A stretch of DNA of 44,401 bases from an uncultured Burkholderiales bacterium. GTDB taxonomy: Bacteria; Pseudomonadota; Gammaproteobacteria; Burkholderiales; Burkholderiaceae_C. Location of the stretch: NCBI GenBank assembly GCA_903910745.1, contig CAIWAO010000076.1:1-44401 (forward strand), in the 5' to 3' direction. Position numbers and translations under genes: made by a program. Positions 1 to 44,401 of this stretch are shown piece after piece. The notes under the pieces are model-generated. The model did no database searches. It was not told the DNA's origin and saw only the letters and a program-made list of their open reading frames with translations. Every line of letters starts with the position of its first letter. Positions within the stretch are counted from its first letter, which is position 1.

Positions 1-657
1 ATCAACCCAGTCAGTACCACTTTTGAGCGCTCTGAGGCCTTACGCATTGGCAAAGTCTCTTTTGCTTCATCTCAAAACGGGATATTTTTTAGATTGCCTT
101 GGCTACAAGAATGGCGACCAAATTCCCTGCTCTCAAATAACATCAAACGAGCAGTGATTGTTTCTGAAGACGATGTCTTTAGCACCCATAACGGCTTGCA
201 GTGGGAGGCGCTTGAGCGAGCTTGGGCCAATAACTCCAAAGCCACTGAAGCTGCTGAGTTAAATAAGAAAGGCTCTCACAAACACGTGAAAATTGTGGGT
301 GGCTCTACCATAACCCAACAACTGGCTAAAAATCTCTTTCTATCTAAAGAGCGAACCCTTCTCAGAAAAGCTCAAGAATTAGTTATCACCATCGAGTTAG
401 AAACACTTCTCTCCAAATCTAGGATTTTAGAGATCTACTTAAATCATGTGGAATGGGGTAGCGGCGTTTTTGGGGCTGAGGCTGCGGCGAGACATTACTT
501 CTCCCACCCTGCATCCAAACTCTCAGCCGAAGAGTCGGCAAGACTTGCCGTTATGCTCCCCCGTCCTAAATATTTCGAGAGAAATTTGGGATCCGTTTAC
601 TTGGGCGAGCGCGCTCAAGTCATTGCTTCACGAATGAACAGCGCAAAACTTCCCTAA
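1..657 (+). CDS. mtgA: Monofunctional peptidoglycan transglycosylase MtgA (5' end outside window)
   Basis: GT51 glycosyltransferase that polymerises lipid II into glycan strands at the inner membrane. The reading frame is open from base 1, so the gene is cut by the window edge and the N-terminal membrane anchor is not visible. The in-frame TTG at 94 is not the real start, because the codons before it encode family-typical sequence ([15 protein letters not shown]). Visible motifs are VIVSEDD, with the catalytic glutamate; [16 protein letters not shown]; the RKAQE..ITIELE stretch; and [20 protein letters not shown]. There is no penicillin-binding transpeptidase domain after it, which separates it from class A PBPs. 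It stops 5 bp before ruvC on the same strand, so the two are probably co-transcribed. Confidence 0.93.
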
Positions 658-662
658 ACTTT

Positions 663-1241
663 ATGCCGATTGTTCAACAAATCACCAATTCACGCATTAT
701 CTTAGGCATCGATCCAGGTCTTCAAACAACTGGTTTTGGCGTGATCAGTTCAAATGGTATTAATCTGCAATACATTGCTAGTGGCACCATCAGCACCAAA
801 CATTTACCTACAGGAAACCTTCCACCCAGATTAAAAGTTATTTTCTCAGGTATAAATGAGATCATAGAACGCTATAAACCCACTGAAGCAGCCATCGAGA
901 TCGTTTTTATGAACGTCAACCCTCAGGCTTCCCTCCTCCTTGGACAAGCTCGAGGGACTTGCATTGCAGCGATCGTTCACAACGAGTTGCCGCTCAACGA
1001 GTACACAGCTCTTCAAATGAAGAAAGCAATAGCTGGTCACGGCAAAGCTGCCAAAGCGCAAGTTCAAGAAATGGTTAAAAGGCTTTTAAAGCTACCCCAA
1101 CTACCAGGTCCAGACGCTGCGGATGCGCTTGGTCTTGCTATTACTCAGGCTCATGCAGCTGAGGGTATCGCAAAACTAATGCACCCCAGTGGTGACGCCA
1201 GGCGAGCTTCAGGCATGTTTGTAAAGGGAAGGGCTCGCTAG
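663..1241 (+). CDS. ruvC: Holliday junction endonuclease RuvC
   Basis: Resolvase that cuts Holliday junctions together with RuvAB during recombinational repair. At 192 aa it is slightly longer than the usual 165-185 aa. The RNase H-like core is clear: [14 protein letters not shown] holds the first catalytic aspartate (D17), AAIEIVF holds the glutamate (E79), and [13 protein letters not shown] holds the last two aspartates (D151, D154). The [14 protein letters not shown] segment is also typical. The ATG at 663 follows the mtgA stop by 5 bp. The roughly ten residues before ILGIDPG are more than in E. coli RuvC, but no better start was found. ruvA and ruvB are not in the window. The gene converges on lpxC. 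Confidence 0.95.
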
Positions 1242-1272
1242 CGCTTAATTTGATGAGCCTAAGAAAACTCTG

Positions 1273-1305
1273 GGAGATGAGAAAGGAGATGAGAAAGGAG
1301 ATGAG
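1273..1305 (+). repeat. 12-bp tandem repeat between ruvC and lpxC
   Basis: Unit GGAGATGAGAAA occurs twice perfectly and a third time as its first nine bases, in the 65-bp gap between the converging ruvC and lpxC genes. It ends one base before the lpxC stop codon. On the lpxC strand it is a pyrimidine tract just past the stop. No hairpin or T-run typical of an intrinsic terminator is seen here. Confidence 0.8.
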
Positions 1306-1306
1306 T

Positions 1307-2230
1307 CTACCAAGCTGGTGCTAATTGTGCCAACCCTTTCGGAGCAGAATTTTCGTCTTCAAAAGTAGTGACCTCATAAGCCAGAGGGTCATTTAGCAAT
1401 TCTCTGAGAAGTAGGTTATTTAAAGCGTGTCCTGAGCGAAATGCACTGTATGCCGCGAGCAGAGGTTTTCCAAGAATATACAAATCTCCCATTGCATCAA
1501 GGATTTTATGCTTTACGAATTCATCCCCGTACCTTAGTCCCTCTGCGTTCAACACCTTGTAATCATCCATCACGATTGCATTATCTAAACTTCCCCCCAA
1601 TGCCAATCCTTTAGAGCGCATCATCTCGACATCTTTGGTAAATCCGAAAGTTCTCGCCCTCGCAATGTCTTTGGTATAGGTGCCTGTATCCATATCAAAC
1701 TCAACACTTTGCCCTGTTGAGTCGACGGCTGGATGTTGAAAGTCGATCTCAAAGTTCAACTTAAAGCCCTCAAAAGGTTTTAAGGTTGCCCACTTTAAAT
1801 TCTCCCCTGATCCCTCGGTCACATGGACCTCTTTTTTTACACGAATAAAACGTTTAGGCGCGTCTTGTAAGACGATACCCGCACTTTGCAGCAAAAACAC
1901 AAATGAGGCAGCTGATCCATCAAGTATGGGGACCTCCTCAGCTGTAATATCCACATATAGGTTATCAATTCCTAATCCACTGCAAGCGGACATCAAATGC
2001 TCTACTGTCAACACCTTAGCCCCATTGGAGGAGATGGTGGAGGCCAAACGTGTATCTGTGACAGCATTAGCATTAACAGCAATTTCTACGGGTTTAGCAA
2101 GATCCGTTCTCCTAAATACGATCCCAGTATTAGGGGGAGCAGGTCTTAGAGTTAACTCCACGCGCTGACCGCTGTGAAGGCCTACGCCCACAGCTTTGGT
2201 CAACGTTTGAAGAGTTCTTTGTTTTAACAC
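1307..2230 (-). CDS. lpxC: UDP-3-O-acyl-N-acetylglucosamine deacetylase LpxC
   Basis: Zinc-dependent deacetylase that performs the first committed step of lipid A synthesis in the cytoplasm. Length 307 aa matches the family (about 305). Visible motifs: GVGLHSG at the N-terminus; TVEHLMSA at 75-82 with E77 and zinc ligand H78; [11 protein letters not shown] with the second zinc ligand histidine and the aspartate; SGHALNN with the catalytic histidine. The start is GTG at 2230, nine bases after the ftsZ stop, with only a weak Shine-Dalgarno. This ftsZ-lpxC order is the usual end of the dcw cluster in proteobacteria. In E. coli LpxC is controlled by FtsH proteolysis; nothing in this sequence tests that. 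Confidence 0.97.
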
Positions 2231-2239
2231 ACCCGTATT

Positions 2240-3535
2240 TTAGTCGGCTTGCTTACGAAGGAAGGCTGGGATCTCATAATCATCCATTCCGCCTGAGGAT
2301 AATGCATCTACCTTTGCAGCTGCTTGGGTTCGATTGGTACGCCAAACACTTGGAACTGACATACCAGCATAATCAGGTTGAACAACTGGGGTGGGCGCAG
2401 AACTTCCAGCTCCAACCATAGATGTAGGCATGGAAGTCGGCATGGATGTGGGCATTGAAGTGGGCATCGATGTTGGCATTGAAGCTTGCATACCACTGGA
2501 GTTTGATTGAACGTTGATAGGCATATTATCGGTACCCGTTCTCAAGACTTGCAGTGTAGGTGCATGACGACGACCCGCTTGCGCCAATCCTGTTGCAACA
2601 ACAGTAACGCGGATTTGGTCCCCTAGGCTGTCATCGTAAGCTGTTCCGTAAATCACGTGAGCTTCGTTGGAGGCGAACGCCCTGATGGTGTTCATTGCTT
2701 CTCTAGATTCGGAGAGTTTTAAATCACCCTTAGCAGCAGTAATGAGTACCAATACTCCCTTTGCTCCAGACATATCAACACCCTCAAGCAGGGGGCAAGC
2801 CACTGCTTGTTCAGCTGCGATCCGGGCACGGTCTGGTCCATTTGCTGTTGCAGTCCCCATCATGGCCTTACCTTGTTCGCTCATTACAGTTCTCACGTCC
2901 TCGAAGTCAACGTTCACCAATGCCTCAACATTAATGATCTCTGCAATTCCGCCCACTGAGTTACGAAGCACATCATTTGCAAAGGCGAAGGCTTGGTCCT
3001 GAGATACATCGTCTCCAAGTACTTGTTGTAGTTTCTCGTTTAATACAACGATAAGTGAATCCACATTAGCCTCTAGTTCAGCCAATCCTGACTCCGCATT
3101 CGTCATGCGTCGACCACCCTCCCAGTCAAAAGGTTTTGTGACCACGCCAACCGTTAAGATTCCCATCTCACGAGCTATTCTCGCAACAACGGGTGCAGCA
3201 CCTGTTCCAGTACCGCCGCCCATGCCTGCGGTTACAAACAACATGTTTGAGCCTTTTAGAGTTTCGCGGATTTTCTCAACCGCCGCCTCTGCCGCCTCTT
3301 GCCCACGTTCGGGTTTACTTCCAGCGCCTAGACCGCTGTCGCCGAGTTGAATTACTTTCTCTGCACTTGAAGACTTAAGAGCTTGAGCATCTGTATTTGC
3401 ACAAATGAACTCAACCCCTCGCACTCCGCTTTTGATCATGTGCTCAACAGCGTTACCACCCCCCCCACCTACTCCGATTACTTTAATTTGTGTAACAGGT
3501 GTAAATTCATCAGTTTCAATCATTTCTATAGTCAT
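2240..3535 (-). CDS. ftsZ: Cell division protein FtsZ
   Basis: Tubulin-like GTPase that forms the Z ring at mid-cell. 431 aa, somewhat longer than E. coli FtsZ (383). The GTPase core has GVGGGGGNAVEHM near residue 20 and the tubulin signature GGGTGTGAAPV at 106-116. The extreme C-terminus DDYEIPAFLRKQAD is the conserved peptide that binds FtsA and ZipA. The linker between them carries five MPTS repeats (residues 353-372), which is unusual. ATG at 3535 has GGAG upstream. The gene is separated from ftsA by a 307-bp structured gap, so it probably has its own promoter or leader-level control. Confidence 0.98.
   Translation of the reverse strand: MTIEMIETDEFTPVTQIKVIGVGGGGGNAVEHMIKSGVRGVEFICANTDAQALKSSSAEKVIQLGDSGLGAGSKPERGQEAAEAAVEKIRETLKGSNMLFVTAGMGGGTGTGAAPVVARIAREMGILTVGVVTKPFDWEGGRRMTNAESGLAELEANVDSLIVVLNEKLQQVLGDDVSQDQAFAFANDVLRNSVGGIAEIINVEALVNVDFEDVRTVMSEQGKAMMGTATANGPDRARIAAEQAVACPLLEGVDMSGAKGVLVLITAAKGDLKLSESREAMNTIRAFASNEAHVIYGTAYDDSLGDQIRVTVVATGLAQAGRRHAPTLQVLRTGTDNMPINVQSNSSGMQASMPTSMPTSMPTSMPTSMPTSMVGAGSSAPTPVVQPDYAGMSVPSVWRTNRTQAAAKVDALSSGGMDDYEIPAFLRKQAD
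2420..2479 (-). repeat. Five 12-bp in-frame repeats (MPTS)x5 in the FtsZ linker
   Basis: Five consecutive codon quartets encode M-P-T-S. Third positions vary between copies (for example ATG CCA ACA TCG and ATG CCC ACT TCA), so the peptide is better conserved than the DNA. The repeat lies in the disordered linker between the GTPase core and the C-terminal FtsA-binding peptide. Confidence 0.9.
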
Positions 3536-3842
3536 AGTTCACTCCATTATTTAAATTGTTGCAGTTGCCTGAAATATTTTTCAATTTAGGGTTTGATTTT
3601 TTGTTTTTCCCTAATTTCACTTGCCTACCTTGTGGGTCTATACCTTGTAGATTTTTATTTTTATTAGCCTTGTTTTCGACTCATCTCGCTGGTTTAAGTT
3701 TTATGTTCTCATTTATTTTCGCTTCATGGGGGCGCTCCTCTACAACAAGGACGCCATCGTCGCTTGAGGACTGTGGGTGGACCGCATTGATAGTTCAAAG
3801 TCTTTGAACCATCTTGTCCAATATTAATTTCATATTTATTCA
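3536..3842 (-). promoter_or_regulatory. ftsA-ftsZ intergenic leader with palindrome and hairpin
   Basis: 307 bp with no recognised gene, in a cluster whose other junctions are overlaps or gaps of 16 bp or less. Read on the ftsZ strand it contains three things. A perfect 17-bp palindrome with 8-bp arms GTTCAAAG / CTTTGAAC lies at 3793-3809. A hairpin lies at 3731-3755: GGCGTCCT pairs with AGGA-G-CGCC (one bulged G) around an 8-base loop. A purine/A-rich stretch then runs to the ftsZ ribosome-binding site. I could not find a convincing -35/-10 pair. A 39-codon ORF overlapping the ftsA stop is listed separately. Likely role: an ftsZ promoter or mRNA leader (inference). Confidence 0.5.
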
Positions 3843-3843
3843 T
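3724..3843 (-). CDS. Possible 39-aa small ORF coupled to ftsA (unrecognised)
   Basis: Immediately after ftsA the sequence reads TAATG, so the ftsA stop TAA overlaps an ATG. The ORF from that ATG runs 39 codons to TGA. The product begins MNKYEINIGQDGSKTLNY, has three cysteines and ends with a basic, proline-containing segment. The TAATG overlap is a classic translational coupling arrangement. However, the ORF also covers the palindrome and hairpin of the ftsA-ftsZ gap, so its length may be chance. No family is recognised. Confidence 0.2.
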   Translation of the reverse strand: MNKYEINIGQDGSKTLNYQCGPPTVLKRRWRPCCRGAPP

Positions 3844-5072
3844 TAGAAATTTCCAACAAACCAATCTTTTAATTGACCCAAAGTGGTCGAGAAAGATCCA
3901 CTCTTTTGAGCCACTTTAAATCCTCTCATACGCGCCATTCTTGCCTCCTCAAGCAGACCCATAACTGTTGCTGCCTTAGGGTGTGAAACCATATCTGATA
4001 AAGAGTTGGAGTAATGGGGTATACCGCGTCTCACTGGTTTTAAGAAAATATCCTCTCCCAACTCGACCATACCTGGCATGATCACGCTCCCACCTGTTAA
4101 GACGATTCCAGACGAGAGCATCTCCTCATAGCCGGAATCCCTAATCGCCTGCAACACCAATGAGAAAATTTCCTCTACCCTTGGCTCAATAACCCCCGCT
4201 AACGCTTGCCTGCTGAGCATTCTGGGTCCACGGTCCCCAAGACCTGGAACCTCCACTTGGATCTCAGGATTAGCCAGTAACTGTTTAGCAAAGCCTGACT
4301 CGACTTTAATGTCCTCTGCATCCTTGGTAGGAGTTCTAAGGGCCATTGCAATATCGCTGGTGATTAAATCCCCAGCAATTGGAATTACAGCTGTATGGCG
4401 TATTGCACCGCCCGTGTATATTGCGACATCTGTCGTACCTGCTCCGATGTCAACCATTGCCACGCCAAGCTCTTTCTCATCTTGTGTGAGCACAGACAAG
4501 CTAGATGCATGCGGATTGAGCATCAACTGTTCAACATCAAGGCCGCATCGTCTAATACATTTGATAATATTTTCTGCGGCGCTTTGGGCACCGGTCACAA
4601 TATGTACCTTTGCCTCTAGGCGAATTCCGCTCATGCCTATAGGTTCTTTGACGTCTTGACCGTCAATCACAAACTCTTGGGGCTCAACGAGCAACAAGCG
4701 TTGATCGTTAGATATGTTGATTGCTTTTGCGGTTTCCACAACTCTCGCCACATCTGGAGCGGTCACCTCCTTGTCTTTTACAGCGACCATCCCTGAGGAG
4801 TTGATGCCTCTAATATGACTGCCCGTAATGCCGGTGTAGACGCTGGTGATTTTGCAATCCGCCATCAACTCTGCTTCCTTTAGAGCTTGTTGAATGCTTT
4901 GCACCGTTGCATCTATATTGACAACAACACCACGTTTTAATCCATTGCTTGGGGCGACACCAAATCCAGCAATTTTCAGATCACCGCCCGGCAATACCTC
5001 CGCTGCGACCACCATGACTTTACTGGTACCAATATCTAACCCAAACACCAAATCTTTATACTCTTTTGCCAT
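3843..5072 (-). CDS. ftsA: Cell division protein FtsA
   Basis: Actin-like ATPase that tethers FtsZ filaments to the inner membrane and recruits later division proteins. 409 aa from the chosen ATG at 5072 (MAKEYKDLVFGLDIGTSKVM). An in-frame TTG two codons upstream (5078) is possible but sits only 4 nt from the AAGG motif, so ATG is preferred. Visible: phosphate-1 loop GLDIGTSK; the second phosphate loop MVDIGAGTTDVAIY; VLTGGSVIMPGM in the adenosine motif region. The C-terminus (FSTTLGQLKDWFVGNF) fits the amphipathic membrane-targeting helix. It begins 16 bp after ftsQ. Confidence 0.97.
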   Translation of the reverse strand: MAKEYKDLVFGLDIGTSKVMVVAAEVLPGGDLKIAGFGVAPSNGLKRGVVVNIDATVQSIQQALKEAELMADCKITSVYTGITGSHIRGINSSGMVAVKDKEVTAPDVARVVETAKAINISNDQRLLLVEPQEFVIDGQDVKEPIGMSGIRLEAKVHIVTGAQSAAENIIKCIRRCGLDVEQLMLNPHASSLSVLTQDEKELGVAMVDIGAGTTDVAIYTGGAIRHTAVIPIAGDLITSDIAMALRTPTKDAEDIKVESGFAKQLLANPEIQVEVPGLGDRGPRMLSRQALAGVIEPRVEEIFSLVLQAIRDSGYEEMLSSGIVLTGGSVIMPGMVELGEDIFLKPVRRGIPHYSNSLSDMVSHPKAATVMGLLEEARMARMRGFKVAQKSGSFSTTLGQLKDWFVGNF

Positions 5073-5088
5073 TTTCAATTCACCTTAG

Positions 5089-5931
5089 TTATTTGTGTGT
5101 CCCAGTCTCCAAGGTCCTCAAACCTCGGATCCTGACTGCGTATCCGTTTTCGTGCCGTAAGTCTGCTGATTCAAGTGAACTAACCTTCTTATCCAATCTA
5201 TTCATAACGTGAGTTAAAGTGTCAATGAATCGTTTTACCTTGACTTGCACCTCACTCACCCGTCCTCTTCCAAGCTCTATTTCTGATCCACTCTCTAGGG
5301 TCAATCTCCAACTCCCTCGACCCGATAGCTCAACCCCTCTGATTGGCAATTTAATTGCTTCAAATTCAGGAGCCAATGCTTTGTACAACTCAAGTACTTG
5401 TGCGGACTCTGAGTCAGGTCCATCTAATCTTGGCATGGCTTCGTTTTCTATCTCGTCCGAGTTGGCTACAAATATCTCACCCGCACTGTTAACGAGTCTT
5501 GTATCCGCTCCTGATCCCCAGTAAGCCACGGGTTGATGTTCTTCTAACTGAACCAATAATTGATTCGGAAATTTCCGTTCAATGATGGCTCTTCTGACCC
5601 ATGGCACAGATTCAAATGTATGTCTTGCTTTCAACAAATCGAGCGTAAAGAAATTTCCTAATAATTGCGGCGTAACGTTTGCTCTGATCGTCACTGCATT
5701 GTTGTGAGTCACATCGCCTGAGACAGTAATGTCGGTCAAGGCAAATATAGGATTACGTACGAGCGCCCAAAGACCTGCAACGCTTAAGAGCGCAACACAG
5801 CCAAACAAAAGAAGGCTCGACACCATATTCATTAACTTAACGTCCAAAGGTTCAACCACCACTTCAGGCTCTCTCGCGTAGTTTGGCCTGTAGTGGGTGC
5901 TTCGACTGTAAACATTACTCTGTGCGTTCAA
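5089..5931 (-). CDS. ftsQ: Cell division protein FtsQ
   Basis: Single-pass inner-membrane divisome protein that scaffolds FtsL and FtsB. 280 aa: a cytoplasmic tail of about 32 residues, a transmembrane segment at about 33-58, a POTRA domain starting near [13 protein letters not shown], then the FtsQ/DivIB domain. The start is TTG at 5931, overlapping the ddl stop as TTGA. A strong AAAGGAGG lies 7 nt upstream, which makes the unusual start codon credible. The context between ddl and ftsA is the standard dcw order. Confidence 0.94.
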
Positions 5932-6947
5932 TCGGAGTCCTCCTTTGACACACCCATAGCTGAATCATTGGTTGCATCCATCAGAATTTGCAAACACAGA
6001 TCTTCGTATGAAATCCCTGCTGCCTTTGCAGACATTGGAACCAATGAGTGTGAGGTCATACCAGGGCTCGTGTTCATCTCAAGTAAAAAAGGCTTAGAGT
6101 CACGGGCACGAATCATTAAATCTGCTCTTCCCCAGCCCCTACAGCCAAGGCTTAGGTATGCTTTTAATGCAAGGTCTTGTATTTCTTTTTCGAGTTCACG
6201 ACTCAGTCCGCTTGGCACAAGGTATTTCACACTATCAGTGAAGTATTTATTCTGATAATCATAAGCACCCTCGGGTGCAACAATCTGTATGACAGGTAAA
6301 CATTTTGCGCGCGCTCCCGTTCCAATGATTGGGCAAGTGACCTCAGGACCTTCAATGAATGACTCACACAAAAGCTCTGGATCAAACTTAATCGCTTCCC
6401 TCACAGCGCTTTCTAGCTCATCAGCTCGGGTCACTTTAGTTACACCAATAGAGGACCCCTCTCTTGGTGGTTTCACAATAAGAGGCAACTCAATCTCATC
6501 AATGATTTGTTTAATGCGCTCTCTGGTTTGTTCGTGTGGTTTTAAATAAACAGAATGTGGAGTAGTTAATTCGTTAGCCATCCAAATTTGTTTTGTCATG
6601 TGCTTATCCATTGCTATTGCCGAGGCCATGACTCCAGATCCTGTATAAGGTACGGCCATCAACTCTAGTGCACCTTGAATAGTTCCATCCTCACCGTGGC
6701 GACCGTGCAAAGCGATAAAGACATGGGTGAACCCTTGGTTTCTGATTTGGTCCAATTGCGTTTGAGCTGGATCAAAAGCGTGCGCATTCACACCCCTTGA
6801 CTTTAGGGCGCTCAAAACTCCATTTCCTGACATCAATGAAATTTCACGCTCAGCCGAGGATCCCCCCATCATCACCGCTACCTTAGCAGTATGAATATCA
6901 AACGGTTTTGATAAAAGAGATTGCGCTGATGCCTGGGCCAAGGTCAT
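5928..6947 (-). CDS. ddl: D-alanine--D-alanine ligase
   Basis: ATP-grasp ligase that makes D-Ala-D-Ala, the terminal dipeptide of the peptidoglycan precursor used by MurF. 339 aa. Visible: [19 protein letters not shown] at the N-terminus; [33 protein letters not shown] for ATP binding; [25 protein letters not shown] for the metal and D-Ala sites. The N-terminal 20 residues before VAVMMGG are slightly longer than in E. coli DdlB. ATG at 6947 overlaps the murC stop as ATGA and has AAAGGAG upstream. Confidence 0.96.
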
Positions 6948-8539
6948 GCACCCGCTCCTTTGTTGATTTTTTTAGTTTTTTGCATAGAACTACTGCTATT
7001 TGCCTTCACTAATTTGAGTTGCGCAACTGCATTTCTTTTTGTTTTCTTTTTGCTCTTGTCATCATCTTTTATGCTTATTTTTGATTTTTTCTTTGCTTTT
7101 GTTTTATCTTTTATTTTTTTTAGCTCTACCAGCAAATCTGATTGCTTAGCTCTTTGTAAAACAGAGGCTGGAACGCCACCAATGGATCCAGCTCCCATAC
7201 ATAAAACGACGTCATCTCCTAATGCGTTTTCTAGGATGTGCTTACTGAGGTCCTCTACTGTTTTGGTAAAGCTCACCTCTTGTTGACCACTCAACCTAAG
7301 CGCTCTCGTGAGTGATCTTCCGTCTGCACCTGCAATGGGTTTCTCGCCAGCTGCGTAGATTTCAGTCATCCAGACTGCGTCTGCAGTTTTTAAAACCTGA
7401 ACAAAGTCCTCAAAGCAATCGCGCGTCCTGGTGTAACGATGGGGCTGGAAAGCTACGACGATGCGTCTACCTGGATAAGCTCCTTTTGCCGCACGAATCG
7501 TCACGCCTAGCTCAACTGGGTGGTGACCATAATCCTCAATTAAGGTGTAAGTACCGCCCGTCGCAGCCTTGAACTCTCCGTGCCGCTGAAAACGTCTTCC
7601 CACACCTTTGAATTCGGATAGAGCTTTTAAAAGCGCTTTATCAGGGATGTTGAGCTCAACTGCAACCGCAATTGCAGCTAGGGCATTTAGTACGTTATGC
7701 TCGCCTGCAAGATTGAGCTCCACTTTTAATTCCGGTAGAGTAATTCCATTAGATCTTGAGACTTTAAAACTCATTCTTCCGTTCTCAGCCTTAACATCAA
7801 AAGCTCGAATCTGTGCGTCTTTTGAAAAACCGTAACTGGTGATGGGTCGCGATACATCTGCCAAAATACTTCTAAGTGAAGGATCATCAATACATAGAAT
7901 TGCAGCGCCGTAAAAAGGCATACGGTGTAAAAACTCTACAAAAGCTTGTTTTAATCGATTGAAGTCATGACCATAAGTGTCCATATGGTCTTCATCAATG
8001 TTGGTGACTACGGACATGACGGGTGAGAGATTTAGGAACGAAGCATCGGACTCATCAGCTTCAACAACAATATACTCACCCCCTCCAAGCTTGGCGTTAA
8101 CACCCGCACTATTGAGTTTTCCACCAATTACAAATGTTGGGTCTAGTCCACCTTGAGCCAGCACACTGGCTACCAAACTTGTGGTTGTTGTTTTCCCGTG
8201 TGTACCCGCAATAGCAATGCCTTTTTTAAGTCTCATTAACTCGGCCAACATCACCGCGCGCGGCACAACTGGAATTAGTTTTTTATGAGCGGCAACGACC
8301 TCTGGATTCTCTCCCTTAACGGCAGTTGATGTAACGACTGCATCAGCACCCACTATGTTTTTTGCACTATGACCAACATAGGTTTTGATACCAAGATTCT
8401 CAAGCCTTTGCAACACTGAACCAGACGAAATATCAGAGCCTGAGACTGTATAGCCTAAGTTGAACAAAACTTCGGCAATGCCACTCATTCCGGCACCCCC
8501 GATCCCTACAAAATGCACATGTTTGATGGCTTGTTTCAA
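6944..8539 (-). CDS. murC: UDP-N-acetylmuramate--L-alanine ligase MurC, with basic C-terminal tail
   Basis: Cytoplasmic Mur ligase that adds L-Ala to UDP-MurNAc. Core motifs: [17 protein letters not shown] for the UDP-binding Rossmann fold; [10 protein letters not shown] at 111-120 for ATP; the [11 protein letters not shown] segment; EDYGHHPVE and [10 protein letters not shown] in the C-terminal domain. At 531 aa it exceeds the usual 460-490. The last 60 residues (about 472-531, bases 6947-7126) are a lysine-rich, low-complexity tail with blocks such as KAKKKSK and KSKKKTKR. The start is TTG at 8539 (TTGA overlap with the murG stop), with GAGGAG upstream and family-typical residues from the first codon onward. 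Confidence 0.96.
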
Positions 8540-9651
8540 ATCACTATCTCCTCACAGGCTTGCACTACTTTTTCGGTTGCTTGTATTTTTCTTATCGAAT
8601 ATGCTTTGGTCGCTTTTTCTAATATTTCTTTTCTACTGATGTTGACAATTAATTCAGATAATTTTTGTGCATCTAAATCTTTTTGTTGAATTAACCAGCC
8701 ACCACCACTGTCAACGATAAACTTTGCATTGATTGTTTGATGGTCATCAACAGCGTGTGGGAAAGGTACATAGATTGCTGCCACACCAATCGCAGCCAAT
8801 TCACAAACTGTGCTCGCTCCTGCCCTGCATATGACTAAATCAGCGTGCATAAATGCGCTCGCCATATCGTCTATAAAAGGTACGAGTCGAATGTTTTCGC
8901 CTTCTTGTAACCCTGCGTTTTGATAGGCAAGTCTAAGTTCATCTATTTGCTTTGCGCCCCCTTGATGTAATACCTGAAGCTTTTGTTCTTTATGTATACG
9001 TGCTATGGCCTGAGGAACAATTGTGTTCAGTGCTTTCGCACCCAAACTCCCCCCAACGATCAACACCCTGAGTGGGCCTTCTCTATTGGTGAGCCGTATT
9101 TCGGGTGGTTCTTGATTTCTAAAATTTTCTCGCAGTGGATTGCCAACCCATTCGCCCATTAAGACTCCAGGGAATGCTGTAAAAACATTCTTAGAGAACT
9201 TAGCCAATAATTTATTTGCACTCCCAGCTACAGAGTTCTGTTCATGCAAGATCAAAGGCTTGCCCATCAAACGTCCCATCAAACAAGGTGGCACAGTGAT
9301 GTAGCCCCCCAACCCTATCAACACATCGGGACGTATTTCTTTGATGATCTTCAAACTCTGCTGTGAAGCTTTAAGAAGTCGTATGGGTAAATCTACCAAA
9401 GCTTTCCAGCCTTTACCACGTACACCAGAAAATTCAATACCTAGGAAATTAATTCCTTGCTTTGGAACGAGTTGACTCTCCATACTTGGAGACTTACCAC
9501 CTATCCAATGAACATTCCAACCCCTTTCGCGAAGAAGTCCGGCAATCGCTAGTCCAGGGAAAATATGCCCGCCCGTCCCTCCAGCAATTACAAGTGCTGT
9601 AGGTGAATTTTGTGCGTGCTGTGGATTTTGAACAGTGGCAAGATTAATCAC
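8536..9651 (-). CDS. murG: Undecaprenyl-PP-MurNAc-pentapeptide GlcNAc transferase MurG
   Basis: GT28 glycosyltransferase on the inner face of the membrane that converts lipid I to lipid II. 371 aa. Visible: [17 protein letters not shown], the glycine-rich lipid I loop; [41 protein letters not shown] and [15 protein letters not shown] for UDP-GlcNAc binding; [14 protein letters not shown]. The start is GTG at 9651 in a GTGA overlap with ftsW. The GGAG run is only 3 nt upstream, which is tight, but no alternative start fits better. Confidence 0.97.
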
Positions 9652-10970
9652 AATCTCCCCCCGTGCATTAACAATCTATTTTCATAATCAACACGAAGCA
9701 CTATTGCCAATGCTATTAAATTAAGCAATATTGCTGATCCACCAAAGCTCATGAGGGGTAGCGTTAGACCTTTTGTGGGTAGGGCGCCCAAATTAACACC
9801 CATATTAATAAAAGCTTGGAACCCCATCCAAACTCCCACGCCCTGTGCAACGAGCCCAGAGAACACTCGGTCCATAGCAATTGCTTGACGACCAATGTAC
9901 ATAATCCTTCTGGTTAACCACATAAAGAGTGCAATGATTGCAAAAACTCCTACAAATCCAAATTCTTCGCCGATTACGGCTAGCAAGAAATCTGTGTGAG
10001 CTTCTGGTAACCAGTGCAGTTTTTCAACACTACCGCCCAACCCCACTCCAAAAATCTCACCTCTCCCTAGGGCAATCAATGAGTGAGAGAGTTGATAACC
10101 TTTTCCTAGCGAATACTTATCACCCCAAGGGTCAAGGTAAGCAAATATCCTCTCTCGTCGCCAGTCAGAGAAGTAAATCATCATTGCAAACGCAAACAGC
10201 AAAATCAATGCAATAAGGAAGAACATTCTTGCGTTGACACCGCCCAAAAATAATATTCCCATAGCGATGACTGCAATCACCATGAATGCACCCATATCGG
10301 GCTCGTACAGCAACAAAAAACCAACCAAAGCTACTGCAATACTCATGGGTGCAACTGATGTGAAGAATTTTTCTTTCACATCCATTTTTCTCACCATATA
10401 GTTAGATGCATAAAGAAGAACACCAAGTTTTGCTAACTCTGAGGGCTGAAAATTCATCACACCAAAAGAGATCCATCTTCTTGCGCCGTTTACACCTTTA
10501 CCAATAAAAGGTATCAATACTAAGATTAGCAATACTAGTGAGCCAACAAAAATATGGGGTGCATATTTTTCCCATATATCCATCGGTATTTGAAACGCCA
10601 ATAAAGCAATAGTGAAACCGATAACCAAAGATATGCCGTGCCTAACCAAATAGTGAGTCTGCGAGTACTGAGCTGTATGCGGGTTGTCTGGTATTGCGAT
10701 AGACGCGGAGTAGACCATGATGAGTCCGCATATCAAAAGGGTTGCAATCGACCATATCAATGGCTGATCAAAACCTTTAATACCTACGGGTGACACAGCG
10801 GTTCGTGCAAACTCTCGCCCGTGCACCCTAACCGGTAATGCGTCAACGCCGTCCCTTGGAGTCCCTACCCAAAGATTTGATAACCAGTTGCTGAGCCGAC
10901 TGAAAATCCCAGCGCTACTTTGCGCACTATCTTTAGCTGAAGTATGACCGTAGCGCGAATTTACGCTCAT
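9648..10970 (-). CDS. ftsW: Peptidoglycan glycosyltransferase FtsW
   Basis: SEDS-family polytopic membrane enzyme that polymerises lipid II at the septum with its partner FtsI. 440 aa, with a hydrophilic N-terminal region of about 70 residues before the first transmembrane segment, which is longer than in E. coli. About ten hydrophobic segments follow. SEDS landmarks: [61 protein letters not shown] and [14 protein letters not shown] at 10970 overlaps the murD stop as ATGA. Confidence 0.96.
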
Positions 10971-12724
10971 ACGACTCCCTCCTCAAGCGCAAGATCTTTA
11001 ACTGCTTGGACAAATACTGTTGCTCTATGTTCGTAGTTATCAAACATGTCAAAACTCGCACAAGCCGGTGACATCAACACCGCATCTCCCAAATTTGCAT
11101 GTTGATGAGCAACTTCAACAGCCTCTGTCAGACTTGGAGCGTTAATTATTTTTATAGGATGAGTTTTTAAGGCCTCTTCAATCGTGGGCGCATCCCGACC
11201 AATCAAGAGCACAAGCTTTGCATACTTTGACAATGGCTCGGATAAAGGCCTAAAGTCTTGTCCTTTACCCTCACCACCTAATATGACGATCAAAGAGAAA
11301 TCAGGTCCAAGTCCATTGATGGCGGCAAGAGTTGCGCCTACATTAGTGCCTTTGCTGTCATCAAAATATTCGACATCATTGATTCTCGCAACTGGCTCCA
11401 CACGGTGAGGCTCACCTTGGTACTCCCTAAGTGCATAAAGCATGGGGCCATGACCTAGCTTGGTCGCTTTGGTTGTTGAGCAAAGCGCTAGCGCAGCCAA
11501 TGCGTTTAGTGCATTATGCGTACCTCTAATTCGCAGTGCATCTGCTGGCATTAGTCGTTGAATTAAAAGCTCATCGCTTTGGATCTCAATTTTTCGCTTT
11601 CGAGTTCTGTGCTCACTCTCGTCTTCGTTAGGATCTACGCCCTTTACAAGCCAAGTCATACCGTTGACTGTTTCTAGGCCATAGTCACCTGCAACAGTTG
11701 GCAAATTGTTTCCAAATGTGATTACGTCAGGTTCAAACCATTCTTGCGCGTTTTGCTCGGCCAGTAACTTTGCTTTTTTACGCTCCTTCTCAATCATCTC
11801 TGGTGGTTTTAATCCAACAACGAATGGATCATCTCTATACAAAATCATGGTCGTATGTTTGCCAAAAATTTTTGACTTTGCATATGCATACGTCTGCATA
11901 TCACCGTGCCAATCAAGGTGGTCTTCTGTTATGTTCAATATGACTGCACTTGTGGGATCGAAACCCTGCGTATCGTTCAATTGAAAACTTGACAACTCGA
12001 GCACCCAAGCTTCAGGTAACTTATATTTGGGTTTCTCTGGTTTTTTATCTTCTATTTTTAAATCTATATCAGAGGAGTCATTTGAAGCTTGTGTACTCAG
12101 CTCGCTATCAGTCTCCTGTTTAAGAGATAAATCCAGACTATTTTGAGCATCAATCTCATGATCGTGTGCTTGCATTTCGATCAATTTCTCCACCAAAGTG
12201 TCAAGCATTGTGGGACCAATATTTCCCGCGATCACACTATAGACTCCGCCTCTTTGGAGCATTTGATGGGTTAAGGATGTTACTGTTGTTTTACCATTTG
12301 TACCCGTTACAGCCAGTACGCTGGGCTCATACCCGATTTCATTTTTTAAATGTTCTAACGCATGGCTAAATAAACTGAGTTCAGTGCCAACCCACAGTCC
12401 GATAGATTTAGCTTCCTTTAAAACAGAATCAACCTCCAAAGGAGTCAATCCCGGGCTCTTAAAAACTGCCTTCACTGTTTCTCTATTTTCTACTTCAGTT
12501 TGCACAACATTTTGGGAATCAACATAGATCAACTCTTTGGAGAATGTTCCGCATATGAATTTAGCCAACGGGCAGTCTTTGTTTAACGCATTTAAAAACG
12601 GCGGTTCTGAGCGTGTATCAGCCACGATAACTCTTGCACCTTGTCGGTAGCACCAACGGGCCATAGCCAAGCCCGAAGCTCCCAGACCAAGAATCAATAC
12701 CTGCTGATCTTTAAAAAGATACAT
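10967..12724 (-). CDS. murD: UDP-N-acetylmuramoyl-L-alanine--D-glutamate ligase MurD, with acidic insert
   Basis: Mur ligase that adds D-Glu to UDP-MurNAc-L-Ala. Core motifs: [28 protein letters not shown] at 138-150; [21 protein letters not shown]; the C-terminal [16 protein letters not shown] and [12 protein letters not shown]-like segments. At 585 aa it is well over the usual 440-510. One insert (about residues 185-234, bases 12023-12172) sits between GNIGPTMLD and the WVLELSSFQ strand and is rich in Asp, Glu, Ser and Gln. A second hydrophilic stretch ([18 protein letters not shown]) lies before [15 protein letters not shown] at 12724 begins 10 bp after the mraY stop. Confidence 0.95.
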
Positions 12725-12734
12725 AAAAAAACAA

Positions 12735-13913
12735 TTACCTAAGTTTCAATGTTGATAAACCCACCAAGCAAAGAAGCATGGTGATAATCCAAAACCGTAC
12801 AACCACTTGAGTTTCTTTCCATCCACTCTTCTCGAAATGGTGATGCAGCGGTGCCATTTTTAATATTCTTTTGCCCTCACCGTACTTTCTTTTTGTGTAC
12901 TTAAAGTAGCTCACCTGAATCATCACTGAGAGTGCTTCTACTACAAATATTCCCCCCATAATTGCGAGAACTATTTCTTGTCTAACAATCACAGCAATTG
13001 TCCCAAGTGCACCCCCCAATGCAAGTGCACCTACATCTCCCATAAAAACCTGTGCTGGAAAGGTGTTAAACCACAGAAACGCCAAACCTGCGCCGGCCAT
13101 TGCCGCACAAAAAACCATCAATTCACCTGATCCTGGAATATGCGGGAGCAACAGATATTTTGAATAGACGGAACTACCAGTAACGTATGCAAACACACCC
13201 AGTGCTGACCCAACCATCACCACAGTCATAATGGCCAGTCCGTCTAATCCATCAGTCAAGTTAACCGCATTACTAGATCCAACAATCACCAAATAAGTAA
13301 GAATTACAAATCCAAGAACTCCAAGCGGATAACTTATCTCTTTGAAGAAAGGCAACAAGAGTCCAGCTTTGGGGGGCAAACTTACATCAAATCCCGATTG
13401 AACCCAAGTAATGAATAATTCAAACACTCTGTAGTTTGAATTCTCAGAAATACTAAATACCAAATAAATCGCAGCAACCAGACCGATCACTGATTGCCAA
13501 AAATATTTCTCTCGCGAGCGCATACCTTCAGGATTTTTATCGACAACTTTTCTCCAGTCATCTACCCACCCAATTGCACCAAATCCAAGTGTCACAATCA
13601 AAACGATCCAGATAAATCTATTGGTTAAATCAGCCCAAAGTAGCGTGGATACAAAGATGCCCAGCAATATCAATACTCCCCCCATTGTGGGCGTTCCACT
13701 TTTACTCAAGTGTTCTTGTATTCCGTACTCCCTAATAGGTTGACCAATTTTGAGTGAAGTTAATTTTCTGATCACAAAAGGCCCAGCGACAAGTCCGATC
13801 AATAAAGCTGTCATGGCTCCCATGACAGCTCTAAAAGTGATGTACTGAAATACCCGGAAAAATCCAAAATCTGGTGATAAGGTTTGTAACCAAGTGGCAA
13901 GAGTTAAGAGCAT
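12735..13913 (-). CDS. mraY: Phospho-MurNAc-pentapeptide transferase MraY
   Basis: Polytopic inner-membrane enzyme that links phospho-MurNAc-pentapeptide to undecaprenyl phosphate, giving lipid I. 392 aa with about ten hydrophobic segments, the normal size for betaproteobacteria. Signature stretches: [30 protein letters not shown], with the Asp pair; [33 protein letters not shown]; and the histidine motif [15 protein letters not shown] at 13913 overlaps the end of murF by 10 bp. Confidence 0.98.
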
Positions 13914-15439
13914 GTGCCCTCCTCAAGATGAGCACTGTTGAGCACATTAGCTTTTAAATTAACACTTTCTTGCAACTCGTTTACGACCTGTTCCATTTTC
14001 ATAAATCGAGATCCTTTAACTAAAATGCTACTGTATTGTTTATAAATTTTTGGTACCTCATTTCTGAGGTCTTGCATTGAGTCAAAATGGATTCCTGATT
14101 TTTCTACTCCATTCAGCATATTTTTTTTGTTAAAGGCTGCTACGCTATGCTGTGTCAACTCACCCAATCCGAAGAGTGAAGTAATTCCTTTATCAGCGGC
14201 GTATGCACCTACTTCACTATGAAAGCGAGGTCCCTCAGCACCTACCTCACCCATATCTCCAAGAATTAAAATTCTTGGGGCTTTCATTGTTTTAAGCACC
14301 TCGATCGCAGCAATCACAGAATCAGGGTTAGCGTTGTAGGTGTCATCAATAACTGCAATGTTTTTATCATCTGCTCTCAACTCGAATGATCTTGATCGCC
14401 CCTTTACTGGTTCAAACAATGACAATCCTTTTGATATATCACTCAATGGAATATTTAAAGCCACACATGAAGTAATAGCTGCAAGTGCATTTTTAACGTT
14501 ATGCTTTCCTGCAATATTCAAAGTTGTATTCACTACGCCGGTGGGAGTTTGAACTTTTATATTCCAAAATGAACCCTCAAACTCAGCACTCAATAAAAAC
14601 ACGTCGCTTTGTTTACTCATTAACGGGGAAGTGTTGTCGTTGCTATCTTCCAGTACATGGCCTAGTGCGAATGTCATGAATTTCTTTTTTTCGCACATTT
14701 GAATCCAAAGATCTGTATATTCATCATCAGCCGGAAATACGGCGATGCCGTTGGGCTCCAAACACTTAATAACCTGCGCGTTTTCAATGGCCACCGCTTC
14801 TACAGAATTCATAAACTCTTGGTGTTCACGTTGTGCGTTATTTACCAAGCCTACGCTTGGGTTCGTTAAATTAGCAAGATATGCAATTTCACCAGGATGA
14901 TTCATTCCAAGTTCCACCACAGAGCACGTATGGTGAGCTCTTAATCTAAGAAGCGTCTGTGGAACTCCAATTTCGTTATTCAAATTTCCAACGGTTGCCA
15001 ATGAGTTTTCACCCGCAAATGATTTCAAAATACTTGCAATCATTTGCGTTACAGTTGTTTTTCCGTTACTACCAGTTACGGCTATTAAAGGAATGGAATG
15101 TTTAGCTCGCCAAGCTTTAGCAAGCTCTCCAAGTGCATTTTTAGTGTCTTCTACAAATACTGCGTTCAGTCCAAGCTCTTTTACTTTTTCTTTTGCAGCT
15201 TTGTTCACCAATACGCTCACACCGTTTATCTTTGAGATATCGGTTAAGAAATCATGAGCATCAAATCTTTCGCCTTTGAGTGCGATGAATAGGTCACCGA
15301 GTTCAACGGCCCTTGAATCCAGTTGTACTCTTTGAACTTGTAGGGCTGGATTCCCAATGAATTCACATCGACCCAGCATATCCGCTACGTCGCTTAGGGA
15401 GGAGTTCATTGAATTTTTTGACACTGTAATTTCGGTCAT
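13904..15439 (-). CDS. murF: UDP-MurNAc-tripeptide--D-Ala-D-Ala ligase MurF
   Basis: Mur ligase that adds the D-Ala-D-Ala dipeptide (made by Ddl, same cluster) to complete the pentapeptide. 511 aa. Visible: N-terminal [19 protein letters not shown] with [19 protein letters not shown] for [68 protein letters not shown] at 15439 overlaps the murE stop as ATGA. Confidence 0.97.
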
Positions 15440-17019
15440 AATTCAACTCCTCCTTCGACATACTCAGACATCAGCGACTCTTTAGCATGCAATGCATCAG
15501 AGAACGGGATTTTTACTCCATTAATATCTTGATAATTTTCATGGCCCTTGCCAGCAATTAATACTACGTCCTCACCTTTGGCTCGACAAATGATTTTCGA
15601 TATAGCGAGCCCTCTATCTAATTCGACATCAACCTTAGATTGATCTGCGGACTCGATGCCCTTTAACATGTCATTGATGATGGCTTGAGCACTTTCACCG
15701 CGCGGATTATCGGAAGTAAAAATAACGCTATCAGAGTATTTATTGGCAAACTCAGCCATCACAGATCGCTTACCCGCATCTCTTTCGCCCCCGCATCCGA
15801 CCAAGCAGTGCAATTTTCCATTTGTCTTTAGTTTTATAGGTACTAGGCTTTGAAGTGCTTTCTCTAAAGCGTCAGGGGTATGTGCATAGTCAACTATAAC
15901 GATCGGCACTTTCTTATTTGCAATCTCAATTCTTTGCATTCTGCCCACCACTGGGCTTAGATACTCACATTGGTGCAATATTGTTTGCAAATCGAACCCT
16001 AGATTACACAAAGTTCCAATAACTGCTAACAAATTAGAAACGTTATACATTCCAACAAATTTTGTTTCCAAAAAACCGCTTTGTATCAGTCCAGCATCAT
16101 TTATAAAAGTTACTTTGAAACTTAATCCTCCATTCGTATTTGGATAGATCACTTCAGTTGCACGAAGATTAGATACTTCACTGTGTCCGTAGGCAATAAC
16201 TTTTATTGCTGAATTTTTCTTTGCACTCAGTTCTTTATAAAGTTCAAGACCTTTTGGATCATCCACATTAATCACTGCACCTTTAAGGTCTGGCCACTGA
16301 AATAATCCTTTTTTGACTTCCCAATATTCCTGCATATTGGAGTGATAGTCCAAATGATCTCTACTAAGATTTGTAAAGATAGCCGTCTCAATGCGTGTTC
16401 CACTCAGTCTATGTTCGGCTAGCCCAATGGAGGAAGCTTCTAGAGCGCAGTATTCGAAGTCACGGTCTGTGAATTCTTTCAAACTTCTTTGCAAAGTTAT
16501 CGGATCTGGCGTGGTTAGTCCGTTTGGTTTAAATGTAGCCAATGGGTCTATATTGTGTTTTTGAGTATTGCCCTCTAAACCATTTACTTCGCCGACGCCA
16601 AGTGTTCCAATAACTCCGCATTTTTTATGCATTGCTCCAAGAATTGCACCAATCCACCAGGTAATAGAAGTTTTACCGTTTGTTCCCGTTACAGCCAATA
16701 CTTTGATCTTGCGCGTTGGTGTATCAAAATACTCATCAGCTATCAATCCGCAATCGGCTTTTAAACCCTTATAGGCAATTACTAGGGATTTATCCCATCC
16801 ATCAGCAAATTCATCAACTCTGTCTTGCTCAACCAAACATGCGCTCGCCCCTTGGTTCAAAGCATTTTGAACAAATGCTCTGCCGTCTACGGCGTAACCT
16901 GGCCAAGCCACAAATCCGTCGCCACGCTCGATTCGTCTACTGTCAGAGCACAATTCTCCAGTGACTTTCTCTTTAAGCCAATTTGCAACTTGTTTTGGAG
17001 TGCCTAGGGAGGAAATCAC
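15436..17019 (-). CDS. murE: UDP-MurNAc-L-Ala-D-Glu--meso-DAP ligase MurE
   Basis: Mur ligase that adds the third stem-peptide residue. The DNPR motif at 437-440 (within FTSDNPRGES) predicts meso-diaminopimelate rather than lysine, as expected for a Gram-negative. 527 aa. Other motifs: [29 protein letters not shown] at 109-122; TTPDPITLQ; ALEASSIGL; NLSRDHLDYH; VIVDYAHTPDALEKAL; IAGKGHENYQ. The start is GTG at 17019 (GTGA overlap with ftsI) with AAAAGGAGG four bases upstream. Confidence 0.97.
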   Translation of the reverse strand: MISSLGTPKQVANWLKEKVTGELCSDSRRIERGDGFVAWPGYAVDGRAFVQNALNQGASACLVEQDRVDEFADGWDKSLVIAYKGLKADCGLIADEYFDTPTRKIKVLAVTGTNGKTSITWWIGAILGAMHKKCGVIGTLGVGEVNGLEGNTQKHNIDPLATFKPNGLTTPDPITLQRSLKEFTDRDFEYCALEASSIGLAEHRLSGTRIETAIFTNLSRDHLDYHSNMQEYWEVKKGLFQWPDLKGAVINVDDPKGLELYKELSAKKNSAIKVIAYGHSEVSNLRATEVIYPNTNGGLSFKVTFINDAGLIQSGFLETKFVGMYNVSNLLAVIGTLCNLGFDLQTILHQCEYLSPVVGRMQRIEIANKKVPIVIVDYAHTPDALEKALQSLVPIKLKTNGKLHCLVGCGGERDAGKRSVMAEFANKYSDSVIFTSDNPRGESAQAIINDMLKGIESADQSKVDVELDRGLAISKIICRAKGEDVVLIAGKGHENYQDINGVKIPFSDALHAKESLMSEYVEGGVEL

Positions 17020-18749
17020 AATGCCTCCTTTTCTGCGCTAAACACTTGTGGCTTAACGGCCATGTCAGGCTGAACACCTAAAAGCCGAAGGGTTTGCTGA
17101 ACCGTTTGACTAAAAACTGGGCCCGCATTATCTCCTCCAAAATACACACCATCTGTGGGTTCATCGATCATGACTGCCACAACAATTCGAGGTTGCTCAA
17201 TTGGAGCCAAACCAACAAAGAATCCTCTGTATTTATTACTTGCGTAGCCTTTGCCTTCTTGTTTGTGGGCAGTTCCTGTTTTCCCCCCCACCGAGTACCC
17301 CATGGTTTGTGCAAGAGGTGCTGTACCCCCAGGCCCAGTAACCATGTGCAACATGCCCCTCAGTTCAGAGGCATTAGTAGCACTTAAAATTTTCGCGCCC
17401 ACTGGTTTTTCTTTTCGTTTGATCAGACTCATTGGAATAATTTCCCCGTCTGCAGCAAACAGTGTGTAGGCCTGAGCGAGCTGAAAAAGGCTTGTAGAAA
17501 GACCATACCCGTAGCTCATGGTTGCCTGCTCAATAGGCCTCCAAGTCTTGTAAGCTCTTAGTCTTCCTGTTCCAGCGTAGGGGAACGGTACTTGTGGTTT
17601 TTGTCCAAATCCAACTTGTGTATAAATCTCCCACATATCTTTGGGCTGCATTTGCATTGCAATTTTTACAGCACCAATGTTGCTTGATTTCTGAATGACC
17701 TCACGCACACTCATTGCACCGTGGGGGTGAGAGTCCGAAATCACGACACCAGACATATTCAAGTGTCCATTGCCAGTTTGAATAATTGTTTCCGGCTTAA
17801 CAATGTTATGCTCCAACGCCAGTCCAACAACAAACGGCTTCATTGTTGAGCCTGGCTCAAAAGTATCTGTAAGGGCCCTATTTCTTAATTGCTCGCCCGT
17901 TAACTTATCTCTTTTATCTGGTGAATAACTTGGATAATTAGCAAGAGCCAGGACTTCTCCGTTTTGAACATCTAAGACCACAACGCTACCGGCCTGTGCT
18001 TTATGGAGTATTACGGCCTCTTTTAATTTTTCAAAAGCAAAAAATTGAACTTTTGAGTCAATACTCAATTGCAAATCGCGTCCATCCATGGGAGGTATCA
18101 TCTCCCCAATGTCTTCGACCACTTGCCCGAGTCTGTTCTTAATGACTTGCCGAGTCCCTGACTTGCCCCCTAACTGAGAGTTATAGGCATACTCCATACC
18201 CTCTTGACCATTGTTCTCGTAGTTGGTGAAACCAACGACATGGGCTGCTGCATCCCCTTCAGGATAAACTCGCTTGTACTCCATCGTTGAGAAGACGCCC
18301 TTGATCTTCAAAGCTGCAATTTGTTCAGCAACGGGTTCATCCACTTGGCGTTTTATCCAAACAAAGTTTTTGTCCTCGTCTTGAAGTTTTTTGTCCAGCT
18401 CTGCTGGGCTCAATCCCAAAAGGCTTGCCAATTGTTTTAATTTTTGATGATCACGGTCTATATCCCCAGGACTCGCCCAGATGCTAGGTACGGGCACACT
18501 GGAGGCTAAAATCAAACCGTTTCTATCTAAGATTTTTCCTCTATTGGCAGGTAGATCAAGTGTTCTAATGAATCTAACTGCCCCTTGGCGTTTAAAAAAT
18601 GCATTGTCAAGAACTTGAACGTAGGCAGCTCTTGCCACCAGACCTAAAAACCCAAGCGCGATTGCAGCCACAATAAACTGGCTTCTCCATACTGGCGTTT
18701 TACTAGCTAATAATGGGCTGGAGGTGTATTTGACGCTTCTACCAATCAC
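17016..18749 (-). CDS. ftsI: Peptidoglycan D,D-transpeptidase FtsI (PBP3)
   Basis: Class B penicillin-binding protein that crosslinks septal peptidoglycan with FtsW. 577 aa: a short cytoplasmic N-terminus, a transmembrane helix at about 25-45, a dimerisation/pedestal domain starting RGKILDRNGLILASS, then the transpeptidase domain. The catalytic triad of motifs is complete: STMK at 301-304, SSN at 355-357, KTGT at 490-493. The start is GTG at 18749 (GTGA overlap with the ftsL stop) with GGAG upstream. Confidence 0.97.
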   Translation of the reverse strand: MIGRSVKYTSSPLLASKTPVWRSQFIVAAIALGFLGLVARAAYVQVLDNAFFKRQGAVRFIRTLDLPANRGKILDRNGLILASSVPVPSIWASPGDIDRDHQKLKQLASLLGLSPAELDKKLQDEDKNFVWIKRQVDEPVAEQIAALKIKGVFSTMEYKRVYPEGDAAAHVVGFTNYENNGQEGMEYAYNSQLGGKSGTRQVIKNRLGQVVEDIGEMIPPMDGRDLQLSIDSKVQFFAFEKLKEAVILHKAQAGSVVVLDVQNGEVLALANYPSYSPDKRDKLTGEQLRNRALTDTFEPGSTMKPFVVGLALEHNIVKPETIIQTGNGHLNMSGVVISDSHPHGAMSVREVIQKSSNIGAVKIAMQMQPKDMWEIYTQVGFGQKPQVPFPYAGTGRLRAYKTWRPIEQATMSYGYGLSTSLFQLAQAYTLFAADGEIIPMSLIKRKEKPVGAKILSATNASELRGMLHMVTGPGGTAPLAQTMGYSVGGKTGTAHKQEGKGYASNKYRGFFVGLAPIEQPRIVVAVMIDEPTDGVYFGGDNAGPVFSQTVQQTLRLLGVQPDMAVKPQVFSAEKEAL

Positions 18750-19057
18750 TGCGTCTCTCCAGTGCTAACTAAACCACCCAATTTAGAGACTTCCCCAGCG
18801 GGTGTTGCGTATAAAGTAATTGCCGGTGTAATGGGGTGCATTCTTATTTGTTCACGCGCTAATTTCTCCACTCGCACGGGTGTCGCCTCTGCTCCGCGTT
18901 GAACGTCCAACCGGTCATATTCAACATCTAATTTGTGAGCCTGGGCATTGGCACGGTCAAGCTCAGTCACTAGCTTTCTAGACTCGTACTGAGTCCTCAC
19001 CAAGTACAGTGCACTTCCTATCACGGCCAATAACAACAATGCATTAATTCGGTTCAC
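18746..19057 (-). CDS. ftsL: Cell division protein FtsL
   Basis: Small bitopic divisome protein that pairs with FtsB and FtsQ and helps activate FtsWI. 103 aa, with a hydrophobic segment at about 4-20 ([17 protein letters not shown]), then a periplasmic coiled-coil ([26 protein letters not shown]). Sequence is poorly conserved in this family, so the call rests on size, topology and position between rsmH and ftsI. The start is GTG at 19057 in a GTGA overlap. Confidence 0.9.
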
Positions 19058-19971
19058 GAACCCGTTCCTAATCTTTGTGCAACCCTAAGAATCGCACTCC
19101 TACTTCTTGGATTTGCCTTTACCTCTTCAGCAGATGCGCGGACCCGCCCAAGAGCTTTCAACGCCATCACCTTTGGCGCAGCAAAGGGCTGACGCCTGTC
19201 GTACTCATCTTTGGAGTGATTTGCAATAAATTGTTTAACGATACGGTCCTCTAAAGAATGAAAACTGATCACTGCCAATCGCCCCTCAGGCTTTAAAACT
19301 TTAATCACACCCTCTAATGCCTCTTTGAGCTCATCCAACTCTTGGTTGATATGAATTCGAAAGGCTTGAAACGTCCTCGTCGCAGGGTCTTGCCCGTACT
19401 CTCTTGTTCTCACATGCTCACCAACCAACTTTGCCAATTCAGATGTACCACTTGGTAATCCTTTTTCATCACGCCTTTGCACGATTGCTTTTGCAATTGA
19501 ATTAGCAAACCGCTCCTCCCCGTACTCACGTATCACTCGAGCTATCTCCTCGACTGATGCTTTGTTTAACCACTCTGCCAGACTCTCCCCCCTGGTTGAG
19601 TCCATTCGCATATCCAAAGGCCCATCGAACCGAAATGAAAAACCCCTGGCAGGATTGTCGATTTGAGGTGAGCTGACTCCCAAGTCCAAAAGCACTCCAG
19701 CCGCAGAATTTGCCGGCAATTCGCAAATGGCGCTGAAACCGCTGTGATGGATCTTTAGCCGAGCGTCCCCGATCTCCTGCGCTACCCTCACAGCCTCCAA
19801 ATCCTTGTCGAATGCAATCAGAGTCCCCTGGCTTGAGAGTTTTTTCAAAATCTCCCGAGCGTGCCCGCCTCGACCAAACGTGGCATCGATGTATGTATCG
19901 TCCTTGTGGATCGCTAGCGCCTCGAGGGCCTCTGATAGCATCACAGAAGTGTGTGTCCATGGGAGAGTCAC
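19054..19971 (-). CDS. rsmH: 16S rRNA (cytosine-1402-N4)-methyltransferase RsmH
   Basis: SAM-dependent methyltransferase acting on C1402 of 16S rRNA; also called MraW. 305 aa, typical. Motifs: [29 protein letters not shown], the SAM loop; [62 protein letters not shown]. The start is GTG at 19971, nine bases after the mraZ stop, with AGGAA upstream. It is the second gene of the dcw operon. Confidence 0.97.
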
Positions 19972-19980
19972 TACGTTCCT

Positions 19981-20409
19981 TCAAAAAGAAAATTCCTTAA
20001 ACACATCAGGCATCTCACCTTGCAAAGCTTTGGCCTCTTGTTCTTCATATGTCGCTTTGTCCCACAACTCACAGTGTGTGCCCATACCTAACAATACGAT
20101 TTCTTTTGTCAGCCCTGCCGTACTTCTTAGCTCTGGAGATATTAGTACTCTGCCTGTCGCATCCATCTCAACATCCATCGCATTACCGAGAAAAATTCTT
20201 TTCCACCACTGTGCAGACATCGGTAAATTTGAGATACGGGCACTAAAGCGTTCCCACTCAGGACGAGCAAAAACCATCAAACAACCATGAGGATGTTTTG
20301 TAATGGTGAGTTGCCCTGCAGCTGTTGCGCTCAGCAAATCTCTATAGCGAGTAGGGATCGATAAACGACCCTTCCCGTCTAAGCTGAGCGATGATGCGCC
20401 TTGAAACAC
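19981..20409 (-). CDS. mraZ: Transcriptional regulator MraZ
   Basis: First gene of the dcw operon: a ring-forming protein with two SpoVT/AbrB-type domains. In E. coli it represses its own operon by binding phased direct repeats. I set the start at GTG 20409, giving MFQGASSLSLDGKGRLSIPTRY, the family consensus start, with AAAAAAGG upstream. The frame extends eight codons further to a TTG, but those residues are not family-like. 142 aa. The second DxxGR-type motif (VEMDATGRVLISPELR) is present. Four candidate binding repeats lie 42 bp upstream. Confidence 0.95.
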   Translation of the reverse strand: MFQGASSLSLDGKGRLSIPTRYRDLLSATAAGQLTITKHPHGCLMVFARPEWERFSARISNLPMSAQWWKRIFLGNAMDVEMDATGRVLISPELRSTAGLTKEIVLLGMGTHCELWDKATYEEQEAKALQGEMPDVFKEFSF

Positions 20410-20450
20410 AATAAAAACCTTTTTTAAATGCAAAGAAACAGCGGGATTAA

Positions 20451-20490
20451 TTGCTCACACAATTTCCCACAAAATACCACTTATTTGCAC
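20451..20490 (-). promoter_or_regulatory. Four 10-bp-phased MraZ box candidates
   Basis: Read on the mraZ strand, four consecutive 10-bp units each begin with GTG: GTGCAAATAA, GTGGTATTTT, GTGGGAAATT, GTGTGAGCAA. The two middle units match the known MraZ box pattern (G/TGGG-like pentamers with 5-bp spacers). They lie just downstream of the predicted transcription start, the same arrangement as in E. coli. The expected role is autorepression of the dcw operon. Confidence 0.8.
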
Positions 20491-20509
20491 TTTACCAGGT
20501 TTTTTGTAT

Positions 20510-20538
20510 TTTGTAATTAGTTTTTACAATTATTTCAA
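20510..20538 (-). promoter_or_regulatory. Candidate sigma70 promoter of the dcw operon
   Basis: On the - strand, TTGAAA (20533-20538) and TACAAA (20510-20515) are separated by 17 bp. Transcription would begin near 20503, right before the MraZ boxes. The position is what is expected for the mra promoter; the hexamers alone are moderate matches. Confidence 0.5.
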
Positions 20539-20950
20539 TGAAATCAAGGACTTAGAATGATTTTCACGCTCACTCTCCGAATAAAATATTATTTAAAATT
20601 AAGTACTTAGGAATTGAAGTGAATGTACATAGTGAATTTTTTCGAGTATTAAAAAAATCCAATCTTTTAAGGTAAGTAATCATTTTTGATACAAACAAAT
20701 CATTTCTTTAAATCTGTTACAAAAGTTCAAAATTGAAACTTTATAGCGCATTTTAAACAAATGATGAGTTGCCAGATGCTATATGTGAGATTCATTGAGG
20801 ACTATTAACTCTAAATTAAAGTTCAACTGTAAATCTTCATTTCCGATGAATGACCATACGTTACACGGCTCAAGTTATGAAATACTAGCGCTCGCTTTGC
20901 AGAAGTTTTAAAAGATATTTGCAAAACTGAGCGCCTAATCTATCTCCTTC
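20539..20950. other. AT-rich intergenic region without a recognised gene
   Basis: About 410 bp between the dcw promoter and the end of the molybdenum hydroxylase gene. No ORF of note, tRNA or known RNA was recognised. Two structures are visible. One is a near-palindrome at 20722-20742 (AAAGTT..AAACTTT). The other is a hairpin at 20888-20934 with two 6-bp helices: GCGCTC with GAGCGC, and TTTGCA with TGCAAA. The hairpin lies 16 bp past the hydroxylase stop and may end that transcript, although no clear T-run follows it. Confidence 0.5.
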
Positions 20951-23230
20951 TTAAGCCTTTGTTGACTTAACTGCTTTAAGCGCTTGCAACACTTTAGCCG
21001 GCGTAATAGGTACCGAGCGCAAACGAACGCCAGTCGCATCATAGATTGCATTAGCAATTGCAGAGGGCACAACCGCTGCTGAAGGCTCCCCAGCTCCCCA
21101 GGGCTTCTCATTGGGTCGGTCAATCAAATCTATCTCAACTGTGGGTACCCCTGGGAATTTAAGAATAGGGTAGCTTGCCCAGTCCAAACTCGTCACCATC
21201 GAACGGCTGAACTTAACCTCCTCAATCAGTGTGCGACTCACCGTTTGAATCACATTACCATCGATTTGGTTTCTGAGGCCGTCGGGGTTGATGATTTGAC
21301 CGCAGTCATGGGCAACATAGAATTTCTTAACCCGTACGACTCCCGTCTTTTTGTTGAGCTCGATGTCAGCAACGACTGCAATGTATGTTCTGACGAGTTC
21401 ATACTTGATGTAGGACACTCCACGACCGTAAACAATGTCTGATTTAGCTTTATCGGCTTGTTGTGAGTGGGCAGGTGCACTCCTCCAATTAGCCAACTTC
21501 ATGACCCTTTGAATGCACTCAACACCCCTTGGATCATCCAAGTAGCTTAGTCTGTATTCAAAGGGATCAATGTTTGCTTTTGCTGCTAACTCATCCAAGA
21601 AGCACTCGTTACCAAAAGTATTTTGCATCCGCCCTGGAGTTCTGATCCAACTCGGTCTAAATGGCGTGTCTTTTACGTAATGCGCAGTAGCGCGGATATT
21701 GGGTAACTTGTACTGCACTGCCAAGGACTGTTGGATGTTTCCGGGGTGTGCAGCCTCGCGAGGAAGCTCTGCTAAATCTGCGGCCAAAAGAGTTACAGAA
21801 ATTTGCTTTGGTCGCTCGGCCATAAATGCATCTGACTCCCAGCTAAGAACACGACCCCCTTTGTCAATTGAGCCTTTGTAGTCGTAAAGAGACGGTGGAC
21901 CTTTAGGATCCCACCCATGCTCATCTGCTCTAGACCACTGAACCCGGACTGGCTTTGCGACGTATTTGGAGATAAGCACAGCGTCCGCAGCAGCGTCCTC
22001 GTGTCCGTTTCGTCCGTAGCATCCAGCACCGTCAATATAAATACACCTAACTTGATCATCTGCCAATTTAAGCATCTGTGCCAATTGCTTGCGCAACAAA
22101 TGCGTTTGCTGGGATGCGTTCCAACACGTTACACGTCCGTCTTCCCACTGAGCAACAGCACATGATGGTCCAATAGAGCCGTGTGTGTGAATGGCAAAAT
22201 CATAAGTTGCCTCAACAGTTTGAGCACCCTCTAAATTAACCTGCTGAGTGTTACCAACTTTTTGTAAATCCTCTACCCCTGCAATTTTAGAATTGCGCAC
22301 ATATGTCCAAAGATCCTTTTGCTCGGGTAGTCCCTCCCACTCAGACCATTTGACTTTAAGCTTTTTACTTGCAGTGATAGCGGCCCATTCATCTGAGGCA
22401 ACGACGGCTAAGAAGTTTCCATCTCTTACGACTTGAAGGAATCCTGGAATCTTAGTAACTTCAGAATCGTCAAAGGAGATTAAGCTTGCATGCAAATTGG
22501 ACGGTCTAACAACTCTTGCATGCACCATCCCCGGTAATTTAAAGTCATGAATGTAGGTAAATTCGCCCGTAAGTTTTGCAGGAATATCAAGCCTAGGAAC
22601 CGATTTCCCAACAACCGCATAATTTGCAGGAGCTTTAAGCGCTACCTTGGCATCTGATTTCATTTTAAGAGGCTGTAGTCCTACCAATACAACGTAGGTC
22701 AGTGTCTTATCCCCAAAATAACAGGCACCATTCTTAGTCGTGATGTCAGATGGGCTTACACCCCACTCCTTTGCTGCAACCGATTTCAAAGCTTCCCTTG
22801 CTGTTGCACAAGCTTGTCTAATTTGCATGCCGCCGTTTTGAATGGATAAACTGCCGAAAGTTGGACCCTGGTCAGGCGTTAGCAATGTATCGCCTTGAAT
22901 TAGATCGATTTGAGATAAAGAGACATCAAGCTCTTCTGCCGCAATTTGAGAGATGGCAGTACGAATGCCAGTACCTAAATCAACTTTGCCAGAAAAGATT
23001 GAAACCGTTCCGTTTGCGTTGACAGCGATAAAGCCTTCCACCTCATCAAGTGCTACGGATTTGACACTGTTAAAGGGGCCACTTGTAGCGGCTAGCACCG
23101 ATCCCGATAGGGGAGCCAGTGAAAAGCTAACAACCAACGAGCTCGCGCTTTGGAGCAATCTTCGACGTGATATATTGGTGGACTTGGAGGTGTCAACTTG
23201 CACAGTGCAAGATTTTGTTAAAAAACTCAT
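20951..23230 (-). CDS. Tat-exported molybdopterin-binding subunit, xanthine dehydrogenase / isoquinoline oxidoreductase family
   Basis: Large subunit of a molybdenum hydroxylase that oxidises an aldehyde or hydroxylates an N-heterocycle or similar substrate. 759 aa from the ATG at 23230 (AAAGGA upstream). The frame is open 35 codons further, but those would overlap the preceding gene and hide the signal. Near the N-terminus is a twin-arginine signal (NISRRRLLQSAS, then a hydrophobic stretch ending SVLAA), so the enzyme should be periplasmic. The hammerhead domain and molybdopterin-binding domains follow. PWGAGEPSA near residue 715 holds the expected catalytic glutamate. The architecture is like IorB-type single large subunits. 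Its 2Fe-2S partner is just upstream. The substrate cannot be read from sequence; proximity to the box genes suggests an aromatic compound (inference). Confidence 0.85.
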   Translation of the reverse strand: MSFLTKSCTVQVDTSKSTNISRRRLLQSASSLVVSFSLAPLSGSVLAATSGPFNSVKSVALDEVEGFIAVNANGTVSIFSGKVDLGTGIRTAISQIAAEELDVSLSQIDLIQGDTLLTPDQGPTFGSLSIQNGGMQIRQACATAREALKSVAAKEWGVSPSDITTKNGACYFGDKTLTYVVLVGLQPLKMKSDAKVALKAPANYAVVGKSVPRLDIPAKLTGEFTYIHDFKLPGMVHARVVRPSNLHASLISFDDSEVTKIPGFLQVVRDGNFLAVVASDEWAAITASKKLKVKWSEWEGLPEQKDLWTYVRNSKIAGVEDLQKVGNTQQVNLEGAQTVEATYDFAIHTHGSIGPSCAVAQWEDGRVTCWNASQQTHLLRKQLAQMLKLADDQVRCIYIDGAGCYGRNGHEDAAADAVLISKYVAKPVRVQWSRADEHGWDPKGPPSLYDYKGSIDKGGRVLSWESDAFMAERPKQISVTLLAADLAELPREAAHPGNIQQSLAVQYKLPNIRATAHYVKDTPFRPSWIRTPGRMQNTFGNECFLDELAAKANIDPFEYRLSYLDDPRGVECIQRVMKLANWRSAPAHSQQADKAKSDIVYGRGVSYIKYELVRTYIAVVADIELNKKTGVVRVKKFYVAHDCGQIINPDGLRNQIDGNVIQTVSRTLIEEVKFSRSMVTSLDWASYPILKFPGVPTVEIDLIDRPNEKPWGAGEPSAAVVPSAIANAIYDATGVRLRSVPITPAKVLQALKAVKSTKA

Positions 23231-23268
23231 TTTGTATCCTTTAGCTAATGCGGCAGATTTGCGCTTAA

Positions 23269-23739
23269 TTAGACGAGTTGACCGGACGCTCTTTGAACAG
23301 CACGAACTATGCGTTGGTGCGTTCCGCAGCGGCAAAGATTATTACTAAGTGCCTCTTTTATTTGAGCTTCAGTTGGTTTTTTATTCTTATTCAATAATGC
23401 CTTAGCCTGCATCACCATGCCGTTGATACAGTATCCACATTGAGCGGCTTGTTCGTCGATAAATGCTTGTTGCAGCGCATCTGGTTTGGCCGATGTACCT
23501 AAACCCTCCAAAGTAGTTACGTTCATACCCTTGGCGGCGGAGACCGGGTAGCTACAAGAGCGAACTGCCTCACCATTGATGTGAACTGTGCAACTGCCGC
23601 ACTGTCCAAGACCACATCCGAACCTGGGCCCTTTTAAATCAAGCTCATTGCGTAGTGCATATAAAAGCGGCATTTCTGGATCGTTGAATGGCAAAGATAC
23701 TTCTCGTCCATTAACCTTCAGCTTAATCGATTGCGTCAT
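23269..23739 (-). CDS. (2Fe-2S) subunit of the molybdenum hydroxylase
   Basis: Small electron-transfer subunit, 156 aa, cytoplasmically folded and probably co-exported with the Tat-tagged large subunit. Start ATG at 23739 (MTQSIKLKVNGREV) with GGGAG upstream; the longer frame begins at a TTG without support. Eight cluster cysteines: the plant-ferredoxin set C42, C47, C50, C62 (GCGLGQCGSC) and the helical set C101, C104, C136, C138 (CGYC and CRCGT). It precedes the large subunit by 38 bp. No cytochrome c subunit, which often accompanies such pairs, is present here. Confidence 0.93.
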   Translation of the reverse strand: MTQSIKLKVNGREVSLPFNDPEMPLLYALRNELDLKGPRFGCGLGQCGSCTVHINGEAVRSCSYPVSAAKGMNVTTLEGLGTSAKPDALQQAFIDEQAAQCGYCINGMVMQAKALLNKNKKPTEAQIKEALSNNLCRCGTHQRIVRAVQRASGQLV

Positions 23740-23827
23740 CAAGAACTCCCTATTCAGCGTAATTTGGTTTGTGCCCAAGCACCGGGGAATTCTAATCTAT
23801 GCAGGGCATTAGGGAATGAATACATGT

Positions 23828-23856
23828 TGTATAGTCCTTAATACACTAAACCCCAA
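23828..23856 (-). promoter_or_regulatory. Weak candidate promoter for the molybdenum hydroxylase pair
   Basis: In the 204-bp gap after boxA, the - strand reads TTGGGG (23851-23856), a 17-bp spacer and TATACA (23828-23833). Matches to consensus are only partial. If real, the hydroxylase genes can be expressed independently of the box operon. Confidence 0.3.
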
Positions 23857-23943
23857 GTGAAGTTAACCAACTTGCGACGCCCTTGACCTTTCTGTTTTAA
23901 AAAGCCCTTCAGTAAATCAAGAAAAGTATTGACTATTGGTTGA

Positions 23944-25224
23944 TCAATAAGTCTCTAAATGTAGGCGTCCCTCTTTTTTTAGGGTTTGGGATAAAGTTTC
24001 CCAACTAAGCCCGTGTTCTGTGGCGACATCGCGCAATGCCAAAATTGCCCCCTCCTCCATGCTCTTTAACCCACATACGTAAATGTATGTGTTGGCTTCC
24101 CTCAGCAGTACAGCCAAATCGATCGCTCTTTCTCTCATTAAATCTTGAACGTAACGTTTAGGCTGTGCTTGCTCACGAGAAAATGCAAAGTTAATATCGA
24201 TAAAGTCTTTGGGTAACCTTTGCAAGGGACCAAAATAGGGAAGTTCCTTTTGAGTTCGGGCTCCAAAGAAAAGCATTAATTTGCCGCCCTCAAATTTGCC
24301 ACTGTTTCGTTGCCGCCTGCGCCACTCGGTCATTGCTCTCATTGGCGCGCTACCTGTACCCGTGCAAATCATCACAATATTTGATTTAGGATGGTTGGGC
24401 ATTAGGAAACTATGGCCAAAGGGGCCAATAACTTGAACCTTATCGCCGAGTTTTAAATCACATAAATAGTTGGATGCAACACCTTTAACAGGATTACCTG
24501 TGTGGTCCTCTATCACACGTTTGACGGTGAGAGAGAGATTGTTATACCCAGGTCGTTCGCCGTTTCGTGGACTTGCAACAGAATATTGTCGAGCGTGATG
24601 TGTCCGGCCTTGTTCGTCACTACCTGGGGGCAATATACCGATTGATTGCCCCTCTAATACAGGAAAGGGTAGGTTTGCAAAATCCAGTACGATGTGATGC
24701 GTCTCGTTATCTGTGCCCGCTTCGTTGACCTGAACATTGCCAACCACGGTTGCAGTAATAGGCTCTTTAGGTCCATAAAGATTGGTGAAGGGGTGCGCTG
24801 CGGACCAAGGGGGGACAGTAGCGCCTACAGAGGCCGACAAAAGCGCTTTAACCTCTGCGGAAGCTTCATTATTCTCAGAGGATGAAACAGGGGTTAAAGC
24901 TTGCGCGGGTGAGTCCCCATTTTCTGTTGAAGCGACGGCGGACAACTCATTATCGGTTAGGGCAGCAGGTAACTCATCCCATGAGAGTTGCTCCTCAACG
25001 GTGTAGGGTGAGCTCTTGACCTGCATTCTCCAATTATCAATTGAGCCAGTTGGGCATGGCGGGACACAGGCCATACAAAAATTACACTTATCAGCAAGCA
25101 CTACGTAGTTGCGAGAGTCGTGCGTGATGGCACCTACTGGGCATGTTGCCTCACATGTGTTGCACCTGATACAAATTTCAGGATCAATCAAATGTTGATT
25201 AAACAGCTCAGCAGTTGCACTCAT
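23944..25224 (-). CDS. boxA: Benzoyl-CoA 2,3-epoxidase reductase component BoxA
   Basis: Iron-sulfur flavoprotein that passes electrons from NADPH to BoxB for benzoyl-CoA epoxidation. 426 aa. The N-terminus has two 4Fe-4S motifs: C18, C21, C24 with C28-P, and C47, C50, C53 with C57-P. A low-complexity Ala/Ser/Glu linker (about 85-140) follows. The ferredoxin-NADP reductase-like module has [11 protein letters not shown] for FAD and [12 protein letters not shown] for NADP; the C-terminus ends [10 protein letters not shown]. It is the last box gene of the - strand group, 31 bp after boxB. Confidence 0.96.
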
Positions 25225-25255
25225 AAGGATAAAACTTCTTTAGGTTTATATGGGT

Positions 25256-26683
25256 TTAGTTAAAACGAATATATTCAAGATCAACAGGTTGGCGGTTGAC
25301 CCCCATGACTGGTGGTGCAATCCAATTTGCGAACTTGCCTGGCTCAACTACGCGCCCCATTAAGCTTGCAACGTACGCGCGGTCTTGATCAGTTGGCAAC
25401 CAAGCATTGACGTTCGTATTCCACTCTGAATCACTCAAGATACGCCCGTCTGTTGAGACTTTAACACCTGCTAACGCACCAATGTTACGGTGAAATGCCT
25501 TATGAGGTACCGTCAGTTTGAATGGAATTCCGGCCTTCTCAATAATTCTATTCCAACGTTCAACGCCGCCCTTTGAATCGGTGATGTAATCATCCCTTAA
25601 TACCTCATTGAGAGCGTTCAGCATGGGGACTTCTTTCTCTACAAGTTGGCCGTTTTGAACCTCTAGCACTTTGTATGTATTGCCTTTAAGCACATGGTCA
25701 TCCGCGCGTTTACCCTCCTCATATCGACCTTTTAGGCCTGAGCTGTAAAAGGTTGCAGCGTTTGAAGATTGATCAGCGCCAAATAAATCAATGGTCACGC
25801 TGAAATGAAAGTTAATGTAGCGTTGTAGGGTGGGCAGATCGATCACGCCTGCTGCGCGAAGTTTTGCGACATCATCCGTTTTGAGTTGATTCATAGCGTC
25901 CACAGTGCGTTGAATTACGCGACCTACTCCAGATTCACCCACAAACATGTGGTGTGCTTCCTCAGTCAACATGAATTTTGTTGTTCTTGCTAGGGGATCA
26001 AACGCGCTCTCAGCGAGGGCGCAGAGTTGGAATTTTCCGTCCCTATCAGTGAAGTAAGTAAACATGAAAAAACTCAGCCAATCTGGTGTCTTCTCGTTAA
26101 ACGCTTGAAGAATACGGGGATTGTCAGCGTTGCCACTGTTTCTCTCCAGAAGAGCTTCAGCTTCCTCGCGCCCATCACGTCCAAAGTATTTGTGCAACAA
26201 GTAAACCATTGCCCACAAATGACGTCCCTCCTCCACGTTGACTTGAAAAAGATTTCGCAAATCGTACTGACTCGGAGCGGTTAGACCCAGATGTCTTTGC
26301 TGCTCAACAGATGCAGGCTCAGTGTCACCTTGCGTCACTATGATTCGGCGCAGATTGGCTCTGTGTTCGCCGGGCACATCTTGCCAAACATCTTGACCTA
26401 AGTTATCACCGAAATGTATTTTGCGGTCTTGCTCTGCTGGATTTAAGAATATACCCCATCGATAATCAGGCATCTTGGTATGACCAAATTGAGCCCAACC
26501 CTGAGGGTCAACACTCACTGCGGTGCGCAAATAAACATCAAAATTTTGCGAACCCTCTGGACCCATATCACTCCACCACTGCAAGTAGTTGGGCTGCCAG
26601 TGCTCTAGGGCTCTTTGCAATGTGCGGTCTTCAGATAAGTTAACGTTATTAGGAATTTTTTCACTGTAATTGATAGCTGTCAT
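25256..26683 (-). CDS. boxB: Benzoyl-CoA 2,3-epoxidase oxygenase component BoxB
   Basis: Class I di-iron monooxygenase that forms 2,3-epoxybenzoyl-CoA from benzoyl-CoA and O2, with electrons from BoxA. 475 aa, the usual size. Metal-ligand motifs visible: VNVEEGRHLW (EEGRH at 151-155) and LTEEAHHMFVGE (EEAHH at 241-245). The DWLSFFMFTYFTDRDGKFQL stretch is also box-typical. ATG at 26683 has GGGGAG upstream. It lies 52 bp after boxC and before boxA, as in known box clusters. Confidence 0.97.
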   Translation of the reverse strand: MTAINYSEKIPNNVNLSEDRTLQRALEHWQPNYLQWWSDMGPEGSQNFDVYLRTAVSVDPQGWAQFGHTKMPDYRWGIFLNPAEQDRKIHFGDNLGQDVWQDVPGEHRANLRRIIVTQGDTEPASVEQQRHLGLTAPSQYDLRNLFQVNVEEGRHLWAMVYLLHKYFGRDGREEAEALLERNSGNADNPRILQAFNEKTPDWLSFFMFTYFTDRDGKFQLCALAESAFDPLARTTKFMLTEEAHHMFVGESGVGRVIQRTVDAMNQLKTDDVAKLRAAGVIDLPTLQRYINFHFSVTIDLFGADQSSNAATFYSSGLKGRYEEGKRADDHVLKGNTYKVLEVQNGQLVEKEVPMLNALNEVLRDDYITDSKGGVERWNRIIEKAGIPFKLTVPHKAFHRNIGALAGVKVSTDGRILSDSEWNTNVNAWLPTDQDRAYVASLMGRVVEPGKFANWIAPPVMGVNRQPVDLEYIRFN

Positions 26684-26735
26684 GGTTAGCTCCCCTTAAT
26701 AAATAATTTCAATTTTGTTTAGTATTTTCAATTTA

Positions 26736-28403
26736 TCAGACACGGTTCAAATCAAATGCGGCTTTTTCTCCTTTACCGTAGACCTTCAGAGCACCCTTCT
26801 CGCCGACGGCGTTCGGACGATTAAAGATCCAGTTCTGCCAAGCTGAGAGGCGACCAAAAATTCGTGTCTCCATTGACTCTTTCTGACAAAAGCGAAGATT
26901 TGCTTCAAGTCCCGTCAAACTATCAGGGGACATAGAAGCTCTTTCTTCAACGGCAAGTCGAATTTCGTCACTCCAATCAATATCGTCTGGTGCAGCAGTA
27001 ACCAGCCCCAAAGATAAGGCAGTGTCTGCATCTAATGTTTGTCCGATGACTGAGCGAACCTTCTCCATGGGTTCAACCTCTTCATAAAAACGTCTTTGTA
27101 AACGAGTTTGATGGTTGACCATGGGGAAGTAGCCAAAATTTAATTCTGTTAGCGTTAATCCTGGAGCTTTATTTGGCTGATCGGGCAATGCGAGCATGTA
27201 GGAACGGTCCGCTGCAAACGCTAACTCTGCTAAGGTACCAGCAAAACAGGAACCTTCACCTATAAGGGCGAATAAGGAACGAGAGGAGACGTCGATACGA
27301 GCGAGTGTGCGGCGAAGATAACCCAGGGTTTCACGCACCAACCAATGATCCGCGTGCTGCAAAAGAACTGCATCCGATTGCAATGCCAATGCTTTATCAC
27401 CGCCAGTCATTAGCAACCAAGTTCCAATATCTGATTCATTTGTACGCAGACTCAAAATTGCATCATCCAACTCTCGGGCCATTTGCAGTGGATACCAACC
27501 TGCGCCCTGTGCTTGTATGTCTTGGATGGTGCTTGGAACTGCAACTTTGGGTGCATGCACTTTAAGCGTGGCGGTTCGCTTATGCCTGTCTATGATGACC
27601 TGTACATATTCATAATCAATTGAGTCTGTACCCACGTTTTTAATCAGGGGAGTTAATGCAACCCCTTGCCCCGTTGCTTTTGCACCTGCACGCTTACTAT
27701 TTAGACTTAGTTTAGCCACACGAGCATTCACGGCTTGTGCGAATTGTGCAGGCTTAGCGACTTCATCAACAAGGCGCCACTCTACAGCACGTTGACCTCG
27801 AACACCTTCAACACTTGTGCAAAACATATCAGCGTGATCATGACGAACTCTCCGCTTGTCCGTCACACGTGTCAGACCACCCGTACCTGGGAGCACACCT
27901 AGTAAGGGCACCTCTGGGAGTGAGACACTAGATGAACGATCATCAACCAACAAAATCTCGTCACAAGCAAGTGCTAACTCATAGCCCCCGCCAGCACATG
28001 CACCGTTGACAGCAGCCAAGAATTTAAGACCATCGTTTCGGCTTGAGTCCTCCATGCCGTTGCGAGTCTCATTGGTAAATTTACAGAAATTCACTTTCCA
28101 TGCATGAGTTGATAAACCCAACATAAAAATGTTAGCACCCGAGCAAAAGATCCGGTCTCTTAAACTGGTGACGACAACGCATTTGATTTCTGGGTGCTCA
28201 AATCTAATTCTTTGGAGAGCATCGTTGAGCTCTATATCAACTCCCAAGTCATAAGAATTGAGCTTGAGTTTGTATCCGGGTCGAATTCCACCGTGCTCGT
28301 TAATATTGAGTTGCAGAGTGGCTGTTTCACCCTCGTACTTGACGGACCAGTGTTTGTATTGGCTCGGATCAATTTGGTAATTTACTTGCTCAGTTTGACT
28401 CAT
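26736..28403 (-). CDS. boxC: 2,3-epoxybenzoyl-CoA dihydrolase BoxC
   Basis: Crotonase-family enzyme that hydrolyses the epoxide and opens the ring, giving 3,4-dehydroadipyl-CoA semialdehyde and formate. 555 aa, about twice an ordinary enoyl-CoA hydratase, as expected for BoxC. Visible: VVTSLRDRIFCSGANIFML; VNGACAGGGYELALACDEI for the oxyanion region; PEVPLLGVLPGTGGLTRV. A second, degenerate crotonase-like half starts around residue 280. ATG at 28403 has AGGAG upstream. It is the first gene of the boxCBA operon; the promoter lies at about 28474. Confidence 0.96.
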   Translation of the reverse strand: MSQTEQVNYQIDPSQYKHWSVKYEGETATLQLNINEHGGIRPGYKLKLNSYDLGVDIELNDALQRIRFEHPEIKCVVVTSLRDRIFCSGANIFMLGLSTHAWKVNFCKFTNETRNGMEDSSRNDGLKFLAAVNGACAGGGYELALACDEILLVDDRSSSVSLPEVPLLGVLPGTGGLTRVTDKRRVRHDHADMFCTSVEGVRGQRAVEWRLVDEVAKPAQFAQAVNARVAKLSLNSKRAGAKATGQGVALTPLIKNVGTDSIDYEYVQVIIDRHKRTATLKVHAPKVAVPSTIQDIQAQGAGWYPLQMARELDDAILSLRTNESDIGTWLLMTGGDKALALQSDAVLLQHADHWLVRETLGYLRRTLARIDVSSRSLFALIGEGSCFAGTLAELAFAADRSYMLALPDQPNKAPGLTLTELNFGYFPMVNHQTRLQRRFYEEVEPMEKVRSVIGQTLDADTALSLGLVTAAPDDIDWSDEIRLAVEERASMSPDSLTGLEANLRFCQKESMETRIFGRLSAWQNWIFNRPNAVGEKGALKVYGKGEKAAFDLNRV

Positions 28404-28470
28404 TTACCAGTCTCCTATTTAGTGAAGGATCAATATGCATGTTGAAAAGATGAAGTTTAATTCATTTAAA

Positions 28471-28504
28471 TGCATTATATTTCACTATTTATAAAAAATA
28501 TGCA
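28471..28504 (-). promoter_or_regulatory. boxC promoter -10 with TGCA operator half-sites (candidate BoxR site)
   Basis: On the boxC strand a perfect -10, TATAAT (28474-28479), runs directly into TGCAT, giving TATAATGCAT. A second TGCA lies 26 bp upstream (28501-28504), over the -35 position, where no good -35 hexamer exists. The boxR promoter has the same layout. A further TGCA at 28436-28439 lies in the leader. Repression by BoxR is inferred from this sharing and from the TGCA-containing operators I recall for the related regulator BzdR. Confidence 0.5.
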
Positions 28505-28582
28505 CTTTTATTCATAAAAAGGGAAAACCCCAAAAAAACAAGTTTTCAATATTGATTTTAAGTAATGCTTTGGAATTAAATA

Positions 28583-29464
28583 CTATATTGGAAGTTTTAG
28601 GACGGCTCTTATCTGAGCGCGCAGAGCTTTGAAGCTCTCCTCCAAAGAATGGGCACTGGTATCGAAAGTTAAGTTAGCTTTTGAGTAAAAAGGAGCGCGC
28701 CCTTCAAGGATCAACTTTAAATCCTCTAGTGCCTCCTCTGATCCAGCCATGGGTCTCATATCACCTTGAGCCACAACTCTGGATAAATGGTCTTCGGGCT
28801 TAGCCTGAAGCCATACGGTATAGCAGTGGGATAGCATCTCATTGAGAGTAGCTGTATCTGAGACCACACCGCCTGGCGTGGCGATGATCACTTCCGGGTA
28901 AATTTGAATCGCCTCCTCAAGAGCTCTGCGCTCATAGCGACGGTAGGCACTGATACCGTAGAGGTTATGAATTTCCGATACGCTACAGCCAGCAATCTTT
29001 TCAATCTCGCGGCTAAGTTCAATAAAAGCGTAGCCTAAGTCTGCTGCAAGGAGTTGTCCTAGGGTTGACTTGCCAGCGCCTCGCAAACCAATCAAAGCAA
29101 TTCTGTTGGTACGAGAAGACTCTAGAGTTGCCCCAAAAATTTCTGAGATCTGAACCCGAGCACGGTGCAATTCTGAATCACTTCGCTCAGCCAACATCTC
29201 TCGAATGAGCAACCATTCGGGTGAAGAGGTCGTAACGTCCCCAATCAATTCCGCCAATGAACAATTCAATGCCGAAGCAACCTGGTGCAATACAAGTATG
29301 GAGGCATTGCCCTCCCCGTATTCCAAATTAGCTAAATGTCGCTCCGAGATATCTGCAGATATAGCAACCGCTTTTCGGGTGAGCCCACGTCTAGCCCTTA
29401 AGGACCTAACTCGCTCACCCAAGGCAGTTAAAAATGGGTTCTTATCTAATTCCACCTCAGACAT
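28583..29464 (-). CDS. boxR: Transcriptional regulator BoxR (HTH + shikimate kinase-like domain)
   Basis: Regulator of the aerobic benzoyl-CoA pathway. In Azoarcus, BoxR and its paralogue BzdR repress their targets until benzoyl-CoA binds the kinase-like domain. 293 aa: an XRE-type helix-turn-helix at about 12-75 (LRARRGLTRKAVA then SERHLANLEYGEG), a linker, and a shikimate kinase-like domain from about 120 with the P-loop GLRGAGKST (126-134), ELSREIEK, the YRRYERRAL stretch and TPGGVVSD. Aromatic biosynthetic shikimate kinases lack the HTH, so this is a regulator. It diverges from boxD. Confidence 0.95.
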   Translation of the reverse strand: MSEVELDKNPFLTALGERVRSLRARRGLTRKAVAISADISERHLANLEYGEGNASILVLHQVASALNCSLAELIGDVTTSSPEWLLIREMLAERSDSELHRARVQISEIFGATLESSRTNRIALIGLRGAGKSTLGQLLAADLGYAFIELSREIEKIAGCSVSEIHNLYGISAYRRYERRALEEAIQIYPEVIIATPGGVVSDTATLNEMLSHCYTVWLQAKPEDHLSRVVAQGDMRPMAGSEEALEDLKLILEGRAPFYSKANLTFDTSAHSLEESFKALRAQIRAVLKLPI

Positions 29465-29508
29465 TTCAAGCCTTAACCTTTAAATTAACTAGGGATTTCC
29501 CTAAAACA

Positions 29509-29550
29509 TGCAATATAGTGCTAGACGCGGAGTTTACTGCATGCTATTCT
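29509..29550. promoter_or_regulatory. Divergent boxR / boxD promoter region with TGCA half-sites
   Basis: On the boxR strand, TATATT (29512-29517) runs into TGCATG, repeating the TATA(A/T)TGCAT layout of the boxC promoter. A second TGCA lies 25 bp upstream (29538-29541), inside GCATGC. On the + strand a boxD promoter is plausible: TAGACG (29522-29527), 17 bp, TATTCT (29545-29550), with the same TGCATGC in its spacer. One bound repressor pair could therefore control both directions (inference). Confidence 0.45.
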
Positions 29551-29707
29551 ACACACAAGCATAATAATTCATATCCCTGAAAATAACAAGCCTTTTTATC
29601 AATACCAGCCTCACTTTTACTTTGCTAGATCGGACAACACAAGTCAGCTAAAGCAAGACCCTATGCGGCGGCCACTCAATTCAAAACATCAAAATTAAGA
29701 GAACAAC

Positions 29708-31288
29708 ATGAGCGAACTTTTAGCTAATTTTGTCTGCAATCAGTGGCAATCCGGAAATGGTCAAGCAAGTGCACTGTTTGATCCTGTATTGGGAACTGAG
29801 TTGGTCAGGGTGGATGCCACTGGCCTAGATTTAGCTGCATCCTTTGCTTATGCAAGAAACCAAGGCGGCGAAGCCCTGAGAGTACTCAACTACAAAGAGC
29901 GAGCAGCCCTTCTTGGTGTAGCGGTGAAGGTGCTGCAAGCTAATCGAGATAAATATTACGAAATATCCGCCGCCAATAGCGGAACCGTCAAAAACGATAC
30001 TGCTGTGGATGTAGACGGGGCTATCTATACCCTCAGCACTTATGCAAAGCTAGGGGACGGACTAGGGGAGAGGCAATTCTTGGTTGACGGTGAGATGTCT
30101 CGACTTGCAAAAGATCCACTCTTCCAATCCCAACACATTCTTACTCCCAATAGGGGCTTGGCTTTATTGATCAACGCCTTTAATTTTCCTGCTTGGGGAT
30201 TATGGGAAAAAGCAGCCCCAGCGCTTTTGTCAGGAGTTCCCATCATTGTGAAACCAGCCACTGCAACGGCTTGGCTAACCCATCAAATGATCAAAGACAT
30301 CGTGGACGCTGGAATATTCCCAGCAGGTGCTGTCTCGATCATTTGCGGAAGCTCTGCAGGTCTCATGGACCAACTCGAACCTTTTGATGTGGTCTCATTC
30401 ACCGGTTCGGCTGAAACAGCGCAGAAGATTCGCGCGCATCCCAGTGTCACTAAAAAATCTGTACGTGTGAACATTGAAGCCGACAGCGTCAATTCAGCCC
30501 TTTTGTTGCCCAGCGAAAGCGCGTCCAGCGAAGCCCTCGAATTACTGTGCAAAGAAGTCGTTAGAGAGATGACGGTCAAGTCAGGTCAAAAATGTACTGC
30601 TATTCGCAGGATATTCATCCCCCAGAGCTTATATGCTGTTGCAGCGCAAGCTATTTCAGCCCGTTTGAAAAAAATCACCATCGGCAATCCTCGCAACGAA
30701 ACAGTCAGCATGGGGGCTTTGGTTAACCGTGAACAGTTCAACACCGTAAAGAGTGGGGTCATGTATTTGAAAGAACAAACCGAGGTGCTTTATGAGACCG
30801 GTACAGACGAACTGATCGATGCTGATCCAGGTATAGCATGCTGCGTAGGACCCACTTTACTTGGCACACGCAGTGCAAATCAAAGTGATGCTTCAACTCG
30901 TGTTCATGAGATGGAAGTTTTTGGTCCAGTTGCTACTTTGATACCTTACCGAAATAACGATTTAAATCATGCCTTGAAGCTCATTCGTTTAGGACAAGGC
31001 TCCCTTGTGGTCTCAATATTCGGAACAGATCACAACGAGTTGGCACAAGTGGTGCCCGAGCTCACTGACAGTCACGGACGCGTGCATGTGGTGTCCCCTG
31101 ACATCGCGGCGCTCAATACAGGTCACGGCAACGTGATGCCTCAATCCCTTCACGGTGGGCCAGGACGGGCGGGCGGGGGTGAGGAGTTAGGTGGTCTTCG
31201 CGCACTGAACTTTTATCATCGCCGTGCGGCCGTTCAAGCAAGCACTTCCGTGCTTAGCCAACTTACCAAACTTGGCCAGCTTAGCTAA
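29708..31288 (+). CDS. boxD: 3,4-dehydroadipyl-CoA semialdehyde dehydrogenase BoxD
   Basis: NADP-dependent aldehyde dehydrogenase that oxidises the BoxC product to 3,4-dehydroadipyl-CoA, which then enters beta-oxidation-like steps. 526 aa. It resembles the dehydrogenase half of PaaZ but lacks the hydratase domain. Visible: NAFNFPAWGLWEKAAPALLS; VSFTGSAETA; VNIEADSVN with the general-base glutamate (E257); KSGQKCTAIRR with the catalytic C296; EMEVFGPVATLI. ATG at 29708 starts the divergent + strand catabolic operon. Confidence 0.95.
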   Translation: MSELLANFVCNQWQSGNGQASALFDPVLGTELVRVDATGLDLAASFAYARNQGGEALRVLNYKERAALLGVAVKVLQANRDKYYEISAANSGTVKNDTAVDVDGAIYTLSTYAKLGDGLGERQFLVDGEMSRLAKDPLFQSQHILTPNRGLALLINAFNFPAWGLWEKAAPALLSGVPIIVKPATATAWLTHQMIKDIVDAGIFPAGAVSIICGSSAGLMDQLEPFDVVSFTGSAETAQKIRAHPSVTKKSVRVNIEADSVNSALLLPSESASSEALELLCKEVVREMTVKSGQKCTAIRRIFIPQSLYAVAAQAISARLKKITIGNPRNETVSMGALVNREQFNTVKSGVMYLKEQTEVLYETGTDELIDADPGIACCVGPTLLGTRSANQSDASTRVHEMEVFGPVATLIPYRNNDLNHALKLIRLGQGSLVVSIFGTDHNELAQVVPELTDSHGRVHVVSPDIAALNTGHGNVMPQSLHGGPGRAGGGEELGGLRALNFYHRRAAVQASTSVLSQLTKLGQLS

Positions 31289-31368
31289 CTTACTTAAATT
31301 AACTAAAAATATTAACCTCCCCTAGTCTAGAACTCACATCCCATCATCCTTCGACTATTTCAGAAAAG

Positions 31369-32988
31369 ATGCTCATGAATTCAGAATTACTCAACAACAT
31401 CCCCTCAACAACTTCAAGTGTGAGCCCTCCTCCTGAGAAATTTAATATTGCAGGTTTTTTACTTGAATGCAATGAACACCGCTCAAACCGACCTGCTTTT
31501 ATAGATGACACAGGGACTCTGAGCTACGCCGCCTTAAGCGAAAGGGCTCGTCGTCTTGGTGCAGGTCTGAGGAGTTTAGGTCTAAGGCGAGAGGAGCGAG
31601 TGTTACTATTAATGCAGGACTGCAACGATTGGCCCGTGAGTTTTTTAGGATCCATTTACGCAGGTTTGGTCCCCGTAGCTGTCAACACCCTATTAACGGC
31701 CGATGACTACGCATACATGCTTGAGCATTCAAGAGCGCAGGCCGTATTGGTCTCAGGAGCTTTATTGCCCGCCTTAACGGCTGCCATGACAAGATCAGAC
31801 CACGAGGTGGTCAAAGTTATTGTCTCTAACCCAGTTGCTCCACTTCACCCCTCTGAGGTGGAGTTTGAATCCTTCATTCAGGGCCAAGTAGCCTTACAAA
31901 AGCCTGCGCAGACCAAGGCCGATGACCCTGGTTTTTGGCTTTACTCTTCTGGCTCTACAGGACGCCCCAAGGGGACTGTTCACTCTCATGCCAATCCCTA
32001 CTGGACTGCGCAGTTGTACGGCAAGGGCGTTCTGGACCTTAAAGAGAGTGATGTGTGCTTCTCGGCTGCTAAATTATTTTTTGCCTATGGATTGGGCAAC
32101 GGCCTCACATTCCCAATGAGTGTGGGTGCTTGCACGGTTTTAATGTCTGAGCGGCCCACACCAGATGCAACTTTTAAAAGAATGACTGGGGGCGTTGGAA
32201 ACACCAAACCTACTGTATTTTTTGGAGCACCAACAGGTTTTGCAGGTATGTTGTCGCACCCTAATTTACCAGAGAAGAAAGAGGTGGCTTTGCGCCTTGT
32301 TTCGTCCGCTGGAGAAGCACTCCCCGCTGAGATAGGAGAACGGTTCACCCAGCATTTTGGGGTCAATATAGTTGACGGTATTGGATCAACGGAGATGCTT
32401 CATATTTTCTTATCCAACCGACCCAACGATGTTCGTTACGGTACCACTGGTTGGCCAGTGCCAGGGTACGAGATTGAACTTCGTGGAGATGATGGTTTAC
32501 CAGTACCCAATTCAGAGCCGGGGGATTTGTATATAAAGGGCCCCTCAGCAGCGCTTATGTACTGGGGAAACCGTGAGAAAAGCAGGGAAACATTTCAAGG
32601 GGGCTGGACCAAAAGTGGAGATAAGTATGTCAGAAACGAAGACGGTACCTACACCTACGGTGGCCGAACGGATGACATGCTCAAAGTCAGTGGAATTTAT
32701 GTGAGTCCCTTTGAAGTCGAGGCCACTCTTATTCAACACTCAAGCGTTCTAGAAGCTGCTGTCATCGGTATCAACGACAACAACGGACTAACCAAAACCA
32801 AGGCATTCGTTGTTCTTAAATCAGGATCAAGTGCGACCGAGGACGAATTAAAGGCCTTTGTCAAGGATAAACTTGCGCCCTATAAATATCCTAGACTCAT
32901 TGAGTTCGTTGCTGAGCTACCCAAAACCGCCACGGGTAAGATCCAGCGATTTAAGTTGCGCGCTCAGGAAAATAACAATACAAAATAA
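31369..32988 (+). CDS. bclA: Benzoate--CoA ligase
   Basis: Acyl-adenylate-forming ligase that activates benzoate to benzoyl-CoA, the entry step of the pathway. 539 aa. Motifs: P-loop LYSSGSTGRPKGTVHSH (around 191-207); FFAYGLGNGLTFPMSVGA, typical of benzoate-CoA ligases; DGIGSTEMLHIFLSNR; GRTDDMLKVSGIYVSPFEVE; the C-terminal lysine motif PKTATGKIQRFKLR. ATG at 31369 was used; a second ATG two codons on is equally possible. It follows boxD by 80 bp. Confidence 0.93.
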   Translation: MLMNSELLNNIPSTTSSVSPPPEKFNIAGFLLECNEHRSNRPAFIDDTGTLSYAALSERARRLGAGLRSLGLRREERVLLLMQDCNDWPVSFLGSIYAGLVPVAVNTLLTADDYAYMLEHSRAQAVLVSGALLPALTAAMTRSDHEVVKVIVSNPVAPLHPSEVEFESFIQGQVALQKPAQTKADDPGFWLYSSGSTGRPKGTVHSHANPYWTAQLYGKGVLDLKESDVCFSAAKLFFAYGLGNGLTFPMSVGACTVLMSERPTPDATFKRMTGGVGNTKPTVFFGAPTGFAGMLSHPNLPEKKEVALRLVSSAGEALPAEIGERFTQHFGVNIVDGIGSTEMLHIFLSNRPNDVRYGTTGWPVPGYEIELRGDDGLPVPNSEPGDLYIKGPSAALMYWGNREKSRETFQGGWTKSGDKYVRNEDGTYTYGGRTDDMLKVSGIYVSPFEVEATLIQHSSVLEAAVIGINDNNGLTKTKAFVVLKSGSSATEDELKAFVKDKLAPYKYPRLIEFVAELPKTATGKIQRFKLRAQENNNTK

Positions 32989-33010
32989 TTTATTGAGCAG
33001 TACATACAAA

Positions 33011-33805
33011 ATGATGAAATCCTCCTCGTTTGTTCAAATCAACTTTAAGGAACAACCTGTCTCAATTGAATATCGTTGGTTGAACAGTGAAGCAAAAGAG
33101 GAGAGTAATTGTCCGGTCATGATTTTTTTGCATGAAGGCCTTGGCTCAGTTGCAATGTGGAGAGATTTTCCTGAGACCTTGTGTAAATCTCTTAAAGTCA
33201 AAGGCTTGGTCTATTCTCGCCGCGGTTATGGTGAATCAAGTGCGCGCAACCCAGGTGAGGTGCTCGAGCCAGACTTTATGCACCTAGAGGCTTTTTATTT
33301 GTTACCTGAACTCCTTAGGGCGATGAATATTAATTCGTCCCCTTGGCTTTTCGGACACAGTGACGGCGGCTCAATTGCACTTTTATATGCATCCCGCTTC
33401 AACGTTGCAGGACTCATTGTCTTGGCACCTCATACATTCGTGGAAGAGTTGACTCTCTCTAGCATCGAAAAAGCAGGGCAAGCCTATGTAAACACCAATT
33501 TACGTACTCGTTTAAGTAGGTATCATGCTGATGTGGATTCGACTTTTTGGGGTTGGAATCAAATTTGGCTAAATCCTGAGTTTCGTCATTGGTCCATAGA
33601 AGAGGATATTCGCACAGTTACATGCCCAGTTCTCGCTGTTCAAGGTTTGGAAGACGAATACGGATCGATGAGGCAAATAAAGAATATTGCTAAAAACACG
33701 CCAAAAACACAGTTGCTTGAACTCAGGGGTTGTGGTCATTCACCTCACCGTGACCAGCCAGATGCCTTGGTAAAAGCTTGTCTAGAGTTTTTCGTGAGTC
33801 ATTAA
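33011..33805 (+). CDS. Alpha/beta hydrolase of the box operon
   Basis: 264 aa from ATG 33011. The frame is open further upstream to 32858, but that would overlap the CoA-ligase gene and add non-family residues. Catalytic triad inferred: nucleophile S117 in FGHSDGGS, D215 in QGLEDEYGS, H243 in GCGHSPHRDQP. HEGLGS at 41-46 forms the oxyanion loop, and SRRGYGESSA follows. Such hydrolases occur in other box clusters, but the substrate is not settled. A thioesterase or ester/lactone hydrolase that drains or repairs CoA intermediates is a reasonable guess (inference). Confidence 0.8.
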   Translation: MMKSSSFVQINFKEQPVSIEYRWLNSEAKEESNCPVMIFLHEGLGSVAMWRDFPETLCKSLKVKGLVYSRRGYGESSARNPGEVLEPDFMHLEAFYLLPELLRAMNINSSPWLFGHSDGGSIALLYASRFNVAGLIVLAPHTFVEELTLSSIEKAGQAYVNTNLRTRLSRYHADVDSTFWGWNQIWLNPEFRHWSIEEDIRTVTCPVLAVQGLEDEYGSMRQIKNIAKNTPKTQLLELRGCGHSPHRDQPDALVKACLEFFVSH

Positions 33806-33835
33806 GGTTATTAACATTTCATTGTTAGGAAAAAT

Positions 33836-35005
33836 ATGCGCTATAAAAATATATTCAATCTAGGAATTGCAATTTCATTACTTACCTGCTCGCCTTTCAT
33901 TGGAGCTCAAAGCCAGGGTAAATTAAAAATTGGTTTTATGCTCCCAGCAACCGGTACCTATGCTGCGCTAGGCACAGCTATTGACAACGGTTTTCGTTTG
34001 TATGTGAATGAGCAGGGTGGCAAAATCGGGGGGCGTGAGATTGAATACGTCCGTGTAGACGATGAGAGCGATCCCTCAAAGGCCGCAGACAACGTCAACA
34101 AACTGATCAAGCGCGATAACGTTGATGTGATCGTTGGCTCTGTGCACAGCGGGGTTGCAATGGCGATGGCCAAGGCAGCCAAAGAGTCAGGTACTTTACT
34201 CATCGTACCCAACGCAGGTGCAGTTGCAGTGACTGGGCCCATGTGTGCACCCAATATCTTCAGATCCAGTTTCTCCAACTGGCAACCAGGCTTTGCTATG
34301 GGAGAGGTCGCGGCTAAAAAAGGGCATAAAAAAATTGTGACCATCACTTGGAAATATGCAGCGGGTGAGGAGACCATGAAGGGCTTTAAAGATGGGTTTG
34401 AGAAAAGTGGTGGATCTGTCATCAAAGACCTTACACTTCCCTTTCCCAACGTTGAATTCCAAGCCCTTTTAACAGAGATCGCATCTCTAAAGCCAGATGC
34501 AGTATTTACTTTTTTTGCAGGAGCTGGAGCAGCTAAATTTGTTAAAGACTACGCCGCAGCAGGCCTAAAGAAGAGCATCCCTTTGTACGGTTCGGGTTTT
34601 CTAACAGACGGAGTCTTAGACGCTGAGGGCGTCGATGCAGAGGGAATTCTCACAACTCTTCATTACGCTGATAACTTGAACAACAAGCGTGATCAAAGCT
34701 TTCGACTGGCCTATGCCAAAACTTTTAAATTACAGCCTGACGTTTATGCAGTCCAAGGCTATGACGCAGCTCAAATGCTTGCCATCGGGTTAAGTGCGAC
34801 ACAAGGGGATGCTAAAAACATCACCACCTTTGCCCAAGCACTCATGAAATCAAAAATTGATAGCCCTAGAGGAACATTTACTTTGTCCAGTAGCCACAAC
34901 CCTGTACAAGATATTTATCTTCGCAAAGTAATTGGCAAAGAAAACGTAAATGAAGGAGTCGCATCCAAAGCTTTAGCTGATCCTGGGCTAGGTTGCAAGA
35001 TGTAA
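33836..35005 (+). CDS. ABC transporter substrate-binding protein (aromatic acid / LivK type)
   Basis: Periplasmic binding protein that would deliver ligand to the permease encoded next. 389 aa with an N-terminal signal peptide (hydrophobic NLGIAISLLTCSPFIGA, cleavage likely after GAQ or just before). The mature part starts KLKIGFMLPATGTYAALG, typical of the type I branched-chain amino acid fold. ATG at 33836 has AGGA 7 nt upstream. Location inside the box operon suggests benzoate or a related aromatic acid rather than leucine (inference). A structured 106-bp gap separates it from the permease gene. Confidence 0.88.
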   Translation: MRYKNIFNLGIAISLLTCSPFIGAQSQGKLKIGFMLPATGTYAALGTAIDNGFRLYVNEQGGKIGGREIEYVRVDDESDPSKAADNVNKLIKRDNVDVIVGSVHSGVAMAMAKAAKESGTLLIVPNAGAVAVTGPMCAPNIFRSSFSNWQPGFAMGEVAAKKGHKKIVTITWKYAAGEETMKGFKDGFEKSGGSVIKDLTLPFPNVEFQALLTEIASLKPDAVFTFFAGAGAAKFVKDYAAAGLKKSIPLYGSGFLTDGVLDAEGVDAEGILTTLHYADNLNNKRDQSFRLAYAKTFKLQPDVYAVQGYDAAQMLAIGLSATQGDAKNITTFAQALMKSKIDSPRGTFTLSSSHNPVQDIYLRKVIGKENVNEGVASKALADPGLGCKM

Positions 35006-35023
35006 GAATTGGAATGTTGAATA

Positions 35024-35109
35024 AGTAGCTTGGGGACTGCGAAAATCAAAAGATCGGGCTACTCATTACATATCAACTAACTTACTTTAAAAGACTCAAG
35101 AAGTAGCCC
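35024..35109 (+). promoter_or_regulatory. Competing RNA hairpins between binding protein and permease genes
   Basis: GGGCTACT (35056-35063) can pair with AGTAGC upstream (35024-35029, 6 bp) or perfectly with AGTAGCCC downstream (35102-35109, 8 bp). The two pairings exclude each other. The downstream one would end 2 nt before the permease ATG and cover its ribosome-binding region. This could lower permease translation relative to the binding protein, or protect the upstream mRNA (inference). Confidence 0.4.
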
Positions 35110-35111
35110 TT

Positions 35112-35990
35112 ATGGATTTCGCAATTTTTTTAATCCAGTGCCTTAATGCATTGCAATACGGGCTGCTTCTCTTTTTAATCGCATCTGGCTTGACATTGAT
35201 ATTTGGCATCATGGGTGTAATCAATCTCGCCCACGGTAGTTTTTATATGATTGGCGCCTACTTGGCCTATGCGCTAGCCCCAGCAGTGGCTTGGAGTATT
35301 GGGGGGGGATTTTTTACGACTCTGGCCATCGGATTGGTCATATCTGTAATTCTTGGATACCTACTGGAATGGGCCTTCTTTAGTTTTTTATATGAACGTG
35401 AACATCTACAACAAGTGCTGATGACTTACGGTCTAATTCTGGTATTTGAGGAACTGAGAAGCATTGTTGTTGGAGACGATGTACATTCAGTTGAAATTCC
35501 AAAGTTTTTAGATATTGCACTTCCCTTGAACGAGGTCTTGACTTATCCACTATACCGACTTTTCATGAGCGGGGTTTGTTTGATACTTGCGGTTGGGATG
35601 TGGTTGGTCTTCAAACGCACTCGTCTTGGAATGATGATACGAGCCGGGACTAGCAACCGAGAGATGACTCAAAGTTTAGGTATTGATATTACTTTGCTTT
35701 ACCGCGTCGTCTTTGCCTGCGGAGTTGCGTTGGCTGCTTTTGCTGGAATGATTGCTGCGCCCGCAACAAGCGTCTATCCGGGGATGGGTAGCTCAGTGTT
35801 GATCATCTGTTTTGTAGTGGTTGTGATTGGTGGTATCGGCTCCATCAAGGGGGCCATGCTTGCATCCCTTTTGGTCGGCCTAGTAGACACATTTGGCAAA
35901 TTACTATTACCTCAAATATCAGGCATGTTGGTCTACGTTTTGATGGCTTTGATTTTGCTTTGGCGTCCCAATGGCTTATTTAAAGATTGA
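35112..35990 (+). CDS. ABC transporter permease, LivH type
   Basis: Inner-membrane permease of the importer. 292 aa with about eight hydrophobic segments, starting FLIQCLNALQYGLLLFLIAS. The LivH landmark GIMGVINLAHGSFYMIGAYLAY and the C-terminal VVVIGGIGSIKGAMLASLLVGL loop that contacts the ATPase are present. It should pair with the LivM-type permease 28 bp downstream. Confidence 0.92.
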   Translation: MDFAIFLIQCLNALQYGLLLFLIASGLTLIFGIMGVINLAHGSFYMIGAYLAYALAPAVAWSIGGGFFTTLAIGLVISVILGYLLEWAFFSFLYEREHLQQVLMTYGLILVFEELRSIVVGDDVHSVEIPKFLDIALPLNEVLTYPLYRLFMSGVCLILAVGMWLVFKRTRLGMMIRAGTSNREMTQSLGIDITLLYRVVFACGVALAAFAGMIAAPATSVYPGMGSSVLIICFVVVVIGGIGSIKGAMLASLLVGLVDTFGKLLLPQISGMLVYVLMALILLWRPNGLFKD

Positions 35991-36018
35991 AAAATAAGCA
36001 CTAAACAAAAACAGCCAC

Positions 36019-37035
36019 ATGCATATTCAAAATCGCTACTCATTTATTTCTTTAGTTATCCTGTTTGGTGCACTCGCACTGTGGCCTTTTGCTGCAAGTT
36101 CATACGGCATTGATTTAGTGGCCAAGATGATGATCTACGCTTTGCTGGCGCTTAGTTTAGAGTTGTTGGTTGGTAGCACGGGACTTGTATGTTTTGGTCA
36201 AGCCGCTTTTTTTGGAGTCGGAGCCTACGCGGCAGTGCTTCTCGCACCTGCAGACGGTAGCTCTGCAACTTTGTTACTTGGACTTATGGAGTCCATACTG
36301 TTGGCCGGACTTTGCGCCCTCCTCATTGGTAGTCTCTCACTAAAAACGAGTGGCGTTTATTTCATCATGGTTACTTTAGCGTTCGCTCAAATGACCTACT
36401 TCATCATTCACGATACTCCTGTTGGGGGCGGCTCAGATGGAATATTTTTATATGTAAAGCCAACTCTTGGCGGATTGGATTTAGACAAACCCATGCATCT
36501 TTACGGATTTATTTGGTTAAGTTTGTTAATGGGTTATGCTTTTTTATCTCAACTCGTCAAATCGCCCTTTGGACGTGCGTTATCCGGAATTCGAGTCAAC
36601 GAGCAACGTATGAAGGCAAGTGGCTTCTCCACCTATCCTTATAAGCTTGGCGCTTTTACGGTCTCGGGCATGATCGCTGGTTGGGCGGGTTATTTATTTG
36701 CGATCAAAGACGGCTTTGTTAATCCAGAATTATTGAGTTGGCACCTTAGTGGCGCAGTTTTAGTCATGATCATTTTGGGGGGTCTAGGGCGCTTAGGAGG
36801 CGCACTTATAGGAGCGTTTGCATTTGCAGTACTTCAAGAAATATTTCAATCTGAGGCTTTGTTTGGTAGCTTTGCCAAGCACTGGCAACTCAGTCTAGGG
36901 CTTGCCATTATTAGCTGCGTGGCCTTTATGCCAAACGGCTTAATCGCCCTACCCTCTCAGTTTGTCAGAAGACTCACTGGGAGCATTGGTCCCGAGGGAC
37001 TAACCCATACCCCATCCAACAAATCGCAATCATGA
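36019..37035 (+). CDS. ABC transporter permease, LivM type
   Basis: Second permease subunit, 338 aa, polytopic. Landmarks: LLVGSTGLVCFGQAAFFGVGAYAA; LKTSGVYFIMVTLAFAQM; SPFGRALSGIRVNEQRMKASGF, the EAA-like cytoplasmic loop; ILGGLGRLGGALIGAFAF. Its stop overlaps the next ATPase gene by 4 bp (ATGA), so the two are translationally coupled. Confidence 0.92.
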   Translation: MHIQNRYSFISLVILFGALALWPFAASSYGIDLVAKMMIYALLALSLELLVGSTGLVCFGQAAFFGVGAYAAVLLAPADGSSATLLLGLMESILLAGLCALLIGSLSLKTSGVYFIMVTLAFAQMTYFIIHDTPVGGGSDGIFLYVKPTLGGLDLDKPMHLYGFIWLSLLMGYAFLSQLVKSPFGRALSGIRVNEQRMKASGFSTYPYKLGAFTVSGMIAGWAGYLFAIKDGFVNPELLSWHLSGAVLVMIILGGLGRLGGALIGAFAFAVLQEIFQSEALFGSFAKHWQLSLGLAIISCVAFMPNGLIALPSQFVRRLTGSIGPEGLTHTPSNKSQS

Positions 37036-37784
37036 AAAACAATGCACTCATGAGCTGCAAAAATCTAACCCGTCAATGGGGAGGACTTACAGCGGTTAAG
37101 GATGTCTCCCTAGAGTTGGAGCGTGGTTCAATTCACGCTGTTATTGGAACCAATGGTGCTGGTAAATCAACACTTATCAATTTGTTATCCGGAGAAGTTG
37201 AACCCTCATCAGGAGAGGTCGAGCTCTTGGGCAGTGACGTCACAAATTGGCCCCAGTATAAGAGAGCCAGAATTGGATTGGGAAGGAGTTATCAAAGAAA
37301 CACGATCTATCCTACTTTTACAGTTTTAGAAAACTGTAGGCTCTGTGCGCAGGCTAAATCCCGAAGAGCTTGGTCATTTTGGATTCAAGCGCAAAAGGAC
37401 CAACAAACACTAGACGTTGCAAAAGAGGTGGCAAGGCTCGTAGGTTTAGATGAATTTTTAGATCGCCCTGCTGGATTTTTAAGTCACGGGCAAAAGCGTC
37501 AGCTTGAAATAGCGATGTGTTTGGCTACAAGTCCTCAAGTTTTGCTTCTTGACGAACCCTTGGCTGGTATGGGAGCAGAGGAGACAGAGCGAATGCTGGG
37601 TCTGCTTCTCAAGCTCAAACGTGATCATGCAATTTTATTAGTTGAGCATGATATGGATGCAGTGTTTCGAATTTCTGACCAAATTACAGTCATGGTCAAC
37701 GGCACTGTGATCGCCTCAGGAGTTCCAGATTTTGTACGCAACCACCCCGGGGTGCGAAGTGCTTACTTGGGCGAACACGGATGA
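37032..37784 (+). CDS. ABC transporter ATP-binding protein, LivG type
   Basis: ATPase subunit, 250 aa. Walker A GTNGAGKST; signature motif in the variant form LSHGQKRQLEIAM (instead of LSGGQ), which is common in LivG proteins; Walker B VLLLDEPLAGM; H-loop LLVEHDMDAVF. The LivG-type C-terminus is shortened, ending VRSAYLGEHG. It overlaps both neighbours by 4 bp. Confidence 0.93.
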   Translation: MKNNALMSCKNLTRQWGGLTAVKDVSLELERGSIHAVIGTNGAGKSTLINLLSGEVEPSSGEVELLGSDVTNWPQYKRARIGLGRSYQRNTIYPTFTVLENCRLCAQAKSRRAWSFWIQAQKDQQTLDVAKEVARLVGLDEFLDRPAGFLSHGQKRQLEIAMCLATSPQVLLLDEPLAGMGAEETERMLGLLLKLKRDHAILLVEHDMDAVFRISDQITVMVNGTVIASGVPDFVRNHPGVRSAYLGEHG

Positions 37785-38512
37785 AAGCTAATAACGAAAT
37801 CATTTTGCACGCACAAGACTTACACGCTTGGTACGACAGTAGTCATATTTTGCACGGCATCAACCTTGACATCCGCAAGGGCGAAACTGTGGGACTTCTT
37901 GGTCGAAACGGGATGGGTAAAAGTACCCTTATCAGGACACTCCTAGGTCATGTGGGCAACCAAGTTGGAAAGCGTGAGGGACACATTACCTTACTTGGAC
38001 ACGACATATCAAACGCTAAACCCTATCAAGTTGCAAGACTTGGGGTGGCTTATGTACCGGAGGGGAGAGGGGTGTTCTCTAACCTGAGTGTTCGCGAGAA
38101 CCTGGTAATGGCGGCAAGAAGAGGCAAAGACGAGCGTTTTGACTGGCCCCTGGAGCGGGTGCTGCTTACATTCCCCAGACTGGCGGAGAGGTTAAATAAT
38201 CTAGGTAACCAACTCTCAGGCGGCGAGCAACAAATGTTATCCATTGGACGTGCCCTTATGACGCACCCAGAATTGATCATCTTGGACGAGGCCACAGAGG
38301 GGTTGGCACCACTCATCGTCGATGAGGTCTGGAGAGTTATAGATGAGATCAAAAAAAGCGGTCTTGCAGTGTTGATCGTTGACAGAGACTGGCACCGCGT
38401 TCTTGGACGCAGCGACAGAGCTCTTGTATTACAAAAAGGTCTCGTCGTTATGCAGGGCGAGTCCAAAGAGTTACTTAGTGACCCTCAACTGCATAACTTT
38501 TTGGGCGTATAG
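37781..38512 (+). CDS. ABC transporter ATP-binding protein, LivF type
   Basis: Second ATPase of the importer, 243 aa. Walker A GRNGMGKST; signature LSGGEQQMLSIGRAL; Walker B with a slight variation, LIILDEATEGLAP (LivF usually has DEPSEGL). The region after Walker B reads VLIVDRDWHRVL, replacing the usual VEQN of LivF. Last gene of the benzoate + strand operon, 4-bp overlap with livG, and convergent with the LysR gene 34 bp away. Confidence 0.92.
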   Translation: MKANNEIILHAQDLHAWYDSSHILHGINLDIRKGETVGLLGRNGMGKSTLIRTLLGHVGNQVGKREGHITLLGHDISNAKPYQVARLGVAYVPEGRGVFSNLSVRENLVMAARRGKDERFDWPLERVLLTFPRLAERLNNLGNQLSGGEQQMLSIGRALMTHPELIILDEATEGLAPLIVDEVWRVIDEIKKSGLAVLIVDRDWHRVLGRSDRALVLQKGLVVMQGESKELLSDPQLHNFLGV

Positions 38513-38546
38513 GCCAAACAAAAACATTTTTCACAATGTACCTGTT

Positions 38547-39440
38547 TTAATTCGATGAATCAGTGTGAAGAATTTGATCAATGAGGTCCGATATCGTTGA
38601 ATGCAGAACCGCCTGCGAACGGTTTTTCATAACCACCACTGCATATTTCGCGCTCGCGTTCAAAGGCGGCGAAACTTTTAAAACCTCCAACTCTCTCCCC
38701 GCCGCTCTCGCGGCTAAAACAACTGTATCACTGGTTTTTGCAACATGAATTAGATCGTTTATCTCATCACTGATCATTCGAATCATTTCTTTTGGATGAG
38801 CCGTGTCGCCGTACCTGGAGATTAAAAGACGCGCAAGCTCATCGCTGAGGGGTGTTGATGCAATGGGGTATTGAATTAATTGCTCGTAACTGACTTTTCT
38901 TAGCTTCATGAGTGGGTGACTTTTCCTGCATAAAAATTCCCCAGCGAATTCATATGTATGTTCTATATGCAGTGCGGAATCAGGGGCCAAAGAGCGCAAA
39001 TCAACAACCAAAGCGTCAACCTCTCTTTCCTTTAACAAACCTACCAAAGTCTGCGTGTTAGCACGAAAAATCTCAACTCTCACCTTAGGAAATTGATTTG
39101 CAACTTTGGTCAGCAATGCAGCACTGAGTAATGCGCCCGGACCCGAACTCAGTCCTAATTTGTACACACCACTTGTGATGGGTTGCTTTGTCTTGCCCGA
39201 TCCTTTTAATTCATCAAGTGACTCCAAAATCTCCTTCGAGCGCTTAAGTGAACTCGTACCAAAAGAGGTGAGCTCAATTTTTCTACCAATCCTGTCAAAA
39301 AGTATTTTTCCCAACTCATCCTCAAGTGACTTTATGCTTCTGCTTAATGCGGGCTGAGTTATGAATAATGCCTTTGACGCCTTGGCAAAACTACCCAACT
39401 GAGCCAAAACGATGAAATGCCTTATTTGTAGAAAAGTCAT
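38547..39440 (-). CDS. LysR-family transcriptional regulator
   Basis: 297 aa from ATG 39440 (MTFLQIRHFIVLAQLGSF); a TTG two codons upstream also fits. N-terminal winged HTH at about 1-60 (FAKASKALFITQPALSRSIKSLEDELGKILFDR), then a ligand-binding domain (YKLGLSSGPGALLSAALL onward). It diverges from the Bug receptor gene, so the expected target is that receptor-amidohydrolase operon. The ligand is unknown; a substrate of the amidohydrolase, such as an N-acyl amino acid, would fit (inference). Confidence 0.93.
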   Translation of the reverse strand: MTFLQIRHFIVLAQLGSFAKASKALFITQPALSRSIKSLEDELGKILFDRIGRKIELTSFGTSSLKRSKEILESLDELKGSGKTKQPITSGVYKLGLSSGPGALLSAALLTKVANQFPKVRVEIFRANTQTLVGLLKEREVDALVVDLRSLAPDSALHIEHTYEFAGEFLCRKSHPLMKLRKVSYEQLIQYPIASTPLSDELARLLISRYGDTAHPKEMIRMISDEINDLIHVAKTSDTVVLAARAAGRELEVLKVSPPLNASAKYAVVVMKNRSQAVLHSTISDLIDQILHTDSSN

Positions 39441-39465
39441 AGCCAAATCAATCCATCACAAAAAA

Positions 39466-39485
39466 GTTATGTAAATATATATAAC
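39466..39485. promoter_or_regulatory. Candidate LysR binding site
   Basis: GTTAT, 10 bp, ATAAC: a 20-bp imperfect palindrome with a T-N11-A character, in the LysR-Bug divergent gap. It lies at about -62 to -43 relative to the predicted start of the Bug transcript, the normal position of a LysR recognition site, and just upstream of the LysR gene itself. Confidence 0.5.
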
Positions 39486-39492
39486 AATGCAT

Positions 39493-39521
39493 TAGACATT
39501 ATTAATTTTAAATCTTATGAT
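39493..39521 (+). promoter_or_regulatory. Promoter of the Bug receptor-amidohydrolase operon
   Basis: TAGACA (39493-39498), exactly 17 bp, TATGAT (39516-39521). Both hexamers match the sigma70 consensus at five of six positions. The predicted transcription start is near 39528, before the ATG at 39556. Confidence 0.65.
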
Positions 39522-39555
39522 GACAAGACTTTCCAGCATACTTAGGAGGTTTTTA

Positions 39556-40542
39556 ATGAAGTTTTTACTCAAATTAAGATATTGCTTGTTGTTTTCAATG
39601 CTCCTTGGAGTAAATTGTTTTGGTCAAAACTACCCAAGCAAGCCAGTAACTTTATTGGTGCCTTACCCGGCCGGTGGACTCTCAGACGTCATTGCTCGAA
39701 CACTGAACACGACCTTATCAAAGAATATGGGTCAAACGGTACTTGTTGATAATTTAGGCGGCGCTAGTGGCTCAATTGCAGCACAAAAGGTGCTTAACTC
39801 TCCAGCTGATGGACAAATTATTTTCCAAGGGTCTCCAAACGAATTGATCCTTGCACCTTTGGCAATTTCTGCAGTTAAGCTCAAGAGTGAGGACTTCAGG
39901 CTCGTACAAATGATAGCTACTGCACAAATTGCATTCCTTGCTCGCAAAGATCTACCCGTCAACAACGTCGATGAATTTTTAGAGTACGCGCGCAAGGAGG
40001 CAAAAGCGGGTAGACCCATTACCTATGCAAGTGTTGGTCCGGGTTCTTTTTATCACTTGTTGGGCGAGCATTTATCAAAAATAACAAATATTCCAATGAC
40101 TCACATTCCCTACAAGGGCGCTGCGCCAGCAAACCAAGATCTGTTAGGCGGACAAGTTGATATATTTCTAGCCCCTTTTGGTAAAGCTTACGAGGAGCTT
40201 CAAAGACAAGGTAAATTAAAAGTACTTGCCATGCTCAACAGTGATCGCATTGAATCCCTAAAGGAGTATCCAGCTATTGGCGAGAGCAAATCTTTAAAGA
40301 ACTTCACTTTCAATATTTGGACAGGTTATTTTGTAAGAAAAGAAACTCCTGAGCCCATTGTTGAAACGATACACAAAGCAGTGACAGAATCTTTATCAGA
40401 CGCATCTGTTAAGGCAGGACTTGAGGCCAACAGCCAGTTGGTTTCAAAACCTATGACTCTGCAAGCTGCAAGTAAAGCTTATGCAGACGGTATTGCCCAG
40501 TTTAGAGCAATTGCCAAATCAATCGACCTACAGCCTCAATGA
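39556..40542 (+). CDS. Bug-family tripartite tricarboxylate transporter substrate-binding protein
   Basis: Periplasmic receptor of the Bug (TctC) family, 328 aa. Start ATG 39556 is fixed by AGGAGG five bases upstream; an earlier ATG at 39517 lies inside the predicted -10. Signal peptide MKFLLKLRYCLLFSMLLG with cleavage near NCFGQ. The mature start is the family hallmark YPSKPVTLLVPYPAGGLSDVIAR. ITYASVGPGSFYHLLGEHL and HIPYKGAAPANQDLLGGQVD are also typical. No tctA/tctB membrane genes are nearby, so it is an orphan receptor, as is common in Burkholderiales. The next gene begins 1 bp after its stop. Confidence 0.93.
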   Translation: MKFLLKLRYCLLFSMLLGVNCFGQNYPSKPVTLLVPYPAGGLSDVIARTLNTTLSKNMGQTVLVDNLGGASGSIAAQKVLNSPADGQIIFQGSPNELILAPLAISAVKLKSEDFRLVQMIATAQIAFLARKDLPVNNVDEFLEYARKEAKAGRPITYASVGPGSFYHLLGEHLSKITNIPMTHIPYKGAAPANQDLLGGQVDIFLAPFGKAYEELQRQGKLKVLAMLNSDRIESLKEYPAIGESKSLKNFTFNIWTGYFVRKETPEPIVETIHKAVTESLSDASVKAGLEANSQLVSKPMTLQAASKAYADGIAQFRAIAKSIDLQPQ

Positions 40543-40543
40543 A

Positions 40544-41743
40544 ATGAGTTACATGGGCGACGCTATGGTTGAGCGATTGGATGAATTCATTCAACTCAGA
40601 CATGACATACACAAATTCCCTGAGCTTGCATTTGATGAACACCGAACCTCTGAACTGGTTGCTGGTAAGCTCTTAAACTGGGGCTACAAAGTCCACCGCG
40701 GACTGGGGAGGACAGGTGTAGTAGCTACTCTCAAACGTGGCAACTCGACCAAGACTGTTGGTATTCGAGCAGACATGGACGCTTTACCAATTCAAGAGGA
40801 GACGAAGCTTAATTGGCAAAGCGAAAGACCTGGTGTGATGCACGGTTGTGGTCATGATGGACATACAGCAACATTACTGGCTGCGGCAAAAATAATTGCA
40901 GAAACAGTTGAGTTTGACGGGACTTTGAATTTGATATTTCAGCCCGCAGAGGAAGGCGGTGGAGGTGCATTAAAGATGATGGAGGATGGTCTATTTGACC
41001 TATTTCCATGTGACAGTATATTTGCTATGCACAACATGCCTGGTGTCCCGGTTGGACATTTTGTTTTCCGCCACGGTTCAATGATGGCGTCAAGTGATTA
41101 TGCAACCATTAAATTACTAGGCAAAGGGGGGCACGGCGCAATGCCCCACCTTGCTCAAGACCCAGTCGTCGCTGCGGCGTCAATCATTATGGCATTGCAA
41201 ACTGTTGTGGCAAGAAATGTAGATCCTCAGCAAACTGCAGTGGTTACAGTCGGTGCGGTGCATTCGGGGCAGGCTAACAATGTAATCCCTGCCTCTGCGA
41301 CATTGGAGTTAAGCATAAGAGCCTTAGATCCCAAGGTCCGTCAATTACTTGAAGTACGAATAAAATCTTTGATCACTGCTCAAGCGCAGAGTTACGGTCT
41401 CAGTGTAGAAATAGATTGGAGAGCGGGCTATACAGTGCTTGTGAATAACGCCTTGGAAACAGACTTAGCCACAGGCGTTGCACTAAGCCTATACGGCAAC
41501 GAGCGGGTGCATTTGCAGGGTCCTGCGCTCACTGCGAGCGAAGATTTCTCCTTCATGTTAGAGAAAATTCCTGGTTGCTATTTTTTAATTGGCAATACAG
41601 ACGTAGATTCAAACGGAGTCGTTTGTACTGATTCAACCAGTTCTTGCATGGTTCACAACCCAGGATATGACTTTAATGATAAGATCATCTCCATTGGGTC
41701 CCAATATTGGGCACAACTGGTAGGAGAATATTTAAAAAAATAA
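40544..41743 (+). CDS. M20 amidohydrolase, hippurate hydrolase-like
   Basis: Zinc metallohydrolase of the M20D group that cleaves N-acyl amino acids such as hippurate or N-acetyl amino acids. 399 aa. Start ATG 40544 directly follows the receptor stop (TGAAATG), pointing to coupling; ATGs at 40553 and 40565 are alternatives. Metal motifs: RADMDALPI; MHGCGHDGHTA at 99-109 with C102 and H104; FQPAEEGGGG with the catalytic glutamate at 136-137; GGHGAMPH; SGQANNVIP; a C-terminal FMLEKIPGCYFLIGN. No signal peptide, so cytoplasmic. Context (benzoate pathway on one side, glycine riboswitch on the other) favours a benzoyl-glycine substrate, but the family is broad. Confidence 0.88.
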   Translation: MSYMGDAMVERLDEFIQLRHDIHKFPELAFDEHRTSELVAGKLLNWGYKVHRGLGRTGVVATLKRGNSTKTVGIRADMDALPIQEETKLNWQSERPGVMHGCGHDGHTATLLAAAKIIAETVEFDGTLNLIFQPAEEGGGGALKMMEDGLFDLFPCDSIFAMHNMPGVPVGHFVFRHGSMMASSDYATIKLLGKGGHGAMPHLAQDPVVAAASIIMALQTVVARNVDPQQTAVVTVGAVHSGQANNVIPASATLELSIRALDPKVRQLLEVRIKSLITAQAQSYGLSVEIDWRAGYTVLVNNALETDLATGVALSLYGNERVHLQGPALTASEDFSFMLEKIPGCYFLIGNTDVDSNGVVCTDSTSSCMVHNPGYDFNDKIISIGSQYWAQLVGEYLKK

Positions 41744-41760
41744 GCCACAATTATTCATTT

Positions 41761-41838
41761 GATATCGGGAGAGACTATCCCCGTGTAGCGCCGAAGGAGC
41801 AACCGCCCCGGAAACTCTCAGGCTAAAGGACCGATATC
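41761..41838 (+). promoter_or_regulatory. Glycine riboswitch, aptamer 1
   Basis: The P1 helix is perfect: GATATCGG (41761-41768) pairs with CCGATATC (41831-41838). Inside are the conserved glycine-aptamer elements GGGAGAG, GCCGAAGGAGCAA (41790-41802) and AACTCTCAGG (41813-41822). It begins 17 bp after the amidohydrolase stop and is followed at once by a second aptamer, the tandem form. Confidence 0.93.
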
Positions 41839-41846
41839 AAAAATCA

Positions 41847-41939
41847 TTCTGAAGAGTAGTTGATGAAATCGTCCATCAACTCACCGCAGGAGCAATCAAC
41901 AAAACATTTTGTTGAGAATCTCTCAGGTCCAAAACAGAA
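41847..41939 (+). promoter_or_regulatory. Glycine riboswitch, aptamer 2 and expression platform
   Basis: P1 is TTCTG (41847-41851) with CAGAA (41935-41939). Conserved elements are GAAGAGT, CACCGCAGGAGCAA (41883 onward) and ATCTCTCAGG (41918-41927). The leader after it holds a GCGC..AGCA / TGCT..GCGC hairpin (about 41945-41970) and a CAAAAC / GTTTTG hairpin (41970-41990) just before the oxidoreductase start. No T-rich terminator follows, so control may be on translation. Glycine riboswitches are usually ON switches for glycine breakdown genes. Confidence 0.9.
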
Positions 41940-42002
41940 GGGGCGCGCAAGCACCATTTCGTTGCTGCGCAAAACCCTTTTGACGTTTTGAAAGATCTGA
42001 GC

Positions 42003-43229
42003 ATGAAATCAATTGCAATCATTGGTGGCGGAATCACCGGAGTTACGACTGCTTACGCCTTAGCCAAACGCGGCTTTGAGGTCACATTGTTTGAGCGTCA
42101 TCGCTACAGTGCGATGGAAACTTCCTTTGCCAATGGCGGCCAACTCTCGGCCTCTAACGCTGAGGTTTGGAATCACTGGTCCAACATTGTGAAGGGCATC
42201 AAATGGATGCTCAAAGGCGACGCCCCTTTACTCATAAACCCCAAACCGAGTTGGCACAAATTGTCTTGGTTTGCAGAGTTCATAGCGGCCATGCCAGATT
42301 ACGAGACCAATACCGTAGATACGACCAAACTTGCTATTGCATCGCGTAACTATTTGTTTGATTGGGCAACTCAAGAGAACATTGACTTTGATTTAAAGAA
42401 AGAGGGAATCTTACATATTTACCGCGACAAGGCTGGATTCGATCATGCAGCAAAGGTGTCCAAACTTCTTGCCCAAGGGGGCTTATCTAGACAGGCAGTT
42501 ACGCCAAAAGAGATGCTTGCCATTGAACCTACTTTGGCAGGCTCTTATTACGGAGGTTTTTTTACAGAGAGCGATTCAACTGGAGACATCCATAAATTCA
42601 CGACAGGCTTAGCCCTAGCTGCACAGCGACTAGGGGTTAAGATTTTGTACGATCAAAACGTTAAGTCCCTAAGAAACATCAACGGCGTTTTTAGCGCCCA
42701 TGTGTATTCTCAAAATGCGACCCCTACTCAGCATAACTTTGATGGTGTTGTCATTTGTGCAGGTGTTGAGAGCAGAGGCTTTGCACAGCAACTCGGTGAC
42801 AGAGTCAATATCTATCCAGTAAAAGGATATTCGATCACGGTTAATTTAAAGGACACACAAAGCCAAGAAGGTGCCCCAAATGTGAGTCTGTTGGATGATG
42901 AAACAAAACTAGTGACGAGTCGTTTGGGGCTTGATCGCTTTAGAGTTGCGGGGACTGCAGAGTTCAATGGCTATAACCGAGACATCCGAGCAGACCGGAT
43001 CAATCCATTGATTAGTTGGGTAAAGGAGTGTTTTCCCAGGATAAATACCAGCTCAGTCGTTCCTTGGGCAGGACTGCGACCCATGTTGCCAAACATGATG
43101 CCTCGAGTTGGGCAAGGCGTGGCAAACAACGTCTTTTACAACACGGGACACGGACACTTGGGCTGGACCTTATCGGCGGTCACAGCCAATATGATTGCTG
43201 AAAAAATTCAGCAATCAATGAAACCTTGA
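42003..43229 (+). CDS. FAD-dependent D-amino acid dehydrogenase / glycine oxidase-like (DadA family)
   Basis: Flavoprotein that oxidatively deaminates a small amino acid. 408 aa from ATG 42003; an in-frame TTG at 41988 falls inside the leader hairpin and is disfavoured. FAD site IAIIGGGITGVTTAYALAKRG at the N-terminus and ETSFANGGQLSASNAEVW, typical of DadA; the C-terminal NTGHGHLGWTLSA FAD contact is present. DadA proper acts on D-alanine. Being directly under a glycine riboswitch suggests glycine, giving glyoxylate and ammonia, as the physiological substrate here (inference). Confidence 0.88.
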   Translation: MKSIAIIGGGITGVTTAYALAKRGFEVTLFERHRYSAMETSFANGGQLSASNAEVWNHWSNIVKGIKWMLKGDAPLLINPKPSWHKLSWFAEFIAAMPDYETNTVDTTKLAIASRNYLFDWATQENIDFDLKKEGILHIYRDKAGFDHAAKVSKLLAQGGLSRQAVTPKEMLAIEPTLAGSYYGGFFTESDSTGDIHKFTTGLALAAQRLGVKILYDQNVKSLRNINGVFSAHVYSQNATPTQHNFDGVVICAGVESRGFAQQLGDRVNIYPVKGYSITVNLKDTQSQEGAPNVSLLDDETKLVTSRLGLDRFRVAGTAEFNGYNRDIRADRINPLISWVKECFPRINTSSVVPWAGLRPMLPNMMPRVGQGVANNVFYNTGHGHLGWTLSAVTANMIAEKIQQSMKP

Positions 43230-43243
43230 ATTTTTAATGTTCA

Positions 43244-43277
43244 AGCTAGAGTAGCAAAATTAAACTGCTCTATAGCT
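43244..43277. terminator. Possible bidirectional hairpin between the DadA-family gene and dksA
   Basis: AGCTAGAGTAGC (43244-43255) and CTGCTCTATAGCT (43265-43277) can form an interrupted stem with a 5-bp outer helix. It lies in the 62-bp gap between the two converging genes. No T-run on either side, so an intrinsic terminator is only possible. Confidence 0.25.
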
Positions 43278-43291
43278 TCAGCAGCAACCCT

Positions 43292-44401
43292 TTAGTCGCC
43301 AAACATCTTTTGTTTGAGTTCGCGGCGTTGTTGCGCTTCTAAGGACAAGGTAGCTGTGGGCCTAGCAAGTAAACGCCCCACACCGATTGATTCACCTGTT
43401 TCATCACAGTAACCATAATCACCTGCATCAATCCGGGTGATGGATTGCTCAATCTTCTTGAGCAACTTTCTCTCACGGTCTCTGGTTCTGAGCTCTAAAG
43501 CGTGCTCTTCCTCAATGGTTGCTCGGTCTGCTGGATCAGGTACCACGATAGTGTCTTCTCTGAGGTGCTCGGTCGTGCCTTCAGCATTAGCCAAAATATC
43601 GTTTTTAAGTTGCACGAGTTTGATCCTGAAAAAGGCCAACTGAGTATCATTCATGTACTCCGAATCAGGCATAGAGAGCACTTCTTCATCGCTCAAATCT
43701 TGTAAAGGCTTTGACTTCCAATTGTTAGCCAGTTTAGCGTCCTTTTTGTGAACGACCGGCACAACGTTTGGTAACTGTGGTGTGGACATAGGGGTATAAC
43801 TTGCCTTTGCGGTTGTGGATGCCACCATTTGTCCAGGGGGGGGTGGCATGAGAGATATCGCTTTAGCAGCGCGAGGGGATTTTTTCTGAGTATCTTCAAG
43901 AGCCTTAGCGGCAAGCTTGGCAGCTTTTGCTAAAGCTTTTGCTTCTTCTTTGGCAATTTTGGCCAAAGCTTTGTCGATTTTGGGCTTCACCTCTTTAACA
44001 GGCTTAGCAGGTTTGATAGGTTTTACCGCTTTAACAGCTTTAACTACCTTTGGCGTTTTGGCTGGGGCGGAAGACTTTTTGGGAATCGGTTTAGATTTAG
44101 GAGATACAGCTTTCTTAGCGACGACTTTGGATGTTGGTTTTTGAGATGCTTTATGAGTTGCTTTAGTAGCAGTTTTAGCAACTGGTTTAGATGCTGGTTT
44201 TACTGCCTTTTTGGTTGACTTAGCTAATGGCTTAACTACTGCTTTTTTGGCAACTACTTTTTTAGCAACTACTTTTTTAGCAACTGACTTCTTTGCTACA
44301 ACTTTTTTAGCAACTACTTTTTTAGCAACTGACTTCTTTGCTACAACTTTTTTAGCAACTACTTTTTTAGCAACTGACTTCTTTGCTACAACTTTTTTAG
44401 C
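43292..44401 (-). CDS. dksA: RNA polymerase-binding protein DksA with histone H1-like N-terminal extension (5' end outside window)
   Basis: Stringent-response cofactor that enters the RNA polymerase secondary channel with ppGpp. The C-terminal 145 residues are DksA: SMPDSEYMNDTQLAFFRIKL, the coiled-coil tip DPADRA with both key aspartates, ITRIDAGDYGYCDETGES and RLLARPTATLS. Only one of the four zinc-finger cysteines remains (YGYCDET), a form known in betaproteobacteria. The frame stays open from GTG 43990 to the window edge with no stop, adding at least 137 residues. These consist of Ala-Lys-Val-Pro repeats (AKKVVAKKSVAKK-like, then KPAKPV-like). A start at 43990 is possible but would ignore this continuous lysine-rich frame. 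The real start is beyond the window. Confidence 0.88.
   Translation of the reverse strand, partial: AKKVVAKKSVAKKVVAKKVVAKKSVAKKVVAKKVVAKKSVAKKVVAKKVVAKKAVVKPLAKSTKKAVKPASKPVAKTATKATHKASQKPTSKVVAKKAVSPKSKPIPKKSSAPAKTPKVVKAVKAVKPIKPAKPVKEVKPKIDKALAKIAKEEAKALAKAAKLAAKALEDTQKKSPRAAKAISLMPPPPGQMVASTTAKASYTPMSTPQLPNVVPVVHKKDAKLANNWKSKPLQDLSDEEVLSMPDSEYMNDTQLAFFRIKLVQLKNDILANAEGTTEHLREDTIVVPDPADRATIEEEHALELRTRDRERKLLKKIEQSITRIDAGDYGYCDETGESIGVGRLLARPTATLSLEAQQRRELKQKMFGD
44241..44401 (-). repeat. 15/45-bp tandem repeat coding for AKKVV/AKKSV pentads
   Basis: A 45-bp unit built from three 15-bp subunits repeats at exact spacing: the marker GACTTCTTTG (+ strand) recurs at 44286, 44331 and 44376. Each 15 bp encodes a five-residue pentad with two lysines, of the form KKAVV or KKAVS. 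It is part of the DksA extension and runs off the right end, so the total copy number is unknown. Confidence 0.92.

Follow-up and report, generated by a model that had tools for sequence, protein, structure and literature searches.

Genes and features of the locus

The window, by which we mean the whole stretch of DNA analysed, is the 44,401-nt contig CAIWAO010000076.1 from an uncultured Burkholderiales bacterium (GCA_903910745.1). Matches to protein profiles and to a covariance model bore out the gene order proposed in an earlier, sequence-only reading of this DNA: a LysR regulator, a Bug receptor, an M20D amidohydrolase (AMI), a tandem glycine riboswitch and a DadA-family FAD oxidoreductase, with a box cluster adjoining. 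The LysR gene (38547..39446, minus strand; Pfam PF00126, HTH_1, and PF03466, LysR_substrate) is divergent from the Bug gene, and a divergent LysR gene recurs in many relatives' loci. The Bug/TctC periplasmic receptor, a component for import (39556..40542, plus strand; PF03401, 144.3 bits), is 79-83% identical to its counterparts in four other loci (L057, L081, L116 and L218). AMI, a proposed aroylglycine hydrolase, occupies 40544..41743 of the plus strand; we prefer its start at ATG 40544, 1 base past the Bug stop, because homologue alignments begin there. The DadA-type oxidoreductase, a proposed glycine dehydrogenase, occupies 42003..43229 of the plus strand, its start being taken as ATG 42003.

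Hippurate hydrolases, of which HipO is an example, belong to peptidase family M20D. In an NCBIfam profile search AMI scored 352.7 bits with TIGR01891, for which the cut-off is 153.75. Residues C102, H104, E136, E137, H163 and H371, which we take to be the metal and catalytic residues, are invariant in all 14 aligned AMI sequences and are matched in alignments to the solved structures 1xmb and 1ysj. AMI thus has the TIGR01891 subfamily and conserved active-site residues in common with HipO-type enzymes; unlike them, it is linked with an importer component, a riboswitch and ring-degradation genes, and its activity on hippurate is predicted from this gene context. The earlier description of AMI as being of the hippurate-hydrolase type holds at the level of the M20D/TIGR01891 subfamily, but the NCBIfam and Pfam matches are not specific to hippuricases.

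To the left lie boxA (23944..25224; TIGR03224, 721.6 bits), boxB (25256..26683; TIGR03225, 888.5 bits), boxC (26736..28403; TIGR03222, 935.2 bits) and a boxR-type regulator (28583..29464; NF006015, 437.5 bits), all on the minus strand, followed on the plus strand by genes for 3,4-dehydroadipyl-CoA semialdehyde dehydrogenase (29708..31288; NF008868, 866.2 bits) and benzoate-CoA ligase (31369..32988; TIGR02262, 792.5 bits). All six exceed curated cut-offs. An open reading frame at 32858-33805, whose "abhyd" label is a guess, had no NCBIfam match at 1e-40. Open reading frames at 33836..38512 (plus strand) encode a solute-binding protein (SBP) and four ABC-importer components, which together would form a benzoate importer; the SBP matches urea/branched-chain SBP families at scores below their cut-offs, and the four ABC genes are 72-84% identical to those adjoining the module in genome G150. 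In that genome hydratase- and thiolase-type genes follow DadA, and we claim no lower pathway there because the match between its thiolase and the box thiolase is only 38%. The island had been described as a complete one for benzoate import and degradation: the box genes, aldehyde dehydrogenase and ligase are indeed present, but the window yielded no match for the lower pathway (hydratase, 3-hydroxyacyl-CoA dehydrogenase and thiolase), and we infer the substrate of the importer. The cluster shares boxABC, boxR, the aldehyde dehydrogenase and the ligase with known box clusters, and differs from them in being joined by a proposed module for aroylglycine uptake and hydrolysis.

The glycine riboswitch and its leader

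The two aptamers (41756..41843 and 41844..41943, plus strand) stand in tandem and scored 69.8 and 35.5 bits, respectively, both above the RF00504 gathering score of 32; aptamer 2 scored 46.6 bits in a genome-wide search, in which this was the single glycine riboswitch found in the whole genome. As had been noted from the sequence, the first stem begins 17 bases past the AMI stop. The expression platform (41944..42002, plus strand) consists of a hairpin, followed by CCCUUUUGACGUUUUGAAAGAUCUGAGC before the ATG, which is complementary to 41922-41943. This 3' strand of aptamer 2 therefore doubles as an anti-RBS strand, through alternative pairing with the ribosome-binding region, and the two mutually exclusive pairings are present in the predicted fold of the window's leader (MFE -54 kcal/mol, z -4.59). 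In permutation tests, which are inflated by kinship of the sequences, none of 10000 permutations paired as well as the 52 leaders of type-A DadA genes (L140 left out), and 322 of 10000 paired as well as the 28 type-B leaders, for which the support is weak for that reason. The conserved pairing between aptamer 2 and the RBS region suggests that glycine would turn translation on, and this predicted translational ON architecture agrees with the earlier proposal that the next gene is switched post-transcriptionally. Homology does not guarantee that a riboswitch responds at physiological levels of glycine.

Translational control is usual for tandem glycine riboswitches in Pseudomonadota, according to PMC12452182. 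Targets named in PMC12452182, PMC3766115 and PMC2211319 include gcv genes, transporters, serine genes, glyA, malate synthase and COG4198, and the terms dadA and D-amino acid (dehydrogenase) had 0 occurrences in the main texts searched. The window's riboswitch has the same tandem aptamers as the RF00504 elements before gcvT/gcvTHP, and likewise a target in glycine catabolism; unlike those, it is flanked by an amidohydrolase gene upstream and a DadA-type oxidoreductase gene downstream.

One alternative is that there are two independent transcription units, the LysR-Bug-AMI operon ending before a riboswitch that has its own promoter. Riboswitch-DadA loci without AMI are common, so this part can stand alone, and in L120 and L186 it is convergent with AMI; a weak promoter-like match also lies within AMI, at 41652-41680, one of 8 such matches where 6.3 were expected. 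Against two units, the 17-base gap between AMI and the riboswitch holds no terminator-like match on the plus strand, and in many loci AMI, Bug, TRAP, MFS or porin genes stand directly upstream of the riboswitch on the same strand. We consider separate transcription unlikely.

Recurrence of the module

The AMI-riboswitch-DadA block is found again in Comamonadaceae and their relatives. Among the best 150 or so matches listed, from 150 genomes, a DadA-family gene was found within 6 kb of 13 of the 32 close AMI homologues (at least 60% identity), vs none of the 118 weaker ones. Sequence was examined for 27 of these 32 loci, and in 12 of the 27 a riboswitch core lies between AMI and DadA; the DadA gene of G100 was outside the matches listed and was found in sequence. 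The regular expression used for riboswitch cores yields false positives, such as the core in L210/L250, which was not confirmed by Rfam, and possibly that in L111. The same order was seen in further loci outside the 27-locus set. One cultivated relative with the module is Hydrogenophaga aromaticivorans (L195). The gene order is thus conserved and recurrent in related genomes. The transporter varies among Bug, TRAP and MFS types (L066 adds a porin), and two types of DadA, A and B, interchange among copies. A full-text literature search found no description of this operon arrangement, in keeping with the earlier impression that it had not been reported.

A second alternative is that AMI acts on other amino-acid amides, of the IAA-amino-acid or N-acetyl amino acid kind, and DadA on D-amino acids, the riboswitch relieving glycine stress and the neighbourhood of AMI being a by-product of operon shuffling. 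The nearest solved relatives of AMI, an IAA-amino acid hydrolase homologue and YxeP, are consistent with this. So is the annotation of the DadA family as D-amino acid dehydrogenase: the window's protein scored 716.4 bits with NF009074 (PRK12409; cut-off 494), and 142.7 bits with the glycine oxidase ThiO model TIGR02352, below its cut-off of 250.8. On the other hand, the solved proteins most closely related to it are glycine oxidases (E 3.2e-14), a DadA-family gene is near 13 of the 32 close AMI homologues vs none of the 118 weaker matches listed, and AMI lies within 6 kb of gcvP in several loci (L093, L113/L185, L164, L180, L186, L192, L195 and L249), among which L113/L185 had no DadA detected nearby. 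This alternative appears to us quite improbable. The window's DadA resembles DadA and ThiO proteins in its strong match to NF009074 and its weaker matches to TIGR02352 and solved glycine oxidases; type-A DadA genes differ from plain DadA and ThiO in that 43 of 47 rows (two loci being entered twice) have a CTCAGG aptamer core within 340 bases upstream. In the genome of the window's bacterium gcvP was not detected, and malate synthase was found.

Ring-degradation genes beside AMI

Genes of the upper and lower box pathway adjoin AMI in G158, G190 and G400, and box genes adjoin it in G286; 3-hydroxybenzoate/gentisate genes adjoin it in G009, G058, G204 and G400, and also in G044 and G174. Among the matches listed from the 150 genomes, ring genes (boxB or the gentisate-dioxygenase family) were found within 20 kb of 4 of 32 AMI loci vs none of 118 weaker matches (p 0.0018), or 3 of 31 vs 0 of 118 with the window left out (p 0.008); the gentisate-family places entered were 97 above about 200 bits, and many, including those of G044 and G058, are below the family cut-off. 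In newly sampled genomes, again among the matches listed, boxB lay within 20 kb of 3 of 65 AMI loci at a cut of at least 58%, which was chosen after G190 (58%) was known to be box-adjacent, vs 0.4 expected by chance placement (P 0.008); at a cut of at least 60% the count was 2 of 58 (P 0.05). Compared with weaker AMI matches listed, these counts were not significantly different (3/65 vs 0/34, p 0.55; 2/58 vs 1/41, p 1.0). The second sample agrees weakly, in direction, with ring adjacency. Pure chance is not favoured as an explanation of the box adjacency, and the newly sampled numbers are small.

boxB was present in all 13 AMI genomes with a glycine link and in 68 of the 137 others; the 13 leave out G012 (DadA near, other arrangement) and include G130 (DadA adjacent, no riboswitch found), and some of the boxB matches form a class with identities of about 60-65%. 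Co-occurrence with AMI is just as strong for gentisate genes (24/28 vs 59/122) as for boxB. A check that left out L179 detected no boxB in G153 (L122) or G167 (L186). In G287 the box genes lie about 294 kb from the module. Across the two genome samples, box genes are elsewhere in nearly every other AMI genome, and some genomes have 3-hydroxybenzoate/gentisate operons instead. With regard to the proposed linkage of the module to the box cluster, then, gene order is conserved and ring operons adjoin several unrelated AMI loci, but the box genes are mostly elsewhere; box adjacency is local.

Ring-adjacent AMI rows numbered 13 of 138, a proportion that is not a frequency because L210-L213 were chosen for a nearby boxB, and 4 of the 13 (L103, L136, L210 and L233) have neither DadA nor a riboswitch nearby. 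On a quick AMI tree with SH-aLRT support only, the ring-gene label (BOX being assigned to L116 by hand owing to its importer) required 12 changes, at least 8 of them being forced by well-supported branches, and it showed no more clustering than shuffled labels did (150 of 500 shuffles gave a value as low); repeated origins of the adjacency, or chance, would be expected to give this pattern. L227 and L230, which have a thiolase only, count as weak evidence. Two genomes without a close AMI are noted separately: G064, a curiosity, has the order boxR-Bug-DadA type B-riboswitch-boxC, and in G137 boxB lies about 13 kb from riboswitch-DadA with metG between, which may be chance and was not counted.

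These data bear on a third alternative, that the operon serves N-acylglycines in general (or glycine-containing peptides or amides) with non-aromatic acyl groups, its adjacency to ring genes being incidental. The link to glycine is stronger and more widespread than that to ring genes: in 48 of the 57 AMI rows linked to glycine, the flanks examined contain no ring gene; G350, of the same genus, has the full module with no boxB detected; and the comparison of box adjacency between close and weaker AMI matches in the newly sampled genomes was, as stated, not significant. Against it are the benzoyl-CoA or gentisate operons beside several unrelated AMI lineages, the 4/32 vs 0/118 contrast among the matches listed, and the co-occurrence of both boxB and gentisate genes with AMI. 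We regard a general N-acylglycine operon as possible and rather unlikely. The acyl part of the AMI substrate is probably aromatic, because AMI adjoins box or 3-hydroxybenzoate/gentisate genes in several genomes; "aroylglycine" fits better than hippurate alone, because the box genes are often elsewhere, gentisate operons replace them in some genomes, and G350 is without a detected boxB. Phenylacetylglycine was rejected as the main substrate: PaaA was not detected in the genome of the window's bacterium, none of the 35 PaaA places entered (PaaA matches occurred in 95 genomes) lay within 20 kb of an AMI locus, and co-occurrence of PaaA with AMI was weak (22/28 vs 73/122, p 0.08).

Interpretation

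From genes, gene order, recurrence, riboswitch homology, alternative pairing and ring-gene adjacency, all of which are observed, it is likely that the block in the window is an aroylglycine (hippurate-type) catabolic operon, in which the hydrolase would release the inducer of its neighbour gene; the substrates, read-through and glycine response are the inferred parts of the scheme. LysR would control the Bug receptor and the M20D hydrolase, a pair that would import and cleave benzoylglycine or a closely related compound. The benzoate released would enter the adjacent box pathway, and the glycine would bind the tandem riboswitch within the same transcript; the 3' strand of aptamer 2 would then stay paired within the aptamer and leave the ribosome-binding site free. 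The DadA-type flavoenzyme would then be made and convert glycine to glyoxylate, a substrate for malate synthase. We also lean, with somewhat less assurance, towards a widespread and repeatedly assembled family of aroylglycine operons, in which the riboswitch would act as an intra-operon feed-forward sensor, ligand released by the hydrolase turning on translation of a glycine dehydrogenase, and in which transporter, DadA type and ring partner would be exchanged like cassettes.

Among the major end-products of dietary aromatics in urine are hippurate and hydroxyhippurates, which reach water and soil. The module points to specific candidate genes for breaking these compounds down, and to a biosensor that can be tested. 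Its recurrence is independent evidence on the kind of substrate used by poorly characterised M20D enzymes and DadA-like proteins. If the proposed scheme is true, it would be a clear case of a riboswitch inside a catabolic operon sensing a product of the enzyme whose gene immediately precedes it, the other product of hydrolysis being handled by a neighbouring pathway.

Organization of the module and its leader

The source genome (2.87 Mb in 168 contigs, completeness 98.8%) supplies the window as one entire contig, on which a dcw cell-division cluster, the box benzoate cluster, the module and a DksA gene follow one another from left to right. The module comprises a LysR gene (38547-39446, - strand), a Bug/TctC gene (39556-40542, + strand), the M20D amidohydrolase gene, AMI (40544-41743, + strand), which starts 1 base past the Bug stop, a tandem glycine riboswitch (41756-41943) and a DadA-type flavoenzyme gene (42003-43229, + strand). 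The sequence-only reading had placed the riboswitch 17 bp behind the hydrolase gene, and the AMI stop is indeed 17 bases from the first riboswitch stem. We found no terminator-like match on the + strand between AMI and the riboswitch, and no second glycine riboswitch elsewhere in the source genome. The DksA frame (43292-44401), truncated by the contig end, scored above the TIGR02420 cut-off; it has a long Lys/Ala-rich N-terminal extension, and histone H1-like HC2 models match it weakly, at scores under their cut-offs. Adjoining the box cluster is a 794-aa frame (20951-23335), the C-terminal part of which matched several xanthine/aldehyde dehydrogenase large-subunit models, below cut-offs.

Leaders fall into two types (A and B). 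In those of type A, the window's among them, aptamer 2 has a 3' strand (in the window CUCAGGUCCAAAACAGAAGGGG, 41922-41943) that is able to pair with the bases directly ahead of the ATG (CCCUUUUGACGUUUUGAAAGAUCUGAGC), and the minimum-energy fold of the window's second aptamer plus platform forms the hairpin of 41922-41943 with the pre-ATG stretch (z -4.59). Across 52 type-A leaders, own-partner pairing was -19.7 kcal/mol compared with -17.2 kcal/mol for the partners of others (0/10000 permutations, a test inflated by relatedness of the sequences); the preference for own partners was weak in type-B leaders (n=28; 322/10000 permutations). The simplest reading of these sequences is an ON switch, in which the ribosome site would be masked when glycine is absent and, when it is present, aptamer 2 would retain its strand and translation would start.

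Conservation and exchange of parts

Gene order in related genomes, which the sequence-only reading had named as a check, is kept both in a set of 150 genomes from the family and at further loci. Among the matches listed for that set, a DadA-family gene lies within 6 kb (start to start) of AMI at 13 of 32 loci with at least 60% AMI identity, compared with 0/118 weaker loci of 51-57% and 42-49% identity (Fisher p 2e-10). Riboswitch cores stand between AMI and DadA at 12 of the 27 loci examined out of the 32, a count that takes in one genome (G100) absent from the DadA matches listed. Within the window's genus, G350 and G287 carry the full block (AMI 71% and 70%), and G080, G211 and G408 have weaker AMI matches only.

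Wider sampling, which covered another 80 named loci as well as 40 stretches taken from an enlarged set of 399 genomes, showed the block in many places with swapped parts. The Bug gene lies before or after AMI; the block may include a TRAP transporter (loci L064, L164, L174), an MFS transporter (L108, L127, L230, L237; TIGR00883-like, below its cut-off where tested) or an extra porin (L066, L243); and DadA is PRK12409-like or PRK00711-like, the second being ~36-38% identical to the first. At L120 and L186, AMI and riboswitch-DadA are convergent and not one transcript, so their association does not always depend on read-through. A short DadA match behind MFS-AMI at L206 (G061:C51, 1886-2023; 46 codons, 74%) is probably a decayed module.

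The glycine link

We observed gcvP within 6 kb of AMI, mostly with gcvT visible too, at L093, L113/L185, L164, L180, L186, L192, L195 and L249. Since no DadA was found near AMI in L113/L185, DadA is not the sole basis of the glycine link. In the source genome gcvP was not detected and malate synthase is present, so that an enzyme converting glycine to glyoxylate would be a sensible fit. Among proteins of solved structure, the nearest relatives of DadA are glycine oxidases; the window protein scores under the ThiO cut-off, and the model that it does match is named D-amino acid dehydrogenase. We infer that glycine is its substrate. At L073, L076 and L077, riboswitch-DadA comes immediately after gcvT and gcvP, which have tandem riboswitch cores of their own, making putatively two consecutive glycine-controlled units.

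Proximity to aromatic-ring genes

A link between AMI and ring genes is modestly favoured by the statistics. Among the matches listed for the 150 genomes, 4/32 AMI loci have a boxB or gentisate-dioxygenase-family gene no more than 20 kb away, compared with 0/118 weaker ones (p 0.0018), or 3/31 without the window (p 0.008). In newly added genomes, 3 of 65 listed loci with AMI at 58% or more have boxB at such a distance (chance placement would give ~0.4, P 0.008), as do 2 of 58 at 60% or more (P 0.05); against weaker AMI, among the matches listed, the difference was not significant (3/65 vs 0/34, p 0.55). By genome, boxB is present in 24/28 with AMI and 57/122 without (p 2.4e-4), and in 13/13 glycine-linked AMI genomes as compared with 68/137 others; the corresponding AMI counts are 24/28 and 59/122 for the gentisate family (p 2.8e-4) and 22/28 and 73/122 for the phenylacetate marker PaaA (p 0.08). 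With phylogeny uncontrolled, the boxB association persists when the model includes genome size (z 3.3); including PaaA and gentisate genes as well weakens it (z 2.0 for boxB, 1.95 for gentisate). A boxB match was found in 18 of 20 glycine-linked named genomes searched, the two without being G153 (L122) and G167 (L186).

Locus anatomy is more telling. In G158, an importer, ligase, boxR, boxC, boxB, boxA, enoyl-CoA hydratase, 3-hydroxyacyl-CoA dehydrogenase and thiolase are met, 90 bases beyond the thiolase, by convergent DadA-riboswitch-AMI-MFS; in G190, LysR-Bug-AMI-riboswitch-DadA is followed ~330 bases on by convergent thiolase, dehydrogenase, hydratase and box genes; and in G286, DadA (type B)-riboswitch-AMI-Bug-LysR lies 2.4 kb from box genes. 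G400 runs from importer, ligase and the upper and lower box pathway through 3-hydroxybenzoate 6-monooxygenase, gentisate-dioxygenase-type, FAH hydrolase and Bug genes to LysR-Bug-AMI, at which locus we found no DadA and no confirmed riboswitch. In G058 and G009, genes for 3-hydroxybenzoate 6-monooxygenase (above cut-off in both), FAH and a gentisate-dioxygenase-family protein (above cut-off in G009 only) adjoin AMI-riboswitch-DadA. LysR-Bug-AMI is adjoined by genes similar to this set in G204, and by gentisate-type, FAH and maleylacetoacetate-isomerase-type genes in G044 and G174. G150 has the window order of ABC importer, zinc alcohol dehydrogenase and module, with box genes on a separate contig. 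The ring-adjacent label, carried by 13 rows of a tree of 138 AMI proteins, requires 12 changes, of which well-supported branches force at least 8; because rows were partly picked for adjacency, the tree speaks for adjacency in several lineages, not for its frequency. G064 is a second kind of box-glycine link: a glycine riboswitch, type-B DadA and Bug lie between boxR and boxC (C23; L091/L202/L203), and the genome has no close AMI (best listed 45%).

Against a ring link, no ring gene was found in the flanks examined of 48/57 glycine-linked AMI rows, boxB was not detected in G350 despite its full module, and DadA and riboswitch are absent from 4 ring-adjacent AMI rows (L103, L136, L210, L233). 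AMI at ~61% identity may serve another job, since a large clade of mostly Limnohabitans-type records (38 rows) shows neither glycine nor ring link in the flanks examined.

Standing of the readings

In open-licence full-text literature, we did not find a glycine riboswitch paired with hippurate, D-amino acid dehydrogenase or benzoate; judged by titles and the starts of abstracts, hippurate and other glycine-riboswitch papers held nothing apparently on point. In the portions of PMC12452182 consulted, the amidohydrolase named is amhX, controlled by SAM/T-box, and the glycine oxidase is thiO, controlled by TPP. The AMI-riboswitch-DadA arrangement is not among the glycine-riboswitch targets named in the parts seen of PMC3766115 and PMC2211319, the gene lists of which may already hold riboswitch-DadA alone. 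The parts of the module are known, and their combination is apparently new.

N-acylglycines are the well supported, and quite probable, putative substrate class of the AMI operon; aroyl specificity of AMI is fairly supported and rather likely; and benzoylglycine, a little less supported again, is the slightly favoured putative substrate in the source genome. The module itself is real and belongs to a conserved operon type, of which several versions have been assembled.
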